This document shows positions 1 through 64,000 of a DNA stretch of 64,000 nucleotides, piece after piece; the first letter of the stretch is position 1; each line of letters opens with the position of its first letter. A program made the position numbers and the translations under genes. A model generated the notes under the pieces. That model was not told where the DNA came from. It saw nothing but the letters and a program-made list of their open reading frames with translations, and searched no databases. The DNA comes from Rhodovulum tesquicola (GTDB lineage: Bacteria; Pseudomonadota; Alphaproteobacteria; Rhodobacterales; Rhodobacteraceae). Location of the stretch: the NCBI RefSeq assembly GCF_024128855.1, contig NZ_JAMYDV010000001.1, positions 352,972 to 416,971 of the forward strand, in the 5' to 3' direction.

Positions 1-1180
1 CGTACTCGGTCAGCACCTCGATCTCCTCCTCGACGGCCTCCCGTTCGGCCCGCAGATATTTGGCAACTGCCCCCCGCAATCCCGGATCCGCGATCCAGTG
101 CAACGAGTTGGTCGCCACCGGCAAATACCCCCGCGCCAGCTTATGCGCCCCCTGCGCCCCCGCCTCGACGGTGGCAAGGCCCCGGGCGATGGCATGGTCG
201 ATGGCCTGATAATAGCACAGTTCGAAATGCAGGCAGGGGTGGTCCTCGATGCAGCCCCAGTAGCGCCCGTAAAGCCTTTTGCGGCCAATGAAATTCAGCG
301 CCCCGGCCACGGGTCGGCCGTCGCGTTCGGCCAGCACCAGCAGCATGTCGTCGCGCAGCGTTTCCTGTGCGTGGTCAAAGAAGGCGCGCGTCAGGTAGGG
401 GGTGCCCCATTTGCGCGCGCCGGTGTCCTGGTAGAAGCGCCAGAACGCGTCCCAATGCTCGGGCCGGATCGCGTCGCCCGCATAGTGGCGAATTTCTCCG
501 CCAAAACCCTGCGCCGTCGCGCGTTCCTTGCGGATATTCTTGCGCTTGCGCGACGAGAGGTCGGCGAGGAAGGCATCGAAATCGGCATAACCGCGGTTTT
601 CCCAGTGGAATTGCTGGGTGACGCGGTGCATCAGGCCCATTTCGGCCCCGGCCATCGCCTCGGCCTCGGTGCAGAAGGTGACATGGACCGAGGACAGCCG
701 GTTGCGCGCCGCCAGTTCCACCGCGCCCTGCACCAGCGCCGCCATGCCCGTGTGTCCCGCCTCGGGACGCACCAGCAAGCGCCGCCCCGTCGCGGGGGTG
801 AAGGGCACGGCGATCTGAAGCTTGGGATAATAGCGCCCGCCCGCCCGGTCATAGGCATGGGCCCAGTTGTGGTCGAAGATGTATTCGCCCTGGCTGTGGG
901 TCTTGGCGTAAAGCGGCGCGACGGCAAGGATCGTGCCGCGCTGCCGGGCCACCAGATACTGGGGATGCCAGCCGGTGCCGGGGCCGACCGAGCCGCTGTC
1001 TTCCAGCGCCTTCAGGAAGCGATGGGTGGTGAACGGATCCTCTGGCCGCCCGCCATCCCCGGTTTCGGGGCAGGCGCAGGCATCCCATTCGGCCGGGGCG
1101 ATCTGCGAGAGCGAGGACACGACCTCGATCTCGATCCGCGCCTCTTCGGTCTGCACGGTGTCAAGCTGCCCTTCGGCCAT
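1..1180 (-). CDS. GNAT-fold protein of COG3146 (DUF482), C-terminus beyond window
   Basis: The reading frame is open from the ATG at 1180 down to base 1, so at least 393 residues are present and the C-terminus is missing. Features matching the COG3146 family (predicted peptidoglycan-related acyltransferases of the FemAB/GNAT type) include a stretch reading SRKRKNIRKERATAQG in the middle, and further on LNFIGRKRLYGRYWGC and HFELCYYQAIDHAI. No signal peptide or membrane segment is visible, so it is probably cytoplasmic. It is the last of three same-strand genes (RidA, GDPD, this one); the gap to the GDPD gene is 47 bp. The acyl acceptor is not known for this family and cannot be read from the sequence. 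Confidence 0.85.
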   Translation of the reverse strand, partial: MAEGQLDTVQTEEARIEIEVVSSLSQIAPAEWDACACPETGDGGRPEDPFTTHRFLKALEDSGSVGPGTGWHPQYLVARQRGTILAVAPLYAKTHSQGEYIFDHNWAHAYDRAGGRYYPKLQIAVPFTPATGRRLLVRPEAGHTGMAALVQGAVELAARNRLSSVHVTFCTEAEAMAGAEMGLMHRVTQQFHWENRGYADFDAFLADLSSRKRKNIRKERATAQGFGGEIRHYAGDAIRPEHWDAFWRFYQDTGARKWGTPYLTRAFFDHAQETLRDDMLLVLAERDGRPVAGALNFIGRKRLYGRYWGCIEDHPCLHFELCYYQAIDHAIARGLATVEAGAQGAHKLARGYLPVATNSLHWIADPGLRGAVAKYLRAEREAVEEEIEVLTEY

Positions 1181-1227
1181 GCGCGCCCTCCTGTCCGCCC
1201 GATCAGATGGGCCGGGCCGGGCGCGGG

Positions 1228-1998
1228 TCAAGCGGCGGGGTGGGTCGCGGCGTAGCCCTCGAAGGTGACGTTCTGCGCAAGCGACCGGGCGATGGCCTCG
1301 TCCTGCGGGCTGCGGATCGTCCAGCACAGGATGGCGGCGCCCTGGGCGCGCAATTCGGCCACCCGCGGCCGGGCCAGATCCGACCAGCGATGCGAGATGA
1401 ACGTGGCGCCGACGCGGTCGAAATCGGGGATTTCCCGCAGCAGCTTGCGCACCGGGCCGGGCAGGCCGGGCCAGCTCGGCCGCTTGTAGGCGCAGGTGGT
1501 GATCCCGCGGGGAATGTCGGGCGCGGCCTCGGCCAGCGCGGCGACCGAATGGGGATTGAAGGACATCACCGCCACCGGCCCGTCATAGCCTGCCAGCGCG
1601 CGGGCGACGGCGCGTTCCAGCGCGCCCACCTCGCGGCCCATGGCGCCGTCCTGATCCTTGATCTCGATCAGCACGGGCACCCGGCCTGCAACCTCGTCCA
1701 GAACCTCGTCCAGCGTGGGGATCGCGCTTGCGCCGCCCAGCAACGGGAACTCGCGCAGTTCGGCCCGGCTGCGCTGGCGGATCGGGCCGGTGCCGCCGGT
1801 CAGCCGCTTGAGGTCATAGTCGTGGAACACCATCGCCGCCCCGTCCGACGAAGGCTGGATGTCGATCTCGATGCCATAGCCCGCCGCCAAGGCGGCGCGC
1901 ACGGCTTCCATCGAGTTCTCGGGACGGCCTGCGCAGCGGTCGTGGAAGGCGCGATGGGCGATGGGCGTGTCCAGGAACGCGCGCGGCAGGGCGGTCAT
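1228..1998 (-). CDS. Glycerophosphodiester phosphodiesterase family protein
   Basis: 256 residues, a typical length for a soluble GDPD. The N-terminal IAHRAFHDRCAGRPENS carries the HR...EN catalytic/metal signature, and EIDIQPSSDGAAMVFHD carries the acidic and second histidine residues of the TIM-barrel active site. It is predicted to hydrolyse glycerophosphodiesters to glycerol-3-phosphate and an alcohol. There is no signal peptide, so a cytoplasmic UgpQ-like role is likely. Its ATG overlaps the stop codon of the upstream RidA gene by 4 bp, implying translational coupling. Substrate preference is not readable. Confidence 0.9.
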   Translation of the reverse strand: MTALPRAFLDTPIAHRAFHDRCAGRPENSMEAVRAALAAGYGIEIDIQPSSDGAAMVFHDYDLKRLTGGTGPIRQRSRAELREFPLLGGASAIPTLDEVLDEVAGRVPVLIEIKDQDGAMGREVGALERAVARALAGYDGPVAVMSFNPHSVAALAEAAPDIPRGITTCAYKRPSWPGLPGPVRKLLREIPDFDRVGATFISHRWSDLARPRVAELRAQGAAILCWTIRSPQDEAIARSLAQNVTFEGYAATHPAA

Positions 1999-2459
1999 CG
2001 GATCTGGAAGATCCCCTCGATCTCGACCGCGACGCCAAAGGGCAGCGAGGCCGCGCTGACCGCCGAACGGGAATGCCGCCCGGCCTCGCCCAGCGCCTCG
2101 ACCAGGAAATCCGAGGCGCCGTTGATGACCTTGGGTTGGTCGCCGAAATCGGGCGTCGAGTTGACGAAGCCGGTCAGCTTGACCACCCGCACCAGCCGGT
2201 CGAGATCACCGCCGCAGGCCGCCTTGAGCTGCGACAGCAGGCTGATCGCACAGCTCCGCGCAGCCGCTGCGCCTGCGGGCACGTCCATGTCGGCGCCCAG
2301 CTTGCCGGTGATGAAGACGCCATCCGCCATCGAGATCTGGCCCGAGACGAAAACCAGATCGCCCGAGACCACATAAGGCACATAATTCGCCGCGGGCGCC
2401 GGGGCTTCGGGCAGGGTAACGCCAAGTTCGGCCAGCCGGGCCTCGTATCGTCCGCTCAT
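1995..2459 (-). CDS. RidA/YjgF-family protein
   Basis: 154 residues. The core YVVSGDLVFVSGQISMADG and the later VKLTGFVNSTPDFGDQPKV match the RidA (endoribonuclease L-PSP/YjgF) fold, specifically the longer subgroup with about 150 residues. RidA proper deaminates reactive enamine/imine intermediates of PLP enzymes; many paralogues of this longer subgroup have no assigned substrate. It is the first gene of the RidA-GDPD-GNAT set, overlapping the next gene by 4 bp, and is divergent from mlaA across about 145 bp that must contain both promoters. Confidence 0.88.
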   Translation of the reverse strand: MSGRYEARLAELGVTLPEAPAPAANYVPYVVSGDLVFVSGQISMADGVFITGKLGADMDVPAGAAAARSCAISLLSQLKAACGGDLDRLVRVVKLTGFVNSTPDFGDQPKVINGASDFLVEALGEAGRHSRSAVSAASLPFGVAVEIEGIFQIR

Positions 2460-2604
2460 GCGCTGTCTCCGGATCGTCTGTTTCCTGGGCGCGACGCTAC
2501 AGCCGCGCCCGGGCGGGCGAAACCGAAAAATGAACGTATCGCGGGCGTGGCCTTGCCCCTTGTGATCCGCCGCGTGGCATGGTTCGGTAACGATATTCGT
2601 TCAT

Positions 2605-3381
2605 GTGTTGCGGATGCTGCCCTTGTCCCCCTTCGCCAAGCCCCTGTCCCGACGGTTCGTGCCTGCGGTCGCGCTGGTCCTTCTGGCCGGGTGTGCCGCG
2701 CCCATCCCCAACGGGATTTCCGACCCGCACGAGGCGCAGAACCGCGCCGTGCATCGGGGCAATATCGCGCTGGACCGGACTGTCGTCCGCCCGGCTGCCA
2801 TGGCCTATGGCCGAACCGTTCCGGGGCCGGTGCGCACAGGCATCGGCAATTTCGCCTCGAACCTGGCCTTGCCGGGGGCGGTCATCAACAGCCTGTTGCA
2901 GCTTCGTCCCGGCGACGCGGCGCAGAACACCACGCGCTTCCTCGTCAATTCCACCATCGGAATGGGCGGGCTTCTGGACCCCGCGACCCCGATGGGGGCG
3001 GCGCGGATCGACACCGGCTTTGGCGAGACGCTTCATGTCTGGGGCGTGGCAGAGGGCAGTTACATTGAACTGCCGCTGCTCGGGCCATCGACCGGACGGG
3101 ATGCGCTGGGCAGCATCGTCGATATCGTCCTGAGCCCGACGACGACGCTGCCGCGTCCCGAACAGCGCGAGGGGGCGGCCGGTGTCGCGGTCCTTTCGCG
3201 GCTTGGAACGCGCTACGAGCGCTCGAACCTGATCGATTCGCTCCTATATGAAAGCGCAGACAGTTATGCGCAGACCCGCCAGACCTATCTGGAAAATCGC
3301 CGCTTCAATCTGCGCCGCGGTGCCGAGCCCGATTACTTCGACCCCTACGAGGACCCCTATGAAGACCCCGCTGCCCAATGA
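2605..3381 (+). CDS. mlaA: MlaA/VacJ-family outer-membrane lipoprotein
   Basis: 258 residues from a GTG start; an in-frame ATG nine bases later is equally possible, and neither has a clear ribosome site. A signal sequence ends in a lipobox (LVLLAGC, Cys near residue 30). The mature part has the MlaA hallmarks DPHEAQNRAVH, GNFASNLALPGAVINSLLQ and FLVNSTIGMGGLLDPAT. MlaA sits in the outer membrane with porins and removes mislocalised phospholipid from the outer leaflet, passing it to MlaC. The tail is rich in Asp, Pro and Tyr (YFDPYEDPYEDP). The next gene, mlaC, starts inside this one. Confidence 0.93.
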   Translation: MLRMLPLSPFAKPLSRRFVPAVALVLLAGCAAPIPNGISDPHEAQNRAVHRGNIALDRTVVRPAAMAYGRTVPGPVRTGIGNFASNLALPGAVINSLLQLRPGDAAQNTTRFLVNSTIGMGGLLDPATPMGAARIDTGFGETLHVWGVAEGSYIELPLLGPSTGRDALGSIVDIVLSPTTTLPRPEQREGAAGVAVLSRLGTRYERSNLIDSLLYESADSYAQTRQTYLENRRFNLRRGAEPDYFDPYEDPYEDPAAQ

Positions 3382-3976
3382 TCCCGCCCGACGCGCCCTG
3401 CTGGCTTGCGCCCTTGCCACGGGCGCCACGCTTGCCTTGCCGGGTGCAGCGCGTGCGCTGACCGAGGCCGAGGCTTCGCAGTTGATCGACCAGGTGGTGG
3501 GCGACATCAACCGGGTGATCAATTCCGGCCGTTCGGAAGCGCAGATGCTGCCAGAGTTCGAGCGGATCTTCGCCCGCTATGCCGACGTGCCGATCATCGC
3601 GCGGTCTGCGCTGGGAGTGGCGGCGCGTTCGGCCTCTGCGGCGCAGATGCGCGCCTTTACCGAGGCGTTCCAGGGCTACATGTCGCGCAAGTATGGCCGC
3701 CGGTTCCGCGAGTTCATCGGCGGCGAACTTATCGTGCGCGAGGCAAGGCCGTTCCGCGATTTCTACGAGGTCCGGACGACGGCGGCGCTGCGCGGGCAGG
3801 CGCCGTTCGAGGTGGTTTTCCTGGTCTCGGGCCGCTCGGGGCGCAACCTGTTCTTCAACATCTTCATCGAGGGCGTGAACATGCTGGCCACCGAGCGCAC
3901 CGAGATCGGCGCGCTGCTGGATCAGCGCCGCGGCAATCTGGATACGCTGATCGCCGATCTGCGGCGGATGGGCTGA
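3359..3976 (+). CDS. mlaC: MlaC-type periplasmic phospholipid-binding protein
   Basis: 205 residues from the ATG at 3359, which overlaps the end of mlaA by 23 bp; a longer in-frame extension upstream lies inside mlaA and lacks a signal peptide, so it was not used. The N-terminus NDPARRALLACALATGATL followed by AARALT looks like an export signal. The body (RSALGVAARSASAAQMRAF, YMSRKYGRRFREFIGGEL, GVNMLATERTEIGALL) matches the MlaC/Ttg2D family, which shuttles phospholipid between MlaA and the inner-membrane MlaFEDB transporter. The inner-membrane genes are not in this window. Confidence 0.9.
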   Translation: MKTPLPNDPARRALLACALATGATLALPGAARALTEAEASQLIDQVVGDINRVINSGRSEAQMLPEFERIFARYADVPIIARSALGVAARSASAAQMRAFTEAFQGYMSRKYGRRFREFIGGELIVREARPFRDFYEVRTTAALRGQAPFEVVFLVSGRSGRNLFFNIFIEGVNMLATERTEIGALLDQRRGNLDTLIADLRRMG

Positions 3977-3992
3977 GGCGCGGCGCGCCTCA
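3974..3992. terminator. Hairpin shared by convergent mlaC and PBP genes
   Basis: A perfect 8-bp stem (TGAGGCGC / GCGCCTCA) with a 3-base loop. The left arm begins with the TGA of mlaC and the right arm ends with the reverse complement of the TGA of the opposing PBP gene, so the two stop codons pair with one another. There is no T-run on either side, so termination efficiency is uncertain. Confidence 0.4.
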
Positions 3993-6191
3993 GTTGCGGC
4001 CGCCGCCCAGGATCGTGCCCAGCACCTCCAGCAGGATGCGTTCGGCCACGTCGCCGGCGCTTTCGCGCGGCGGGTTCGGGCCACGCTGGCCATAGCCCTC
4101 GCCCGAGGAATAGGTCTCGCCCGGGTAGTTGTACTCGGGCGCGGGTGGCTCGGGCACCAGCATCGGCAGCGGCCGCGGCGTCAGCCCCTGATGCACCCGC
4201 ACCATCGCCTCGCGCCAGATCTCGGCCGGCAGGCCGCCGCCCGTGACGCCGGTCATCGGCGTGTTGTCGTCATAGCCCATCCAGACGCCGGCTACATACT
4301 CGGCGGTGAAGCCGATGAACCAGGCATCGCGTACCGCCGAGGTGGTGCCGGTCTTGCCTGCCGCCTGCCAGCCCGGAATCCTGGCGCGCTGTCCGGTGCC
4401 CGACTCGATCACCTGGTGCATCATGTAGACGAGGCTTTGTGCGGCGTCCTGGGAGATCACGCGCTCGCCCATGCCGCCTGCCTTGTCCATGAGGACATCG
4501 CGCTCGCCCTTCAGGCGCAGATCAAGCAGACCATAGGGCGTCACGCTGGAGCCGCCGTTCAGGATGCCCGCATAGGCCCCCGTCATCTCGATCAGCGTCG
4601 ATTCCGACGCGCCCAGCGCCAGCGCCGGGCCGAGCGCCAGATCGCTTTGCAGCCCGAAATCGGCGGCGATTTTGCGCACGTTCCCTCGGCCCATCTCCTC
4701 GGACACCTTGACCGCGGGGATGTTGTAGGAATGTTTCAACGCCTCGGTCAGGGTGACGCGGCCGTGAAAGCGGCGGTCGAAATTTTCGGGCGAATAGGCC
4801 CCGGAACCGGGCACCCGGATCGTGATCGGTTCGTCCACGACCGTCGCATTGGGCGTATAGCCAAGGTCCAGCGCCGCCGCATAGACGAAGGGCTTGAAGG
4901 CCGAACCGGTCTGACGCAGCGCCATTGTGGCCCGGTTGAAGCCCCCGATCGAGGTCTGCCGCCCGCCGACCATCGCCCGCACCGCGCCATCGGCCGACAT
5001 CACCACGATCGCCGCCTCGGCCTTTGAACCGGGCTTGAGCTTGGTCTCGAAGATCGTGGTCAGCGCATCTTCGGCGGCCTTTTGCAGACGCGGGTCGAAG
5101 GTGGTGCGGATGATCACGTCTTCGGTCGTGTCGCGGGTCAGGAAATCCGGTCCAGCGCTCATCACCCAATCGGCGAAATAGCCGCCCGACCGCGATTCCG
5201 CCGCCTGGGACAGCCGGGCGGGGTTCGCGCGGGCCTCGGCGGCCTCGCGCGCGGTCAGAAAGCCCTGCTGCTCCATCAGCCCAAGGATCAGGTTCGCGCG
5301 ATTGCGCGAGCGTTCCAGATTGTTGGTCGGGGCATAGGTCGTCGGCGCCTTCAGCAGCCCCGCCAGCATCGCCGCCTCGGACGGCGTGACCGTATTCGCC
5401 GACTTGCCGAAATAGCGCTGCGCCGCGGCCTCGAAGCCGCGGGCGCCCGCGCCCAGATAGGCGCGGTTGAGATAGATCGTAAGGATCTCGTCCTTGGTAT
5501 AGCGCGCCTCCATCGCCATCGCATAGACCGCCTCCTTGGCCTTTCTGCTCAGGGTGGTGCGACGGCAGTCGGCCTCGTAGGCGGCTTCGGTTTTCCACTC
5601 CCGGGCGTCGTAGGGCACGCCCAGGCAGAGAAGTTTCGCGGTCTGCTGGGTGATGGTCGAGCCGCCATGACCCGAGAACGGCCCGCGCCCTTCGGACATG
5701 TTGATGCGGACCGCGCCCGCGATGCCCAGCGGGTCAAGGCCGAAATGTCGGTAGAACCGGCGGTCTTCGGTGGCGAGCACCGCGTTCTTCAGCGCGGGCG
5801 CGACCGTTGCCGCGGTGATCTGGCCGCCGAACTGCTCGCCCCGCCAGGCAAAGACCTGCCCGTCGCGGTCCAGCAGCGTGACCGAACCGCGGTTGCGCCC
5901 GTCGAGCAGCGCAGAGACCGGGGACAACTGGACGTAGAAATACAGCACAGCAAGCCCGACCGCGACCGTGCCCATCAACGCGATCCGCGACCCGATCTTC
6001 CAGAACAGCCCCACGATCCAGCCGATGATGCCCGTGAAGAACGCGACCACCGGGTTGCCGCGCCGCCGGGACGTGCGTCCTCGCCCGCCGCTTGACTTGC
6101 GCCGGGTCGCGGCGGTCTTTTTCGCTGTCGCCTTGCGCGGGGTGCGCCGTTCCGCCACCAGCGGGGGTTTTCTCCGGCCCGTGCTGCTCAT
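3990..6191 (-). CDS. Class A penicillin-binding protein (PBP1a family)
   Basis: 733 residues from the ATG at 6191; the frame stays open upstream but that part has no PBP character. Order of parts: a basic cytoplasmic tail (1-45), a membrane anchor (about 46-88), a GT51 glycosyltransferase (EDRRFYRHFG at 142-151, GGSTITQQTAK at 176-186) and a transpeptidase with SAFK (430-433), SYN (488-490) and KTGTT (613-617). All catalytic motifs are intact, so it should polymerise and cross-link peptidoglycan at the inner membrane. The C-terminal tail is rich in Pro, Glu and Gly. Divergent from glnK. Which PBP1 paralogue it is cannot be decided without the rest of the genome. Confidence 0.93.
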   Translation of the reverse strand: MSSTGRRKPPLVAERRTPRKATAKKTAATRRKSSGGRGRTSRRRGNPVVAFFTGIIGWIVGLFWKIGSRIALMGTVAVGLAVLYFYVQLSPVSALLDGRNRGSVTLLDRDGQVFAWRGEQFGGQITAATVAPALKNAVLATEDRRFYRHFGLDPLGIAGAVRINMSEGRGPFSGHGGSTITQQTAKLLCLGVPYDAREWKTEAAYEADCRRTTLSRKAKEAVYAMAMEARYTKDEILTIYLNRAYLGAGARGFEAAAQRYFGKSANTVTPSEAAMLAGLLKAPTTYAPTNNLERSRNRANLILGLMEQQGFLTAREAAEARANPARLSQAAESRSGGYFADWVMSAGPDFLTRDTTEDVIIRTTFDPRLQKAAEDALTTIFETKLKPGSKAEAAIVVMSADGAVRAMVGGRQTSIGGFNRATMALRQTGSAFKPFVYAAALDLGYTPNATVVDEPITIRVPGSGAYSPENFDRRFHGRVTLTEALKHSYNIPAVKVSEEMGRGNVRKIAADFGLQSDLALGPALALGASESTLIEMTGAYAGILNGGSSVTPYGLLDLRLKGERDVLMDKAGGMGERVISQDAAQSLVYMMHQVIESGTGQRARIPGWQAAGKTGTTSAVRDAWFIGFTAEYVAGVWMGYDDNTPMTGVTGGGLPAEIWREAMVRVHQGLTPRPLPMLVPEPPAPEYNYPGETYSSGEGYGQRGPNPPRESAGDVAERILLEVLGTILGGGRN

Positions 6192-6286
6192 GTCCGTTCC
6201 GAGTGTTCTGCCTGCCTCGCGGCACCATACCCCGGCGATGGTGGAATGTGGAGTTCCCAGGTGCTCACGTTTTCGGCTTTCTTGCC

Positions 6287-6321
6287 TGCACAAAAAAAAG
6301 GCGTCAACGCCTTTCTGTGCA
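6287..6321 (-). terminator. Bulged inverted repeat with T8 tract on the minus strand
   Basis: Within the 258-bp gap between the PBP and glnK starts. The inner stem is AAAGGCG (6297-6303) / CGCCTTT (6308-6314) with loop TCAA; outer arms TGCACA (6287-6292) and TGTGCA (6316-6321) also pair, with unequal bulges. Read on the minus strand the inner hairpin is followed by eight T residues, the form of an intrinsic terminator. It lies about 100 bases upstream of the PBP start codon, so it is either a leader attenuator for that gene or stops transcription arriving from the right. The rest of the gap shows two further TGTGCAAAAA copies but no certain promoter. Confidence 0.45.
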
Positions 6322-6449
6322 AAAAATGTGCAAAAATCACTGTCTGGGGCGTGCCGGGCGGCTGCGATTCCTTGTCTGCCCGGCGGCTCCGGCCCCTCCT
6401 TGCCCCATTGCTCCCGCAGGGCCTCCTGCCAAACCGGAAGGGTCATGAC

Positions 6450-6788
6450 GTGAAACTGATCATTGCTGCAATCAAGCCGTTCAAGCTGGAGGAGGTGAGG
6501 GAAGCGCTCACCACCATCGGCGTGCGCGGCATGATGGTGACCGAGATCAAGGGCTTCGGCTCTCAGTCCGGCCACACGGAAATCTACCGCGGCGCGGAAT
6601 ACGCCGTGAACTTCGTGCCCAAGGTCAAGCTCGAGATCGTCGTGCCGTCGGCGATGGCCGATCAGGTCGTCGAGACGATCGCGAAGACTGCGAAGACCGA
6701 CAAGATCGGAGACGGGAAGATTTTCGTCCTCGACGTGAACCAGGCCGTCCGCGTGCGCACGGGCGAAACCAACGAAGACGCGATCTGA
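6450..6788 (+). CDS. glnK: Nitrogen regulatory protein PII (GlnK)
   Basis: 112 residues from a GTG start preceded by GGAAGGG at a usual distance. Full-length PII: IIAAIKPFKLEEVREAL at the N-terminus, the T-loop GHTEIYRGAEYAVNF with the uridylylation site Tyr51, and the C-terminal GDGKIFVLDVNQAVRVRTGE. It senses 2-oxoglutarate/ATP/ADP and, when unmodified, plugs the ammonium channel AmtB. It lies 35 bp upstream of amtB, the classic glnK-amtB pairing, normally induced by NtrC under nitrogen limitation. No convincing sigma-54 (-24/-12) promoter was found in the upstream gap. Confidence 0.96.
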   Translation: MKLIIAAIKPFKLEEVREALTTIGVRGMMVTEIKGFGSQSGHTEIYRGAEYAVNFVPKVKLEIVVPSAMADQVVETIAKTAKTDKIGDGKIFVLDVNQAVRVRTGETNEDAI

Positions 6789-6823
6789 GCGCCACGACGA
6801 TCCTCACGAAAGGACCAAGAGAA

Positions 6824-8194
<1,371 letters not shown>

Positions 8195-8217
8195 TCGCCG
8201 GAGCCCTGAAAACCGAA

Positions 8218-8243
8218 GGCCCGGGCGATCCGCCCGGGCCTTT
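8218..8243 (+). terminator. Intrinsic terminator after amtB
   Basis: A perfect 10-bp stem (GGCCCGGGCG / CGCCCGGGCC) with the 3-base loop ATC, followed by TTT. It lies between the convergent amtB and aminotransferase genes; on the minus strand the stem is followed by TTCGGTT, so weak bidirectional use is possible. Confidence 0.85.
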
Positions 8244-8264
8244 CCCGTTCCGCCGCCGCCCCGG

Positions 8265-9449
8265 TCAGAGCCCGGCCGCCAGCATCGCCCGGGCCACGCG
8301 CGGGATATTCGCCTCGGACAGGCCCGCGACGTTCATCCGCCCGTCGCCGATCACATAGACCCCATGGGCATCGCGCATCGCGGCCACCTGCTCGGGCGTT
8401 GCGCCGATCAGCGAGAACATGCCCTTCTGCGCCGCCAGATAGGCGAAGCGGTCCGAGCCGCTGATCTCGCGCAGCGTGTCGGCAAGACTTGCGCGCAAGC
8501 CTTCCATCCGGGCGCGCATCGCGTCGAGTTCGGCCAGCCAGTCCGCCCGCAACGCCGCGTCGGTCAGGATGTCGGTGACCACGCGCGCACCGTGATCGGG
8601 CGGGAAGGCATAGGTCTGGCGGTTCAGGTTCGACAGGTTCCCCCGCGCCAGCGTCGCGGTCGCCGCATCGCCCGCCAGGGCCAGGATTGCGCCCACCCGT
8701 TCGCGGTAAAGCCCGAAATTCTTGGACCCGCTGACCGCGATCAGCATCTCCGGCAACCGCCCGACCAGCATCCGCAGCCCCGCGGCATCCGCCTCGACGC
8801 CCGCGCCGAAGCCCAGATAGGCCAGATCGACCAGCGCCAGCGCGCCGGTCCGTTCCAGAACGACCGCCACATCCGCCCAATCGGCCAGGGTCAGGTCGGC
8901 GCCCGTGGGATTGTGGCAGCAGCCATGCAGGATCACCACATCGCCCGGCCCCGCACGTTCCAGATCGGCCAGCATCCCGGCCCGGTCGAGCCCCCGCGAG
9001 GCCGCGTCGTAATAGCGGTAGTCCACCTGTTCGAATCCCAGATGGCCCACGATGGCGGCATGGTTCGGCCAACTCGGATCGGGGATGAAGACCCGCGCGC
9101 CGGGATTGGCCAGCCGCACGAGATCCAGCGCGATCCGAACCGCGCCGGTTCCGCCCGGCGTCGCCACCGCGGCCACCCGCTCGGCGCCAACCGCCTCGCC
9201 CAGCACCAGCAGGCGCACCGCGTCCAGAAAACCGGGATCGCCCTCGATCCCGACATAGCCCTTGCTCTGCTGGCCCTGCCACAGCCGTTCCTCGGCCGCC
9301 TTGACCGCGGGCATCACCGGCGTCGCGCCCGCTGCATCGCGATAGACGCCCACGCCAAGGTCGATCTTCTCGGCGCGCGGATCGGCGCGGAAAGCCTGCA
9401 TCAGGCCGATGATCTTGTCGGGAGCCTGGGGAGAAAGACGGTTCAGCAT
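8265..9449 (-). CDS. Aspartate/aromatic aminotransferase (class I, PLP)
   Basis: 394 residues from the ATG at 9449. Class I aminotransferase of the AspC/TyrB subgroup: LGVGVYRDAAGATPVMPAV at the N-terminus, GGTGAVRIA, HGCCHNPTGADL, the PLP lysine in SGSKNFGLYRERVG (Lys243) and an intact C-terminal arginine region. It transfers amino groups between aspartate or aromatic amino acids and 2-oxoglutarate. Its start overlaps the end of the upstream sulfurtransferase gene by 7 bp. Together with that enzyme it could degrade cysteine: transamination to 3-mercaptopyruvate, then sulfur transfer. That pairing is inference from gene order. Confidence 0.92.
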   Translation of the reverse strand: MLNRLSPQAPDKIIGLMQAFRADPRAEKIDLGVGVYRDAAGATPVMPAVKAAEERLWQGQQSKGYVGIEGDPGFLDAVRLLVLGEAVGAERVAAVATPGGTGAVRIALDLVRLANPGARVFIPDPSWPNHAAIVGHLGFEQVDYRYYDAASRGLDRAGMLADLERAGPGDVVILHGCCHNPTGADLTLADWADVAVVLERTGALALVDLAYLGFGAGVEADAAGLRMLVGRLPEMLIAVSGSKNFGLYRERVGAILALAGDAATATLARGNLSNLNRQTYAFPPDHGARVVTDILTDAALRADWLAELDAMRARMEGLRASLADTLREISGSDRFAYLAAQKGMFSLIGATPEQVAAMRDAHGVYVIGDGRMNVAGLSEANIPRVARAMLAAGL

Positions 9450-10306
9450 GATGCGGGCCCCGTCTGGACCGGCAGATCGCCATACATGCCCCATTCGGTC
9501 CAGGAGCCGTCGTAAAGCGCGTGGTCGCGATGGCCGATGCGCTCCAGCGCAAGGTTGACGATCGCGGCCGTCACGCCGGTGCCGCAGGAGGTGATTGCGG
9601 GCTTGCCCAGATCCACCCCCGCTGCAGCGAACACCGCGCGCAGGCTGTCGGGCGATTTCATCGTGCCGTCGGGATTCACAAGAGTCTCGTAATGGACATT
9701 GCGCGCGCCGGGGATATGCCCGCCTCGAACGCCCGGTCGCGGTTCGGGCTCGGTGCCGGCGAAACGGCCCGGGCTGCGGGCGTCCAGGATGGCGTGATCG
9801 CCGAGTTTCGAGGCTGCCGCGACCTCGGTGACATCCTTGACCAGTTGGGCCTGGCGCTGGACCGTCATGTGCCGGTCGCGCATCACGGGGGGCATGTTCT
9901 CGACCGGGCGCCCCTCGGACTGCCATTTCGGCAGGCCGCCATCCAGCACCGCCACATCGGTCTTGCCCATCAGCCGGAAGGTCCACCAGACCCGCGGCGC
10001 CGAATAGATGCCAGCGCCGTCATAGACCACGACATGATGCCCGTCGCCCACGCCCATCGCGCGCATGCGGGCGATGAACTTCTCGACCGGGGGCGCCATG
10101 TGCGGCAGGTCCGAGCGCAGATCCGCGATCTCGTCGATATCGAAGAACCGCGCGCCGGGGATATGGGCGGCGGCGTACTCGGCACGCGGGTTCCGCCCGG
10201 CGCCGAGCAGGTACCACGAGGCGTCCAGGACGCGCAGGTCCGGGTCCTTCAGATGCGCCGCCAGCCATTCGGTCGAGACCAACGTCGTCGGATCGTCACA
10301 GCCCAT
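9443..10306 (-). CDS. sseA: 3-mercaptopyruvate/thiosulfate sulfurtransferase
   Basis: 287 residues from the ATG at 10306 (an alternative start 24 bases upstream exists). Two tandem rhodanese domains: the inactive first one (about 10-135) and the catalytic second one with the active loop SCGTGVTA (Cys241). SseA-type enzymes take sulfane sulfur from 3-mercaptopyruvate and pass it to thiols or cyanide. GTGVTA in place of the common GSGVTA is a mild variation. No signal peptide, so cytoplasmic. Located directly upstream of, and overlapping, the aminotransferase gene. Confidence 0.92.
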   Translation of the reverse strand: MGCDDPTTLVSTEWLAAHLKDPDLRVLDASWYLLGAGRNPRAEYAAAHIPGARFFDIDEIADLRSDLPHMAPPVEKFIARMRAMGVGDGHHVVVYDGAGIYSAPRVWWTFRLMGKTDVAVLDGGLPKWQSEGRPVENMPPVMRDRHMTVQRQAQLVKDVTEVAAASKLGDHAILDARSPGRFAGTEPEPRPGVRGGHIPGARNVHYETLVNPDGTMKSPDSLRAVFAAAGVDLGKPAITSCGTGVTAAIVNLALERIGHRDHALYDGSWTEWGMYGDLPVQTGPASC

Positions 10307-10370
10307 GAACCCCTCCGCCTCGCGCAGCACCGGATTCCCTTAGAACGGTGTTGTCCGGCTGGCAAGGCGC

Positions 10371-10847
10371 TCAGCCGTGATGCTTGAGCAGGCGCTGTTT
10401 CTGCCGCTGCCAGTCCCGCTTGGCCTCGGTCGCGCGCTTGTCCTCGGTCTTCTTGCCCTTTGCGATGCCGATCTTCAGCTTGGCCACGCCCTTGTGGTTG
10501 AAATAGAGCACCAGCGGGACCAGCGTGTAGCCCTTGCGCTGGGTGTCCGACCAGAGCCGGGCCAGTTCCTTGCGGCTGACCAGCAGCTTGCGGCGGCGCC
10601 GTTCCTCGTGGCCCCAGGTCTTGGCCTGTTCATAGGGCGGAATATAGCCGTTGATCAGCCACAGCTCGCCATTCTCGACGCTGGCATAGCTTTCGGCGAT
10701 GTTGGCGCCGTTCTCGCGCAGGGACTTGACCTCGGATCCCTGTAGGATGATCCCGCATTCCAGATCGTCCTCGATCGCGTAATCGTAGCGCGCGCGCCGG
10801 TTCTCGGCGATCACCTTGTAGTTCGGGTCGGTTTTCGGTTTGGCCAT
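10371..10847 (-). CDS. smpB: SsrA-binding protein SmpB
   Basis: 158 residues from the ATG at 10847. Conserved features: [60 protein letters not shown] and the basic C-terminal tail [20 protein letters not shown]. SmpB carries tmRNA to stalled ribosomes (trans-translation). Only SmpB is seen; the tmRNA gene, split in alphaproteobacteria, was not found in this window. A longer frame upstream of 10847 lacks SmpB homology and was not used. Confidence 0.96.
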
Positions 10848-11402
10848 GGTGCAGCGCATATAGGCGAAACCGGCCCCGGGGGGAAGCGGCCGGAGCCGCG
10901 GGTGAGTCGCGGCGCGGATCCGTGGGATTCGCCCCGAATTTTCGTCACAGGCCCCGAAAATTGGCCGGAAACGGTTTGTTCGCGGTTCGTGAACAGTAGA
11001 AAGGTGGCGGAATGGCCATGATCCATTGTTCTGGCAAAGGTGACGGATTCCGGGCTTTCCCAAAGCCAGCCCTGACTTTTCGACAGGTTGCGGCGTCGAA
11101 TTGTTCCCTGACCGTGGACAGAGGAGAAAACGCCTTTCGCGCTTTGTGGACGCTGCGTCACCAAAGCTCCACAAAGCTGCGGGACTCCACCCGAGTGTTG
11201 ACCTATTCCGGGAGCCTAGTCACCCGCGGATCGACGGTGTCGGTCCTGCGTAAGGGTCCCTCAGGGTCCGTAACCAGTGGTGTGGTTGCTTGGGGTGCAC
11301 GGGCCCTCGGGTTGTTCAGGCCCGTGCACCCCAACGCAGTCCGCCGCGCGCCCGTCCCGGGCGGCGGTCGGGATGCAGCGGCCGCCCGTTTGAGGTCAGG
11401 CG
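10848..11402. other. 555-bp intergenic region with two inverted repeats
   Basis: No convincing protein gene lies here, although frames are open by GC bias. It holds a 10-bp inverted repeat GCTTTGTGGA (11141-11150) / TCCACAAAGC (11168-11177) and a long perfect hairpin at 11290-11334, listed separately. It separates smpB (leftward) from the Hint-domain gene (rightward), so promoters for both must be inside. No rRNA, tRNA, SRP RNA or tmRNA pattern was recognised. Confidence 0.6.
11290..11334 (+). ncRNA. Long perfect hairpin, candidate structured RNA or leader element
   Basis: A 16-bp uninterrupted stem (TTGGGGTGCACGGGCC / GGCCCGTGCACCCCAA) with a 13-base loop. No T-run follows on the plus strand, so it is not an ordinary intrinsic terminator. 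It ends 68 bases before the ATG of the Hint-domain gene, which would place it in that transcript's leader. It may be the 3-prime end of a small RNA, a leader structure or a protein-binding palindrome. Confidence 0.35.
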
Positions 11403-11924
11403 ATGTCCGACCAGTCTTCGCTTCGGGGCGCTTGCGACCCGGCCAACGCCCCGCAGGACATGCGGCGGGCCTGGAGCTTGCCGGGATTCGGGCCGATGAC
11501 CCGCATCACCACCGAACTTGGCGATTTCCCGGCGCAGGCATTGCGCGTGGGCGACCGGGTGCGCACCCGTCGTGGTCCGTTCAAGCGGATCGTCTGGCTG
11601 GACCGGGTGGTGCTGGACGAGTCCTTCCTCGCCCACCATCCCGAGGCACAGCCGGTCCTGATCCGTCCCGGCGCCTTCGGCGCGGGCCTTCCTGCGCGCG
11701 AGGTCGTGGTCTCGCCCGCCCAGCGCATCCATCCGCCGCGGCCGCAGCCGGGAACGCGTGCGCAGCCCGCGGGTCGGCTGACCACGGGGCCGCGGATCAT
11801 GCGCAAGCCAGAGACGATCTTCACCTACACGCTGTTCCATTGTGACGAACTGGTGGACGTGCATGCCGAGGGTCTTTGGCTGCCGATCCCGCCGCGCGCG
11901 CCGCTGCCGACGGCAGAGGATTGA
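11403..11924 (+). CDS. Hint-domain (Hedgehog/intein-like) protein
   Basis: 173 residues. TRITTELGDFPAQALRVGD and RVRTRRGPFKRIVWLDRVVL resemble the N-terminal Hint block of the many Rhodobacterales Hint_2-type proteins, and REVVVSPAQRIHPPRPQ resembles the later S-P-x-H/Q-R-I block. The nucleophilic cysteine that would start a self-splicing intein is not present before TRITT, so splicing is unlikely. The function of these short stand-alone Hint proteins is not established. No signal peptide. Monocistronic by spacing, and preceded by a striking hairpin. Confidence 0.7.
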   Translation: MSDQSSLRGACDPANAPQDMRRAWSLPGFGPMTRITTELGDFPAQALRVGDRVRTRRGPFKRIVWLDRVVLDESFLAHHPEAQPVLIRPGAFGAGLPAREVVVSPAQRIHPPRPQPGTRAQPAGRLTTGPRIMRKPETIFTYTLFHCDELVDVHAEGLWLPIPPRAPLPTAED

Positions 11925-12016
11925 ACGCCCGGCGCGGCGGTCTACCCTTCCACAAGCGGGGAAAGCGTCAGAGGATTGCCGCAAACCGCCATTTCCAGAA
12001 AGGGAGGAGTCCGACC

Positions 12017-12454
12017 ATGATCGCCGTTCCATCCATCCGTTTCGCCAGCCTTCTGCTTGCCGCTTCGCTGGCCCTGCCCGCCGCGGCCCAGGACCGCACG
12101 CCCGCGCCAGAGGGCGCGCGCGCCTACATCATCGCGCCGGCAGAGGGTGCAACCGTGTCGAACCCGGTGACGATCCGCTTCGGCCTCGATGGGATGGGGG
12201 TCGCTCCGGCCGGAATCGACCACATGGGCACCGGCCATCACCACCTGATCATCAATGTGCCCCAGGAGGGCTATGATTTCTCGGTCGCGGTGCCCGCAGA
12301 CGACAACCATATCCATTTCGGCGGTGGCCAGACCGAGGTCACGCTGGACCTGCCCGCAGGCACGCATACGCTTTGGTTGCTGCTGGGCGATGCCGCGCAC
12401 CTGCCGCATGATCCGCCGGTGATGTCCGAACCGGTCAGCGTGACGGTGGAGTGA
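12017..12454 (+). CDS. Secreted DUF4399 protein
   Basis: 145 residues from the ATG at 12017 with ribosome site AGGGAGGAG. A signal peptide ends near LPAAAQD. The mature domain has the DUF4399 pattern: EGATVSNPVTIRFGL, HHHLIIN, HFGGGQTEVTLDLPAGTHTL and LLGDAAHLPHDPPVMSE. The His-rich conserved positions suggest metal binding in the periplasm, but no function is established for the family. No operon partner is evident; the trmO remnant downstream is on the other strand. Confidence 0.85.
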   Translation: MIAVPSIRFASLLLAASLALPAAAQDRTPAPEGARAYIIAPAEGATVSNPVTIRFGLDGMGVAPAGIDHMGTGHHHLIINVPQEGYDFSVAVPADDNHIHFGGGQTEVTLDLPAGTHTLWLLLGDAAHLPHDPPVMSEPVSVTVE

Positions 12455-12489
12455 CCGGCTTCGCCCTGGCGGCGCATCGCGAAAGGCCG

Positions 12490-12971
12490 CTATCCGGCAT
12501 CGCCGGGCGGGATGTCGACGGTGCCAAGCCGGGGCTTGATGTCGAGAAGCGGTGTGCCGTCGAAGCAGTCGAGGGCGTCGATCCCGAACGTGGCGCGTTC
12601 GGGCTCAGCGCGGTGATGCGAACTATCGCCTGGGATATCGTGTTCGGCCGGTTCGGCGAGCGCAGCGCGAATGTGCCGCGCGGCGCCTAGACATGGCGCG
12701 GCGCCTGAACAAGCAGATCCCGCCGCGCCCTGGCCATCCAGTAGAGCAGGATCACCGGCTGGCCGACCGACAGGCCCGACAGCGCGGGGGCATAGGCGGG
12801 GTCGAGTTCGACGGTCGCCCTGCGCCCCGTTTCGCGTGCCCGGGCGATATTCCTGGGGCAGTCATCCGGTCCCCAGGGCGACCGGATGCGTCCGATCAGG
12901 CGCAGGCGCGGGCCGTCGGGCTCGAGGGCGTCCGCGAGCGCCACCTCGCCCGGGCGAAGCCCGCCCGCCAT
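12490..12971 (-). pseudogene. trmO: Broken TrmO/TsaA-family tRNA methyltransferase
   Basis: The ATG at 12971 lies 2 bp past the dapA stop. The first 95 codons read as the N-terminal part of the UPF0066/TrmO family (LIGRIRSPWGPDDCPRNIAR, LSGLSVGQPVILLYWM). The frame then meets TAG at 12687-12689. Immediately beyond, the same frame continues with family sequence (APRGTFALRSPNRPN, IVRITALSP), and after an apparent 1-base loss the neighbouring frame gives ATFGIDALDCFDGTPLLDIK, the C-terminal family signature. One nonsense change plus one frameshift points to a real pseudogene rather than one sequencing error. TrmO methylates t6A37 of some tRNAs. Confidence 0.8.
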
Positions 12972-12973
12972 GC

Positions 12974-13849
12974 CTAGTTCAACAGCCCAGCATGGCGCAT
13001 CGCCGCGTCGATCTTCGCGGCGGTGGCCACGGTCACGCCGACAAGCGGAGAGCGGACCTCGTTCTCGCATTTGCCAAGCCGCGACAGCGCATATTTCGCG
13101 CCTGCAACGCCCGGTTCGAGAAAGATCGCGATATGCAGCGGCATCAGGCGGTCCTGGATCTCCAGCGCCTTGCCGTAATCGCCCGCAAGCGTTGCCTCCT
13201 GGAACTCGGCGCACAGGCGGGGCGCCACATTCGCCGTGACCGAGATGCAGCCCCGCCCGCCATGCGCGTTGAAGCCCAGCGCGGTCCCATCCTCGCCCGA
13301 CAATTGCAGGAAATCCGGCCCGCAGGTGATCCGCTGCTTCGGCACGCGCGACAGATCGCCGGTGGCGTCCTTGACCCCGATGATGCGCGGCAGCTTCGCC
13401 AGTTCGCCCATCGTTTCGGGCATCATGTCGACGGCCGACCGGCCGGGAATGTTGTAGATGAGGATCGGCAGCGTGCAGCAGTCGTGCAGCGCGGTGAAAT
13501 GCGCGACCATGCCCGCCTGGGTCGGCTTGTTGTAATAGGGCGTGACCACCAGCGCGGCGTTTGCGCCCACGCGCTCGGCATGTTGCAGGAAGCGGATCGC
13601 CTCGACGGTGTTGTTCGACCCGGCCCCGGCGATCACGGGCGCGCGGCCATCGACGGCCTGCACGACCGCCTCGATCACCTGTTCATGCTCGGAATGCGAC
13701 AGCGTCGGGCTTTCGCCGGTGGTGCCGACCGGCACGAAGCCGTGGCTGCCCTCGTCGAGATGCCACTCGACCAGCCGTTTGAGCGTGTCGAGATCCAGCG
13801 CGCCGTCCTTGAACGGCGTCACCAGGGCGGGAAGGGACCCTTGAATCAT
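12974..13849 (-). CDS. dapA: 4-hydroxy-tetrahydrodipicolinate synthase
   Basis: 291 residues, full-length. [14 protein letters not shown], the active-site Tyr132 in YNIPGRS and the Schiff-base Lys160 in [10 protein letters not shown] are present. It condenses pyruvate with aspartate semialdehyde in lysine and diaminopimelate synthesis. Divergent from the lytic transglycosylase gene across about 170 bp. The usual alphaproteobacterial neighbour smpB lies 2 kb downstream on the same strand, with unrelated genes in between. Confidence 0.96.
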
Positions 13850-14022
13850 GACACGCTCCTCTTGTTTCCGTGAATGTCCTTGGTTGGCCGTTGCGGGCGA
13901 GTCGTGCCCGGCATGGCGCGCCGGACCCTATAGCGCGACGGAGGGCTTGCCAAGTTTGTGAATTGCAGCTTGAGATCGCGCCGTGACACCTTTCCCCCGA
14001 ACCCGAGAAGCCCGGCACCCCG

Positions 14023-15948
14023 ATGCGCCTGACCGCCCTTAGCCTTCTGATCGCCCTTGCCGTCCCGACCGTGGCCAGCGCCGCCTCGCCGCTTGCGCGG
14101 GCCATGACCGAGGTCCGTGCCGACCGCTGGGAGGCCGCCTGGGCACAGGCCGCACCCGCCGGATCCGTCGCGCGCGACATCGTCACCTGGCGCTGGCTCA
14201 GGGCCGGGCAGGGGGAATTCGCCGATTACCTCGATTTCATCGCACGCAACCCCGACTGGCCGGGCCTGGCCCGCCTGCGCGCCGAGGGCGAGGCGAAGAT
14301 CCCCGCCGATGCCCATCCCGATCGGGTGATCGCGTTTTTCCGCGGCTCCGCGCCAACGACCGGCGCAGGCGCGCTGCGGCTGGTGCAGGCCCATGCCGCG
14401 CGCGGCGAGATGGCCGAGGCCCGCGCGCTGGCGCTGCGCGCCTGGCGCATGCTGCCGCTGTCCGAAGGGGCGCAGGACGAACTGTTGTCGCGGTTCCGCG
14501 ATCACCTGGCCGAGCACCATGTCGCGCGGTTGGACGAGATGCTGTGGCAGGGGCATTTCATCTCGGCCCGGCGCATGCTGCCGCTGGTGCCCGCGGGCTG
14601 GAAGGTGCTGGCCGAGGCGCGGATGGCGCTGCGCGAGGATGCGCCCGGGGTCGATACGCTGATCGCGCGGGTGCCCGCGGCGCTGAGCAACGATCCGGGT
14701 CTGGCGCATGAGCGGTTCGGCTGGCGCCAGCGCAAGGAACGCACGGCGGACGCGATTGCGCTGATCGAGGAACGCAGTGGCTCGGCCGCGGCATTGGGGA
14801 AGCCCGAGGAATGGGCAGGCGCGCGGCGTGCCTTTGTCCGGCAGTTGATGCGCGACGGCGATCCGGCGCGCGCCTACCGGATGGCCGCGCGCCACCATCT
14901 GGGCGGCGGTGCGGATTTCGCCGATCTGGAATGGCTGGCGGGCTTCATCGCGCTTCGCTACCTGAACAAGCCCGACGCAGCGCTTGGCCATTTCCGGACC
15001 CTTGAAACCGGGGTCGAGTCGCCGATCAGCTTGGCGCGCGCGGGCTACTGGCAGGGCCGGGCGCTTGAGGCGCTGGGCCGGCCGCAAGAGGCGAAGGCCG
15101 CCTATGCCAAGGCGGGGGCGCATCAGACCACCTATTACGGGCTGCTTGCCGCCGAGCGTGCGGGCCTGCCGATGGACCCGGCACTTGTCGGCAACGAGAC
15201 CTATCCGGACTGGCGCGACGCGCCCTGGGCGAACGGTTCGGTCCTGCGCGCGGCGCTGATGTTCCACGAGGCGGGCGAGCGCGCGCTGACCGAGATGTTC
15301 CTGACCCATCTGGCCGAAACCGCCGGTCCCAGGGGCCAGCGCCAGTTGGCCGGGCTGGCGCTGCGGCTGGGCGATCATCACGTCGCGCTCAGGATCGCCA
15401 AGGTGGCGGCGGGGCAGGGCAACGTGATGGTGGCGGCCTATTTCCCGCTCACCGATCTGGCGCGGGCGAAACATCCCGTTCCGACCGAACTGGTCAAGGC
15501 GATCGCCCGGCGCGAAAGCGAGTTCAATCCGGCGGCCATCAGCCCGGCCGGGGCGCGCGGGCTGATGCAGGTCATGCCCGGCACCGCCGAGGCGATGGCC
15601 GGGCGGCTGGGCATGAGCTATTCCAGCAAGGCGCTGACCTCGGACCCGGCCTATAACGCGCGGCTGGGGGCGGCCTATCTGGCCCATCTGGTCGAGGCAT
15701 TCGGCCCCAACCCGGTGCTGGTCGCGGCGTCCTATAATGCCGGGCCGAACCGCGCTCGCGCCTGGGTCACCGAACATGGCGACCCGCGTTCGGCTGGGGT
15801 CGATGTGGTGGACTGGATCGAGCTGATCCCCTTCCGCGAGACACGCAATTACGTCATGCGGGTGGCTGAATCGTTGCCCGTTTACCGCGCGCGGCTATCG
15901 GGCCGGACCGAACCGATCCGGCTGTCACAGGAGTTGAAGGCGCGGTGA
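14023..15948 (+). CDS. Soluble lytic murein transglycosylase
   Basis: 641 residues. A signal peptide (ending about VASAAS) precedes a long alpha-helical, TPR-like U-domain (about 25-470) and a C-terminal GH23 domain. The catalytic region AIARRESEFNPAAISPAGA contains the glutamate near residue 498, followed by RGLMQVMPGTAEAMA and VAASYNAGPNRARAW. It cleaves glycan strands to 1,6-anhydro products in the periplasm (Slt70-like). Divergent from dapA. Confidence 0.93.
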   Translation: MRLTALSLLIALAVPTVASAASPLARAMTEVRADRWEAAWAQAAPAGSVARDIVTWRWLRAGQGEFADYLDFIARNPDWPGLARLRAEGEAKIPADAHPDRVIAFFRGSAPTTGAGALRLVQAHAARGEMAEARALALRAWRMLPLSEGAQDELLSRFRDHLAEHHVARLDEMLWQGHFISARRMLPLVPAGWKVLAEARMALREDAPGVDTLIARVPAALSNDPGLAHERFGWRQRKERTADAIALIEERSGSAAALGKPEEWAGARRAFVRQLMRDGDPARAYRMAARHHLGGGADFADLEWLAGFIALRYLNKPDAALGHFRTLETGVESPISLARAGYWQGRALEALGRPQEAKAAYAKAGAHQTTYYGLLAAERAGLPMDPALVGNETYPDWRDAPWANGSVLRAALMFHEAGERALTEMFLTHLAETAGPRGQRQLAGLALRLGDHHVALRIAKVAAGQGNVMVAAYFPLTDLARAKHPVPTELVKAIARRESEFNPAAISPAGARGLMQVMPGTAEAMAGRLGMSYSSKALTSDPAYNARLGAAYLAHLVEAFGPNPVLVAASYNAGPNRARAWVTEHGDPRSAGVDVVDWIELIPFRETRNYVMRVAESLPVYRARLSGRTEPIRLSQELKAR

Positions 15949-15955
15949 GGGGCTG

Positions 15956-16822
15956 TCATGCCCGCTGCCGCTCGCGCCAGAGCGTGAACAGGCCCGCCGC
16001 AACCACGATCACGGCCCCCAGCGCGACATTGGGTGCCAGCGTCTCGCCGAAGACGGTGATCCCCAGCACGGTGACGAAGACGAGTTGCAGATAGGCAAAG
16101 GGCTGCACGGCGCTGGCCTCTGCCACCTCATAGGCCTTGATCAGCAGGTAATGTGCGGTTGCCCCGGTGACGCAAAGCGCCGCCATCCAGCCCCAGTCGC
16201 GCGGTGCCATCGGCTCCCAGAACCAAACCCCGACGGCGGTCATCGCCACCGCGCCGATGGTGCCCGTCCAGAAAAAGCTGGTCGCCGCGCTGTCGGTGCG
16301 CCCGACCAGCCGGGTCAGCAGCCCGTAAAGTGCGAACATGAAGGCGGCCGCCAGCGGGATCAGCGCGGCAGGCGAGAACACCCGGAAGCCCGGTTGCAGG
16401 ATCACCAGAACGCCCACGAACCCCAATCCGATCGCGACCCAGCGCCGCCAGCCGACCCGCTCGCCCAGCACCGGCCCCGAGAGTGCCGCGACCAGCAGCG
16501 GGTAGCAGGTAAAGACCGCGTGGCTTTCGACCAGACCCAGAGCCACGAAACCTGCCACCATCACGCAGATCTCGGCGGCCAGCAGCAGCCCGCGGAATGC
16601 CTGAAGATAGGGTCGCCTTGTCGCCGCGGCGGCGCGGATGCCGCCGGCCTTGCGCGCGGCGATGGCGATCACGAAGGCGGCGAAGAACCAGTAGCGGATC
16701 ATCACCACCATCAGCACGTTGTATTCCCCGGCCAGATGGCGCGAGAGCCCGTCCTGCATCGCAAAGACAAAGGTCGTGGCGACCATCAGCAGGATGCCGA
16801 GGCGGGTGTTCTGCTCGGTCAC
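15956..16822 (-). CDS. DMT-superfamily (EamA) transporter
   Basis: 288 residues from a GTG start whose GTGA overlaps the stop of mnmD. About ten hydrophobic segments form two EamA repeats; the first begins LGILLMVATTFVFAMQD, and the second includes IPLAAAFMFALYGLLTRL. It is an inner-membrane drug/metabolite transporter with no readable substrate. Arrangement of mnmD followed by an EamA gene suggests co-transcription only. Confidence 0.88.
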   Translation of the reverse strand: MTEQNTRLGILLMVATTFVFAMQDGLSRHLAGEYNVLMVVMIRYWFFAAFVIAIAARKAGGIRAAAATRRPYLQAFRGLLLAAEICVMVAGFVALGLVESHAVFTCYPLLVAALSGPVLGERVGWRRWVAIGLGFVGVLVILQPGFRVFSPAALIPLAAAFMFALYGLLTRLVGRTDSAATSFFWTGTIGAVAMTAVGVWFWEPMAPRDWGWMAALCVTGATAHYLLIKAYEVAEASAVQPFAYLQLVFVTVLGITVFGETLAPNVALGAVIVVAAGLFTLWRERQRA

Positions 16823-17496
16823 GCCGGGCGCCTTGCGACGGTCATGTGCCGCTTGCGGCCAAAGCCCGGGCGGCGGTCGACGGCAAACCCCGCCTCGGCC
16901 AACGCGCGCCGCACCGCACCTGCCGCGCTGTAGGTCGCGGCGGTGCCGCCCGGTGCGGTATGTGCGGCGACCTCGGCCAGCAGGTCGGGCGCCCAGAGTT
17001 CGGGGTTCTTCGCGGGGGCAAAGCCGTCCAGGAACCAGGCATCGGCCCGGCCCGTCCAGTGCGGCAGGGTTTCGCGGGCATCGCCGATCACGATCTCGGC
17101 TTCCAGATCGTCGGTGCGGATCGTCCGCGCCCCCCTCGCCCATGCCGCCAGCAGCGGCCCCGCGACTGCATGCGCCTCGGGGAAGGCCGACAGCGCGCGG
17201 TCCATCTGGTCCGCGTCCATGGGAAACGCCTCGAAACTGGTGAACCTCAATGGCCCAGCCACCCCGGCCGCACGCCATGCGATCAGCGCGGCCAGCAGGT
17301 TCAGCCCCGTCCCGAAGCCCAGTTCCGCGATGTGAAAGCCGGGCCGGAACCGCGCGGGCAGCTCGTTGCTCGCCAGAAAGACATGGCGCGTTTCGGCCAG
17401 CCCGTTGCCCAGCGAGAAATAGGGATCATCGAACCGCGCCGAGACCGGCACGCCTTCGGCCGTCCACGAGATGTCGGCGTGCTGGCCTTGCATCAT
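16819..17496 (-). CDS. mnmD: tRNA mnm5s2U34 methyltransferase MnmD (stand-alone)
   Basis: 225 residues from the ATG at 17496; an earlier frame start at 17559 would overlap the divergent gene. The DUF752/MnmC N-domain signatures are present: PVSARFDDPYFSLGNGLAET, HIAELGFGTGLNLLA (SAM site) and AWFLDGFAPAKNPELW. It methylates nm5s2U34 to mnm5s2U34 in tRNA. In enterobacteria this domain is fused to an FAD oxidase; here it is separate, and a DAO-type FAD protein is encoded divergently 56 bp away. Confidence 0.9.
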   Translation of the reverse strand: MMQGQHADISWTAEGVPVSARFDDPYFSLGNGLAETRHVFLASNELPARFRPGFHIAELGFGTGLNLLAALIAWRAAGVAGPLRFTSFEAFPMDADQMDRALSAFPEAHAVAGPLLAAWARGARTIRTDDLEAEIVIGDARETLPHWTGRADAWFLDGFAPAKNPELWAPDLLAEVAAHTAPGGTAATYSAAGAVRRALAEAGFAVDRRPGFGRKRHMTVARRPA

Positions 17497-17552
17497 GTCT
17501 TGCCCTAGACCCCCGGTGATCCGAAGCGCGAGAATGGGGAAGGGCGCGGGCA

Positions 17553-18617
17553 ATGGCAACGGTCGACGTGACGGTGATGGGGGCGGGGGTGTTCGGGCTG
17601 GCCTGCGCCCATGCCTGCGCGCGGCGCGGCGCCCGCGTGCGCGTTGTGGAGTGGTCGCATCCCGGGGGGGGTGCCAGCGGTACGCCGGTGGGGGCCCTGT
17701 CGCCCCATGTGCCCGAGGCGTGGGACGAGAAGAAGGCGTTCCAGTTCGAAAGCCTCGTCATGGCGCCCGGGTTCTGGGCCGAGGTCGAGCAGCTCACGGG
17801 CCGGGCGACGGGCTATGCCCGGCTTGGCCGGTTCCAGCCCATCGCGGATGAAAACGCGCTGGAACGCGCGCGGGCGCGCGAGGCGCAGGCGAGGCAGCTC
17901 TGGCGCGGCCTGGCCGAATGGCAGGTGGTGACGGCGGACGCCGCGGGCGCGTTCGCGCCGGTCTCGCCCACGGGGTTCCTGATCCACGACACGCTCTCGG
18001 CACGGATCGCCCCCCGGGCGGCCTGCTCGGCGCTGGCGGCGGCCATCCGGGCGCAGGGCGGCGAGGTCGCCTGTGGCGCCGAGGGGCCCATCGAGGGGCG
18101 CGTGATCTGGGCCACGGGTTATCCGGGCCTTGCGCAACTGTCGGCCGAACTAGGCCATGCCGTCGGCAGCGGGGTCAAGGGGCAGGCGGCGATCCTGGCC
18201 CATGACGCGGGCGCGGTGCCGCAGCTTTATGCCGGGGGGCTTATGATCGTGCCGCACCATGACGGGACAGTGGCGGTCGGCTCGACCACCGAACGCGAGT
18301 TCGCCGATCCGTGGTCGACCGATGTGCGGCTGGACGAGGTGATCGCGCGGGCGCGCACGGTATGTCCGGCGCTGGCACAGGCCGAGGTGATCGAGCGCTG
18401 GGCAGGCGTGCGCCCGCGCGCCCGCTTGATCGCGCCGATGCTGGGGCCATGGCCCGGACGGCCCGGTCATTTCGTGGCCAATGGCGGCTTCAAGATCGGC
18501 ATCGGGCTGGCGCCCTTGGTCGGGGCGGTCATGGCCGATCTGGTGCTCGAGGGGCGGGCGGATGGCATCCCGCCGGGCTTCGGGGTCGAGGCGAACCTGC
18601 CGCCTCAGCGCCCCTGA
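17553..18617 (+). CDS. FAD-dependent oxidoreductase (DAO family, MnmC2/ThiO-like)
   Basis: 354 residues. The N-terminal VMGAGVFGLACAHACARRGA is the dinucleotide-binding site; HPGGGASGTPVGALSPHVPE follows; the C-terminal HFVANGGFKIGIGLAPLVG completes the DAO FAD fold. Divergence from mnmD suggests it is the oxidase half (cmnm5U to nm5U) of a split MnmC. Glycine oxidase ThiO has the same fold and thiamine genes lie 5 kb away, so that alternative remains. The gene ends inside the convergent YeaQ-like gene by 13 bp. Confidence 0.82.
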   Translation: MATVDVTVMGAGVFGLACAHACARRGARVRVVEWSHPGGGASGTPVGALSPHVPEAWDEKKAFQFESLVMAPGFWAEVEQLTGRATGYARLGRFQPIADENALERARAREAQARQLWRGLAEWQVVTADAAGAFAPVSPTGFLIHDTLSARIAPRAACSALAAAIRAQGGEVACGAEGPIEGRVIWATGYPGLAQLSAELGHAVGSGVKGQAAILAHDAGAVPQLYAGGLMIVPHHDGTVAVGSTTEREFADPWSTDVRLDEVIARARTVCPALAQAEVIERWAGVRPRARLIAPMLGPWPGRPGHFVANGGFKIGIGLAPLVGAVMADLVLEGRADGIPPGFGVEANLPPQRP

Positions 18618-18844
18618 ACGTAAAGGCGATAGAGCCAGATCAGCAGCATCGCGCCCAGAACGGCCCCCACGAAGCCCGCGGCGAACCCGGTCAGCGCCAT
18701 GACCATCCGAAGCACGAACCCGCCCAGGAGCGCGCCGAAGATGCCGATGGCGATGGTCGTCGGAATGTCGACCTCAAGCCGCATCAGCCGGGTCGCGATG
18801 AACCCAGCCGCCGCACCGATGATGATCAGGAAGACGATGGCCAT
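18605..18844 (-). CDS. GlsB/YeaQ/YmgE-family small membrane protein
   Basis: 79 residues from the ATG at 18844. Three hydrophobic glycine-rich helices (MAIVFLIIIGAAAGFIATRL, IGIFGALLGGFVL, FVGAVLGAMLLIWLYRL) match the YeaQ/YmgE transglycosylase-associated family, often stress-induced, of unknown mechanism. Convergent with the FAD oxidoreductase, overlapping by 13 bp. Confidence 0.85.
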   Translation of the reverse strand: MAIVFLIIIGAAAGFIATRLMRLEVDIPTTIAIGIFGALLGGFVLRMVMALTGFAAGFVGAVLGAMLLIWLYRLYVQGR

Positions 18845-18943
18845 GGCCCGATCATGCGCGATGACGGCGGATTTGCCTAGGCTCAAGGCTGCGGCAACGG
18901 AGATGTTTCGCTCGAGCTTCGGGGGCGCAAGGCATCCGCCGCA

Positions 18944-18976
18944 CGGGCATTTATCGTTTGATTTGAATAATGCCCG
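18944..18976. repeat. Inverted repeat in AT-rich gap
   Basis: CGGGCATT (18944-18951) and AATGCCCG (18969-18976) are perfectly complementary around a 17-base AT-rich centre, in the 225-bp gap between the YeaQ-like gene and the narJ remnant. It may be an operator or terminator stem; no T-run follows. Confidence 0.3.
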
Positions 18977-19069
18977 TCGCGAAGCGGCGCTCGAGGCCGC
19001 CTTCCGGGGTCCAACCGGCCCGATTGCGCCGGGCATCACGCAAAGGGCAAATTCCGGCGCCGTCCGGTG

Positions 19070-19546
19070 TTAAGCATGCCTTCCGGTTTCGCCGAGATGC
19101 AGCAGCGCGCCGAACACGCCGGCATAGCTGCTGTCCATCGCTTCGAGCCGAACCGCTAGCAGCGCGAAGACCGGCGCCGCCTCGGCAAGCGCCTGTTGCA
19201 CCTCGGCTTCCGGATGTTTGGCGAGGTTGGTCAGAAACCGGGGCAGGTGATCCGTTCGCTCGCCCTGCGGCGTGTCTGAAAGATCCTGGCGCTCTTGGCC
19301 CGGCAGGTGGTCGAACAGGTTCAGCGACAGCGATGGCGTGCGCTCGAACATTGCCACGAAGCGTTCCTGTTGGCGGCAGAGATCCATTTCGTGGAATTCG
19401 TCGAGCAGTGGCAGAAGTCGGCGGCGGACCTCGGGCGCCAGACGATCCTCGGCCAGCATGGCGTCGGCGACATCCCAGGTGGCAGCCTTGAACCCGGCGC
19501 AGGGCGGGAGCAGCATCGCGGCGAGAGCCTTGAGCGTCACGATCAT
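19070..19546 (-). pseudogene. narJ: Decayed nitrate reductase chaperone narJ
   Basis: 158 codons from the ATG at 19546. LLPLLDEFHEMDLCRQQERF, VAMFERTPSLSLNLFDHL, DHLPRFLTNLAKHPEAE and SSYAGVFGALL match NarJ, the cytoplasmic chaperone that matures NarG. Relative to the usual NarJ (about 220-240 residues), some 20 residues between NLFDHLPGQERQ and DHLPRF look deleted or replaced, the LSYPTE block is altered to LLPPCAGF, and the acidic C-terminal third is missing. No narG, narH or narI is adjacent. A short upstream frame ends on the ATGA of this gene but is not recognisable as NarH. Confidence 0.72.
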
Positions 19547-19855
19547 CCGGCCACCACCTCGCGGGGGATCCGCCCCGCCTTCACGGCCTCGGGGAACGTC
19601 CCGCCGGCGCATGTCAAACCCATCACGTCTTCTTTCCCCTTCTCGTCAAGTAACCGGCGGCATTGCCGTCGCCGGCCGGCTTAGTGGGGATAAGCGGCCC
19701 CGATGCAAGTCGCTTGGGGGTTGATTCGAGACCAAAAGCCACGCCAGAGTGACGAAACAAGCGCATGCGGGAAAAAGGTCGGGCAGTGATTGAAAAATGG
19801 GGCTCTGTGTGCAAATGTATACCGAACGCACTGATGACATTTGCTGTGGACGAGC
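19547..19855. other. Gene-poor stretch between narJ remnant and FNR box
   Basis: About 310 bp. On the minus strand a short frame ending at the narJ ATGA reads MGLTCAGGTFPEAVKAGR and could be the altered tail of the gene that once preceded narJ, but it has no clear match. A minus-strand TATACA lies at about 19816-19821, roughly 35 bases past the FNR box. Nothing else is supported. Confidence 0.4.
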
Positions 19856-19869
19856 TTGATATAAATCAA
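19856..19869. promoter_or_regulatory. Perfect FNR/DNR box
   Basis: TTGATATAAATCAA, an exact match to TTGAT-N4-ATCAA. It lies 20 bp upstream of the Crp/Fnr gene start and about 310 bp upstream (in minus orientation) of the narJ remnant. A class II promoter centred here for the plus-strand gene would start transcription inside that gene, so the site is more likely an autorepression site or the activator site of the lost leftward nar operon. Confidence 0.8.
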
Positions 19870-19889
19870 GCGGTTCCGATGTGGGGACG

Positions 19890-20588
19890 ATGCGCGAATC
19901 GGAAACAGGTGAAATCCGCGGACTGACGATCTTTGCCGACATGGACGATGCGGCCTTCGCGCGTCTTTGCCGCGCGGCCTATGTCCAGACCTTCCCGCCG
20001 CAGGTCGAACTGTTCGCCGAGGGCGAACCCAGCGACTTCCTGCATATCCTCGTGGCCGGTCAGGTCGAACTCTGCGCACATTGGAACGGGCGCGAGACGG
20101 TCATGGAGATCGTCAGGCCGGTTTCGAGTTTCATCCTTGCGGCCACGATCCGGGATGCGCCCTTTCTGATGTCCGCCCGCACGGTCGAGAAGTCCCGCCT
20201 GATCCTGTTGCCCTCGCAGGATGTGCGGAACGTGTTCGATACCGACGGGGCCTTTGCCCGTGCGCTGGTCCGGGAACTGGCCGGTTGCTATCGCGGGGTT
20301 GTGAAATCCAGCAAGAACCTCAAGCTGCGCAACGGGATCGAGCGGCTGGCCAATTACCTGATCCGGCAGCAGGATCTCGCGGGGGGCGCGCCAAGCTTCG
20401 TTCTGCCGGTGGAAAAGCGCAAGATCGCCGCCTTGCTTGGAATGACGCCCGAGAACTTCTCGCGTGCGCTGCGTTTGCTGGGCGAATATGGCGTCACGAA
20501 TGACGGAATGACGATTACCATCGCGGATCGCAAGTCGCTCGTCCGGCTGGCCAAGCCGGTGCGGATGATCGACGATCCGGAGATCTGA
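19890..20588 (+). CDS. Crp/Fnr-family regulator (NarR/Nnr-like)
   Basis: 232 residues from the ATG at 19890 (an in-frame GTG lies 9 bases earlier). An N-terminal cyclic-nucleotide-binding-type beta-roll (LFAEGEPSDFLHILVAGQVEL) is followed by the dimer helix and a helix-turn-helix reading KIAALLGMTPENFSRALRLL. The recognition helix keeps the E-x-x-S-R pattern of FNR, predicting the TTGAT half-site found just upstream. It lacks the N-terminal cysteine cluster of FNR, so it should not carry that Fe-S cluster; NO/nitrite-responsive DNR/Nnr or NarR are the best subfamily guesses. Convergent with nnrU. Confidence 0.85.
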   Translation: MRESETGEIRGLTIFADMDDAAFARLCRAAYVQTFPPQVELFAEGEPSDFLHILVAGQVELCAHWNGRETVMEIVRPVSSFILAATIRDAPFLMSARTVEKSRLILLPSQDVRNVFDTDGAFARALVRELAGCYRGVVKSSKNLKLRNGIERLANYLIRQQDLAGGAPSFVLPVEKRKIAALLGMTPENFSRALRLLGEYGVTNDGMTITIADRKSLVRLAKPVRMIDDPEI

Positions 20589-20593
20589 TCCTC

Positions 20594-21295
20594 TCAGCAA
20601 TGTGTCGGAACCGGCGATACGCCGATCACCGGGGCGTGGCTGAGGACCAGCATCGCCCATAGCGCAACGGCGATGATGAGCCTTGCCGGGGCGGGGCCTC
20701 GGCGCGGTCGCCATCGGCCAGCCACAAGTGCGGCCAGCGGCAGGTTCGAGGTGCTGGCGGCCAGTCGCTGCCATTCGGCCACGCCCAGAAGCCGCCGGTT
20801 GCGCCGGTCGATGATCCGTGTGCCGAGAATCGCGAAACCCGCGAAGCCGCCGAACATCAGCAGATGCGCAAGGTCGGGATTGGCCAGCGCATGCGCGGCC
20901 GCCCAGAGCGCCAGCGCCCAGGGCAGCGGGTGGCGCGTCAGCCCGGCAATGCCGGGTCGGGCCGGATCGAACCGGTCGTTGCGCGCGCCCCCGAAGCTGA
21001 GCGGGTTGGGCGCAGCCGTGCCAAAGGCGATCAGCAGGCAGACCGCCGGCATCGCAAGGTTCGGCACCCAGGCCTGCCACGCCGCCCAGGGCAGCACCGG
21101 CACATGCGGCGTGCGCCCGGCGGCGACGATCAGCCAGGCCAGCACGGCGACCGACAACGCGCCATAGGCCACCAGATAGCCGCCCGGCCCCAGCGCCGCG
21201 ATCAGTCGCCGCTTGACGGGGGGCTGCACCGGAACGCCGTGCGAGGCCAGGAAAACGCCGAAGGCAAGCGCCAGTTCACCCCAGCCGCCCATCAT
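20594..21295 (-). CDS. nnrU: NnrU-family membrane protein
   Basis: 233 residues from the ATG at 21295, overlapping the nsrR stop (ATGA). Six or so hydrophobic segments; the region RFDPARPGIAGLTRHPLPWALALWAAAHALANPD is the NnrU signature (isoprenylcysteine methyltransferase-like fold). NnrU is found with denitrification genes and nitrite/NO metabolism but has no proven activity. Coupling to nsrR implies NO-responsive expression. Confidence 0.88.
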   Translation of the reverse strand: MMGGWGELALAFGVFLASHGVPVQPPVKRRLIAALGPGGYLVAYGALSVAVLAWLIVAAGRTPHVPVLPWAAWQAWVPNLAMPAVCLLIAFGTAAPNPLSFGGARNDRFDPARPGIAGLTRHPLPWALALWAAAHALANPDLAHLLMFGGFAGFAILGTRIIDRRNRRLLGVAEWQRLAASTSNLPLAALVAGRWRPRRGPAPARLIIAVALWAMLVLSHAPVIGVSPVPTHC

Positions 21296-21705
21296 TCCGA
21301 CCTCGGCGCCCAGGTGCAATCGGCCAGCGTCGTGCGGTCAAGCTCGGCCAGAAAGGCGGTCTCGGCCCGGGCCAGCCGTGCCTTCAGGCGGCAATCGGGC
21401 ATCAGCGTGCAGGCCCCGCCATCGGCGGCGAAACATTCGACCAGCGCCTGATCGGCCTCCAGCAGGCGCACGACCTCGCCCAGCCGGATCTCGGCGGCGG
21501 GGCGCGCAAGGCGCAGCCCGCCACCCCCGCCGCGGCGGGCTTCTACCAGCCCGGCAGAGGCCAGCCGGGCGACGACCTTGGCCAGATGGTGACGCGAGAC
21601 GCCGAATTCGTCCGCCAGTTCGGCGGTGGCAAAGCCGCGCTCGGGGCGGCCTGCCAGCCGCATCAGCGCGCGCAATCCGAAATCTGTGAACTGGGTCAGG
21701 CGCAT
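21292..21705 (-). CDS. nsrR: NsrR-type Rrf2 repressor
   Basis: 137 residues. MRLTQFTDFGLRALMRLAGR starts the winged helix; HHLAKVVARLASAGLVEARR is the DNA-binding region; cysteines in ECFAADGGACTLMPDCRLK form the C-x(7)-C-x(5)-C cluster ligands of NsrR. NsrR binds a 4Fe-4S cluster that is nitrosylated by NO, releasing repression. Divergent from nnrS across 78 bp containing two NsrR-like operators, and overlapping nnrU. Confidence 0.92.
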   Translation of the reverse strand: MRLTQFTDFGLRALMRLAGRPERGFATAELADEFGVSRHHLAKVVARLASAGLVEARRGGGGGLRLARPAAEIRLGEVVRLLEADQALVECFAADGGACTLMPDCRLKARLARAETAFLAELDRTTLADCTWAPRSE

Positions 21706-21721
21706 AATGCCCCACCAATTG

Positions 21722-21740
21722 GAGTTTCAAATGCGTATTA
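21722..21740 (-). promoter_or_regulatory. NsrR-like operator near nsrR
   Basis: Read on the minus strand, TACGCATTTGAAACTCC resembles one and a half sites of the NsrR consensus (GATGCATTT-N-AAATGCATC). It lies 17-35 bp upstream of the nsrR start and would serve autorepression of nsrR-nnrU. Confidence 0.5.
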
Positions 21741-21752
21741 CATCGGCTAATC

Positions 21753-21767
21753 GGTATTTGAAATACC
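21753..21767. promoter_or_regulatory. NsrR-like operator near nnrS
   Basis: GGTATTTGAAATACC is a perfect 7-1-7 palindrome containing the ATTT-N-AAAT core of NsrR sites, 16 bp upstream of the nnrS start. It is expected to control nnrS. Confidence 0.65.
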
Positions 21768-21783
21768 AAAAGCGAGTCGTCCC

Positions 21784-22980
21784 ATGGCCACCACATCCCA
21801 GCTTCGCCGCGCCTTTGCCGGTCCCGCCCTTCTGGCGCAGGGCCACCGCCCGTTCTTCCTGTTCGGCAGTCTCTGGGCGGCCGCGGCGATGACACTGTGG
21901 ATCGCAATGCTGGGCGGCGCCGTGGCGCTGCCCACGGTGTTCGATCCGGTCAGCTGGCACGCCCATGCCTTCCTGTTCGGCTATCTCGGTGCCGTCACCG
22001 CAGGGTTCCTGCTGACGGCGGTGCCGAACTGGACCGGGCGGCTGCCGCTGATGGGCTGGCCACTTCTGGCGCTGGTGCTGGTCTGGGCGGCAGGGCGGGT
22101 CGCGGTGGCGGTCTCGGCGCTTCTGCCCTTCGGGGTGGCGGTAGCGGTCGATCTGGCCTTTCCGCTGGCGCTGGTCGGGGTGACGCTGCGCGAGATCGTG
22201 GCGGGCCGGAACTGGCGCAACCTGTCGGTCTGGGCGCTGCTTGTGCTGATGACGCTGGGGCAGGGGCTGTTCCACCTCGACGCCCTGCGCGGCGATTACG
22301 CGGCAGGCGGGCTGGGGCTGCGGGTGGCGCTGGCGGCTGGGATCGGGATGATCCTGCTGATCGGCGGCCGCGTCGTGCCGAGTTTCACCCGCAACTGGCT
22401 TGCCCAGCGGCGCGAGACGCGGCTGCCCGCACCGCTGGGCCGGTTCGACAGGATCGCGCTGGCAATCGCCGGGCTGGCGCTAATGGTCTGGACCGTGGCG
22501 CCCGCGCATTGGCTTGCCGCGCTGCTCTGCCTGCTGGCGGGGGCGCTGCACCTGATCCGGCTGGGCCGCTGGGTCGGGCACCGCACGCTGGCCGAGCCGC
22601 TGGTCTGGGTGCTGCACCTTGCCTATGCGCTGGTGACGGTCGGGTTCCTGGCGGTGGGGCTTGCGTCGGTGATGCCGGGGCTGGGCTCTGTCACGGCGGC
22701 GCAGCATGTGTGGATGGCGGGCGCGGTCGGCATGATGACACTGGCGATAATGACCCGCGCGAGCCTTGGCCATTCGGGCCGCCCGCTGACCGCAAGCCCG
22801 GCCGTCGCCGCGCTTTATCTTGTCCTGCTGGTCGCGGTCATGGCGCGGTTTGCCGAAGGGCTTGGGGCCCCGGGCTGGCTGCTGCATCTGGCCGGGGCGG
22901 GCTGGATCGCTGCGTTCCTGGGCTTTGCGCTGCTCTACTGGCCGATCCTGACGCGCCCGCGCGCGATGGCTCCGGCCTGA
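21784..22980 (+). CDS. nnrS: NnrS haem-copper membrane protein
   Basis: 398 residues with about twelve membrane helices. The opening FAGPALLAQGHRPFFLFGSLW, then SWHAHAFLFGYLGAVTAGFLLTA and PNWTGRLPLMGWP are the NnrS family blocks; conserved histidines (HAHAF, HVWMAGAVG) bind haem in studied members. NnrS protects against NO stress and is part of NO-regulated operons. The start codon has only a weak upstream ribosome site. Expression is predicted to be derepressed by NO through NsrR. Confidence 0.92.
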   Translation: MATTSQLRRAFAGPALLAQGHRPFFLFGSLWAAAAMTLWIAMLGGAVALPTVFDPVSWHAHAFLFGYLGAVTAGFLLTAVPNWTGRLPLMGWPLLALVLVWAAGRVAVAVSALLPFGVAVAVDLAFPLALVGVTLREIVAGRNWRNLSVWALLVLMTLGQGLFHLDALRGDYAAGGLGLRVALAAGIGMILLIGGRVVPSFTRNWLAQRRETRLPAPLGRFDRIALAIAGLALMVWTVAPAHWLAALLCLLAGALHLIRLGRWVGHRTLAEPLVWVLHLAYALVTVGFLAVGLASVMPGLGSVTAAQHVWMAGAVGMMTLAIMTRASLGHSGRPLTASPAVAALYLVLLVAVMARFAEGLGAPGWLLHLAGAGWIAAFLGFALLYWPILTRPRAMAPA

Positions 22981-23039
22981 GCCAGGGGCGGGCAAAAGGG
23001 GGCTTTCGTTTCCGCGCGGGACGTGGTTCCATGCCCGCC

Positions 23040-23122
23040 GTGACAGGGGCGTCCGGGGTCAACCCGGGCTGAGAAGCACCCTTTGAACCTGAACCAGATC
23101 ATGCTGGCGGAGGAAGTCGCAC
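23040..23122 (+). promoter_or_regulatory. TPP riboswitch (THI element)
   Basis: The conserved blocks of the thiamine pyrophosphate aptamer are in order: GGGCTGAGAAGCACCC (CTGAGA at 23069-23074), TTTGAACCTGAACCAGATC, and CTGGCGGAGGAAGT. It ends about 55 bp before thiM, whose ribosome site GGAGGA is downstream. When TPP is high the aptamer should lower expression of thiM-thiE-thiD, probably by masking translation; a short GC-rich hairpin near 23125-23145 could be the switching element. Confidence 0.92.
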
Positions 23123-23177
23123 CCGAAGCGCCCAAGGGGCTTTCGCGTTCGTTTCCTGCCCGGCCACGGAGGACGCG

Positions 23178-23969
23178 ATGCCCGACTGGGGAGCCCATTT
23201 GAGCGAGATGCGCCAGTGCGCGCCGCTTGTGCAGAACATAACCAATTACGTCGCGATGAACGTCATGGCGAATGTGCTGCTGGCCGCAGGCGCCTCGCCC
23301 GCAATGGTTCATGCCGTCGAGGAAGCGGCCGAGTTCACGCCGCTGGCCGGGGCGCTGACGATCAATATCGGCACCCCCAGCGGCCCCTGGGTCGCAGCGA
23401 TGGAGGCGTCGGCGCAGGCCGCGCAGGCGGCGGGACTGCCCTGGGTGCTGGATCCGGTCGCGGTCGGCGCCACGGCCTTCCGGCGCGAGATCGGCGCGCG
23501 GTTGCTGGCGCTTGGCCCGGCGGCGATCCGGGGCAATGCCTCCGAGATCCTTGCGCTGTCGGGGGCGGCGGCGCAGGGCAAGGGGGCGGACAGCGCCGAT
23601 CCGGTGGCCGCGGCCGAGGAGGCGGCGCGTGCGCTGGCGTGCAGCACGGGCGCGGTTGTCGCCGTAACCGGGCCGGTCGATTTCGTCACCGACGGGGCGC
23701 GCGGCTGGCGTGTGACGAATGGCCATCCGCTGATGCCGCGGGTGACGGCGCTGGGCTGTTCGCTGACCGGGCTGGTCGGTGCGTTTCTGGCCGGGGCCGA
23801 GGACCGGGCGCAGGCGACGGTGACTGCGCTGGCCTTTTTCGGGCTTGCGGGGGAACGCGCAGGCGCCATCGCGGCGGGCCCGGGCAGCTTTCAGGTCGCA
23901 TTGCTGGACGCGCTGGCCACGATCACGCCGGACGCGTTGACCGCCGGGGCGCGGGTGCAGGCGGCATGA
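23178..23969 (+). CDS. thiM: Hydroxyethylthiazole kinase
   Basis: 263 residues. CAPLVQNITNYVAMNVMAN, the long SPAMVHAVEEAAEF region and VTALGCSLTGLVGAFLA (catalytic Cys/Gly loop) identify ThiM, which phosphorylates the thiazole alcohol salvaged from thiamine breakdown. First gene of a TPP-riboswitch operon; the next gene, thiE, overlaps by 4 bp. Confidence 0.95.
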   Translation: MPDWGAHLSEMRQCAPLVQNITNYVAMNVMANVLLAAGASPAMVHAVEEAAEFTPLAGALTINIGTPSGPWVAAMEASAQAAQAAGLPWVLDPVAVGATAFRREIGARLLALGPAAIRGNASEILALSGAAAQGKGADSADPVAAAEEAARALACSTGAVVAVTGPVDFVTDGARGWRVTNGHPLMPRVTALGCSLTGLVGAFLAGAEDRAQATVTALAFFGLAGERAGAIAAGPGSFQVALLDALATITPDALTAGARVQAA

Positions 23970-24571
23970 GTTTTCGGGTCTATTTCGTCACGCCTGATGG
24001 CGTGTCCGACGAACTGGTGATGGCGGCGGTGCGGGGCGGTGCAACGGCGGTGCAGTTGCGCGACAAGCAAGCCGAGGATGCGGCGATGATCGCGCAGGCC
24101 CGCCGCCTGCGCGCCCTGCTGGCGCCGCTGGGCGTGCCGCTGATCGTCAATGACCGGCTGGCGGTGGCGCTGGCAGCGCGGGCGGACGGGCTGCATATCG
24201 GCCAGTCGGATGGCGACCCGCTGCGGATGCGCGCGGCGCTGGGGCCGGTGGCGATCCTGGGGCTGTCGATCGAGACCGCGGCGCAGCTTGCTGCCCTGCC
24301 GCCCGGCGCTGTCGATTATTTGGGCGTCGGCCCGGTGCGCGCCACCGCGACCAAGCCCGATCACGCTGCGCCGCTGGGCATGGACGGGCTGGCCCCGATC
24401 GTGCGCGCGGCGCCGGTGCCCGCGGTTGCCATCGGCGGTGTGGGTGCCCCGGATATTCCCGAACTCAAGCAGATGGGCTGCGCAGGCATCGCCGTCGTCT
24501 CGGCCATCGCGTCCGCCCCCGACCCCGAGGCCGCCGCCCGCGACCTTGCCCAGACATGGAGCCACGCATGA
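23966..24571 (+). CDS. thiE: Thiamine-phosphate synthase
   Basis: 201 residues from the ATG at 23966 (ATGA overlap with thiM). VRGGATAVQLRDKQAED, PLIVNDRLAVALAARADGLH, IGQSDGDP and DYLGVGPVRATATKPDH match ThiE. It couples HMP-pyrophosphate to HET-phosphate to form thiamine phosphate. It overlaps thiD. Confidence 0.95.
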   Translation: MSFRVYFVTPDGVSDELVMAAVRGGATAVQLRDKQAEDAAMIAQARRLRALLAPLGVPLIVNDRLAVALAARADGLHIGQSDGDPLRMRAALGPVAILGLSIETAAQLAALPPGAVDYLGVGPVRATATKPDHAAPLGMDGLAPIVRAAPVPAVAIGGVGAPDIPELKQMGCAGIAVVSAIASAPDPEAAARDLAQTWSHA

Positions 24572-25365
24572 TCCCCAACATCCTGTCCATTGCCGGGTCC
24601 GATCCTTCGGGCGGGGCGGGCATTCAGGCCGATCTTAAGTCGATCGGTGCCAATGGCGGCTATGGCATGGCCGCGATCACCGCGCTGACGGTGCAGAACA
24701 CCCAAGGCGTGCGGGCCGCGGAACTGGTTGCGCCGGACCTTGTCGCGGCGCAGGTTCAGGCGGTGTTCGACGATATCCGCGTGGATGCGGTCAAGATCGG
24801 GATGCTGGGCTCGGCCGCCATAGTGCAGGCGGTGGCAGGCGTTCTGGACGGGCGCGACGTGCCGGTGGTGCTGGATCCTGTCATGGTGGCCAAGGGCGGT
24901 GACCGCCTCTTGGCGGCGGATGCGGTTGCGGCGCTGCGCGATGTGCTGCTGCCCATGGCCACGATCATCACGCCGAACCTGCCCGAGGCGGCCGATCTGC
25001 TGGGCCGGCCCGAGGCGCGCACGCGCAAGGAGATGGAGGCGCAGGCCGAGGCGCTGCTGGCGCTGGGCTGTGGCGCGGTGTTCCTGAAGGGGGGCCATCT
25101 GGGCGAGGACGAAAGCCCCGATCTGTTCCTTTCGGCGGGCCGGCGGGTCTGGCTGATCGCGCCGCGCGTTGTGACGCTCAACACCCATGGCACGGGCTGC
25201 ACCCTGTCGGCGGCGCTGGCGACCCATCTTGCGGCGCTTGCCGATCCGCTGGCGGCGGTGCAGGCGGCCAAGGACTACACGCTGGCCGCGATTCGTGCGG
25301 CGGACGGGTTGTGGGTGGGGCGCGGGGTCGGCCCGACGGATCATTTCTTCGCGCTGCGCCGATGA
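24568..25365 (+). CDS. thiD: HMP/HMP-phosphate kinase
   Basis: 265 residues from the ATG at 24568 (ATGA overlap; an upstream ATG at 24556 would only add four residues). NILSIAGSDPSGGAGIQADLK at the start, VQNTQGV, VVLDPVMVAKGGDRLL and NTHGTGCTLSAALATHLA are the ribokinase-fold ThiD signatures. It makes HMP-pyrophosphate. With thiM and thiE this completes a pyrimidine/thiazole salvage set; thiC, thiG and thiO are not present here. Confidence 0.95.
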   Translation: MIPNILSIAGSDPSGGAGIQADLKSIGANGGYGMAAITALTVQNTQGVRAAELVAPDLVAAQVQAVFDDIRVDAVKIGMLGSAAIVQAVAGVLDGRDVPVVLDPVMVAKGGDRLLAADAVAALRDVLLPMATIITPNLPEAADLLGRPEARTRKEMEAQAEALLALGCGAVFLKGGHLGEDESPDLFLSAGRRVWLIAPRVVTLNTHGTGCTLSAALATHLAALADPLAAVQAAKDYTLAAIRAADGLWVGRGVGPTDHFFALRR

Positions 25366-25369
25366 AGGC

Positions 25370-25403
25370 CCCTGCGGCCGGGGCGGTCGTCCCGGCCGCA
25401 GGG
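25370..25403 (+). terminator. Strong hairpin after thiD
   Basis: A perfect 13-bp stem (CCCTGCGGCCGGG / CCCGGCCGCAGGG) with an 8-base loop begins 5 bp after the thiD stop. It lacks a T-run, so it may terminate weakly or protect the transcript end. The remaining gap to cysG (25404-25556) contains an AT-rich patch with TATAAC at 25528-25533, a possible -10 element for cysG. Confidence 0.5.
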
Positions 25404-25556
25404 CGGATCGCGGACCGTCATGCGGCACGGGATATGCGGCGGGGACTAATTTCCCGCTGAGGGCGTGAATGGCCTATATCGTGTCCCTTTCCGCGGGGAA
25501 GTATGGCTTTCTAAAGGAAAATTGTTCTATAACGGGCCTGTATCCAGAGGTGCCCC

Positions 25557-26930
25557 ATGAACCATTTTCCGATCTTCCTGCGCGTCGCCGGTCTGCGTGT
25601 TGCCGTTTCGGGTGGGGGGGCGGCCGCGGTGGCGAAACTGCGGCTGCTGCTCAAGACCGAGGCGCGGATCGAGGTCTATGCCGAAACCGCCGATCCGCTG
25701 ATCGCCGCATGGGATGCCGAGGGGCGCATTTTGCTGTTTCCCCGGCCGTTGGCGCAGGACGACCTTGCCGGGCTGCGGCTTGTCTATGCCGCGGAGGAGG
25801 ACAAGGCCGCAGATGCCTGCGTTGCTGCTATGGCCGAAGCGGCCGGGGTGCCGTTCAACATCGTCGATAACCTTGAGGCCAGCGGCTTCCTGACGCCCGC
25901 GCTGGTCGACCGCGATCCGCTGGTGATCGCCATCGGAACCGAGGGCACGGGGCCGGTTTTGGCGCGCAAGGTCAAGGCGCTCTTGGAGGAACGGCTGCCC
26001 GCCGAGCTGGGCGCGGTGCTGCGCGGTGCAAAGGCGCTGCGCCCCGAGGCCGAGGCGCTGCCGCCGGGCCGGGCGCGGCGTGAGTTCTGGAGCGTGCTGT
26101 TCGACCGCGCGCTGGCGGGCGAAGCCGTGCCCGAGGCCGCGCCGCTTCTGTCCGACCATCTGGACCGCGCGCCCGCGCCGGGCCGGGTGCTGTTCGTGGG
26201 CGCGGGGCCGGGCGATCCCGACGATCTGACGCTGCGCGCGCGCCGGGCGCTGGATCAGGCCGATGTGGTGATCCATGACCGGCTGGTGCCGCAGACGATC
26301 CTTGAGATTGCCCGCCGCGAGGCCGAGATCGTCGAGGTCGGCAAGACCGGCTTCGGCCCGTCAACGCCGCAGGCCGAGATCAACAGCCTGATCGTCGAGC
26401 GCGCCCGCGCCGGGGCGCTGGTGGTGCGGCTCAAGGCCGGCGATCCGGGCGTGTTCGGCCGCCTTGACGAGGAGATCGACGCCTGCACGGCGGCGGGGCT
26501 CGACTGGGCGATCCTGCCCGGCATCACCGCAGCCTCGGCGGCGGCGGCGAGCCTTGGGCAAAGCCTGACGCGGCGGGGGCGGAATGGCGAGTTGCGGATC
26601 ATCACCGGGCAGGATGTCGACGGTCTGGCCGATCATGACTGGGCTGCGCTGGCGCGGCCCGGGGCGGTGGCGGCGATCTACATGGGCAAGCGCGCGGCGC
26701 GGTTCGTGCAGGGGCGTCTTCTGATGCATGGCGCCGATCCCGCGACGCACGTCAGCGTGGTCGAGAATGCCTCGCGCCCGGATGAGCGGATCATTTGCTC
26801 GCGGCTGGGTGCGCTGGCCGCCGATCTGGCCGCGGCCGACCTGCGCGGCCCCGCGGTCATCATGCTGGGGCTCGCCCCGCGCGATGCGGCCGCGCTGGCC
26901 GCCGCGCCCTTGCGCGAGGTTGCGCAATGA
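25557..26930 (+). CDS. cysG: Siroheme synthase CysG (fused)
   Basis: 457 residues. The N-terminal part (1-150; VAVSGGGAAAVAKLRLLLK, FNIVDNLEASGFLTPALV) is precorrin-2 dehydrogenase/ferrochelatase. The C-terminal part (about 205-450; VGAGPGDPDDLTLRARRAL, RLKAGDPGVFGR, LPGITAASAAAA, YMGKRAARF) is uroporphyrinogen-III methyltransferase. It makes siroheme, the cofactor of the sulfite reductase two genes downstream. It opens a tightly coupled assimilatory sulfur operon, overlapping the DUF2849 gene by 4 bp. Confidence 0.95.
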   Translation: MNHFPIFLRVAGLRVAVSGGGAAAVAKLRLLLKTEARIEVYAETADPLIAAWDAEGRILLFPRPLAQDDLAGLRLVYAAEEDKAADACVAAMAEAAGVPFNIVDNLEASGFLTPALVDRDPLVIAIGTEGTGPVLARKVKALLEERLPAELGAVLRGAKALRPEAEALPPGRARREFWSVLFDRALAGEAVPEAAPLLSDHLDRAPAPGRVLFVGAGPGDPDDLTLRARRALDQADVVIHDRLVPQTILEIARREAEIVEVGKTGFGPSTPQAEINSLIVERARAGALVVRLKAGDPGVFGRLDEEIDACTAAGLDWAILPGITAASAAAASLGQSLTRRGRNGELRIITGQDVDGLADHDWAALARPGAVAAIYMGKRAARFVQGRLLMHGADPATHVSVVENASRPDERIICSRLGALAADLAAADLRGPAVIMLGLAPRDAAALAAAPLREVAQ

Positions 26931-27226
26931 GCCGGATCGCGATGCCCGTGGTGGTGGCCGCCAACGATCTGTTCGACGGCGATCCGGTCTGGATGACGCC
27001 GGGCGGAAACTGGTCGCGCTCGCTTGCCGATGCCGAGGTGATCGGCGACCCGGCCGGGGCCGAGGCCCGTCTTGCCGCGGCCATGGCGCAGGCCGATCGC
27101 GTGGTCGGAGCCTACATGGCCGAGGTGCGGCCGGGCCCGTTCGGTCCGGTGCCCGTCGATTTCCGCGAACGGGTCCGCGCGCGCGGTCCCGCCCCTTTCG
27201 CGCTGCCCGCCCAGGCCGCAGAATGA
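26927..27226 (+). CDS. DUF2849 protein
   Basis: 99 residues from the ATG at 26927 (ATGA overlap with cysG). VVVAANDLFDGDPVWMTPGG and WSRSLADAEVIGDPAGAE are the DUF2849 pattern, a small protein found almost only between cysG and cysI in alphaproteobacteria. No signal or membrane segment. A role in sulfite reductase assembly or electron supply is inferred from position only. Confidence 0.85.
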   Translation: MSRIAMPVVVAANDLFDGDPVWMTPGGNWSRSLADAEVIGDPAGAEARLAAAMAQADRVVGAYMAEVRPGPFGPVPVDFRERVRARGPAPFALPAQAAE

Positions 27227-27244
27227 CCCTCCGGGAGTAAGCCC

Positions 27245-28900
27245 ATGTATGCCTATTCCGAGTTCGACGAGGATTTCGTCCGCGCCCGCGTGCGCCAGTT
27301 CCGCGATCAGGTGGAGCGCCGGATCGACGGCCGCCTGACCGAGGACGAGTTCCGCCCGCTGCGCCTGATGAACGGGCTTTACCTGCAACTGCATGCCTAC
27401 ATGCTGCGGGTGGCGATCCCCTATGGCACGCTGAACGCCCGCCAGATGCGCCAGCTTGCGATGATCGCCGAGCGTTGGGACCGCGGCTATGGCCATTTCA
27501 CCACGCGCCAGAACATCCAGTTCAACTGGCCCCGGCTGCGCGACGTGCCCGACATCCTGGATGCGCTGGCCGATGTCGGGATGCACGCGATCCAGACCTC
27601 GGGCAATTGCGTGCGCAACGTCACGGCCGATCATTTCGCCGGAGCCGCCGCGGACGAGGTTGCCGATCCGCGCCCCTATGCGGAACTGATGCGGCAATGG
27701 TCGACCGACCATCCCGAATTCCAGTTCCTGCCGCGCAAGTTCAAGATCGCGATCAGCGGCGGGGCCGAGGATCGGGCGGTCACGCGCGCCCATGATATCG
27801 GGCTGCGCCTTGTGCGGAAGGGCGACGAGACGGGGTTCGAGGTCAGCGTGGGCGGCGGGCTGGGCCGGACGCCGATGCTGGGCCGGGTGATCCGCGACTT
27901 CCTGCCCGAAGCGGATCTGCTGCCATATCTCGAGGCGATCCTGGGCGTCTACAACCGGCTTGGTCGGCGGGACAACAAGTACAAGGCGCGCATCAAGATC
28001 GCCGTGCACGAGATCGGGCTTGAAACCCTGCGCGACGAGGTCGAGGTGCGCTTTGCGCAGACGCGGGCCGAGTTCGGCGGTGCCGACCGGGCGCTGCTGG
28101 CAGGAATCGCGGGCCATTTCGCCCCGCCCGCCCTGCCGGACGGCCCCGAGACGATCCCGCCGGGCAGCCCGGCCTTTCGCGCCTGGTGTGACACGAACCT
28201 TGCCGCGCACCGGCGGGCGGATCATGCCATCGTCACCGTCTCGCTCAAGACGCCGGGTCAGGTGCCGGGGGACGCGAGTGCCTGGCAGATGCGGCTGCTG
28301 GCCGATCTGGCCGAGCGGTATGGCCATGACGAGATCCGGATCAGCCACCGCCAGAACGTGGTGCTGCCGCATGTGCGCAAGGCCGACCTGCCGGCGGTGT
28401 TCGCGGCGCTGGCGGATGCGGGGCTGGCGGCGGCGAATGCCGGGCACATCTCTGACATCATCGCCTGCCCGGGGCTGGATTATTGCGCGCTGGCCACGGC
28501 CCGCTCGATCCCGGTTGCGCAACAGATCGCGCAGCACTTCGAGGCGCTGAAGATCGAGCATGAGGTGGGTCCGCTCAGGCTGAACATCTCGGGCTGCATC
28601 AATGCCTGCGCGCATCACCATGTTGCCGAGATCGGCATCCTCGGGCTCGAACGCGCCGGGGTCGAGACCTACCAGATCACGCTGGGCGGCGATCCGACCC
28701 AGAATGCCGCCATCGGCCAGCGCACCGGCCCCGGCTTTGCCGCGGACGAGATCGTGGGCGCGGTCGAGCGGATCGTTCTGGCCTATCTGGCGCTGCGGCG
28801 CGATGCCGACGAAACCTTTGGCGAGGCATTCCGCAGGGTCGGGCTGGGGCCGTTCCAGCAGGTGCTTTACGAGTGCAAGGAGACCGACGATGCGGCGTGA
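27245..28900 (+). CDS. cysI: Assimilatory sulfite reductase (siroheme/4Fe-4S)
   Basis: 551 residues with two ferredoxin-like/siroheme repeats. YGHFTTRQNIQFNWPRL, QTSGNCVRNVTADH and the cluster ligands C408-x5-C414 (ACPGLDYC) and C451-x3-C455 (SGCINAC) are intact. It reduces sulfite to sulfide by six electrons. Context (cysG, cysH, DUF934) argues for sulfite rather than nitrite as substrate. The start has GGGAG upstream; cysH begins 11 bp before its end. Confidence 0.93.
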   Translation: MYAYSEFDEDFVRARVRQFRDQVERRIDGRLTEDEFRPLRLMNGLYLQLHAYMLRVAIPYGTLNARQMRQLAMIAERWDRGYGHFTTRQNIQFNWPRLRDVPDILDALADVGMHAIQTSGNCVRNVTADHFAGAAADEVADPRPYAELMRQWSTDHPEFQFLPRKFKIAISGGAEDRAVTRAHDIGLRLVRKGDETGFEVSVGGGLGRTPMLGRVIRDFLPEADLLPYLEAILGVYNRLGRRDNKYKARIKIAVHEIGLETLRDEVEVRFAQTRAEFGGADRALLAGIAGHFAPPALPDGPETIPPGSPAFRAWCDTNLAAHRRADHAIVTVSLKTPGQVPGDASAWQMRLLADLAERYGHDEIRISHRQNVVLPHVRKADLPAVFAALADAGLAAANAGHISDIIACPGLDYCALATARSIPVAQQIAQHFEALKIEHEVGPLRLNISGCINACAHHHVAEIGILGLERAGVETYQITLGGDPTQNAAIGQRTGPGFAADEIVGAVERIVLAYLALRRDADETFGEAFRRVGLGPFQQVLYECKETDDAA

Positions 28901-29630
28901 GGCGATATTCGATCCGGCCGAGGCGCAAGTGGCGGCGCTGAACGCCACGCTGTCCGGGGCGGCGCCCGAAACCGTTCTGGCCCATGTGCTGGAGGATTTC
29001 GCGGGGCGGATCGCGCTGGTGTCGTCCTTCGGCGCGGAATCGGTTGTGCTGTTGCACATGGTTTCGCGGATCGACAGTGCGCTGCCGGTGCTGTTTCTCG
29101 ATACAGAACTGCTGTTCCCCGAGACGCTGGACTATCAGCGCGAGGTGGCGCAGCTGCTGGGGATGACCGGCGTGCGGATGGTTCGGCCCGACGCACAGGC
29201 ACTGGCGGCGGCCGATCCGGCGGGCAACCTGCATCGCCACGATCCCGACGCCTGCTGCGCGATGCGCAAGACCCGCCCGCTGGAGGCGGCGCTGGGCGGA
29301 TATTGCGCGTGGATCACCGGGCGCAAGCAGCACCAGACCGGCGCGCGCAGCGGCCTGTCGCTGTTCGAACTGGACGCGGGCGGCCGTGCCAAGGTCAACC
29401 CGCTGGTGCATTGGTCGGGCCAGGAGGTGCGCGATTACATCGACGCCCATGCCCTGCCGCGTCACCCGCTGGTCGGGCGCGGCTATCCCTCGATCGGCTG
29501 CGCGCCCTGCACCAGCCCCGTGGCCCCCGGCGAAAGTCCGCGGGCTGGCCGTTGGCGCGGCCAGGACAAGGAGGAATGCGGCATCCATTTTTCGGGCGGC
29601 CGCGCGGTCCGGCGGGCGGGTGCGGCATGA
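28890..29630 (+). CDS. cysH: Adenylylsulfate (APS) reductase, 4Fe-4S type
   Basis: 246 residues from the ATG at 28890, overlapping cysI by 11 bp. PP-loop SSFGAES (45-51); cluster motif CC (122-123) plus CAPC (204-207), which marks the Fe-S APS-reducing class rather than the cluster-free PAPS reductase; catalytic Cys230 in ECGIHF. It reduces APS to sulfite with thioredoxin or glutathione. A PAPS kinase would therefore not be needed. Confidence 0.93.
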   Translation: MRREAIFDPAEAQVAALNATLSGAAPETVLAHVLEDFAGRIALVSSFGAESVVLLHMVSRIDSALPVLFLDTELLFPETLDYQREVAQLLGMTGVRMVRPDAQALAAADPAGNLHRHDPDACCAMRKTRPLEAALGGYCAWITGRKQHQTGARSGLSLFELDAGGRAKVNPLVHWSGQEVRDYIDAHALPRHPLVGRGYPSIGCAPCTSPVAPGESPRAGRWRGQDKEECGIHFSGGRAVRRAGAA

Positions 29631-30052
29631 GCGGGGGCAATGTCGTGGTAACCGAAGCGGGGTTCGCGACGGTCGATCCGGGCGAGGTGTTCGTGCCGCT
29701 GACGTCGCTGGGCGTGGCTGCGCCGGGCGCTGTCGACCTGCTGCCTGCCGACGATCCGGCGGCGCTGGCGCCCCATCTCGGACAGATCGCCGCGATCCGC
29801 ATTGCCTTTCCCGTGTTTTCCGACGGGCGCGGCTTCACGCTGGCGCGCGACCTGCGGCGGATGGGATTCAACGGGCGGCTCAGGGCGGCGGGGCATCTGA
29901 TCGCCGACCAGTACCCGATGGCACTGGCCTGCGGCTTCGACGAGGTCGAGATCGCCGCCGATCTGGCCGCCCGGCAGACCGAGGCCGATTGGCAGCACGC
30001 GGCGCGGCGGAGTTCGGGATATCTGGACCGGCTGCGCGCCGCCCCGGCCTGA
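29627..30052 (+). CDS. DUF934 protein of the cys operon
   Basis: 141 residues from the ATG at 29627 (ATGA overlap with cysH). IRIAFPVFSDGRGFTLARDL, RAAGHLIADQYPMALACGFDEVEIA are the DUF934 signature (sometimes called CysX-like oxidoreductase-associated). It is nearly always next to cysI/cysH, suggesting a helper role in sulfite/APS reduction. Last gene of the operon. Confidence 0.88.
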   Translation: MSGGNVVVTEAGFATVDPGEVFVPLTSLGVAAPGAVDLLPADDPAALAPHLGQIAAIRIAFPVFSDGRGFTLARDLRRMGFNGRLRAAGHLIADQYPMALACGFDEVEIAADLAARQTEADWQHAARRSSGYLDRLRAAPA

Positions 30053-30136
30053 GACGGCGGCATCCCTGCCGGATGTGCGGCAAAGTTGCGCGGCGTCTTC
30101 GAGTTTTGCTATCCTCCCCGAGGGGAGGACTTTCAG

Positions 30137-30871
30137 ATGGACCAAGACACCGTTGCGCCAGGCGCCAGTCGCATCCGCGCGATTCTGGTGATCGACGATC
30201 ACCCGCTTTACAGCGACGCGCTGGCGATGGCGCTGCGTCACGTCTTCGACGACTGCAAGATCCGCAGCGCGACCTCGCTGGGCGAGGGGCTGGCGCAGCT
30301 TGGCCCCGATTTCAGCCCGGATCTGGTGATGCTGGACCTCAAGCTTCCGGATGTGACCGGGCTTAGCGGGTTCCTGCGGTTGCGCGAGCGGATTCCCGAT
30401 GTGCCGGTGCTGGTGATCTCGGCCCTGACCTCGGTCGAGGTGGTGCAGGCACTGATGGAGGCGGGCGCGGCGGGCTTCATTCCCAAGGATGCCGCAACCA
30501 ACGACCTGAAGACGGCGCTGATCGAGATCCGGTCTGGCCGCCGCTATCTTCCGCCGGGCTATCGAAATGCCGGCCAGGCGGCCAGGACAGGGGCGCGCAT
30601 GCCCACGGTGCAGGAGGTCAGCCAGCGGATTGCGGAACTGACGCCGCAACAGGCGCGGATCATGAAGCTGATCTGCGCGGGCAAGCCGAACAAGCAGATC
30701 GCCCATGAAATGTCGTTGGCCGAAGCGACCGTCAAGGCGCATATCACGGCGCTGTTGCGGCGACTCGGGGTGCAGAACCGCACCCAGGCGGCGGTGCTGG
30801 TGGAAAGCGCCAATCTCGATCTGGGCACGGGGCTCGGCGATGCCGACGCCCGCGCCTTCCTGAACCAGTAA
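30137..30871 (+). CDS. LuxR-family response regulator (FlhR-like)
   Basis: 244 residues from the ATG at 30137, with ribosome site GGGGAGGA a little far upstream. Receiver domain (1-125): VIDDHPLYSDA acidic pair, phospho-acceptor Asp67 in MLDLKLPD, and Lys in GFIPKDA. C-terminal LuxR helix-turn-helix: LTPQQARIMKLICAGKPNKQ, SLAEATVKAHITALLRRLGV. Ten bases before the FIST gene and hybrid kinase, it is the likely output of that kinase; placement next to XoxF and formaldehyde genes resembles the Paracoccus flhSR regulators. Confidence 0.88.
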   Translation: MDQDTVAPGASRIRAILVIDDHPLYSDALAMALRHVFDDCKIRSATSLGEGLAQLGPDFSPDLVMLDLKLPDVTGLSGFLRLRERIPDVPVLVISALTSVEVVQALMEAGAAGFIPKDAATNDLKTALIEIRSGRRYLPPGYRNAGQAARTGARMPTVQEVSQRIAELTPQQARIMKLICAGKPNKQIAHEMSLAEATVKAHITALLRRLGVQNRTQAAVLVESANLDLGTGLGDADARAFLNQ

Positions 30872-30880
30872 GCCGGGACA

Positions 30881-32044
30881 ATGCGAGACATGCGCGACAG
30901 GCCGGGGGCGGGCGCGGTCGGCGTGGGACTGTCCCGCGCCGCAGATCCCGCCGAGGCCGTGCGCGAGGCCGCCGCGCAGATCGACCTGTCGCAAAGCTGT
31001 TTCGTGCTGGTCTTCGTGCCGGACCGGCTCGCGCTCGATCCGCTGGCCGAGGCGCTGAATGCCGCGCTGGCGGGGCTTCCGGTCTTCGGTTGCACCACGG
31101 CGGGGCAGATCACGCCCGAAGGCTACGAGGACGAGGCGCTGATGATGCTGGCCTTCCCGCGGGCACATTTCCGCTGCGCGTCTATGCTGATCCGGCCGCT
31201 CGGTCCCTGCCCGATCGAGCGGGTTTCGGTCGATGCCCGGCGACTGGCGGCGCAGTTCTCGCATTCGGCGCATTGGAACCGGCTGGCGCTGATCTTTGCC
31301 GACGGGCTGTCCAAGCAGGAGGACATGCTGGTGGCCGCGCTGGCAGCCGGCCTGGACGATCTGCCGGTCTTCGGCGGTTCGGCCGGGGATGGGCTGAGTT
31401 TTCGCCGGACGGCGGTTTTTCACGGTGGCGCCTTTCACAGCGACGCGGCACTGTTGATGCTGCTGGAAACCGACCTGGAATTCGCCGGGATCGGCTTCGA
31501 CCATTTCCTGCCGACCGAGCATCTGATGGTGGTCACCGACGCGGTGCCCGAGGAACGCCTGGTGCTGGAACTGAACGGCGCGCCCGCGGCCGAGGAATAT
31601 GCCCGTCTCGTTGGCCGCACGCTGGACGAGTTGTCGCCCGAAGTCTTTGCCGAGCATCCCGTTCTTGTCCGCAATCGTGGCCTTTACCATGTGCGCGCGA
31701 TCCAGCGGGTAACGGATGCGGGCGCACTGGCTTTCCTGTCGGCGATCGACGACGGGCTTTTGCTGACGCTGGGCCAGGGGCAGGAGATCTTGCGCACCCT
31801 CGATCAGGGCCTTGATGTGACCGGCGCCGGGGGGCGCGCGCCGGATTTCATTCTCGGCTTCGACTGCGTTCTCAGGAAGCTGGAGATCGGGCAGAAGCAA
31901 TTGACCGGCCGGGTCTCGGAGATCCTGCGTGCGCGCCGCGTGCTGGGCTTCAACACCTATGGCGAACAGCATTGCGGGGTGCATGTGAACCAGACCTTCG
32001 TGGGCGTCGCCTTTTTCGAACCGCGTTTCAGGACGTTGACATGA
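30881..32044 (+). CDS. FIST-domain sensory protein (NosP-like)
   Basis: 387 residues, with FIST N (about 40-235) and FIST C (about 240-375) regions: LPVFGCTTAGQITPEGYED, LADGLSKQED-like ALIFADGLSKQEDMLVAAL, PVFGGSAGDGLSF, NRGLYHVRAIQRV and GFNTYGEQHCGVHVNQTF. FIST proteins are cytoplasmic ligand sensors. In Pseudomonas the NO-binding FIST protein NosP is encoded next to a hybrid kinase of the same architecture. His residues that could bind haem are present, but haem binding cannot be read. Its stop overlaps the kinase start by 4 bp. Confidence 0.88.
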   Translation: MRDMRDRPGAGAVGVGLSRAADPAEAVREAAAQIDLSQSCFVLVFVPDRLALDPLAEALNAALAGLPVFGCTTAGQITPEGYEDEALMMLAFPRAHFRCASMLIRPLGPCPIERVSVDARRLAAQFSHSAHWNRLALIFADGLSKQEDMLVAALAAGLDDLPVFGGSAGDGLSFRRTAVFHGGAFHSDAALLMLLETDLEFAGIGFDHFLPTEHLMVVTDAVPEERLVLELNGAPAAEEYARLVGRTLDELSPEVFAEHPVLVRNRGLYHVRAIQRVTDAGALAFLSAIDDGLLLTLGQGQEILRTLDQGLDVTGAGGRAPDFILGFDCVLRKLEIGQKQLTGRVSEILRARRVLGFNTYGEQHCGVHVNQTFVGVAFFEPRFRTLT

Positions 32045-34275
32045 TCGACCCGAACGCCCCACCCGAGGTGACGATCGAGCGCCAGGCCCGGATCATCGAC
32101 GCGCTGGTCCGGCGTGCCAGCCGCCAGCACGAGGTGGGCGACTCGGCCTATGCGCTGTTCCAGTCGGCCGTGACGCTGCAAGGGCAGGTCTGGGCCAAGA
32201 CCCGCGATCTTGAACGCACCTCGAGCGAACTGGAAATCGCGCGCTTCGACCGCGAGCAGACCCAGCGCCGCCTGACCGAGGCGCTGGACGCGATGGAGGG
32301 CGGGTTCGCGCTGTTCAACGAGGGGCGGCTTCAGGTCTGCAACGATCTGTTCAAGTCGATCCTGCCCGATATCTCGGCGCGCATCCTGCCCGGGCTGACG
32401 GTCGAGGACTATTTCCGCGCGTTGCAGACCAGCCGCCATCTGGCTGATCCCGACAGGGCCTGCCGCGATCTGGCCGAAGCGATCCGCGGGCCTGCGGGCG
32501 GCGCCAGCATGTCCTTCGTTCTGGAATTGCAGGCGGACCGCTGGTTCCAGATCAGCCAGCAGCGCACCCGATCCGGCAACATCATCCTGTTGCAGACCGA
32601 GATCACCGATATCGTGCGCAAGAACCGGATGGAAAAGGATCTGCTGATCGACATGCAGGCCCATTACCTGCAGGCGGCCTTCGACCACATGAGCCTTGGC
32701 ATCTGCACCTTCTCGCGCGCGGGCGAGGTGACGATCCGCAACGGGCGTTTCCGCGAACTCCTGGGCGTGCCCTACACGCTGGTCCGCGACGGCACCGAGT
32801 TCACGACGATCCTGCGCCATATCCGCGACAACCGGTTGGTGGCCGAGGCGGACATCGCCGATATCGACCACTGGCCGACCGAGTTGCGTCACGAAGGGCG
32901 GCTGCGCAAGCGGCTGCATCATGCCGGTGGCCGGGTGCTGGATCTGCATGTGCACCTGTTGCCGGACCGTGGGTTCCTTGTCGATATTGCCGATGTGACG
33001 CTGGAATCGCGGGCAACGGAGCTTCTTGAAAAGCGGGTGCGCGAGCGGACCCACGAACTGACCGAGGCGAATCGCCGCCTGCGCGAGCAGCACGAGGAAC
33101 AAAGGCGCGTCGAGGAGGAATTGCGGCTGGCCAAGGAAGAGGTCGAGGCCGCGATGTCGTCCAAGACCCGGTTCCTGGCCGCGGCCAGCCATGACCTTCT
33201 GCAACCCGTCAACGCCGCCAAGCTGCTGATCTCGACCCTGGCCGAGATGGCAGAGGGCACCGACATGGCCCGGCTGACCGATCGGCTTGCGGGGTCCTTC
33301 GCCTCGATGGAATCGCTTCTGCATGCACTGCTGGATATTTCACGCCTGGAAAGCACCGGCTCGGCGTTGACGCCGACGGAATTCTGCCTGGGGACCGTGA
33401 TGCGCAGCGTGGTCGAGGACCAGGCGATGGTCGCGGCGCAAAAGGGGCTACGGCTCGACATGGAGCCCTGTTCTGCCTGGGTGCGCAGCGACCGGGAATA
33501 CCTGACGCGGTCGCTGCGCAACCTCGTGGTCAATGCAATCCAGTATACCGAGCGGGGCCGCGTGCTGGTGGGGTGTCGGCGGCGCGGCGACAGGGTGGTG
33601 CTACAGGTCTGGGATACCGGCATCGGCATCCTGCCCGCCGACCACGCCCGCATCTTCGAGGAATTCGCCCGCGCCGATAATGTTCCCCCCGGCTCCGGCA
33701 TGGGTCTGGGGCTGTCGATCGTGGAACGCACCTGTCGCCATCTGGGGCACCAGCTGTCGGTTCACTCGGAACCGGGGCGGGGTTCGGTCTTTTCGATCGA
33801 GATCGGGACCGTGCTCCCAAGGGACGATTGCCCCGGCGCGACCGGACCGGACCTGTCGAATGGCGAGGCGGACCTGAACCTTATCGTGCTGATTGTCGAG
33901 AATGATCCCGAGGTCCTGTTTGCCACCACGCAGAAGCTGGAAAGCTGGGGGGCGAGCGTGCTGGCCGCAGGCTCGACCGTCGAGGCGGTGCGGCTGGTGG
34001 ACGAGATCGGGATGGCACCGGACGTGGTCCTGGCCGATTATCAACTGGATGGCGACGACACTGGGATCGCCGCGATCAAGGCCTTGAGGGCGGCGACGGG
34101 TAGCCACATCCCCGCGATCATGATCACCGCCGATCAGGGCGACGAGGTCCTGCGCGCTGGGCTGACAGAGGATTTCACGGTCCTGAGAAAGCCGGTGCAA
34201 CTCTCGCGACTGCGGCCGCTGATCGACTGGAAGACCCGGGCGCCCGCGCCGCTGTCCGACGAAAGTATCGCGTGA
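32041..34275 (+). CDS. Hybrid sensor histidine kinase (NahK/FlhS-like)
   Basis: 744 residues from the ATG at 32041 (ATGA overlap with the FIST gene). No membrane segment, so cytoplasmic. Order: N-terminal coiled coil (about 20-80), two PAS-like regions (about 80-200 and 210-320; EALDAMEGGFALFNEGRLQV, AAFDHMSLGICTFSRAGEV), coiled coil (about 330-370), HisKA with His384 in AAASHDLLQPVNA, ATPase with NLVVNAIQYT, DTGIGI and GMGLGLSIV, then a C-terminal receiver with Asp666 in LADYQLDG. It should receive its signal from the FIST partner and phosphorylate the LuxR regulator. Confidence 0.92.
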   Translation: MIDPNAPPEVTIERQARIIDALVRRASRQHEVGDSAYALFQSAVTLQGQVWAKTRDLERTSSELEIARFDREQTQRRLTEALDAMEGGFALFNEGRLQVCNDLFKSILPDISARILPGLTVEDYFRALQTSRHLADPDRACRDLAEAIRGPAGGASMSFVLELQADRWFQISQQRTRSGNIILLQTEITDIVRKNRMEKDLLIDMQAHYLQAAFDHMSLGICTFSRAGEVTIRNGRFRELLGVPYTLVRDGTEFTTILRHIRDNRLVAEADIADIDHWPTELRHEGRLRKRLHHAGGRVLDLHVHLLPDRGFLVDIADVTLESRATELLEKRVRERTHELTEANRRLREQHEEQRRVEEELRLAKEEVEAAMSSKTRFLAAASHDLLQPVNAAKLLISTLAEMAEGTDMARLTDRLAGSFASMESLLHALLDISRLESTGSALTPTEFCLGTVMRSVVEDQAMVAAQKGLRLDMEPCSAWVRSDREYLTRSLRNLVVNAIQYTERGRVLVGCRRRGDRVVLQVWDTGIGILPADHARIFEEFARADNVPPGSGMGLGLSIVERTCRHLGHQLSVHSEPGRGSVFSIEIGTVLPRDDCPGATGPDLSNGEADLNLIVLIVENDPEVLFATTQKLESWGASVLAAGSTVEAVRLVDEIGMAPDVVLADYQLDGDDTGIAAIKALRAATGSHIPAIMITADQGDEVLRAGLTEDFTVLRKPVQLSRLRPLIDWKTRAPAPLSDESIA

Positions 34276-34319
34276 CACCGGCTGCGGGCGGGCTAGGCTC
34301 GGCGAAAGGGAGAGGACAT

Positions 34320-34997
34320 ATGCGAAAGACAATTGCGGGCCTTGCTGCGGCCGCCCTCGTGCTGGGCGGCACGGCCTCGGCCGACACCGAGGGCACCGAG
34401 ACCTATGACATGCTGTTTCGAAGCGGCACGCTGGACGACGTGCCACGCTCGGCAATGCTGGTCTATGCGCGCGAGGTCGCCAATCGGGCGAACCCCGAGG
34501 CCGCGGCCGCCGCGACCGGGGAGGTGGAGTTGCGCTTCGCCGCGGACGATCCGACGCTGGCCGCGCTGCGCTTCACCCATGGCGACAGCTTCAGCGCAAT
34601 CGGATCCTTCCCCGCCGAGGTCGGCAATCCGGTCATCATGTATTTCATGGAGACGGTCGTGCGCGACATGGCCGAGACCGCGGGCGGCAGCCCGTTCTAC
34701 ATCCGCAACCGGATGAAGGAAGCATTGCTGCGTCCGGCCAGTGTCGAGGCGGTCGAGGTGGAGTTCGGCGCGGACGAGGTGCAGGCGCAGGCCTTGACGC
34801 TGCACCCTTTCAAGGACGATCCGAACCGTGCGCGGATGCAGGGCTTTGCCGATCTGGAGGTCACGGTCACCATGTCGGACGAGGTGCCGGGATGGTATCA
34901 TGCGTTGAGCGCGCGTGTGCCGGATCTGGAGGGCGGCGCGCCGATCTATGTTTCAACGCTGAAGCTGAAAGCGCCGGGCGGGGAGGCGGAACCATGA
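34320..34997 (+). CDS. Secreted protein of unknown function, methylotrophy island
   Basis: 225 residues from the ATG at 34320 with GGGAGAGGA upstream. A signal peptide (KTIAGLAAAALVLGGTASAD) is clear. The mature part has no motif I recognise; VGNPVIMYFMETVVRDMAE, FYIRNRMKEALLR and LTLHPFKDDPNRARMQGF are its most distinctive stretches, and no cysteine is present in the mature region. It is coupled to the next secreted gene (ATGA overlap), so the two products probably act together in the periplasm. Confidence 0.8.
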   Translation: MRKTIAGLAAAALVLGGTASADTEGTETYDMLFRSGTLDDVPRSAMLVYAREVANRANPEAAAAATGEVELRFAADDPTLAALRFTHGDSFSAIGSFPAEVGNPVIMYFMETVVRDMAETAGGSPFYIRNRMKEALLRPASVEAVEVEFGADEVQAQALTLHPFKDDPNRARMQGFADLEVTVTMSDEVPGWYHALSARVPDLEGGAPIYVSTLKLKAPGGEAEP

Positions 34998-35344
34998 GGA
35001 TGACAGCCCTTGCCATGGTGTCAGCGTGCCTGACCGTGCCGGCAGCAGCGCAGGATGTGGCGGCGCGGTGGAACGATTACCCCACGGCGGCCAGGGCCGA
35101 TTACGTCTTTGCCTGCATGGCCACCAACGGGCAGGGGCGCGACGTGCTGGAGAAATGCGCCTGCTCGATCGACGTGATCGCCTCTATCCTGTCCTACGAA
35201 CGATATGTCGAGGCCGAGACGGTGCTGTCGCTGCGGCAGATACCAGGGGAACGCGCATCGGTCTTCCGCGCTTCGGCCATGGCGAACGAACTGGTTGCCG
35301 ATCTACGGCGGGCCCAGGCGGAGGCGGAGATCGTCTGCTTCTGA
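34994..35344 (+). CDS. Small secreted cysteine-containing protein, unknown
   Basis: 116 residues from the ATG at 34994. A signal peptide ends near VPAAAQD. Mature cysteines in FACMATNG, EKCACSIDV and the terminal IVCF could form two disulfides. The pattern (W..YP....DYVFACM..N......L..CACSID.I) recalls small periplasmic proteins beside PQQ dehydrogenases, but I do not know a function. Co-translated with the preceding gene. Confidence 0.8.
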   Translation: MRMTALAMVSACLTVPAAAQDVAARWNDYPTAARADYVFACMATNGQGRDVLEKCACSIDVIASILSYERYVEAETVLSLRQIPGERASVFRASAMANELVADLRRAQAEAEIVCF

Positions 35345-35424
35345 CGCATGGCCGGGGGCAAGGGCATTCTCCCGCCCCCGGCGCGGCGCGGGGCATGCGC
35401 CCCGCTTGTCCGGCGTTGGGCGTG

Positions 35425-35447
35425 GCCGCGCGCGTGCCGCGCGCGGC
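35425..35447. terminator. GC-rich hairpin between convergent genes
   Basis: A perfect 10-bp stem (GCCGCGCGCG / CGCGCGCGGC) with loop TGC in the 158-bp gap between the small secreted gene and the convergent SoxYZ-like gene. No T-run; probably a transcription end point for both strands. Confidence 0.4.
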
Positions 35448-35502
35448 GCCTCCGGCGGGGATGTATGCGGCCAGAAGAAGGGCGCGGCGCGTGGGCCGTC
35501 CG

Positions 35503-36309
35503 TCAGGACTGGCCGGCCTTGGGCAGGTCGTGTTCGAAGACATTGCCTTCGGTATCGCGGGCGATCACCCGCAGGGATGGGGCGCCGTTATCGGTGTAGG
35601 AGAACCGGAAGACCGGGTTCTCGCTGATCGAGATGCCACCCTCCATGGTGAAGAGCATCTCGTCGCCCTGCCAGAGTTCGAGCCGGTCGATGAAATGCGC
35701 GAGGATGAAAAGCTGGGTGAGCTGGTCCCGCTGCAGGCCCGAATAATTGGGGTGGCGGATCATGATCTGCGCTTCGCGACGTGCGGTCGACATCGTGGGC
35801 GCCTGGGAGAAATGCTTCAGTCGCATCTCGCCCATCCCGGCCAGCGCTTCTTCGGGGTTGCGCGTGGCCGGGGCCGAGCAACCGCCCGAGGCCTTGACAT
35901 AGCGGCCGGTCATCAGGTGGCCCTGGTCGGTATCGGCGATCACGCGGATGTTGGAATACTGGTTCACGCGCACCCGGATCTCGAGATCGAGCGGCGCCAT
36001 GGCGGGGCCGAAGGTGAAGCTTGCGGCCAGCGGTGCGGGGTTGTCGTCGATCACCACGGTCGCCCTCCGGATCGTCAGGCCCGGATCGGTCTGGCGGATC
36101 GTGACCGGCACCGTGGCGGCATCGTTGGCGCGGTAGGGGGCCTGGACCTCGAAGCGGCCTGCGGCGTCGGCGATGTCGATCTCGCCCACGAGGTCGGTCC
36201 TGAGTTCGTTCCAGATGTGGCTTTCGGCCAGCGGGCTGGCACGGTTATCCTCGGCCAGTGCCGGGCCGAAGGCCAGCGCGGCGATGGCGGCGGCGATGAG
36301 GGGTTTCAT
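35503..36309 (-). CDS. Fused SoxYZ-like carrier, quinoprotein-associated (copy 1)
   Basis: 268 residues from the ATG at 36309, with a signal peptide (AIAALAFGPALAED). The N-terminal half resembles SoxY (EIDIADAAGRFEVQAPYRAND, TIRRATVVIDDNPAPLAA); the C-terminal half resembles SoxZ (IRHPNYSGLQRDQL, GDEMLFTMEGGISISENPVF). A single mature cysteine lies at the junction (SGGCSAPA), where SoxY has its swinging-arm cysteine. Family known as quinoprotein dehydrogenase-associated SoxYZ-like carrier. What it carries is not established. A second copy is at 44275-45084. Confidence 0.87.
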   Translation of the reverse strand: MKPLIAAAIAALAFGPALAEDNRASPLAESHIWNELRTDLVGEIDIADAAGRFEVQAPYRANDAATVPVTIRQTDPGLTIRRATVVIDDNPAPLAASFTFGPAMAPLDLEIRVRVNQYSNIRVIADTDQGHLMTGRYVKASGGCSAPATRNPEEALAGMGEMRLKHFSQAPTMSTARREAQIMIRHPNYSGLQRDQLTQLFILAHFIDRLELWQGDEMLFTMEGGISISENPVFRFSYTDNGAPSLRVIARDTEGNVFEHDLPKAGQS

Positions 36310-36443
36310 GGGGCGCGTCCTCCCTGATGCGCGGTCCTGACAGGGGAGTATGCCACGAAAACGGGCTGCGCGGTATTCCCCATAGGTCGGTATGGAATGC
36401 GGGGGGCGGCGGGCGCAGGCTTGGAGGGCGGAGCCGGGGAGGG

Positions 36444-37487
36444 GTGCCTTTGTTCGAAGTGATCGTGACGCTCTGTCTGGCCGCGGCACCCGGGACCTGC
36501 CGCGATGTGCTGTTGCCGGGCCATGAGGCGGCGACCGAGGCGGCCTGCCTTGCGTCCCTGGACCGGGCACCTGTCGCGGCGCTGCCCGAGGGGGTGATCG
36601 CAGCCGGGCCGGTCTGTGTGCCGGTGGGCGAGGCGCTGGGCCTTGACGAGGTTGCGCCGGGGATTCTGGTGCATCGGGGCGCGATTGCAGAGGCCGATGG
36701 CGAGAATGGTGGCGACATGGCGAATCTGGGGGTCGTGATCGGCGCCCGATCGGTCGCGGTGATCGACACCGGCAGCGCGCGCTGGATGGGCGAGGCAATC
36801 TGGCGGGCGGTGCGGGCGCGCACCGATCTGCCGGTCAGCCATGTGATCCTGACCCACATGCATCCCGATCATGTCTTCGGCGCCACGGTGCTGGCCGAAG
36901 CGGGGGCAGAGGTCGTGGGGCATGAGGGGCTGGCGCGCGCCTTGGCCGACCGGCAGCAGAACTATCTGGAAAGCCTCGCGGCGCGGATCGGGGCCGGGCC
37001 GTTCATCGGCACGGCTGTCGCGCCGGTGGATGTCGAGGTCGCGGATGCGGTCGAGATCGACCTTGGCGGGCGGGTTCTGGAGGTGCGCGCCTGGCCTACC
37101 GCCCATACCGGGACCGACCTGACCGTGCTGGACCGGGACAGCGGCGTGCTTTTCGTGGGTGATCTGGTCTTCGACAAGCATCTGCCGACCCTCGATGGAT
37201 CGCTGCGTGGCTGGCAGGTCGTGCTGGCCGAACTTGTGACGATCCCGGCGCGTGCCGTCGTGCCTGGCCATGGCGGGCCGGTATTGTCATGGCCGGATGG
37301 GGTGCAGGACACCGCGCGCTATCTGGACTTACTGGCACGAGACACGCGCGCCGCGATCGACAGGGGCGAGCGGCTGAGCGGTGCGGTTGGCGACATCGCC
37401 GCCGGGGAACGCGACCGTTGGGAGTTGTTCGACGAGCATAATGCGCGCAACGCGACCGTTGCCTTCACCGAACTGGAATGGGAATGA
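36444..37487 (+). CDS. Quinoprotein relay system zinc metallohydrolase
   Basis: 347 residues from GTG at 36444; TTG at 36450 has a better spaced GGAGGGG and is an alternative start. The N-terminus (VIVTLCLAAAPGTCRDVLLPG) is hydrophobic with cysteines. The metallo-beta-lactamase core has THMHPDHVFG (zinc ligands), FVGDLVFDKHLPTLDG and VVPGHGGP. This corresponds to the SoxH-like zinc hydrolase family found with XoxF/PQQ genes. By analogy with SoxH and glyoxalase II it may cleave a thioester or thiol adduct, but no substrate is proven. Divergent from the SoxYZ-like gene. Confidence 0.87.
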   Translation: MPLFEVIVTLCLAAAPGTCRDVLLPGHEAATEAACLASLDRAPVAALPEGVIAAGPVCVPVGEALGLDEVAPGILVHRGAIAEADGENGGDMANLGVVIGARSVAVIDTGSARWMGEAIWRAVRARTDLPVSHVILTHMHPDHVFGATVLAEAGAEVVGHEGLARALADRQQNYLESLAARIGAGPFIGTAVAPVDVEVADAVEIDLGGRVLEVRAWPTAHTGTDLTVLDRDSGVLFVGDLVFDKHLPTLDGSLRGWQVVLAELVTIPARAVVPGHGGPVLSWPDGVQDTARYLDLLARDTRAAIDRGERLSGAVGDIAAGERDRWELFDEHNARNATVAFTELEWE

Positions 37488-37505
37488 GCGCCGCTTTTAT
37501 CCCGT

Positions 37506-38117
37506 TCACTCCGCGACGGCGCGGGCCAGCATCTGCGCGATGGCGAAAAGTCGCTGTTCCAGGATAACCGGCGTCTCGCAGACATAGGTCAGCGACTGCG
37601 CGCGATCCGTATAGATTCGCTCGTCCCATGCGAGCTGCTCCTCGGCCGCATCGATCCGGTCGTGATCCAGCGGCTCTGCGTCCAGCAGCGTGTCGACCTC
37701 GATCCGGGTGGCCTCGATCCTTTCGGACAGCGCGATCTGCGAGAGCGAATAGTCTTCGATGCCCTTCATTACGGTCTGCCGCTGGCGCGACATGATTTCG
37801 AAGGCCGACATGAAGACATGGCCCAGAAGCGCGCTGTCATTGCCGTAGGCTCCGGTGAAGGCGGTCACCGTCGGTTCCAGATCCTCGACCGGGATGCGGC
37901 GCAGCACCAACCTGCCGACAAGCTCCTTCACCGCGGCCTCGGTCTCGGCGTCGAAACTTCGTGGCTCGATCGGATGGGGCCACATGATCCCGGGGGACAA
38001 TTGTGCCACCTTGCGCTGGATGCAGGGCCAAGTGGGGTCCGAGAAATCGGCGGCCGGGGCAACGGTTGCGGCGCCTAGCGCCAAGAGCGCAGCCACGGTG
38101 AGAGCGCGTGCGGTCAT
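37506..38117 (-). CDS. Secreted protein of unknown function
   Basis: 203 residues with a signal peptide (VAALLALGAATVAPAADF). The mature protein is mostly helical, with cysteines in WPCIQRKV and TYVCETPV that may form a disulfide between its two ends. SPGIMWPHPI and FEIMSRQRQTVMKGIEDYS are distinctive. It contains no domain I recognise. It lies between the zinc hydrolase and the formaldehyde dehydrogenase genes, on the opposite strand, and is divergent from the latter over 168 bp. Confidence 0.78.
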   Translation of the reverse strand: MTARALTVAALLALGAATVAPAADFSDPTWPCIQRKVAQLSPGIMWPHPIEPRSFDAETEAAVKELVGRLVLRRIPVEDLEPTVTAFTGAYGNDSALLGHVFMSAFEIMSRQRQTVMKGIEDYSLSQIALSERIEATRIEVDTLLDAEPLDHDRIDAAEEQLAWDERIYTDRAQSLTYVCETPVILEQRLFAIAQMLARAVAE

Positions 38118-38285
38118 GGATTCTCCTCCCTCGGCGCAAGTCTAACGCGGATCGGCTCGAAGTCCACGCAGGGACCGTTCCGGCCAATACCCACCAAGGT
38201 CGCAATTGCCGGTCACTGTGTGCCTTCGCATACTTGCTTCACTTAAGAAAAATAAGAACACTTGGGTTGGGAGGAGATAGCGAAC

Positions 38286-39398
<1,113 letters not shown>

Positions 39399-39407
39399 GC
39401 CGCGCCG

Positions 39408-40244
39408 ATGGAGGTTGTTTCCCAGAATCGCTGCTTCGACGGGGTGCAGATGGTCTGCACCCACCCGTCGCAGGTCTGCGGCGTGGACATGACCTTCGGC
39501 GTCTACCTGCCGCCCCAGGCCGAGGACGGGCCGGTTCCGGTTCTGTGGTATCTCTCCGGGCTGACCTGCACGCATGAGAATGCGATGGTGAAGGGCGGGT
39601 TCCAGAGGCACGCGGCCGAGCATGGGATTGCCGTGATCTTTCCCGACACGTCGCCCCGCGGCGATGGGGTGGCCGATGACGACGCCTATGATCTGGGCCA
39701 GGGGGCAGGCTTCTACGTCAACGCCACGCGCGCGCCCTGGACGGCGCATTTCCGGATGTATGATTATGTGCTCGAGGAATTGCGCGGGCTGGTGCTGGAC
39801 AACCTGCCGATTGCCGATGTCCATGGGGTGACCGGACATTCGATGGGCGGGCATGGGGCGCTGACCCTGGCGCTGCGAAACCCCGACCGGTTCGACTCCC
39901 TGTCAGCCTTTGCGCCGATCGCCAATCCCACCCGGTCGGACTGGGGGCGAAAGCAGTTGAGCGCCTATCTCGGCGACGACGAATCGGCATGGGCATGTTA
40001 TGATTCAAGCCTTCTGCTGGAGGAGCATGGCTGGAAGGATGCGATCCTGATCGACCAGGGGGCCGGAGACCAGTTCCTCGACCTGCTGCGCCCCGAGGCT
40101 TTGGCCTCAGTCTTGGCGCGTCGGCGTCAGGCCGGGCTGGTCCGCATGCAGCCCGGTTATGACCACAGTTATTACTTCGTCGCTAGCTTTGCAGGGGACC
40201 ATGTCGGCTGGCATGCCGAACGCCTGCACCGGCGGCGCAACTGA
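39408..40244 (+). CDS. fghA: S-formylglutathione hydrolase
   Basis: 278 residues. LWYLSGLTCTHENAMVKGGF, FPDTSPRGDGV, the nucleophile elbow GVTGHSMGGHGALTLALR and PGYDHSYYFVASFAGDH (catalytic His) match the esterase-D family. It hydrolyses S-formylglutathione to formate and glutathione, completing formaldehyde detoxification with FlhA, in the same operon. Confidence 0.95.
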   Translation: MEVVSQNRCFDGVQMVCTHPSQVCGVDMTFGVYLPPQAEDGPVPVLWYLSGLTCTHENAMVKGGFQRHAAEHGIAVIFPDTSPRGDGVADDDAYDLGQGAGFYVNATRAPWTAHFRMYDYVLEELRGLVLDNLPIADVHGVTGHSMGGHGALTLALRNPDRFDSLSAFAPIANPTRSDWGRKQLSAYLGDDESAWACYDSSLLLEEHGWKDAILIDQGAGDQFLDLLRPEALASVLARRRQAGLVRMQPGYDHSYYFVASFAGDHVGWHAERLHRRRN

Positions 40245-40496
40245 CAGGTTCGGGAGCGGGGGCATGCGTGCAAAGGGTCGGGACACCTTCGCCACGGCAG
40301 GCCGGTTGCCCGCGCCGCGACAGATACCACGATCACGGCAATAGGGGAGGACTGACGCGACTTTACCGAAACGTTGCACCGGAGGGAGGACCAATGTCCC
40401 GGTGCTGCGCCGGTTCCGGCCAGGCGAAGGGTGGTCGACTGCCACCCCCTGCTGCCGCGGAGCCTTTCAAAAGACCAGAACCCAAGGGAGTGAAAA
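40245..40496 (+). promoter_or_regulatory. xoxF promoter/leader region
   Basis: 252 bp with no supported gene. It must hold the xoxF promoter, as expected for a highly expressed dehydrogenase. A small hairpin GGGTGG (40429-40434) / CCACCC (40442-40447) lies in the presumed leader, and AAGGGAG gives a good ribosome site before the ATG at 40497. A purine-rich GGAGGGAGGA at 40381-40390 precedes an ATG that opens into xoxF in another frame (discussed under rejected items). No -35/-10 pair is convincing. Confidence 0.45.
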
Positions 40497-42296
40497 ATGA
40501 AAAAACTGTTTGCTTTCACGTCTGTCGCGGCGCTGTGTGCCGGGTCGGCGGCGCTGGCCAACGACGAGTTGCTGGAGCTGATGAACGACCCGACTCAATG
40601 GGTCATCCAGACGGGCAACTACGCCAACCATCGCTATTCGGGGCTCGACCAGATCAACCGTGAGAACGTCGGCAACCTGCAGGTGGCCTGGACCTTCTCG
40701 ACCGGCGTTCTGCGGGGCCACGAGGGCAGCCCGCTGGTGATCGGCGACACAATGTATGTGCACACGCCGTTCCCGAATATCGTCTACGCGCTGGATCTGA
40801 ACGATCACGGCCGGATCAAGTGGAAATACGAGCCCCAGCAGGACAGCAGCGTCATACCGGTGATGTGCTGCGACACCGTGAACCGCGGTGTGGCCTATGC
40901 CAACAACACGATCTTCCTGCATCAGGCCGATACCACCATCGTGGCGCTGAACGCCGAGACGGGCGAAGTCAAGTGGACCGCGGTGAATGGCGATCCCTCG
41001 ATTGGCGAGACGAACACCGCGACCGTGATGCCGGTCAAGGACAAGATCATCGTCGGCATCTCGGGTGGCGAGTTCGGAGTTCAGGGCCATATCACCGCCT
41101 ATGACATGGAAACCGGCGAACTTGCCTGGCGCGGCTATTCGGTCGGCCCCGACGACCAGATCCTGTTCGACGAGAACACCATGTCGCTGGGCAAGCCGGT
41201 TCCGGCCAACTCCTCGATCGACAGCTGGGAAGGCGACCAGTGGAAGATCGGCGGCGGCACGACCTGGGGCTGGTACTCCTACGATCCCGATCTGAACCTC
41301 GTCTATTACGGCACCGGCAACCCCTCGACCTGGAACCCGTCCCAGCGTCCGGGCGACAACAAGTGGTCGATGACGATCATCGCGCGCGATGCGGATACCG
41401 GCATGGCCAAGTGGGTCTACCAGAAGACCCCGCATGACGAGTGGGACTATGACGGCGTGAACGAGAACATCCTCGTCGACAAGGAAATCGACGGCGAGAT
41501 GCGCAAGCTGCTGGTCACCTTCGACCGCAACGGCTTTGCCTACACGCTGGATCGCGCGACCGGCGAACTTCTGGTGGCCGAGAAATACGACCCGGCCGTG
41601 AACTGGGCGACCCATGTCGACATGGACCCTGCGTCCGAGACCTATGGCCGCCCGATGGTGGTGGCGGATTACTCGACCGCGCAGAACGGCGAGGATGTCA
41701 ACACCACCGGCATCTGCCCCGCCGCGCTGGGCACGAAGGACCAGCAGCCGGCCTCCTACTCGCCGCAGACGGGTCTGTTCTATGTGCCGACGAACCATGT
41801 CTGCATGGATTACGAACCCTTCCGCGTCAGCTACACCGCCGGCCAGCCCTATGTGGGCGCCACGCTGTCGATGTACCCGGCGCCGGACAGCCATGGCGGG
41901 ATGGGCAACTTCATCGCCTGGGACGCGCTGGCGGGCGAGATCAAGTGGTCGATCCCCGAGCAGTTCTCGGTCTGGTCGGGCGCGCTTGCCACCGCGGGTG
42001 ACGTCGTGTTCTACGGCACGCTCGAGGGTTTCCTCAAGGCCGTGGACGCCGAGACCGGCGAAGAGCTCTACCGCTTCAAGACCCCGTCGGGCGTCATCGG
42101 GAACGTGATGTCCTACGAGCATGACGGCAAGCAGTATGTCGGCATCCTGTCGGGTGTCGGCGGCTGGGCCGGCATCGGTCTGGCGGCGGGCCTTACCAAC
42201 CCGAATGACGGTCTGGGTGCCGTGGGAGGCTATGCCGCGCTCAGCGACTATACCGCGCTCGGCGGTCAGCTGACCGTGTTCAAGCTGCCGGACTGA
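40497..42296 (+). CDS. xoxF: Lanthanide-type PQQ methanol/alcohol dehydrogenase XoxF
   Basis: 599 residues with a signal peptide ([13 protein letters not shown]). Eight-bladed propeller quinoprotein: vicinal disulfide Cys124-Cys125 (PVMCCDT), metal ligands Glu192 (GGEFGVQG) and Asn275 ([10 protein letters not shown]), catalytic Asp317 and the extra Asp319 in WDYDGVNE. That second Asp marks lanthanide-dependent XoxF; calcium MxaF has Ala there. It oxidises methanol (and possibly other alcohols or formaldehyde) in the periplasm, passing electrons to XoxG. No MxaF is in the window. Confidence 0.96.
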
Positions 42297-42319
42297 TCGG
42301 CGGCGCGAGGGGAGGAGCC

Positions 42320-42349
42320 GGATTGGCACGGGGTGACCCGTGCCAGTCC
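42320..42349 (+). promoter_or_regulatory. xoxF-xoxG intergenic hairpin with GNRA loop
   Basis: A 13-bp stem (GGATTGGCACGGG / CCCGTGCCAGTCC, one T-G pair) capped by GTGA, a GNRA-type tetraloop. It lies 24 bp after the xoxF stop and 21 bp before the xoxG start, with no T-run. It may protect the xoxF message 3-prime end or set the xoxF:xoxG expression ratio. Confidence 0.6.
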
Positions 42350-42370
42350 ACATCGCGACAGGGAGGAAAG

Positions 42371-42901
42371 ATGAAGAGGTTGCGACTGGCGCTGGTTTTC
42401 GGCGCAGTGGCGGGGCTGGCCAGCGCCGGCGGCGCCACCGAGAACAGGGGGCTGCCGGGCAACGGTCCTGCCGCCTACAAGGAGGATGGGCGGTACTTCA
42501 CCGAGGACGGGGTGCCCACCTATTTCATCGCCGAGGACGGCACGGTCGATTGGCTGACCTTTTCAGGCTTCCGCCGCTATCACGCGGAGTGCCATGTCTG
42601 CCACGGGCCTGACGGCATGGGCTCGACCTACGCGCCGCCGCTGAAGGACGCCGTCGAGAGGATGGATTACTACGACTTCGTCTATATCGTGTCGAACGGG
42701 ATCCAGAATGTCGACGTATCGCATCAGAACGTGATGCCCACCTTCGGGCAGAACAAGAACGTGATGTGCTACATCGACGACATCTATGTCTATCTCAAGG
42801 CCCGAGGTGATGGAGCGTTGCAGCGGGGCCGTCCGGCCAAGAGAGAGGACAAGTCGGATGCGGTCGCCTCCTTCGAAGCCGAGTGTATGGCCGGTGGTTG
42901 A
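42371..42901 (+). CDS. xoxG: Cytochrome c of the XoxF system (XoxG)
   Basis: 176 residues from the ATG at 42371 (GGGAGGAAAG upstream). A signal peptide (LVFGAVAGLASAGGA) is followed by one haem site CHVCH (74-78), with a likely Met122 axial ligand in NVMPTFG. Two further cysteines (NVMCYID, EAECMAGG) match the methanol-metabolism-related four-cysteine cytochrome family. It accepts electrons from XoxF. Its 3-prime end overlaps the xoxJ start. Confidence 0.92.
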   Translation: MKRLRLALVFGAVAGLASAGGATENRGLPGNGPAAYKEDGRYFTEDGVPTYFIAEDGTVDWLTFSGFRRYHAECHVCHGPDGMGSTYAPPLKDAVERMDYYDFVYIVSNGIQNVDVSHQNVMPTFGQNKNVMCYIDDIYVYLKARGDGALQRGRPAKREDKSDAVASFEAECMAGG

Positions 42902-43730
42902 AGCGCGTCTGGCTGCAGCGATAGGCACACTCTTTCTGAGCTTTGCGCCGGTTCCGGGGCAGGCGCAAACCTCGGATCTGGTATCGAAGACCGCATTCCG
43001 GGTTTGCGCCGATCCTGCCAACTACCCGATGTCGGACGATCAGGGGCGCGGGTTCGAGAACCGGCTTGCGGAACTTTTCGCAGAGAAGCTTGGGCTGCCG
43101 GTCGAATACACCTGGTACCCGATGGCGACAGGTTTCGTGCGGAATACCCTGCGTGCCAACAAGTGCGATGTCATCATCGGCTTTGCCCAGGGGCATGAGC
43201 TGGTGCTGAACACCAACCACTATTTCACCTCGACCTATGTGCTGATCGTGGATGCGGATGGTCCGCTCGCGAATGTCGAGGCCCTGTCCGACCCGGCCTT
43301 GCAGGGGCGCGCGCTGGGCGTCGTCGCGGGCACGCCGCCTGCCTCGCACATGGCGCGGTACGGTCTGATGGGCAAGGCGCTGGCCTATGACCTGATGGTG
43401 GATCGCCGCTACGAGGCGCCGGGCCCCGACATGCTGACCGCGCTGAGAGCCGGAGAGATCGACGGCGCGGTCCTGTGGGGGCCGATCGGCGGACCGCTGG
43501 TCAAGAACGACTTCCCCGAACTCAAGGTCATCCCGCTGGTCCACGAGGAATTGCCGCCGCGGCTGTTCTATCGCATCACCATGGGGGTGCGGCTGAACGA
43601 GAAGGTCTGGCAGCGCCAGTTGAACTCGTTGATCCGCCGCCATCAGGACGAGATCAACGCGATCCTGCACGAGGCGGGCGTTCCGATCGTGGACGATTAT
43701 GGCAAGGTGGTGCGGGACCTGGCGCAATGA
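42858..43730 (+). CDS. xoxJ: XoxJ/MxaJ-type periplasmic binding protein
   Basis: 290 residues from the ATG at 42858 (44 bp inside xoxG, GAGAGAGGA upstream); GTG at 42894 is the alternative and gives a more compact signal peptide. FRVCADPANYPMSDDQGRGF, LPVEYTWYPMATGFVRNTL, KCDVIIGFAQGHELV and EIDGAVLWGPIGG match the quinoprotein-associated solute-binding family (XoxJ/MxaJ). XoxJ is thought to help XoxF folding or activation; no transport partner is known. It is coupled to the CXXCW gene by ATGA. Confidence 0.9.
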   Translation: MRSPPSKPSVWPVVEARLAAAIGTLFLSFAPVPGQAQTSDLVSKTAFRVCADPANYPMSDDQGRGFENRLAELFAEKLGLPVEYTWYPMATGFVRNTLRANKCDVIIGFAQGHELVLNTNHYFTSTYVLIVDADGPLANVEALSDPALQGRALGVVAGTPPASHMARYGLMGKALAYDLMVDRRYEAPGPDMLTALRAGEIDGAVLWGPIGGPLVKNDFPELKVIPLVHEELPPRLFYRITMGVRLNEKVWQRQLNSLIRRHQDEINAILHEAGVPIVDDYGKVVRDLAQ

Positions 43731-44281
43731 TCCGCGCTGCGGCCCTTGCACTCGTGCTGGGGCTTGGGGCGGGGCAGGGGCTGGCCGAGGTGCCGGAACC
43801 CCCGGACTACCGCATGGACGACTATCGCGGTCCGGTGCCCGCAACGCTGGCGGGCGCCACCGTGATTGGCCCCGAACAGGCGCATGCGCTCTGGCAAGCG
43901 GGCGGGGCGGTGTTCGTCGATGTGATGCCGCGCGCACCGAAGCCGCCGAACCTGCCCGAAGGCACGATCTGGCGCGATCCTCCGCGCCTGTCGATTCCCG
44001 GCGCGATCTGGCTGCCGAATGTGGGCTATGGCGAGATTGCCGAGGTAACGCACGGCTATTTCCGCGATGGCCTTGACCGCGCGACCGGCGGGGACGCGGC
44101 GCGGCCGCTTGTATTCTTCTGCCTCGATGAATGCTGGATGAGCTGGAACGCCGCGAAACGCGCGCTCGAATACGGCCATGCGCGCGTCTACTGGTTTCCC
44201 GAAGGCACCGATGGATGGACGTTCCTTGCCCTGCCGCTGGAGCGGGCAGCGCCAGAGCCCGGCGAGCCGGGCACTCAGTAA
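43727..44281 (+). CDS. PQQ-associated CXXCW-motif rhodanese-like protein
   Basis: 184 residues from the ATG at 43727. A signal peptide (LALVLGLGAGQGLAEV) is followed by a rhodanese-like domain with the family motif VFFCLDECWMSWNAAKRALE, where CLDECW carries the conserved cysteines. The loop is not a classic CxxxxR rhodanese loop, so a redox or sulfur-relay role is as likely as sulfurtransfer. Found with PQQ alcohol catabolism. It ends 7 bp inside the convergent second SoxYZ-like gene. Confidence 0.87.
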   Translation: MIRAAALALVLGLGAGQGLAEVPEPPDYRMDDYRGPVPATLAGATVIGPEQAHALWQAGGAVFVDVMPRAPKPPNLPEGTIWRDPPRLSIPGAIWLPNVGYGEIAEVTHGYFRDGLDRATGGDAARPLVFFCLDECWMSWNAAKRALEYGHARVYWFPEGTDGWTFLALPLERAAPEPGEPGTQ

Positions 44282-45084
44282 CCCGGAAGCTGGCGGCTGG
44301 CGGTGGTGACGGTGCCGCTGGTGTCTTTCATCGTGACCTCGACCAGCCGGGTTGCGCCCGGGGCGGACAGGCCGATGCGGGGGTTCTCGCTCAGCGAGAT
44401 GCTGCCGGTGATCGTGGCATAGGGCTGGCCATCCAGCGCCACCGCGACCGTCTCGACATAGCGTGGCGGGATGAACAGCAGCGAGACCTGGTCCTTTTGC
44501 AGGCCGGAATGGCTGGGGTGACGGATGTCGATGTCGATCCGGCCCTCTCTTGTCGTCAGCGCGGCCAGTCGCGCGGTTGGAGGGGCGGCATGGGCCAATG
44601 GCGCCATCTCGATCCGCATCTGGCCCAGATCGGCAAGTGCTGCCACCGGATCGCTGCCGGGCGGCGCGGCGCAGGCGCCCTGTCCGCTGGTCTTGACATG
44701 GGTTTCGGCCACGAAAAGCCCGCCATCGGTCGTCTCGGCGACGACGTGCAGCGCCGTCGCGCCATTGAAGCGCAGCGTCAGGTCCAGAAACAGCGCGGGC
44801 AGCGGACGCGCCAGCTCGACCACGGCAGAGACCGGCATCGGGTTCTCGTCGAGAACCACGGTGACCCTGTCGATCAGCCGCCCTTCGGGCCCCTCGACAT
44901 GCACCCCGATCGGCGTCCTTGCATCGTCCTCGGTGCGATAGGGGCTGGTGATGGCGATATGCGGACCGGCGGGGATCAACTCATGGTCCGGAAACAGCAT
45001 TGGCCGCAACTCGTCCCATGCCGTCTGGGCAAGGGCCGGACCGGCTGCCAGCGACAGGGCGAGGGCAAGGAAAAGGCGGCGCAT
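44275..45084 (-). CDS. Fused SoxYZ-like carrier, quinoprotein-associated (copy 2)
   Basis: 269 residues from the ATG at 45084, with a signal peptide (LALALSLAAGPALAQ). Same architecture as the copy at 35503-36309: SoxY-like part (ITSPYRTEDDARTPI, RVTVVLDENPMPVSAV), a lone mature cysteine in QGACAAPP at the junction, and a SoxZ-like part (IRHPSHSGLQKDQVSLLFI, GSISLSENPRIGL). The two copies are clearly paralogous but well diverged. It heads toward the CXXCW gene tail-to-tail and follows the beta-propeller gene by 4 bp. Confidence 0.86.
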   Translation of the reverse strand: MRRLFLALALSLAAGPALAQTAWDELRPMLFPDHELIPAGPHIAITSPYRTEDDARTPIGVHVEGPEGRLIDRVTVVLDENPMPVSAVVELARPLPALFLDLTLRFNGATALHVVAETTDGGLFVAETHVKTSGQGACAAPPGSDPVAALADLGQMRIEMAPLAHAAPPTARLAALTTREGRIDIDIRHPSHSGLQKDQVSLLFIPPRYVETVAVALDGQPYATITGSISLSENPRIGLSAPGATRLVEVTMKDTSGTVTTASRQLPGY

Positions 45085-45088
45085 GGGC

Positions 45089-46063
45089 TCAGTCTCCTCG
45101 TTTTGCGATGAAGCGGCCAAAGGCGCGCGGGCCGTCGCCGGTGGCGATCTCGGCGGTCACGGTCAGGGTTTCGGCGTCGATCAGGCTGACGCTGTTGGAA
45201 AACCAGTTGGCAACCACGATGGTCGCGCCATTGGCGGTGGCGTCGATCCCCTCGGGGTATTCGCCGACCGCGATCTCGGCCAGCGCTGCGAGGGTGGCAA
45301 GGTCGATCACGCTGACCGTATCCGCGTGCTGGTTGGTGACGAAGGCCCGGCCACGGGCAAAGGCGACGCCATAGGGCTGGTCGCCGTCCGGAACCGTCGC
45401 CAGCACAAGGCGTCGGTCCACATCCACCACGCTCACGTCGTTAGAGCCGACATTGCCGACGAACAACCGCCCGTCCGGCGCAAAGCCCAGCCCGAAGGGC
45501 CGGGTGCCGACCGGGACCGTGCCCATGCGCGCAAGGTTTTCAAGGTCGAAAACCGAAACCTGCCCCGCCTCTTTGTCGGCCGAGGCAAGCCAGCGGCCAT
45601 CGGGGGATACCGCCAGCCCGGCAGGCGCGGCGCCCGTTTCCAGCGTGCCGGTCAGCGCCATTGCGGCGGCATCCACCACCCAGAGCCGCGCATTGTACCA
45701 GTCCGACACGAAGACGCGCCCGCGCAGCGGATCATGGGCGATGCCGATGGGGCCGCCGTCCAGCGCGACCTGCCCGGTCTGGTGCCCCGAGGCATCGAAG
45801 CGGCGCAGCGACTTGGTGTCGGGCGAGACGGCGAAGAAGCCGTCTGCCGCAACCGCAATCCCGGCAGGCTGGCCGGGCAGCGGGACCTGCGCCAGCTCGG
45901 TTCCGGCAGCCAGATCGAGGATCGAGACCGAACCGCCGTTCTGGTTCGTCACATAGGCAATATCGCCTGCCGCCGGAGGCGCGGCGAGCGTCCAGCCCAA
46001 GGCCAGCGCCAGAATGTCAGGGCGCGCCAAAGCGGTCGACCAGGGCGGACAGGCCCGCCTCAT
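45089..46063 (-). CDS. PQQ-associated YVTN beta-propeller protein
   Basis: 324 residues, start overlapping the SRPBCC gene by 47 bp; a TTG at 46030 would shorten the overlap. An export signal (DILALALGWTLAAPPAAGD) is followed by seven YVTN-type repeats (DIAYVTNQNGGSVSILDLAA, GRVFVSDWYNARLWVVDAAA, GRLFVGNVGSNDVSVVDVDR, RAFVTNQHADTVSVIDLATL, TIVVANWFSNSVSLIDAETL). This family is linked to PQQ-dependent alcohol catabolism. A periplasmic scaffold or binding role is likely; no catalytic residues are seen. Confidence 0.87.
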   Translation of the reverse strand: MRRACPPWSTALARPDILALALGWTLAAPPAAGDIAYVTNQNGGSVSILDLAAGTELAQVPLPGQPAGIAVAADGFFAVSPDTKSLRRFDASGHQTGQVALDGGPIGIAHDPLRGRVFVSDWYNARLWVVDAAAMALTGTLETGAAPAGLAVSPDGRWLASADKEAGQVSVFDLENLARMGTVPVGTRPFGLGFAPDGRLFVGNVGSNDVSVVDVDRRLVLATVPDGDQPYGVAFARGRAFVTNQHADTVSVIDLATLAALAEIAVGEYPEGIDATANGATIVVANWFSNSVSLIDAETLTVTAEIATGDGPRAFGRFIAKRGD

Positions 46064-46574
46064 AGACCGCTGTCACGGCCTTGATCGCGGCCTCGTCGTT
46101 CAGTTCGGGGGGCGGATCGTTGTTGGGATAGCCGCGATAGAAGGCGCCGCGCCATTCCACGACCGACCCGCCGCCATCGCGCGGCTTGACGGTCAGATGG
46201 GCGGAATAGTTCGTCACCGGCAGCACCTCGACCGCGACCTCGGTGATCCGGTAGGAATAGGTCATCTTCTCGGTATCGAATTTGTAAAGCTGTTCGGAAA
46301 TGGTCGGCCCGTCCGCCGCACCCAGCGTCAGCACCCGCGTCGCATCGACCGCGTTGCCGCCCTCGCCGGTCGTGGCGTGGACAGCCGGGTGCCAGCCCAT
46401 GTCCTGAAAGTCGCCCACGACCGCCCAGACCTCGGCCGGTTCGGCGGCCAGTTCGGTGGTCACGTCGACCTTCTGGCGCGTCGGCCCATGCGCCAGCGCC
46501 AGCGCGGGAACCATCACCGCCACGGCCGTCAGCGCGGCCAGAGAGCCATGGAACTTCACGAAATCCTCCCTCAT
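46017..46574 (-). CDS. Secreted SRPBCC (START-like) protein
   Basis: 185 residues with a signal peptide (LAALTAVAVMVPALALAHG). KVDVTTELAAEPAEVWAVVG and DFQDMGWHPAVHATTGEGG give the SRPBCC/polyketide-cyclase-like fold, which binds hydrophobic ligands. A periplasmic SRPBCC is unusual. It overlaps the DUF3280 gene upstream by 4 bp and the propeller gene downstream, forming one operon with the second SoxYZ-like gene. Ligand unknown. Confidence 0.83.
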   Translation of the reverse strand: MREDFVKFHGSLAALTAVAVMVPALALAHGPTRQKVDVTTELAAEPAEVWAVVGDFQDMGWHPAVHATTGEGGNAVDATRVLTLGAADGPTISEQLYKFDTEKMTYSYRITEVAVEVLPVTNYSAHLTVKPRDGGGSVVEWRGAFYRGYPNNDPPPELNDEAAIKAVTAVYEAGLSALVDRFGAP

Positions 46575-47086
46575 TCCTTGAAGAAATTGTTTTTCAGGAT
46601 GTAGCGCATGCCCCGAAGCCAGGAATCGTCGGTGTTCGAGCGGATATCAACGGACATCCCCCGCACCATTGCGCCGGTTTCGACATCGCGCATCACCAGG
46701 TTCATCGACAGGATAAGGTTCGACACCTTCTGCACCTCGCCGACCAGGACGTAATCGGCGCCCAGCTTGTCGGCGATCCGCAACTCGCAGCCATAGCAGT
46801 TGGCGGGGTTCTTGATGCGGGCCAGATCCTCGGCAACCGGCGCGTTGTCCATCAGCGCAAGCCCCTCGGCGCCAAAGCGTGCGCGCACCTCGTCCTCCAG
46901 CAGAACGATGCGCGCCTGTTCGTCTGCGCGCGCGCCGAAATAGTCGCCCTCGGTCGAGGTATCCAGAAAGGTGATGCCGAAGAACGCCACCTGCCCGTCG
47001 CGGTCCAGTGGGGCCTGCGCCGCGAGCGGGGCTGCGGCCAGAGCGATCAGGGCGGCAAGAGCCGCAAGAAGGGGGCGCAGGTTCAT
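46571..47086 (-). CDS. Secreted DUF3280/DUF2380-type protein
   Basis: 171 residues with a signal peptide (LAALAALIALAAAPLAAQA). VAFFGITFLDTSTEGDYFG and ADYVLVGEVQKVSNLILSMN are the family blocks; cysteines in NCYGCELRIA form a C-x2-C that could bind metal or form a disulfide. It is the first gene of the minus-strand set DUF3280, SRPBCC, propeller, SoxYZ-like 2. Divergent from the ABC gene cluster over about 200 bp. Function not established. Confidence 0.83.
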   Translation of the reverse strand: MNLRPLLAALAALIALAAAPLAAQAPLDRDGQVAFFGITFLDTSTEGDYFGARADEQARIVLLEDEVRARFGAEGLALMDNAPVAEDLARIKNPANCYGCELRIADKLGADYVLVGEVQKVSNLILSMNLVMRDVETGAMVRGMSVDIRSNTDDSWLRGMRYILKNNFFKE

Positions 47087-47288
47087 CGTCCGAGCTTATC
47101 CCCGCCCGGACAGGTCGCAATGCGCCTTAAGTATCGGTTTCCCATTTGCTCTGCGCTCTGGCACGATCCTCGAAACTCTGCCTGCGCTGGCGGGGAGGCG
47201 GCTGGCGGCGATGCTGTCCGCCGGTCCGGGTGATAAAGGGCGGACAAGAACGACACCGGAAACGCGCGCCGAAACCGGGAGGAAGATC

Positions 47289-48263
47289 ATGTTGAACCGA
47301 CTGACGGGCGCGCTTGCGGCCGCGCTGGCGCTATGGAGCGCCGCCGCTGCGTGGGCCGAGGATTTGCCGCGGCTGCGCGCGGCGGTGTTGCAGTTGGGCA
47401 CCGTGACCTGGGAACTGACGACGATCATGGAAAACGGGCTCGATACCGCGAACGGGTTCGAGCTGGTGCTGTCGCCCTTTGCCGATAACGGCGCCACGCG
47501 CGTCGCGGTCGAGGGGGGCGAGGCCGACATGATGGTGGTCGACTGGATCTGGGTCGCCCGCCAGCGCGCCGCGGGCCGGGACTATGTCGCGATCCCCTAT
47601 TCGCGGGCGGTGGGCGGTCTGGTGGTGCCCGCGGACAGCCCGGCGCAAAGCCTGAAGGACATGGCGGGGGCGAAGATCGGCATCGCGGGCGGACCGCTGG
47701 ACAAGAGCTGGCTGATCCTGCGCGCCTATGCCGCGCGCGAATACGGCATGGACCTGGCCGCCGAGACCGAACAGGTCTATGGCGCGCCGCCGCTGATCTT
47801 CAAGGCGGGGTTGTCGGGGGAAACCGGCGGGGCGATCAATTTCTGGCACTTCCTCGCCAAGATGAAGGCCGCGGGGATGCGCGAACTGATCTCGGTGGCG
47901 GATGCCTCGGCGGCGCTGGGGCTCGATCCGGATACCCCGCTTCTGAGCTATGCGCTCAAGGAAAGCTTTCTGGCCGAGAATCCCGGCATCGCCGAAGCCT
48001 TTTACGCCGCCTCGCGCGAGGCCAAGGCGATGCTTCTGGAAAGCGACGCGGCGTGGGAGGCGATCCGGCCCCTGATGAACGCCGCCAACGATGCCGAGTT
48101 CGAGCGGCTGCGCGACGATTATCGCGCGGGGATCCCGGCGCCGGGCAATGTCGATCCCGAGGCGGCGGACCGCTTTCTGGCGCTGATGGCGGAACTGGGC
48201 GGCGAGGAACTGGTGGGGCGGGCCACGACCCTGCCTGCGGGCCTGTTCCTGGAACTGGAGTGA
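47289..48263 (+). CDS. ABC importer substrate-binding protein (NMT1/TauA class)
   Basis: 324 residues from the ATG at 47289, with a signal peptide (ALALWSAAAAWAEDLP). Two-lobed binding-protein features of COG0715: LQLGTVTWELTTIMENGLD, GGEADMMVVDWIWVARQRAA, KDMAGAKIGIAGGPLDKSWL. The ligand is unknown; its position in the XoxF island suggests an alcohol-related compound, a cofactor or a metal chelate. It is followed by permease and ATPase genes. Confidence 0.87.
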   Translation: MLNRLTGALAAALALWSAAAAWAEDLPRLRAAVLQLGTVTWELTTIMENGLDTANGFELVLSPFADNGATRVAVEGGEADMMVVDWIWVARQRAAGRDYVAIPYSRAVGGLVVPADSPAQSLKDMAGAKIGIAGGPLDKSWLILRAYAAREYGMDLAAETEQVYGAPPLIFKAGLSGETGGAINFWHFLAKMKAAGMRELISVADASAALGLDPDTPLLSYALKESFLAENPGIAEAFYAASREAKAMLLESDAAWEAIRPLMNAANDAEFERLRDDYRAGIPAPGNVDPEAADRFLALMAELGGEELVGRATTLPAGLFLELE

Positions 48264-48272
48264 GCGGCGGCG

Positions 48273-49022
48273 ATGCTTGGCCGCCTCGCCGTCCCGGCGA
48301 TCTCGCTTTCCGGTCTGCTGCTCTTGTGGATCATCGCCGCGGCGCTGACCGCCGATCCGCAGATCCTGCCCCAGCCCTTTGCGCTGGTCGGGCCATGGCT
48401 GGCCGAGATCCGCTCGGGCGCGCTGCCCCATCACCTGGGCCAGACGCTGGTCCGGGTGATCTGGGCGTTCTGCCTTGCGATGAGCCTGGGGTTGATCCTC
48501 GGCCTGCTGATGGGCCGGTTCGAGCGGCTGAACCGCTGGCTCGATCCGTGGCTGGTGGTGTTCCTGAACCTGCCCGCGCTGGTGCTGATTGTGCTTTGCT
48601 ATCTGTGGATCGGGCTGAACGAGACAGCGGCCATCGTGGCGGTGACGCTGAACAAGGTGCCGAACGTCACCGTCACCATCCGCGAGGGCGCGCGGGCGCT
48701 GTCGGCCGATCTGGACGCCATGGCGCGGGTCTATCGCATGTCCGGCTGGGCGCGGCTGCGCCATGTGCTGTTGCCCCAGCTTGCTCCTTTCGTGGCGGCG
48801 GCGGCGCGGGGCGGTGTGGCGGTGATCTGGAAGATCGTCCTGGTGGTCGAGTTCCTGGGCCGGTCGAACGGGATCGGCTTCAAGATCCACCTTTACTTCC
48901 AGCTGTTCGACGTGGGCATGGTGCTGATCTACGCGCTATCCTTCATCGTGGTGATGCTGGCCGTCGAATGGCTGATCCTGCAACCGTGGGAGCGGCGCGC
49001 GCGGCGCTGGCGGACGGCATGA
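48273..49022 (+). CDS. ABC importer permease
   Basis: 249 residues, about six membrane helices. The cytoplasmic EAA-like loop reads TIREGARALSADLDAMARVY RMSG-type sequence before WARLRHVLLPQLAPF, as in SsuC/TauC permeases. It forms the importer with the preceding binding protein and the ATPase, whose ATG overlaps its stop by 4 bp. Confidence 0.87.
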   Translation: MLGRLAVPAISLSGLLLLWIIAAALTADPQILPQPFALVGPWLAEIRSGALPHHLGQTLVRVIWAFCLAMSLGLILGLLMGRFERLNRWLDPWLVVFLNLPALVLIVLCYLWIGLNETAAIVAVTLNKVPNVTVTIREGARALSADLDAMARVYRMSGWARLRHVLLPQLAPFVAAAARGGVAVIWKIVLVVEFLGRSNGIGFKIHLYFQLFDVGMVLIYALSFIVVMLAVEWLILQPWERRARRWRTA

Positions 49023-49630
49023 TCCGCGTCGATATCCGCGCCAAGTCCTTTGGCGATACCCCCGTTCTGGGCCCGGTCGCCTTCGAGGTCGCCAAGGGCG
49101 AGACGGTGGCGATCCTTGGCCCCTCGGGTATCGGCAAGACGACGCTCTTGCGTATCGTTGCCGGGCTGGATGACAGGTTCGAAGGCACGGTCGAGCGGCC
49201 CGGCCGGATCGCGATGGTGTTCCAGGAACCGACCCTTCTGCCCTGGCGCAGCGTGCTGCAGAACCTGACGCTGGTGCATCCGGGCCTGACGCGCCGGGCG
49301 GCGCGCGACATGCTGGCCCGGGTCGGTATCGGCGACAAGGCGCATGCCTTTCCCGGCCAGCTTTCGCTGGGCCAGCAGCGGCGGCTTGCCCTGGCACGCG
49401 CCTTTGCCGGGCATCCCGAGCTTCTGATCATGGACGAGCCCTTTGTTTCGCTCGACCCTGCAACCGCCGAGACGATGCTGGCGCTGACCGAGCGGCTGAT
49501 CGCCGAGGAGCGGCCAGCCACGCTGTTCGTGACCCACTCTCGCGCCGAGGCCGAGCGCCTCGGGACCCGGATTCTGGACCTTGCCGGCCGGCCCGCTATC
49601 CTCTCACCTGCCCAGGGACAGGACATATGA
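49019..49630 (+). CDS. ABC importer ATP-binding protein
   Basis: 203 residues from the ATG at 49019. Walker A LGPSGIGKTTLLR, Q-loop MVFQEPTLLPW, signature LSLGQQRRLALARAF, Walker B LLIMDEPFVSLD and the switch histidine in FVTHSRAE. The signature LSLGQ in place of LSGGQ is a conservative change. It belongs to the SsuB/TauB class and is short for it. It overlaps the next ATPase gene by 4 bp. Confidence 0.9.
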   Translation: MIRVDIRAKSFGDTPVLGPVAFEVAKGETVAILGPSGIGKTTLLRIVAGLDDRFEGTVERPGRIAMVFQEPTLLPWRSVLQNLTLVHPGLTRRAARDMLARVGIGDKAHAFPGQLSLGQQRRLALARAFAGHPELLIMDEPFVSLDPATAETMLALTERLIAEERPATLFVTHSRAEAERLGTRILDLAGRPAILSPAQGQDI

Positions 49631-50364
49631 CCCGCACCACCGCCCTTTGCGTTTCCAATGTCAGCCTGTCCTACGGGGCGAAAAGGGCGCTGGACGATGT
49701 GTCCTTCGCGCTGGACCGGGGGCGGTTCTGCGCGCTTCTGGGGCCGAACGGGGCGGGGAAATCGACGCTGTTCTCGTTGCTCACGCGGCTTCTGGTGACG
49801 CGCGAGGGCAGGATCGAGGTGGCGGGCTTCGACCTGGCCCGCAACCCGCGCGCAGCACTTGCCCGGATCGGGGTGGTGTTCCAGCAGCCGACGCTGGATC
49901 TGGATACGAGTGTCATGCGCAACATGCGCTATTTCGCGGCGCTGCACGGCATGGCGGGGCGCGATGCCACCGCCCGGATCGACGCCGCGCTGGAGCGGCT
50001 GAACATGCGCGAGCGCGCGGACGAGAAGGTGCGCGCGCTGAATGGCGGGCACCGCCGGCGGATGGAGATTGCCCGCGCGCTGATCCATGCGCCCGAGGTG
50101 CTGTTGCTGGACGAGCCGACCGTGGGGCTGGACACCGCCGCGCGCCGGTCGATCACCGCCCATGTCCACGATCTGGCGGCCGAGGGGCTGACGGTCCTGT
50201 GGGCCACCCATCTGGTCGACGAGATCGAGCCTTCGGACGATGTCGTGGTGCTGAATCGCGGCCGGGTGCTGAAACAGGCCAGTGCGGCCGAGATTGCGGG
50301 CGAGGGCGATCTGATCGACGCCTTCATCGAGATGACCGGCGGCAATGACGAGGCGGCGGCATGA
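49627..50364 (+). CDS. ABC exporter ATPase, PQQ-dependent alcohol dehydrogenase system
   Basis: 245 residues. Walker A LGPNGAGKSTLFS, Q-loop VVFQQPTLDLD, a divergent signature LNGGHRRRMEIARAL, Walker B LLLDEPTVGLD and switch ATHLVDE. It matches the ABC ATPases found with PQQ alcohol systems (DrrA/ABC-2 class). It partners the ABC-2 permease next to it (ATGA overlap). Cargo unknown. Confidence 0.9.
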   Translation: MTRTTALCVSNVSLSYGAKRALDDVSFALDRGRFCALLGPNGAGKSTLFSLLTRLLVTREGRIEVAGFDLARNPRAALARIGVVFQQPTLDLDTSVMRNMRYFAALHGMAGRDATARIDAALERLNMRERADEKVRALNGGHRRRMEIARALIHAPEVLLLDEPTVGLDTAARRSITAHVHDLAAEGLTVLWATHLVDEIEPSDDVVVLNRGRVLKQASAAEIAGEGDLIDAFIEMTGGNDEAAA

Positions 50365-51152
50365 ACGCCTGGACGATCGCGCTTTACGCCATCGTGCTGC
50401 GCGAGGCGATGCGGTTTCTTCAGAACCGCGGCCGTTTCCTTTCGGCGCTGGTGCGCCCGCTGGTCTGGCTGGTGATCTTTGCCGCGGGGTTCCGCGCGGC
50501 GCTGGGCCTGTCGATCACGCCGCCCTACCAGACCTATATCACCTACGAGGTCTACATCGTCCCCGGCCTTTGCGCGATGATCCAGCTTTTCAACGGGATG
50601 CAGTCCTCGCTTTCGCTGGTCTACGATCAGGAAATGGGCTCCATGCGGCTGTTGCTGACCTCCCCCCGGCCGCGCTGGTGGCTTCTGTTCTGCAAGCTGA
50701 TGGCGGGCGTGGCGGTGTCGCTGTTGCAAGTCTATGCCTTTCTCGGCATCGCCGCGCTGATGGGCATCAGGATGCCCGCGATGGGCTATGTCTACGTCCT
50801 GCCGGCGCTTGTCCTCAGCGGGTTGATGCTGGGGGCGCTGGGGCTGTTGATCTCGTCCACGATCAGGCAGCTCGAGAATTTCGCGGGCGTGATGAATTTC
50901 GTCATCTTCCCGATGTTCTTCCTGTCGACCGCGCTTTATCCGCTGTGGAAGATGGCCGAAGCCTCGCGGCTGCTGCGCGACATCTGCGCGGTGAACCCCT
51001 TTACCCATGCGGTCGAACTGATCCGCTTTGCGCTTTATGCGCAGTTCAACGGCTGGGCGTTGCTGTGGGTCGGGACCGGGGCGGTCGCGTTCTTCCTGCT
51101 GGCGCTATTGGGCTATGACCCGGCGCGGGGGCTGATGCGGCGCAAGGGATAG
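50361..51152 (+). CDS. ABC-2 type permease, PQQ alcohol system
   Basis: 263 residues, six membrane helices. GFRAALGLSITPPYQTYITYE, VPGLCAMIQLFNGMQSSLSL, MGSMRLLLTSPRPRWWLLFC and ICAVNPFTHAVELIRFALY are ABC-2 permease features as in PedC-like proteins of PQQ alcohol clusters. With the preceding ATPase it should export a small compound or act on the envelope. Last gene of the methylotrophy island. Confidence 0.88.
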   Translation: MNAWTIALYAIVLREAMRFLQNRGRFLSALVRPLVWLVIFAAGFRAALGLSITPPYQTYITYEVYIVPGLCAMIQLFNGMQSSLSLVYDQEMGSMRLLLTSPRPRWWLLFCKLMAGVAVSLLQVYAFLGIAALMGIRMPAMGYVYVLPALVLSGLMLGALGLLISSTIRQLENFAGVMNFVIFPMFFLSTALYPLWKMAEASRLLRDICAVNPFTHAVELIRFALYAQFNGWALLWVGTGAVAFFLLALLGYDPARGLMRRKG

Positions 51153-51328
51153 CCGCGTTCTGCCCGGGATTCAGGCAGCGCAGGGCGAAAACGTCGCCGA
51201 TTTCTGCTTTGCATGTGCAGCATGGATTTTGCTGCGATGCAGCATTGCGGGAAGCGCGCGCCCGGTTAACCATCAATGCAGGATCGCCTGCCATCCTTTC
51301 GGCAGGAACCGGAAAGCGCGAGGTCGCC

Positions 51329-51541
51329 ATGATCGAACTTGTCTTCGTCGCCTGCTTTGGACTGGCGCAGAATGAACAACGGGCCTGCGAGGAACGCAGC
51401 CTGATCTATACCGACATCTCACCCATGGCCTGCATGATGGGGGCCCAGCCGGAACTGGCAAAATGGGTCGAGACGCATCCGAACTGGACCGTCGCCAACT
51501 GGAAATGCCGGTATCTGAACACCGCCCAGCGCAAGGCCTGA
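51329..51541 (+). CDS. Small conserved protein, unknown
   Basis: 70 residues from the ATG at 51329 (the frame is open further upstream without homology). LVFVACFGLAQNEQRACEERSL-type N-terminus (hydrophobic, with cysteines), ACMMGAQPELAKWVETHPNW and WKCRYLNTAQ. Four cysteines suggest disulfides and secretion. It resembles small orphan proteins seen in Rhodobacterales; no function is known. The 176 bp upstream contain short self-complementary stretches only. Confidence 0.6.
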   Translation: MIELVFVACFGLAQNEQRACEERSLIYTDISPMACMMGAQPELAKWVETHPNWTVANWKCRYLNTAQRKA

Positions 51542-51598
51542 TCCCGCGGGCTGCGTTTGCGCTTGAAGCGGCTGCGGGGTAGGGGTTCAGTCCGGGCC

Positions 51599-52474
51599 AT
51601 GGTTCCGGACGCACCCCTGACCCCCAAGGATATCGAGCCGCTTGAGCGGATCGCGCGGTTTTCCTGGGACTGGGCGCCCGCCCTTTGCGCGCCCGGCGAT
51701 GGCTGCGCCGATTACCACCGGGCCTGGTCGATGCTGCGGCTGGTGCTGGCACAGGGCAAGCCGCCCGCGGGCTGGCGGTTCTTTCACGCCGAGATCGCCC
51801 GGGCCGCGGCGCAGGGTGCGCGGCGGGTGCTGATCTCGGGCGGGGCCGATACCGGGGTTTTGTCGATTGTCGCCTCGGGCTTTCGCAATGCGGGCGTTGC
51901 GCCGCAAATCACCTATGTCGACCGCTGCGCGACGCCGGTCATGCAGAACCGCCTGCTGGGCGCCGAGTTGGGCCTCGATCTGACCGCCCGCACCGCCGAC
52001 ATGCTGGACTTCCGCGCCGAGGGCATGGATCTGGTGATCGCCCATTCCTTCCTCGTCTTCTTTCCGCGCGACCAGCGCGGCCGGGTCGTTGCCAACTGGG
52101 CGGCAAGCCTTGTGCCCGGCGGCGCGGTGCTGATGTCCAGCGCGCTGGCCGAGGATGGCGAGGGCGAGCCCTGGCGGCCAGAGGGCGCGGACGACATCCC
52201 GGCCCGGCAGGCCAGGCTGACCGAACAGGCGCGAGCCGCGGGGCTTGCGCCCGTGGAGGTGGCCGAACTGGCCGAGGTCGCGGGCCGGTTCTGGGCATCC
52301 CGCCCGACACGGCGCACCGGCCCCCTGGGCGAGGCCGAGATGCGCGGGCTGTTCGCGGCGGCCGGGCTGACGGTCGAGCGGGTGGACCATACCGGCAAGT
52401 CAACGGACCTGGCCAACGGAACGGGCACGCTGCGCCGCCGCCGGGCCGCGATCATCGCGCGCAAGCCCGCCTGA
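51599..52474 (+). CDS. Class I SAM-dependent methyltransferase
   Basis: 291 residues from the ATG at 51599. GARRVLISGGADTGVLSIV (SAM-binding), ITYVDRCATPVMQNRLLGAE and DMLDFRAEGMDLVIAHSFLV make a Rossmann methyltransferase fold. Substrate unknown. No signal peptide. It stands alone between the small protein gene and the S49 peptidase. Confidence 0.78.
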   Translation: MVPDAPLTPKDIEPLERIARFSWDWAPALCAPGDGCADYHRAWSMLRLVLAQGKPPAGWRFFHAEIARAAAQGARRVLISGGADTGVLSIVASGFRNAGVAPQITYVDRCATPVMQNRLLGAELGLDLTARTADMLDFRAEGMDLVIAHSFLVFFPRDQRGRVVANWAASLVPGGAVLMSSALAEDGEGEPWRPEGADDIPARQARLTEQARAAGLAPVEVAELAEVAGRFWASRPTRRTGPLGEAEMRGLFAAAGLTVERVDHTGKSTDLANGTGTLRRRRAAIIARKPA

Positions 52475-52562
52475 GCTGCGCGGCCGGGCGGCGATGCAAC
52501 AGGGCGGGGCCATTTCTTCTGCCGTCTTGTTCGGACCCGCCCCCCACTCTACATGCGAGTCC

Positions 52563-53366
52563 ATGAAGCGCTGGCTCCCCTTCGTGAAATCCGATCCACT
52601 GGTGGCGGTGATCCGTCTTTCCGGCCCGATTGCGGCGGGCGGCCGGGGCGGGGCCAGCTTGTCGGATGCGGGGCTTGCGCCGGTGATCGAGCGCGCCTTT
52701 CGCAAGGGCCGCCCGGCCGCGGTGGCGCTGGCGCTGAACTCGCCCGGCGGATCGCCTGCGCAAAGCGCGCTGATCGGCGCGCGGATCCGCCGGCTTGCCG
52801 AGGAATGCGAGGTGCCGGTCTTCGCCTTCGTCGAGGATGTCGCCGCCTCGGGCGGCTACTGGCTGGCCTGCGCGGCCGACGAGATCTGGGCCGACCGCAG
52901 TTCCATCATCGGCTCGATCGGGGTGATCTATACGGGCTTCGGCTTTCCCGAGTTCATCGCGCGCTACGGCGTCGAACGCCGGGTGCATGCCGCGGGCGAA
53001 AGCAAGAGCTTCCTCGACCCGTTCCAGCCGGAAAAGCCCGAGGATGTCGCGCGGCTGATGCAGTTGCAGACCCCGATCCACGAAGCGTTCAAGGACCATG
53101 TCCGCGCGCGTCGCGGCACGCGGCTGAAGGAGGATCGCGACCTCTTTACCGGCGATGTCTGGGTCGGGGAGCAGGCGGTCGAACTGGGGCTGGCGGATGG
53201 CATCGGCCATATGGTGCCGGTGATGAAGGACCGTTTTGGCGACAAGGTGAAGTTCGCGCTGCATAGCCCGCGCAAGGGTCTTTGGTCGCGGCTCGGTGCG
53301 CCCGCGGTGGCGGGCGTGATGGACGAGATCGAGGCGCGCGCGCTGTGGGCGCGCTATGGGTTGTAG
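52563..53366 (+). CDS. S49-family (SppA/SohB-like) peptidase
   Basis: 267 residues from the ATG at 52563. AVALALNSPGGSPAQSALIG, FVEDVAASGGYWLACAADEI (nucleophile Ser in ASGGY), IIGSIGVIYTGFGFPEFIARYGV and GRADGDVWVGEQAVELGLAD-like C-terminus mark a short signal-peptide-peptidase A/SohB protein. The general-base lysine lies in the GESKSFLDPFQ region. No clear membrane anchor; acts on peptides or membrane proteins at the cytoplasmic face. Confidence 0.9.
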   Translation: MKRWLPFVKSDPLVAVIRLSGPIAAGGRGGASLSDAGLAPVIERAFRKGRPAAVALALNSPGGSPAQSALIGARIRRLAEECEVPVFAFVEDVAASGGYWLACAADEIWADRSSIIGSIGVIYTGFGFPEFIARYGVERRVHAAGESKSFLDPFQPEKPEDVARLMQLQTPIHEAFKDHVRARRGTRLKEDRDLFTGDVWVGEQAVELGLADGIGHMVPVMKDRFGDKVKFALHSPRKGLWSRLGAPAVAGVMDEIEARALWARYGL

Positions 53367-53369
53367 GAT

Positions 53370-53552
53370 ATGATACTCAAGATCGTGACGCTCTTCCTGA
53401 TCGGCATGGCCGTGCTGGCCATGTTCGGCAGGCTGCGCCTGCCCGGGACGGGCGGTCGGCGCATTGCCTTCGGGCGGTCCAGAACCGGCAAATGCCCCGC
53501 CTGTGGGCGCCATCGGATCGGCAGCGGTCCCTGCCCCTGCGGAAAGGGCTAG
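53370..53552 (+). CDS. Short membrane-anchored zinc-ribbon protein
   Basis: 60 residues. One N-terminal membrane helix (IVTLFLIGMAVLAMFG) is followed by a zinc-ribbon pair KCPACGRHRIGSGPCPCGKG (four cysteines). It starts 3 bp after the S49 peptidase stop and ends 5 bp before the exchanger gene, so it is co-transcribed. Function unknown; pairing with the peptidase is a possible clue. Confidence 0.75.
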   Translation: MILKIVTLFLIGMAVLAMFGRLRLPGTGGRRIAFGRSRTGKCPACGRHRIGSGPCPCGKG

Positions 53553-53557
53553 GCACA

Positions 53558-54526
53558 ATGGCGATCCAGTTCATGTACGCCGCCCTCGGGTTGGCGTTGC
53601 TGGTTCTGGCCGGGGACAGCCTGGTCAAGGGGGCGGTGAACCTGTCGCTGCGACTGGGTGTGCCCGCGCTGATCGTGGGGCTGACCATCGTGGCCTTCGG
53701 CACCTCGGCGCCCGAACTTCTGGTCTCGATCCAGGCGGTGCTGCGCGACTCGCCGGGCATTGCGCTGGGCAATGTCGTCGGATCGAACATTGCCAACGTG
53801 CTTATGGTGCTGGGCCTGCCGGCACTGATCGTGGCGATCCGGACCGATGAATGCGACACGCGGCGCACCTATGGGCTGATGCTGGGCGCCACGGTCTTCT
53901 TCTTGGCGATCTCGCTGACCGGAACGATCACATGGGTTCACGGCCTGGGCCTTTTGCTGGTGCTGGGTTTCGTTCTGGCCGACGCCTTCCTGACCGCCAG
54001 AAACCATAGGCGTGCGAATGGCGCGCGCGTGGCAGCAGGTGACGATCCCGAGGAGATAGAGGGTGCCGATCCCGGTCTTGGCTGGCAAAAAATCCTGGTC
54101 TACCTGGTGCTGGGTCTCATCGGTCTTCCATTGGGCGCAGACCTTCTGGTCGACAGTTCGATCGAGATTGCCCGGGCGCTGAACGTGTCGGATACGGTGA
54201 TCGGCCTCACGCTGGTGGCCGTCGGCACATCGCTTCCCGAGCTTGCCACCACGGTCGTGGCCGCGCTGCGCCGACAGGCTGATGTCGCCTTGGGCAACGT
54301 GATCGGGTCGAACATGTTCAACCTGCTCGCCATCGTCGGCATTGCCAGCTTCTTCGGCAATATCCCGATCCCGGCCGAGATGCTGCGCTTCGATTTCTGG
54401 GTGATGCTGGGGGCCACGCTCCTTCTGGTGCCCTTCGTGTTCCGGGGCTGGCCGTTGACCCGGGTCTGGGGCGCGATCTTCACGGCCCTCTTCGTGCTCT
54501 ACATTGCGCTTGTGGTGATGACATGA
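53558..54526 (+). CDS. Calcium/sodium antiporter (YrbG-like)
   Basis: 322 residues from the ATG at 53558. Two inverted repeats each carry the CaCA signature: IVAFGTSAPELLVSIQAVLR with ALGNVVGSNIANVL, and LVAVGTSLPELATTVVAALR with ALGNVIGSNMFNLL. About ten membrane helices. It exchanges cations across the inner membrane. Overlaps the SDR gene by 4 bp. Confidence 0.93.
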   Translation: MAIQFMYAALGLALLVLAGDSLVKGAVNLSLRLGVPALIVGLTIVAFGTSAPELLVSIQAVLRDSPGIALGNVVGSNIANVLMVLGLPALIVAIRTDECDTRRTYGLMLGATVFFLAISLTGTITWVHGLGLLLVLGFVLADAFLTARNHRRANGARVAAGDDPEEIEGADPGLGWQKILVYLVLGLIGLPLGADLLVDSSIEIARALNVSDTVIGLTLVAVGTSLPELATTVVAALRRQADVALGNVIGSNMFNLLAIVGIASFFGNIPIPAEMLRFDFWVMLGATLLLVPFVFRGWPLTRVWGAIFTALFVLYIALVVMT

Positions 54527-55305
54527 CGGATCGTGCGCTGGTGACAGGCGGCGCGCGGCGGTTGGGCCGGGCGATGGCGCTGCACCTTGCGGCGCGCGGT
54601 TTCGACGTGGCGATCCATTATGCCGCCAGCGCCGATGCAGCCGAGGCGGTGGCAGGCGAGATCCGCGCCCGGGGCCAGCATGCGGTGGCGCTGCAGGCCG
54701 ATCTGCTGGACGAGGATGCCGCCGCCGCGCTGGTCGGGCGGGCGGCCGAGGCGCTGGGCGGGCCGCTGACGGTGCTGGTCAACAACGCCTCGATCTTCGA
54801 ATACGACAACATCCACACCGCCTCCCGCGAAAGCTGGGACCGGCATATCGGCTCGAACCTGCGCGCGCCCTTCCTGCTGACGCAGGCCTTTGCCCATCAG
54901 GCGCCCGATCACGGCATCTGCGAGGGTGGCGAGCCGCTGGCTTCGGGACTGGTGATCAACATGATCGACCAGCGCGTGCTCAAGCCGACGCCCGAATTCA
55001 TGACCTATACCATCGCCAAGATGGGGCTCTGGGCCTTTACCCGCACCGCGGCGCAGGCGCTGGCCCCGGCGATCCGCGTGAACGCGATCGGGCCGGGGCC
55101 GACGCTGCGCGGCGGTCGGCAGTCCGAGGACCATTTCGCTCGCCAGCGCGCCGCGACGATCCTGCGCCGCGGCGCCGATCCCGACGAGATCTGCGCTGCG
55201 CTCGACTACTTCCTTGATGCGCGCTCGGTCACGGGGCAACTTCTGTGCGTCGATGGCGGCCAGCACCTGTCCTGGCAGACACCCGATGTTCTTGGGGTGG
55301 AGTGA
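54523..55305 (+). CDS. SDR oxidoreductase, pteridine-reductase-like
   Basis: 260 residues from the ATG at 54523. The NADP site TGGARRLGRAMAL (the RR is typical of FolM/pteridine reductases), NNASIFEYDN, and catalytic YTIAK. A cytoplasmic NADPH-dependent reductase, possibly of dihydromonapterin or biopterin. Nearby moaD, moaE (molybdopterin) may be coincidental. Coupled to the antiporter gene by ATGA. Confidence 0.87.
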   Translation: MTDRALVTGGARRLGRAMALHLAARGFDVAIHYAASADAAEAVAGEIRARGQHAVALQADLLDEDAAAALVGRAAEALGGPLTVLVNNASIFEYDNIHTASRESWDRHIGSNLRAPFLLTQAFAHQAPDHGICEGGEPLASGLVINMIDQRVLKPTPEFMTYTIAKMGLWAFTRTAAQALAPAIRVNAIGPGPTLRGGRQSEDHFARQRAATILRRGADPDEICAALDYFLDARSVTGQLLCVDGGQHLSWQTPDVLGVE

Positions 55306-55606
55306 CGGTCTCGGGCAGAGTGGCGCGTTAACTTTTCCACCTCTGCCGGAGCCGGTCATAATTTCTTCACCATTTCTTCAGGAAATTCAACAATTTGCAA
55401 CATTGTGAATTTTGTGATGAAATATCAATCACTTGCAGAACCGCACAAAAAATGAGCAAACCGTTGAACGGGTCGGAATCCAATGGAAAATCCCACGCGC
55501 CCCAAGCTTATACGCAGACTTGTCCACAGAAGTCGTGGACATGTTTGGACTTGATGGCCGGCCGGGTATCGTTGCAGCGATGGCGGGGAATCACGATCTC
55601 GACGAA
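55306..55606. other. AT-rich uvrC upstream region
   Basis: About 300 bp, unusually AT-rich for this genome between 55330 and 55460, with two near-direct copies of ATTTCTTCA and the inverted repeat GTGAT...ATCAC near 55413-55431. A perfect 6-bp inverted repeat GTCCAC (55522-55527) / GTGGAC (55535-55540) follows. It most likely contains the uvrC promoter; the open frame through it has no homology. No SOS-type GTTC-N7-GTTC box was found. Confidence 0.4.
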
Positions 55607-57487
55607 ATGACCATGAACCCGACCGAGGCTGAAGCCGCCCGCCGCCCGCAGGGCCATGCCTGTATCCAGTCCTACCTTGCGACGCTGGACAACTCGCCCG
55701 GTGTCTACCGCATGCTCGATGCCCAGGCCCGCGTTCTGTATGTCGGCAAGGCCCGCAGCCTGAGGAAACGGGTGGCGAATTATGCCAAGCCGTCCGGGCA
55801 TTCCCCCCGGATCGCGCGGATGATCTCGGAAACCGCGTCGATGATGTTCCTGACCACGCGGACCGAGACCGAGGCGCTGCTGCTTGAGCAGAACCTCATC
55901 AAGCAGCTCAAGCCGCGCTACAACGTGCTGTTGCGCGACGACAAGAGCTTTCCCAACATCCTGATTACCACCGGCCACCTTTTCCCGCAGATCACCAAGC
56001 ATCGCGGGGCCAAGTCCGAGAAGGGCGCCTATTTCGGCCCCTTCGCCAGTGCCGGCGCGGTGAACCGGACGCTGAACCAGTTGCAGAAGGTGTTCCTGCT
56101 GAGGAACTGTTCGGACTCGGTGTTCGACAGCCGCACGCGGCCCTGTCTTCTGTTCCAGATAAAGCGGTGCAGCGCGCCCTGCGTCGGCCGGATCAGCGCG
56201 GCCGAGTATGCCCGGGCGGTGCGCGATGCCGAACGCTTCCTTCAGGGCCGCACGACCGGCGTGCAGGAGGCGCTGGCGACCGAGATGGCGGCGGCCTCGG
56301 ACGCGATGGAGTTCGAGCGCGCGGCGGCCCTGCGCGACCGCATCCGCGCCCTGACCCAGGTGCAGTCGGTTCAGGGCATCAACCCGCGCGGCGTGGCCGA
56401 GGCGGATGTGATCGCGCTGCACATGGAGGGCGGGCAGGCCTGCGTGCAGGTCTTCTTCATCCGGGCGAACCAGAACTGGGGCAACCGGGACTATTACCCG
56501 AAGACCGGTTCCGGCGCCGAGGCGGCCGAGGTGCTGCGCGGCTTCCTTGGCCAGTTCTACGAGAACAAGGACCCGCCCCGGCTGATCCTCTTGTCGGACG
56601 ATATCGAGGATCGCGACCTGATGGCAGAGGCGCTGTCCGAACGCGCGGGCCGCAAGGTCGAGATCGCGGTGCCCCAGCGTGGCGAAAAGGCGGATCTGGT
56701 GGCCGGGGCCGCCCGCAATGCCCGCGAAAGCCTTGCCCGGCGCTTGTCGGAAAGCGTGGCGCAGGGCAAGCTGCTGGCAGGGCTGGCCGAGGCGTTCGGA
56801 CTGGACTCCCCGCCCGCGCGGATCGAGATCTACGACAACAGCCATATCCAGGGCACGAACGCGGTGGGGGCGATGGTGGTTGCCGGACCCGAGGGGTTCG
56901 TGAAAAGCCAGTACCGCAAGTTCAACATCCGCGGCACCGACCTGACGCCGGGCGACGATTTCGGCATGATGCGCGAGGTGCTGACGCGCCGCTTCCAGCG
57001 GTTGCTCAGGGAAGACCCGGATCGCGAGGGGGAGACATGGCCCGACCTGTTGCTGATCGACGGCGGTGCGGGGCAGGTGGGGGCGGTCGCGCAGATCATG
57101 GCCGATCTGGGCGTCGAGGACATCCCGGTTCTTGGCGTGGCCAAGGGCATCGACCGCGATGCCGGGAAAGAGGAATTCCACCGCCCCGGCCAGCGCCCCT
57201 TTGCGCTGAAACACAATGACCCGGTGCTTTACTTCGTGCAGCGCCTGCGCGACGAGGCGCACCGCTTTGCCATCGGGGCGCATCGGCAAAAGCGCGCCAA
57301 GGCCGTGGGCGCCACGCCGCTTGACGACATCCCCGGCGTCGGCGCCACGCGCAAGCGCGCGCTGCTGGCGCATTTCGGCAGCGCAAAGGCGGTAGCGCGC
57401 GCGGGATTGGCCGATCTCAAGGCCGTGGACGGAGTTTCCGAATCGCTGGCACAAAGAATCCATGACTTCTTTCATGCCGGTGGCTGA
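55607..57487 (+). CDS. uvrC: Excinuclease ABC subunit C
   Basis: 626 residues from the ATG at 55607; in-frame ATGs at 55541, 55580 and 55613 are alternatives and none has a strong ribosome site. GIY-YIG nuclease ([20 protein letters not shown]), UvrB-binding UVR motif ([12 protein letters not shown]), C-terminal endonuclease ([29 protein letters not shown]) and tandem helix-hairpin-helix ([17 protein letters not shown]). It makes both incisions in nucleotide excision repair with UvrAB. Confidence 0.95.
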
Positions 57488-57490
57488 GTT

Positions 57491-57670
57491 GTGCGACAGG
57501 TTGTGCTGGGCATTGACGCGGCCTGGACCGCGAGTGAGCCGAGCGGGCTTGCCTTGGGCGCTGACGGACACAGGAGGGCATTTGCCCCAAGGATGCAGCG
57601 TCCCCGGGCGGGAGTTTGTAGCGCGAGGCATGATGATGGCATCCAAGCACCCTTTCCCTTGGCGGGTTGA
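57491..57670 (+). pseudogene. N-terminal remnant of a DUF429-family gene
   Basis: A GTG-initiated frame of 59 codons starting 3 bp after uvrC. The first 23 residues (VVLGIDAAWTASEPSGLAL) match the RNase H-like start of DUF429 proteins; what follows (GADGHRRAFAPRMQRPRAG and onward) does not, and the frame ends at 57668-57670, while intact members exceed 200 residues. It looks like the stub of a deleted gene. It may still be translated as a short peptide. Confidence 0.5.
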
Positions 57671-57688
57671 GCCGGTAAGCCTGACGCC

Positions 57689-58255
57689 ATGAGGTGGACC
57701 CTGCCCAATATCCTGTCCGTGCTGCGCCTTTGCGCAGCGCCGCTGTTTCCGGCGGTCTATTTCCTGTGGGACAGCCCGCTGGCCGACTGGATCGCGCTTG
57801 TTCTTTTCGTCGGAGCCGCGGCGACCGACTGGGTGGACGGCTACCTGGCCCGGAAATGGAATGTCGTCAGCCGCTTCGGCGCGATGGTCGATCCGATCGC
57901 CGACAAGGCGATGGTGCTGATCGCGCTGATGGTCGTGGTGGCACAGGCGGGGATGCCGGCGGTGATGACGCTGGCCGCGGGCGTGATATTCTTCCGCGAG
58001 GTCTTCGTCTCGGGCCTGCGCGAGTTTCTGGGCGCGCGCGCTGGCCAGCTCAAGGTGACGCAGCTTGCCAAGTGGAAGACCACGGTCCAGATGGTCGCGA
58101 TCTCGGTGCTGATCGGCCATGGGATCGTGGCCCTGCCCGCAGTCGAGTTCCTGGGAACCGCGCTGCTCGTCGTGGCGGCGGGGCTGACGCTGATAACCGG
58201 GGCGGATTATTTCGCCAAGGCCTGGCCCCATCTCGCCGAGGGAGAGCGGCGATGA
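57689..58255 (+). CDS. pgsA: Phosphatidylglycerophosphate synthase
   Basis: 188 residues, about five membrane helices. The CDP-alcohol phosphotransferase motif DWVDGYLARKWNVVSRFGAM plus VDPIAD is intact. It makes PG-phosphate from CDP-diacylglycerol and glycerol-3-phosphate, the first step to phosphatidylglycerol and cardiolipin. Overlaps moaD by 4 bp. Confidence 0.95.
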   Translation: MRWTLPNILSVLRLCAAPLFPAVYFLWDSPLADWIALVLFVGAAATDWVDGYLARKWNVVSRFGAMVDPIADKAMVLIALMVVVAQAGMPAVMTLAAGVIFFREVFVSGLREFLGARAGQLKVTQLAKWKTTVQMVAISVLIGHGIVALPAVEFLGTALLVVAAGLTLITGADYFAKAWPHLAEGERR

Positions 58256-58500
58256 TCGAGGTTCTCTATTTCGCCTGGCTGCGCGAGCGCATCGGCCTGC
58301 CGAAGGAACGGATCGAGACATCCGCGGCGACCGTGGCCGATCTGGTCGAGGAACTGAAGGCGCGCGAGGACCGCTATGCCGCCGCCTTTGCCGATCTTGC
58401 GGCGGTGCGGGTTGCGCTGGACCAGGAACTTGCCGAGTTCGACGCCCCGCTGGCAGGCGTGCGCGAGGTCGCCTTTTTCCCGCCGATGACCGGGGGCTGA
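58252..58500 (+). CDS. moaD: Molybdopterin synthase small subunit
   Basis: 82 residues from the ATG at 58252. Ubiquitin-like fold (MIEVLYFAWLRERIGLPKE) ending in the required Gly-Gly (FFPPMTGG). The thiocarboxylated tail supplies sulfur for molybdopterin. Directly followed by moaE (2-bp gap). Confidence 0.93.
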   Translation: MIEVLYFAWLRERIGLPKERIETSAATVADLVEELKAREDRYAAAFADLAAVRVALDQELAEFDAPLAGVREVAFFPPMTGG

Positions 58501-58502
58501 GG

Positions 58503-58949
58503 ATGCGGGTTCGCGTTCAGGCCGAGCCCTTCGATTTCGGCGCGGAATGCGGGGCCTTCGCCACCGGGCGGACCGATGCGGGCGCAGTTGTGACCTTTGC
58601 GGGGATCGTGCGCGACGATGGCGGGCTCGCGCGGATGGAACTGGAGCATTACCCCGGCATGACCGAAAGGGCGCTGGGGCGGATCACGGCCGAAGCGATG
58701 CGGCGCTGGGCGCTGAGGGATTGCCTCGTCATCCACCGCTTCGGGACGATGCTGCCCGGCGAGACGATCATGATGGTCGGGACCGCCGCCCCCCACCGCG
58801 CCGATGCCTTTGCCGCGGCGGAATTCCTGATGGACTACCTGAAATCCCGCGCGCCTTTCTGGAAGAAGGAGTTCGGCGCAGACGGTTCAGCCTGGGTCGC
58901 GGCGAAGGACACCGACGAAAAGGCGCTCGGCCGCTGGTCCGAAGACTGA
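58503..58949 (+). CDS. moaE: Molybdopterin synthase large subunit
   Basis: 148 residues. FAGIVRDDGGLARMELEHYP, VIHRFGTMLPGETIMMVGTA, HRADAFAAAEFLMDYLKSRA and PFWKKEF (catalytic Lys) are the MoaE signatures. It forms a heterotetramer with MoaD and converts precursor Z to molybdopterin. Confidence 0.95.
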   Translation: MRVRVQAEPFDFGAECGAFATGRTDAGAVVTFAGIVRDDGGLARMELEHYPGMTERALGRITAEAMRRWALRDCLVIHRFGTMLPGETIMMVGTAAPHRADAFAAAEFLMDYLKSRAPFWKKEFGADGSAWVAAKDTDEKALGRWSED

Positions 58950-58989
58950 CCATCCGCCTGCTTCTTGGAGCGCATACCCGTTCTGCCGC

Positions 58990-59316
58990 TCAGTCCGTGC
59001 GCATCCGGTCGATCTGGGCGCGAAGCTCGCCCGCCTCGAACCGCGCATCGCGCAGCCCGTCCATCGTCGCGCGCAATTCGGCCTCGGTCTGGCTGAGACG
59101 ATTGGTCAGCTCCGCCTCGCGCTGGTGCAGATAGGCGATCGCCTGGTCGCGCTGTTCCTCGGCCTCGTGCAGCGCCTGGGCCATGTGATCCAGATCGTCC
59201 ATGTTCTCGTCGGTGACCTGCGCCACCCGATGCACCAGCAACGAGGCGAACCAGCCCAGAAGGAAGGTCGCGAACAGAACCAGTGTCGTCACGATGATGA
59301 ATTCAGTCCTGTCCAT
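58990..59316 (-). CDS. Small membrane-anchored coiled-coil protein
   Basis: 108 residues from the ATG at 59316, 14 bp inside the OmpA-like gene. One N-terminal membrane helix (FIIVTTLVLFATFLLGWFAS) then a long coiled coil (MAQALHEAEEQRDQAIAYLH, QREAELTNRLSQTEAELRAT). Cell-envelope or division-type organisation is possible. No domain recognised; co-expressed with the OmpA-like gene. Confidence 0.8.
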   Translation of the reverse strand: MDRTEFIIVTTLVLFATFLLGWFASLLVHRVAQVTDENMDDLDHMAQALHEAEEQRDQAIAYLHQREAELTNRLSQTEAELRATMDGLRDARFEAGELRAQIDRMRTD

Positions 59317-61243
59317 CGGTTTCTTCTTCTGCTTCTTCGTTCTCGTTCTCGTTCTCGTTCTCGTTCTCGTTCTCGTTCTCGTTCTCGTTCTCGTTCTCGT
59401 CCGTCTCGACGTCTTCGGGCTCCGCCGCCACCAACTGGAACTCGATCCGCCGGTTCGCCTCGCGCCCCTCTTCCGTGCCGTTGTCCGCGATCGGCTGGCT
59501 GGCGCCATAGCCGCGCGCGGTCAGGTTCGAGGTCAGCACCCGCCGCGCCATCAGCGCGGTCAACACCGCCTCGGCCCGCTCGCGGCTGAGCCTTTCGTTC
59601 AGCGCCGCCCGGCCCTGGCTGTCGGTATGGCCGCCGATCTCGATCTGGGCATCGGGACAGCTGCGCAGCACGTCGGCGATCTGGTCGACCACCCGGACCG
59701 CGGCGCCCTCGATCCTGGTCGCGCCGGGCGCAAAGGTGATCTTTTCTTTCGCCAGGATCTCGGCGATCCGGGCGACGCAGGCCTCCGGGGTCGGGCGGCC
59801 GTCCGGGGTTTCCTCGGGTTCGACATAGGTGATGTCGATCTGGAAGGCTTTACCTTCGCCCAACCTGTCCGAAAGCAGCCGCGCCACCCTTGCCTGGGCT
59901 GTGTCGTCCATCGTGACGCCGGTCAGCCGCACGAGATCGGCCCGCACGATCACGGTTCCGTTGCGCAGCTGCGAAAGCGCCTCCAGCCCGGCCAGAGCCC
60001 GGATCGGCCAGCCCTCGGGCAGGCTCGGGTCAAGCCGTGTCGCCGAGCGGACGCTCTGCAACCCGAACTGCGCCCGCGCATAGCTTTCGGCCGCAGATTG
60101 CACCAGCGCATCTGGCATCCGACCGCGCAACTGCACCTGGCCTTCGGGGCTAAGCGTGGCAACGAATTCCTTGGGGCCCTCGTCGGCGGCCGGTCCCTCG
60201 GACCCGGCCGGGTCGGTCAGGGTGGCCGTCAGCTCGAACGGGGCGGGCAACCGGGCCCGCAGCGCCGTCACCGCCTTGTCAAAACGCGCCCGTTCGGTTC
60301 CGGGGGCTGCCATCAGCGTTACGTCGGCATCGGAAAAGCTCAGAGTGCCGCCGCCGATTTCGGCCAGGGCGTCGATGCCCAGCGCGGCGGCCTCGCCCCA
60401 GCCGGGTGCGGGCACGCCCAGCCCCAGCGGGCAATCCAGCGCGCCGGTCAGCCCCGCGCGCCGGGCCGCCTGGGCGATCAATGTCGCGGCTTCGGCAGTG
60501 TCGGCAGCGCAGGCGTCGAACCTTGCTGTCCCATCCTCCAGCAGGAATCTCAGGGTGAAGGGCGCGATCATCGGGCGCGGCGCCGAGATGTCGAGCACGG
60601 GCGTCACCCCTACGGGGGCGGCGGCGCGCAGGTCCCGTGCGATCCTGTCCCGCTCGCGCAGACTGGTCGCGATGGCCGCTACCGAGACCTTCATGGGCGT
60701 GATCGAGACCTTGGCGCTATCGAAACGGCCCAATGCGTCGATGCCGAAGGCCAGCGCGGCATCCCAGCCCTCGGGTGCCGGGGCGTTGACGGTTTCCAGC
60801 ATGTCGGTGACGGACCCGTCACGCGCGATTCGCGCCAGATCACGGCCAAGCCTGCCGCGATCGGTCGCCGTCGGCACCAGCCCGATCACCGAGATACCCG
60901 AGGCGTTGCGCAACAGCTCGACCGAGAATCTTGGCGCTGCCAGTGGGTTTGTGGTCTCGACCGTGATCTCGTCCAGCAAATGCGACGCATCGATCACCTC
61001 GCCCGCGACCGAGAGCGCGCGGAACCGCGCCGCCTCGTCCGGGGCCGTGCCCGTCAGCCGCATCAGCATCCCGTCTGGCGTGGCCTCGGCCCAGTCGATC
61101 CCTTTCTCGGACAACGCCGCGCGCGTGGCCTTTGCCGTCCGCGACTCGAGCTGTCCGACGGCCAGAAACGCGGCCAGCAGGCACAATCCGCCCACCAGCG
61201 CGATCACGGCACTCGTTATCAGTTTCGGGCTGAGGCGGGTCAT
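59303..61243 (-). CDS. Large OmpA-family envelope protein
   Basis: 646 residues from the ATG at 61243. N-terminal membrane/signal segment (LITSAVIALVGGLCLLAAFL), a long periplasmic region with repeated BON/PD-like units, then an OmpA-type peptidoglycan-binding domain (IEIGGHTDSQGRAALNERLS, TARGYGASQPIADNGTEEGR, ANRRIEFQLV). After it comes an unusual (Glu-Asn)n tail of about 20 residues from a hexanucleotide repeat, ending EEAEEETDGQD. No beta-barrel region is evident, so it likely anchors the inner membrane to peptidoglycan. Confidence 0.87.
   Translation of the reverse strand: MTRLSPKLITSAVIALVGGLCLLAAFLAVGQLESRTAKATRAALSEKGIDWAEATPDGMLMRLTGTAPDEAARFRALSVAGEVIDASHLLDEITVETTNPLAAPRFSVELLRNASGISVIGLVPTATDRGRLGRDLARIARDGSVTDMLETVNAPAPEGWDAALAFGIDALGRFDSAKVSITPMKVSVAAIATSLRERDRIARDLRAAAPVGVTPVLDISAPRPMIAPFTLRFLLEDGTARFDACAADTAEAATLIAQAARRAGLTGALDCPLGLGVPAPGWGEAAALGIDALAEIGGGTLSFSDADVTLMAAPGTERARFDKAVTALRARLPAPFELTATLTDPAGSEGPAADEGPKEFVATLSPEGQVQLRGRMPDALVQSAAESYARAQFGLQSVRSATRLDPSLPEGWPIRALAGLEALSQLRNGTVIVRADLVRLTGVTMDDTAQARVARLLSDRLGEGKAFQIDITYVEPEETPDGRPTPEACVARIAEILAKEKITFAPGATRIEGAAVRVVDQIADVLRSCPDAQIEIGGHTDSQGRAALNERLSRERAEAVLTALMARRVLTSNLTARGYGASQPIADNGTEEGREANRRIEFQLVAAEPEDVETDENENENENENENENENENENEEAEEETDGQD
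59341..59400. repeat. Ten tandem TCTCGT hexanucleotides
   Basis: Exactly ten perfect copies of TCTCGT, encoding (Glu-Asn)10 on the minus strand near the end of the OmpA-like gene. Copy-number change would lengthen or shorten the tail in steps of two residues without a frameshift. Confidence 0.97.
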
Positions 61244-61303
61244 CGGGGCTGTCCCACGGTTAGGATCATGGATCGTCCCCTTCCAAGGCCGCGTGCCGCT
61301 CAA

Positions 61304-62284
61304 TCATGCCAGAATTGCAAGACCAAAGAACAGCACCGGGATCAGACCGGCTTCGCGGTTCGCCCGGAACAGTCGCAGGCAGGTCTCGGCATCGTCCGCG
61401 TCAAGATTGCGCAATTGCCAGTAAAGATGCGCGCCGAAGCCTGCGACCCCCATCAATCCAACGATCACGGCTGTCTGTCCGGCGCTATGGGTCAGCGCGA
61501 CCAGAACCGCCAGTGCCATCAACCCGACGCTTGCGATTCCGAACTGTTGAAGCCGCAGCGCCGTCTGGTCTCCGAACAGCAACGCAGTGGACTTCACCCC
61601 GATCAGCGCGTCGTCCTCTTTGTCCTGATGGGCATAGATCGTGTCGTAGAAGATCGTCCAGGCGATCCCCGACAGGTAAAGGAACAGCGCAGGCCAACCT
61701 AGGCTGCCGGTATGCGCCGTCCAGGCCAGCAGCGCCCCCCAGTTGAAGGCGAGCCCAAGAAAGACCTGCGGCCAGTAGGTAAAGCGCTTGGCGAAGGGAT
61801 AGACCGCCACCAGCACCAGCGAGGCGATTCCCAGAGAGATCGCCGCGTTGTTGAAGGTGATCAGGATCAGGAAGGCGGTCAGCGCCTGAAGCACCATCCA
61901 CACCACCGCGTTCTGCACCGTCACCTGCCCCGAGGGGATCGGGCGCGAGCGGGTGCGCGCCACGCTGGCGTCGAATTCGCGGTCGGTGATGTCGTTCCAT
62001 GTGCAGCCCGCACCGCGCATCAGCCACGCCCCGATGGCGCAGCCCAGCACGATCCAGAGGTCGATCCACAGGAATCCGGTCGAGGCCGCGGCCAGCGTCA
62101 CCGCCCACCAGCAGGGAATCAGCAACAGCCACGTCCCCACCGGCCGGTCGGCGCGCGACAGCCGCAGATAGGGGCGCGTCCAGGCCGGCGCCTGGGCGTC
62201 GACCCAGTTGCCCCGGACCGCATCTGCGACTTGGCCTTCGGCCTCTGGCGTTTCGCCGGTCTGGGACATATCACTGGTGGCCAT
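61304..62284 (-). CDS. ubiA: 4-hydroxybenzoate polyprenyltransferase
   Basis: 326 residues (ATG at 62284; ATG at 62269 would be shorter). Eight or nine membrane helices; metal/prenyl-diphosphate motifs GAGCTWNDITDREFD and YDTIYAHQDKEDD. It attaches the polyprenyl chain to 4-hydroxybenzoate in ubiquinone synthesis. The ATG at 62284 overlaps the rsmE ATG on the opposite strand. Confidence 0.94.
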   Translation of the reverse strand: MATSDMSQTGETPEAEGQVADAVRGNWVDAQAPAWTRPYLRLSRADRPVGTWLLLIPCWWAVTLAAASTGFLWIDLWIVLGCAIGAWLMRGAGCTWNDITDREFDASVARTRSRPIPSGQVTVQNAVVWMVLQALTAFLILITFNNAAISLGIASLVLVAVYPFAKRFTYWPQVFLGLAFNWGALLAWTAHTGSLGWPALFLYLSGIAWTIFYDTIYAHQDKEDDALIGVKSTALLFGDQTALRLQQFGIASVGLMALAVLVALTHSAGQTAVIVGLMGVAGFGAHLYWQLRNLDADDAETCLRLFRANREAGLIPVLFFGLAILA

Positions 62285-63017
62285 GAGCGAACCCCGGTCT
62301 GCGAAAATCCGGCTCTATGTAGAGCACCCGTTGGGGGAAGGGCAAACCGTTCCTCTGGCGGTGGAGCAGGCGCATTATCTCTTTTCCGTGATGCGGCTTG
62401 GCGTTGGCGATGCGGTTCTGGCGTTCGACGGGCGCGCGGGCGAATGGCTGGCTCGGGTGTCCACGGCGGGCAAGCGCGGTGGCGCGCTGCTGTGCGAGCG
62501 GCAGACAAGGCCGCTTCGGCTGCCGCCCGATCTGTGGCTGTTGTTCGCGCCGATCAAGAAGGCGCGCACCGATTTCATCGTCGAGAAGGCGGCCGAGATG
62601 GGCGCCGCGCGGATCTGCCCGGTCCAGACCGATTTCACCAATGCCGAGCGGATCCGGCAGGACCGTTTGCAGGCCCATGCCATCGAGGCGGCCGAGCAAT
62701 GCGGCGGCACCTATGTCCCCGAAGTCTGCGACCTGCGGCGCTTGTCCGACCTGCTGGCCGACTGGCCCGAAGGGCGGCGGCTGATGTTCTGCGACGAGGC
62801 GCTGGTGGGGGCGGGGGCGGCGCTGGGCGATGCGCCGCGCGGGCCCTGGGCCATACTGATCGGCCCCGAGGGCGGCTTTTCGGATGCCGAGCGCACCCGC
62901 CTGCGCGGCCTGCCCTTTGCCCATCCGGTCAGCCTGGGCCCCCGGGTCCTGCGCGCGGACACGGCGGCGGTGGCCGCCATGACGCTGTGGCAGCAGGCGC
63001 TGGGGGATTGGGGGTGA
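62283..63017 (+). CDS. rsmE: 16S rRNA m3U1498 methyltransferase RsmE
   Basis: 244 residues from the ATG at 62283. HYLFSVMRLGVGDAVLAFDG, IGPEGGFSDAERTRL and LGPRVLRADTAAVAA (knot motifs) identify RsmE of the SPOUT class. Overlaps the next gene by GTGA. Confidence 0.94.
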   Translation: MSEPRSAKIRLYVEHPLGEGQTVPLAVEQAHYLFSVMRLGVGDAVLAFDGRAGEWLARVSTAGKRGGALLCERQTRPLRLPPDLWLLFAPIKKARTDFIVEKAAEMGAARICPVQTDFTNAERIRQDRLQAHAIEAAEQCGGTYVPEVCDLRRLSDLLADWPEGRRLMFCDEALVGAGAALGDAPRGPWAILIGPEGGFSDAERTRLRGLPFAHPVSLGPRVLRADTAAVAAMTLWQQALGDWG

Positions 63018-63535
63018 GCTTCCTGCGCCCCGAGATTCGCGCGCTGCTCGATCGCTCGCGCGAGATGCTGGCCGCGGGCGGGATGGCGCTGGCGGGGGGC
63101 TGGGTCTTCACCTTCGGCGGCTGGTTCTTCCAGGGGCTCGGGCTGGCGCTGTTGCTGTTGTCGCTGGCATTGGCCTATGTCGCGATCCGGCGGCTGCGGT
63201 TTCTGGCGCACGGGGCGGCGCCGGGCATCGTGCAGGTGGACGAGGGGCAGATCACCTATCTGGCACCCGGCAATGGCGGCTTCGTGGCGCTGAGCGAACT
63301 GACCGAACTGGAACTGGTCTTCGACGCCGATGGCGCCCGGCTCTGGCGGCTTGCGCAATCCGGCTTTCCCACCGTGACGATCCCGGCCGCGGCGCAGGGG
63401 GCCGATGCGCTGTTCGATGCTTTCGTATCATTGCCGGGCGCCCGCCCCGGCCATATTGTCGCGGCACTCGACCGGACCCCGGACCAGGGACCGGTCACGG
63501 TCTGGCGGCGCGAGCGTCACCCGGCCTTGACTTGA
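63014..63535 (+). CDS. Small two-helix membrane protein, unknown
   Basis: 173 residues from a GTG start (GTGA overlap with rsmE). Two membrane helices (GMALAGGWVFTFGGWFFQGL, GLALLLLSLALAYVAI) then a soluble domain (GIVQVDEGQITYLAPGNGGF, TELELVFDADGARLWRLAQS). No family assigned; of a type common in Rhodobacterales between rsmE and gshA. Function unknown. Confidence 0.78.
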   Translation: MSFLRPEIRALLDRSREMLAAGGMALAGGWVFTFGGWFFQGLGLALLLLSLALAYVAIRRLRFLAHGAAPGIVQVDEGQITYLAPGNGGFVALSELTELELVFDADGARLWRLAQSGFPTVTIPAAAQGADALFDAFVSLPGARPGHIVAALDRTPDQGPVTVWRRERHPALT

Positions 63536-63595
63536 CCCGCCCCCCGTCGCAGGTGACAGGCCGAACGACGCGAACGAACCCGGAGGCCAGCGCCC

Positions 63596-64000
63596 ATGTC
63601 CATCCCACAAACCGGCGGCGGCCCGATCGAGTCCGTGGCGCAACTGGCCGAGTATCTCGAAGCCGGCTGCAAGCCCAAGGATGCCTGGCGCATCGGCACC
63701 GAGCACGAGAAATTCGGCTATGACAAGGCGACGCTCAAGCCCATTCCCTATGCGGGCGAGCGGTCGGTGCTGGCCGTGCTTCAGGGCTTGCGCCAGCGCT
63801 ATGGCTGGGCGCCGATCTTCGAGGGCGAGCATATCATCGGGCTGGAAAAGGACGGCGCCAACGTCAGCCTGGAGCCGGGCGGGCAACTGGAACTGTCCGG
63901 CGCGCCGCTCGAAACCATCCATCAGACCTGTGACGAGGTGAACGAGCACCTGCGCGAGGTCCGCTCGGTCGCCGACGAGATCGGCGTGGGCTTCATCGGG
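63596..64000 (+). CDS. gshA: Glutamate-cysteine ligase, 5-prime part
   Basis: 135 codons to the window edge. RIGTEHEKFGYDKATLKPIP, GWAPIFEGEHIIGLEKDGAN and SLEPGGQLELSGAPLETIHQ are the plant/alphaproteobacterial GshA signature (ATP-grasp-like glutamine-synthetase fold). GGAGG precedes the ATG. It makes gamma-glutamylcysteine, the first step to glutathione, which the flhA-fghA pathway uses. The C-terminus is beyond the window. Confidence 0.93.
   Translation, partial: MSIPQTGGGPIESVAQLAEYLEAGCKPKDAWRIGTEHEKFGYDKATLKPIPYAGERSVLAVLQGLRQRYGWAPIFEGEHIIGLEKDGANVSLEPGGQLELSGAPLETIHQTCDEVNEHLREVRSVADEIGVGFIG

What the first reader, a model, noticed from the sequence alone, without database searches (positions are those of the whole stretch)
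35503..45084. Candidate periplasmic sulfur-carrier relay around XoxF
Two diverged fused SoxYZ-like carriers (35503-36309 and 44275-45084) flank xoxF-xoxG-xoxJ. Each keeps a single mature cysteine at the SoxY/SoxZ junction (SGGCSAPA; QGACAAPP). The same island has a CXXCW rhodanese-like protein and a SoxH-like zinc hydrolase. In sulfur oxidation, SoxYZ holds substrates on such a cysteine. A quinoprotein island without other sox genes suggests a carrier acting on C1 or aldehyde thiol adducts or persulfide. The families are known; their chemistry is not.
Basis: partly seen in the sequence, partly recalled or inferred. Interest (0 to 1): 0.78.

Follow-up and report, generated by a model that had tools for sequence, protein, structure and literature searches.

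The report
Cysteine carriers beside lanthanide methanol dehydrogenase
A Rhodovulum-like genome carries two one-cysteine carrier proteins, a zinc hydrolase and a rhodanese-like protein around its methanol dehydrogenase; this set is an already named but untested helper system, and in sampled relatives it follows one type of the enzyme, which makes its role easier to test.

Summary
The two proteins (35503-36309 and 44275-45084, minus strand) are fused SoxY-SoxZ relatives, about 33% identical, flanking xoxFGJ. Each keeps one mature cysteine. All 42 fused carriers found by HMM in 249 Pseudomonadota genomes have it; in 41 it is the only one. The hydrolase and the rhodanese-like protein are real too, but the motif is CX3CW, not CXXCW.

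The families and their tie to quinoproteins are already named (NCBIfam TIGR04557, TIGR04559, TIGR03865) and discussed in print (PMC12997753, PMC11237559). I found no experiment on their chemistry.

New here:
- All 34 genomes with fused carriers have a PQQ alcohol dehydrogenase and a hydrolase-family hit; 31 of 34 have the CX3CW protein.
- In one genome from each of 199 genera of the window's family, the carrier follows XoxF-like enzymes: 25 of 28 carrier genomes against 2 of 32 quinoprotein genomes without it. Both carrier genomes lacking an intact quinoprotein show a decaying PQQ system.
- The adjacent-cysteine pair proposed in print as the link does not discriminate.
- The second carrier is a separate clade.

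Best reading: an accessory cysteine-carrier and hydrolase module serving XoxF, working like Sox. Its cargo, sulfur or C1, is undecided.

The parts
35503..36309 (-). Carrier 1: fused SoxY-SoxZ-like protein, Sec-type signal peptide (by eye), lone Cys144 in VKASGGCSAPA
   Evidence: TIGR04557 275 bits; PF13501 + PF08770; cysteine in 42 of 42 fused carriers of the phylum sample; residues 144-149 of the model have pLDDT under 50, between the two domains
36444..37487 (+). SoxH-like metallo-beta-lactamase-fold hydrolase, divergent from carrier 1; 4-Cys N-terminal segment and no recognisable signal peptide
   Evidence: TIGR04559 371 bits; seven metal ligands and four N-terminal Cys each in at least 95% of 72 aligned rows, start by alignment
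37506..38117 (-). Conserved protein of unknown function (two conserved Cys), part of the island
   Evidence: found in 71 of 80 named loci; weak Metal_resist match below cut-off; conserved Cys
38286..39398 (+). adhI: S-(hydroxymethyl)glutathione dehydrogenase
   Evidence: TIGR02818 602 bits, cut-off 544
39408..40244 (+). fghA-like S-formylglutathione hydrolase (name from reading and position, not scanned)
   Evidence: ORF; neighbour in 45 of 80 loci
40497..42296 (+). XoxF: PQQ methanol dehydrogenase with adjacent CysCys and lanthanide-type Asp-Tyr-Asp
   Evidence: TIGR03075 769 bits; CC and WDYDG columns
42371..42901 (+). XoxG: c-type cytochrome
   Evidence: TIGR03874 244 bits
42903..43730 (+). 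XoxJ: periplasmic binding protein-like
   Evidence: TIGR03871 283 bits
43724..44281 (+). PQQ_CXXCW family protein, rhodanese-like fold, motif CX3CW
   Evidence: TIGR03865 228 bits; motif in 45 of 45 orthologues; model matches rhodanese-fold proteins in PDB
44275..45084 (-). Carrier 2: diverged fused SoxY-SoxZ-like protein, lone Cys138 in SGQGACAAPP (arm two residues longer)
   Evidence: TIGR04557 159 bits; motif Cys in 32 of 32 orthologues; separate clade with 100/100 support
45089..46063 (-). Beta-propeller protein in the run that ends with carrier 2
   Evidence: TIGR02276 repeats; TIGR03866 131 bits, below cut-off 287
46017..46574 (-). SRPBCC-type protein (called MxaD-like here from memory) in the same run
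   Evidence: PF10604 116 bits
46571..47086 (-). DUF3280 protein, first gene of that run
   Evidence: PF11684 172 bits
34314..34997 (+). Unknown protein, conserved neighbour
   Evidence: no Pfam match above cut-off; 70 of 80 loci
34997..35344 (+). Unknown protein with four conserved Cys, conserved neighbour
   Evidence: no Pfam match; 71 of 80 loci; conserved Cys

Best explanation
This is the quinoprotein-associated carrier module (fused SoxYZ-like carrier, SoxH-like zinc hydrolase, CX3CW rhodanese-like protein) of a XoxF island, here with two carriers. It most likely works like a cut-down Sox system that serves XoxF as an accessory and is not part of the methanol-to-formaldehyde route. The lone cysteine on the flexible linker between the SoxY and SoxZ domains picks up a reactive adduct arising at or threatening the quinoprotein, most likely sulfane sulfur or another sulfur species. 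The CX3CW protein exchanges sulfur or thiol equivalents with it, and the two-metal hydrolase releases the adduct and resets the cysteine. Shown here: the anatomy, the conserved cysteine, the intact hydrolase site, the predicted rhodanese-like fold of the CX3CW protein and the tight tie to XoxF. Inferred: the nature of the cargo, the order of steps, and that the purpose is upkeep or protection.
For: Family scores. The cysteine is in 42 of 42 fused carriers found by HMM and is the only one in 41; in carrier 2 orthologues it is in 32 of 32. It lies in a stretch of low model confidence between the domains. The hydrolase is within 1.5 kb of 34 of 42 fused carriers and keeps all seven metal ligands, which suits a hydrolase more than a one-metal persulfide dioxygenase (recalled). 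The CX3CW model matches rhodanese-fold proteins. The quinoprotein tie is 34 of 34, and within the family carrier presence follows XoxF-like enzymes, 25 of 28 against 2 of 32. The set is absent beside xoxFGJ with an 81% identical XoxF in G225, so it is an accessory. All three parts are related to sulfur-handling families, and soxB is commoner in carrier genomes among those with PQQ-ADH (15 of 34 against 5 of 35, P 0.008, not corrected for kinship). A review reports minimal phenotype of these genes in P. putida without lanthanides (PMC12997753, section 15).
Against: 19 of 34 carrier genomes have no soxB, so inorganic sulfur oxidation by Sox is not required, and the soxB excess is concentrated in a few families, 8 of 15 in one. 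On the contigs that hold the 42 carriers the nearest YeeE-type sulfur transporter is 18 kb away. The hydrolase fold also includes thioester-cleaving enzymes (recalled), which suits a C1 cargo as well. In G289 carrier 1 and the hydrolase persist beside adhI-fghA after XoxF is gone, which fits a formaldehyde role or a recent loss. In the window's clade the hydrolase has no recognisable signal peptide.
Confidence: 0.4

Rival explanations
1. Aldehyde or C1 relay: formaldehyde forms a thiohemiacetal on the carrier cysteine, it is oxidised to a thioester, and the zinc hydrolase releases formate, a periplasmic counterpart of the glutathione route.
For: The carriers sit with xoxF, adhI and fghA. The hydrolase has the full two-metal site of thioester-cleaving metallo-beta-lactamase-fold enzymes (function of such enzymes recalled). 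In G289 carrier 1 and hydrolase remain with adhI-fghA without XoxF.
Against: Does not explain the rhodanese-like CX3CW protein found in 31 of 34 carrier genomes. The cysteine is on an internal linker tethered at both ends, so reaching a buried PQQ site is hard (inference). Another carrier subtype (about 28% identical to carrier 1) goes with other quinoproteins, 36% identical to XoxF, in G274 and G356.
Confidence: 0.22
2. Maturation: the trio forms or repairs the disulfide between the adjacent cysteines of the quinoprotein, as proposed in PMC12997753.
For: A two-cysteine rhodanese-like protein and a one-cysteine carrier are suited to thiol exchange. The review notes a thioredoxin-like gene in the M. 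extorquens operon.
Against: The adjacent cysteines are present in 111 of 114 quinoproteins examined, and each genome examined, with or without carriers, had at least one such enzyme (33 of 33, 35 of 35). Many enzymes with the pair therefore occur without the trio. A hydrolase is not obviously needed for this.
Confidence: 0.13
3. Sox-Xox sulfur oxidation: the XoxF-type enzyme itself acts on thiosulfate or tetrathionate, and the carrier, hydrolase and rhodanese-like protein form a branch of dissimilatory sulfur oxidation.
For: XoxF of Advenella kashmirensis is reported to oxidise thiosulfate to tetrathionate, and a thiol dehydrotransferase of that species to join tetrathionate to glutathione (primary work, Pyne et al. 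2018, not seen; passages of PMC6548844, PMC9774590 and PMC10301885). XoxF ranks higher on methanol and on thiosulfate in Starkeya novella (PMC3797975 passage).
Against: 19 of 34 carrier genomes lack soxB. No SoxXA, SoxB or SoxCD among the 20 island proteins scanned. In H. denitrificans a comparable gene group was judged to belong to PQQ-dependent alcohol catabolism (PMC11582611 passage).
Confidence: 0.1

Closest known systems
NCBIfam TIGR04557 quinoprotein dehydrogenase-associated SoxYZ-like carrier, with TIGR04559 and TIGR03865
   Same: Both carriers, the hydrolase and the CX3CW protein score above the curated cut-offs; neighbourhood as the names imply
   Different: Two carriers, the second a deep separate clade with a longer arm (QGAC) ending a DUF3280-SRPBCC-propeller run; motif CX3CW
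P. putida ped cluster genes PP_2666, PP_2677, PP_2678
   Same: Same kinds of three genes, with PedC/ABC genes and a NosP-kinase-regulator set nearby (PMC12997753 table and section 15; window)
   Different: That trio lies with PedE/PedH; the window's lies with XoxF and has two carriers. Orthology gene by gene was not tested
SoxYZ-S2 and SoxYZ-S4 of lucinid symbionts
   Same: Fused carriers beside PQQ-ADH and beside xoxF/fdh, close to soxH (PMC11237559 passages and section 24 part 1)
   Different: Different bacteria; whether S2 and S4 match carriers 1 and 2 was not tested
Canonical SoxYZ of thiosulfate oxidation
   Same: Fold of SoxY and SoxZ; GGC at the arm in carrier 1
   Different: Fused; arm internal, not the C-terminal GGCGG; scores below the true SoxY and SoxZ cut-offs

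Membership tests
TIGR04557 fused SoxYZ-like carrier | Score above 140 bits over the whole model | tested here: met
   275.1 and 158.7 bits
TIGR04557 fused SoxYZ-like carrier | SoxY and SoxZ domains in one chain | tested here: met
   PF13501 then PF08770 in both
TIGR04557 fused SoxYZ-like carrier | Genome also encodes a PQQ alcohol dehydrogenase | tested here: met
   Window XoxF; 34 of 34 and 28 of 30 carrier genomes
True SoxY / SoxZ of thiosulfate oxidation | TIGR04488 over 125 bits, TIGR04490 over 76 bits | tested here: not met
   SoxY model 53.2 and 35.2; SoxZ model 47.7 and 40.0 bits
True SoxY / SoxZ of thiosulfate oxidation | C-terminal GGCGG arm | tested here: not met
   Arm is internal; SGGCSAPA and QGACAAPP
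True SoxY / SoxZ of thiosulfate oxidation | Covalent sulfur substrate on the cysteine | not testable with these tools
   needs mass spectrometry
TIGR04559 quinoprotein relay zinc metallohydrolase 2 | Score above 280 bits | tested here: met
   370.8 bits; TIGR04558 164.7 against cut-off 300
TIGR04559 quinoprotein relay zinc metallohydrolase 2 | Complete two-metal site | tested here: met
   HxHxDH, H, D, H each in at least 95% of 72 aligned rows, window included
TIGR04559 quinoprotein relay zinc metallohydrolase 2 | Exported to the periplasm | tested here: inconclusive
   No recognisable signal peptide in the window's clade, signal-like N-termini by eye in most others shown; no predictor run
TIGR03865 PQQ_CXXCW | Score above 128.05 bits | tested here: met
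   228.5 bits
TIGR03865 PQQ_CXXCW | Literal CXXCW motif of the family name | tested here: not met
   CX3CW in 45 of 45 orthologues
Rhodanese fold | Structural match to solved rhodanese-fold proteins | tested here: met
   18 PDB matches at E up to 0.001, all rhodanese-fold sulfurtransferases or the EanB enzyme; TM by query only 0.41-0.48, by target 0.66 for YgaP; no Pfam hit
Lanthanide-type XoxF | TIGR03075 score and Asp-x-Asp | tested here: met
   769 bits; WDYDG; metal not testable here

The most novel reading that the evidence does not exclude
A carrier-bound quinoprotein pathway: XoxF itself (or its cytochrome) oxidatively loads a substrate onto the cysteine of the SoxYZ-like carriers, as SoxXA does in the Sox system, and the SoxH-like hydrolase unloads it as SoxB does. 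The two carriers would handle different substrates or steps. This would be a Sox-like cycle driven by a lanthanide enzyme, on carbon or sulfur.
Probability: 0.12. Interest if true: 0.85.

Novelty: new member of a known kind. Interest (0 to 1): 0.45.

Why it matters
XoxF enzymes are a main route of methanol oxidation (recalled), yet helper genes that follow them closely have no function shown in the papers I saw. In one genome of each of 199 genera the carrier follows one quinoprotein type, and where it is left without an intact quinoprotein (two genomes) the PQQ system is decaying. This says the function is XoxF-linked. The work also weakens one proposed explanation (the adjacent-cysteine pair) and names natural contrasts: G225 and G328 with XoxF but no carrier, G289 with carrier but no XoxF.

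Tried and rejected
Viral relatives: a scan of viral contigs with carrier 1 found nothing. This does not exclude distant viral copies, which PMC11237559 mentions.

Adjacent cysteines as the reason for the trio: rejected as a discriminator; maturation itself is not excluded.

Lanthanide-type enzyme as the reason: carrier genomes have one more often (31 of 33 against 19 of 35, P 0.0002, uncorrected for kinship), but 19 genomes have it without carriers, and G054 has a carrier with two calcium-type enzymes only. The 31 includes G185, whose only D-x-D protein is atypical (QL in place of CC). The other negative, G139, had one of its three quinoproteins examined. Some lower-scoring quinoproteins were not fetched, and carrier genome G059 was left out (so 33 of 34). 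My first column choice for the Asp motif was wrong and was replaced.

Sulfur transporter link (PmpAB in H. denitrificans, PMC11582611): not general in the 34 genomes searched; distances were measured only on the same contig.

Solved structure of a fused carrier: none found by sequence; the 8 distinct chains that match are SoxY or SoxZ. In the fold search of the carrier model the first 13 matches are SoxY chains; further down antibody chains match, which I take as noise.

The hydrolase's 4-Cys segment looked like a small 4-Cys protein at 51329-51541, but BLASTP gives no alignment; dropped.

Bias to know of: the scan that gave the 80 named loci used two peptide patterns, one of which contains the cysteine motif, so the 81 of 81 is partly by construction. 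The unbiased count is (42 carriers found by HMM), and carrier 2 orthologues were found as neighbours, not by a cysteine pattern.

Counts of 'fused' carriers were made by hand from the listing: at least 140 bits and no stop inside. Adjacent soxY-soxZ pairs were dropped, and fused proteins under 140 bits would be missed. In one search the regex for the 4-Cys segment matched 58 of 72 rows; for 12 rows the anchor motif was not found and two (L129, L133) failed the test. In one search one carrier 2 row had two further cysteines and is kept in the 32. The tree used about a third of the carrier 1 orthologues (28 of 81).
Full report
WHAT IS THERE. The window is G000:C1:352972-416971 of a 3.5 Mb genome. 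Its first carrier and XoxF are 99% identical to those of Rhodovulum steppense, its second carrier 87%, so the organism is a Rhodovulum or close to one. Around the finding lie, in order: flhR-, nosP- and flhS-like regulators; two unknown proteins; carrier 1 on the minus strand; the SoxH-like hydrolase divergent from it; an unknown protein; adhI; fghA; xoxF; xoxG; xoxJ; the CX3CW gene; then, convergent with it, a minus-strand run that reads DUF3280, SRPBCC, beta-propeller, carrier 2 with overlapping or nearly touching ends; then an NMT1-type ABC transporter and the PQQ_ABC_ATP and PedC-like ABC genes (flhS, fghA and one ATPase named by reading).

FAMILIES. Carriers 1 and 2 score 275 and 159 bits on TIGR04557 (cut-off 140), the hydrolase 371 on TIGR04559 (280), the CX3CW protein 228 on TIGR03865 (128), XoxF 769 on TIGR03075 (480). 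The carriers fall well below the cut-offs of true SoxY and SoxZ, though their nearest solved relatives are SoxY and SoxZ. The genome has a separate sox cluster: soxY with the usual GGCGG end (PF13501), soxB (TIGR04486), and soxX, soxZ and soxA by reading of the ORFs. Among the 20 island proteins scanned no other sox gene appears.

THE CYSTEINE. Of the 42 fused carriers found by HMM in the phylum sample, all 42 have a cysteine in a GGC or GAC motif; in 41 it is the only cysteine of the matched region, and one (G194) has a second. Of 81 carrier 1 orthologues (80 named loci plus L034) 81 have exactly one beyond the signal region, in [FY][VI]KA[SA]GGC[SA]A; this count is partly by construction, since one of the two search patterns contains the motif. 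Of 32 carrier 2 orthologues, found as neighbours, 32 have it in GxGAC[AS]APP, and one has two further cysteines. In the model of carrier 1 (mean pLDDT 77) residues 144-149, starting at the cysteine, have pLDDT under 50, between the SoxY and SoxZ sheets. This agrees with a mobile arm, but the arm is held at both ends, unlike the free C-terminal arm of SoxY.

THE PARTNERS. The hydrolase keeps His-x-His-x-Asp-His, His, Asp and His, each in at least 95% of 72 aligned rows. That is the full two-metal set expected of a hydrolase. In the window's clade it starts with MFE or a near variant and a segment with four conserved cysteines, with no signal peptide that I can recognise; elsewhere (Methylosinus L133 and most of the unnamed loci L036-L053) the N-terminus looks like a signal peptide. 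No predictor was run. The CX3CW protein has the motif in 45 of 45 orthologues. Its model (mean pLDDT 86) matches rhodanese-fold proteins in the PDB (18 matches at E up to 0.001, TM by query 0.41-0.48), although Pfam finds nothing.

TWO CARRIERS. In a tree of 92 carriers, carrier 2 and its orthologues (33 rows) form one side of a branch with 100/100 support, apart from carrier 1 (28 rows). Carrier 2 occurs in Rhodobacterales, Rhizobiaceae and Stappiaceae. It lies within 700 bases of the CX3CW gene in 28 of 31 named loci, but in L057 it sits beside carrier 1 together with the propeller and SRPBCC genes, so its closer unit is that run. In the family sample 17 of 30 carrier genomes have two or three carriers.

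CO-OCCURRENCE ACROSS THE PHYLUM. The same 249 Pseudomonadota genomes were searched for each family. I counted 42 truly fused carriers in 34 genomes. All 34 have a PQQ alcohol dehydrogenase, against 35 of the 215 others. All 34 have a hit of the hydrolase family at E up to 1e-30, against 31 of the others; 23 genomes exceed the curated cut-off, all of them carrier genomes. The hydrolase is within 1.5 kb of 34 of 42 carriers. CX3CW is over cut-off in 31 of 249 genomes, all 31 among the 34. A quinoprotein is within 10 kb of 23 and within 30 kb of 31 of 42 carriers. SoxB is in 15 of the 34 and 25 of the 215 others; among genomes with PQQ-ADH it is 15 of 34 with carrier and 5 of 35 without (P 0.008), 8 of the 15 in one family.

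CO-OCCURRENCE IN THE FAMILY. One genome each of 199 genera of the window's family was searched. Fused carriers are in 30; 28 of these have a PQQ-ADH at E up to 1e-140, against 33 of 169 others. CX3CW is over cut-off in 29, all among the 30. I then compared the quinoproteins with the window's XoxF. At 65% identity or more there is one in 25 of 28 carrier genomes and in 2 of 32 others (one further genome with only a fragment, G430, was not counted). The three carrier genomes without one are G274, G356 and G320 (36, 36 and 50% identity). The remaining enzymes are 35-39% identical and occur without carriers in 30 genomes and with them in 11. The two carrier genomes without an intact quinoprotein are telling. 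G289 has the island with xoxFGJ, CX3CW and carrier 2 missing between fghA and the ABC genes, and its pqqE frame has stops inside. G267 (95% complete) has a quinoprotein remnant with stops inside and no pqqE match. Conversely G225 and G328 have a window-like XoxF and no carrier, and G225 has no pqqE match. G225 does have a SoxH-family protein under the cut-off (136 bits) on the contig of its soxB. These counts are not corrected for kinship beyond one genome per genus.

THE ADJACENT-CYSTEINE IDEA. PMC12997753 (section 15 read; passages) says the trio is consistently associated with PQQ-ADHs that have adjacent cysteines and suggests disulfide formation or protection of PQQ. I checked 114 quinoproteins. 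Adjacent cysteines are in 111, and each genome examined, 33 with carriers and 35 without, has such an enzyme. The association is therefore true but does not discriminate.

MECHANISM. Shown: one-cysteine carrier, adjacent hydrolase with a complete site, two-cysteine partner with a predicted rhodanese-like fold, inheritance as a set with XoxF, absence beside XoxF in some genomes. Inferred: the carrier cysteine takes a covalent adduct and the hydrolase frees it. I favour a sulfur species and an upkeep role for XoxF because all three parts are related to sulfur-handling families and the rhodanese-like protein has no evident place in a pure aldehyde relay. The C1 relay remains open, chiefly because of the hydrolase type and the persistence of carrier 1 and hydrolase beside adhI-fghA in G289. 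A third possibility is that XoxF acts on sulfur itself, as reported for Advenella (Pyne et al. 2018, not read; seen through passages of PMC6548844, PMC9774590 and PMC10301885).

WHAT IS KNOWN. NCBIfam had named the families. PMC11237559 (passages and section 24 part 1 of 2) describes fused SoxYZ-S2 and S4 with PQQ-ADH, xoxF and soxH and proposes protection of methanol dehydrogenase from thiosulfate. [quoted passage not shown] PMC6548844 (passages) notes two soxYZ fusions in Methylophaga. In the nine literature searches made and the passages read I saw no experiment on the purified carrier and no count of carriers against quinoprotein type; most listed papers were not opened, and the library lacks most subscription papers.

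VERDICT. The new parts are the genus-level link to XoxF, the decaying exceptions, the failure of the adjacent-cysteine discriminator, the second carrier clade and the odd hydrolase N-terminus.

Noticed in passing
window 36444-36674: In the window's clade the SoxH-like hydrolase begins with a segment holding four conserved cysteines and no recognisable signal peptide, while most relatives shown from elsewhere have signal-like N-termini.
   Followed up: partly
window 34314-35344; L146, L148, L149: Two unknown proteins, the second with four conserved cysteines, neighbour xoxF in many loci; one or both also occur beside XoxF in three loci of genomes without carriers.
   Followed up: partly
window 37506-38117: Conserved unknown protein with two conserved cysteines between hydrolase and adhI, found in 71 of 80 loci; only a sub-threshold Metal_resist match.
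   Followed up: no
window 30086-34275: An ErdR-like regulator and a NosP-like protein (both below the model cut-offs) and a kinase named by reading precede the island, resembling the regulator set of the P. putida ped cluster.
   Followed up: no
L303 (G289:C16:458000-477000): Island with xoxFGJ and the CX3CW gene missing while carrier 1, hydrolase, adhI and fghA remain; the pqqE frame nearby has stops inside.
   Followed up: partly
L147 (G225:C33:1-9000): fghA-xoxFGJ-propeller-SRPBCC with an 81% identical XoxF but no carrier, hydrolase or CX3CW in the locus, and no pqqE match in the genome.
   Followed up: partly
window 47283-49630: NMT1-type ABC transporter (binding protein, permease, ATPase) inside the island, also kept in several relatives; substrate unknown.
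   Followed up: no
window 51329-51541: Small four-cysteine protein downstream of the PedC-like gene without a Pfam match above cut-off.
   Followed up: no
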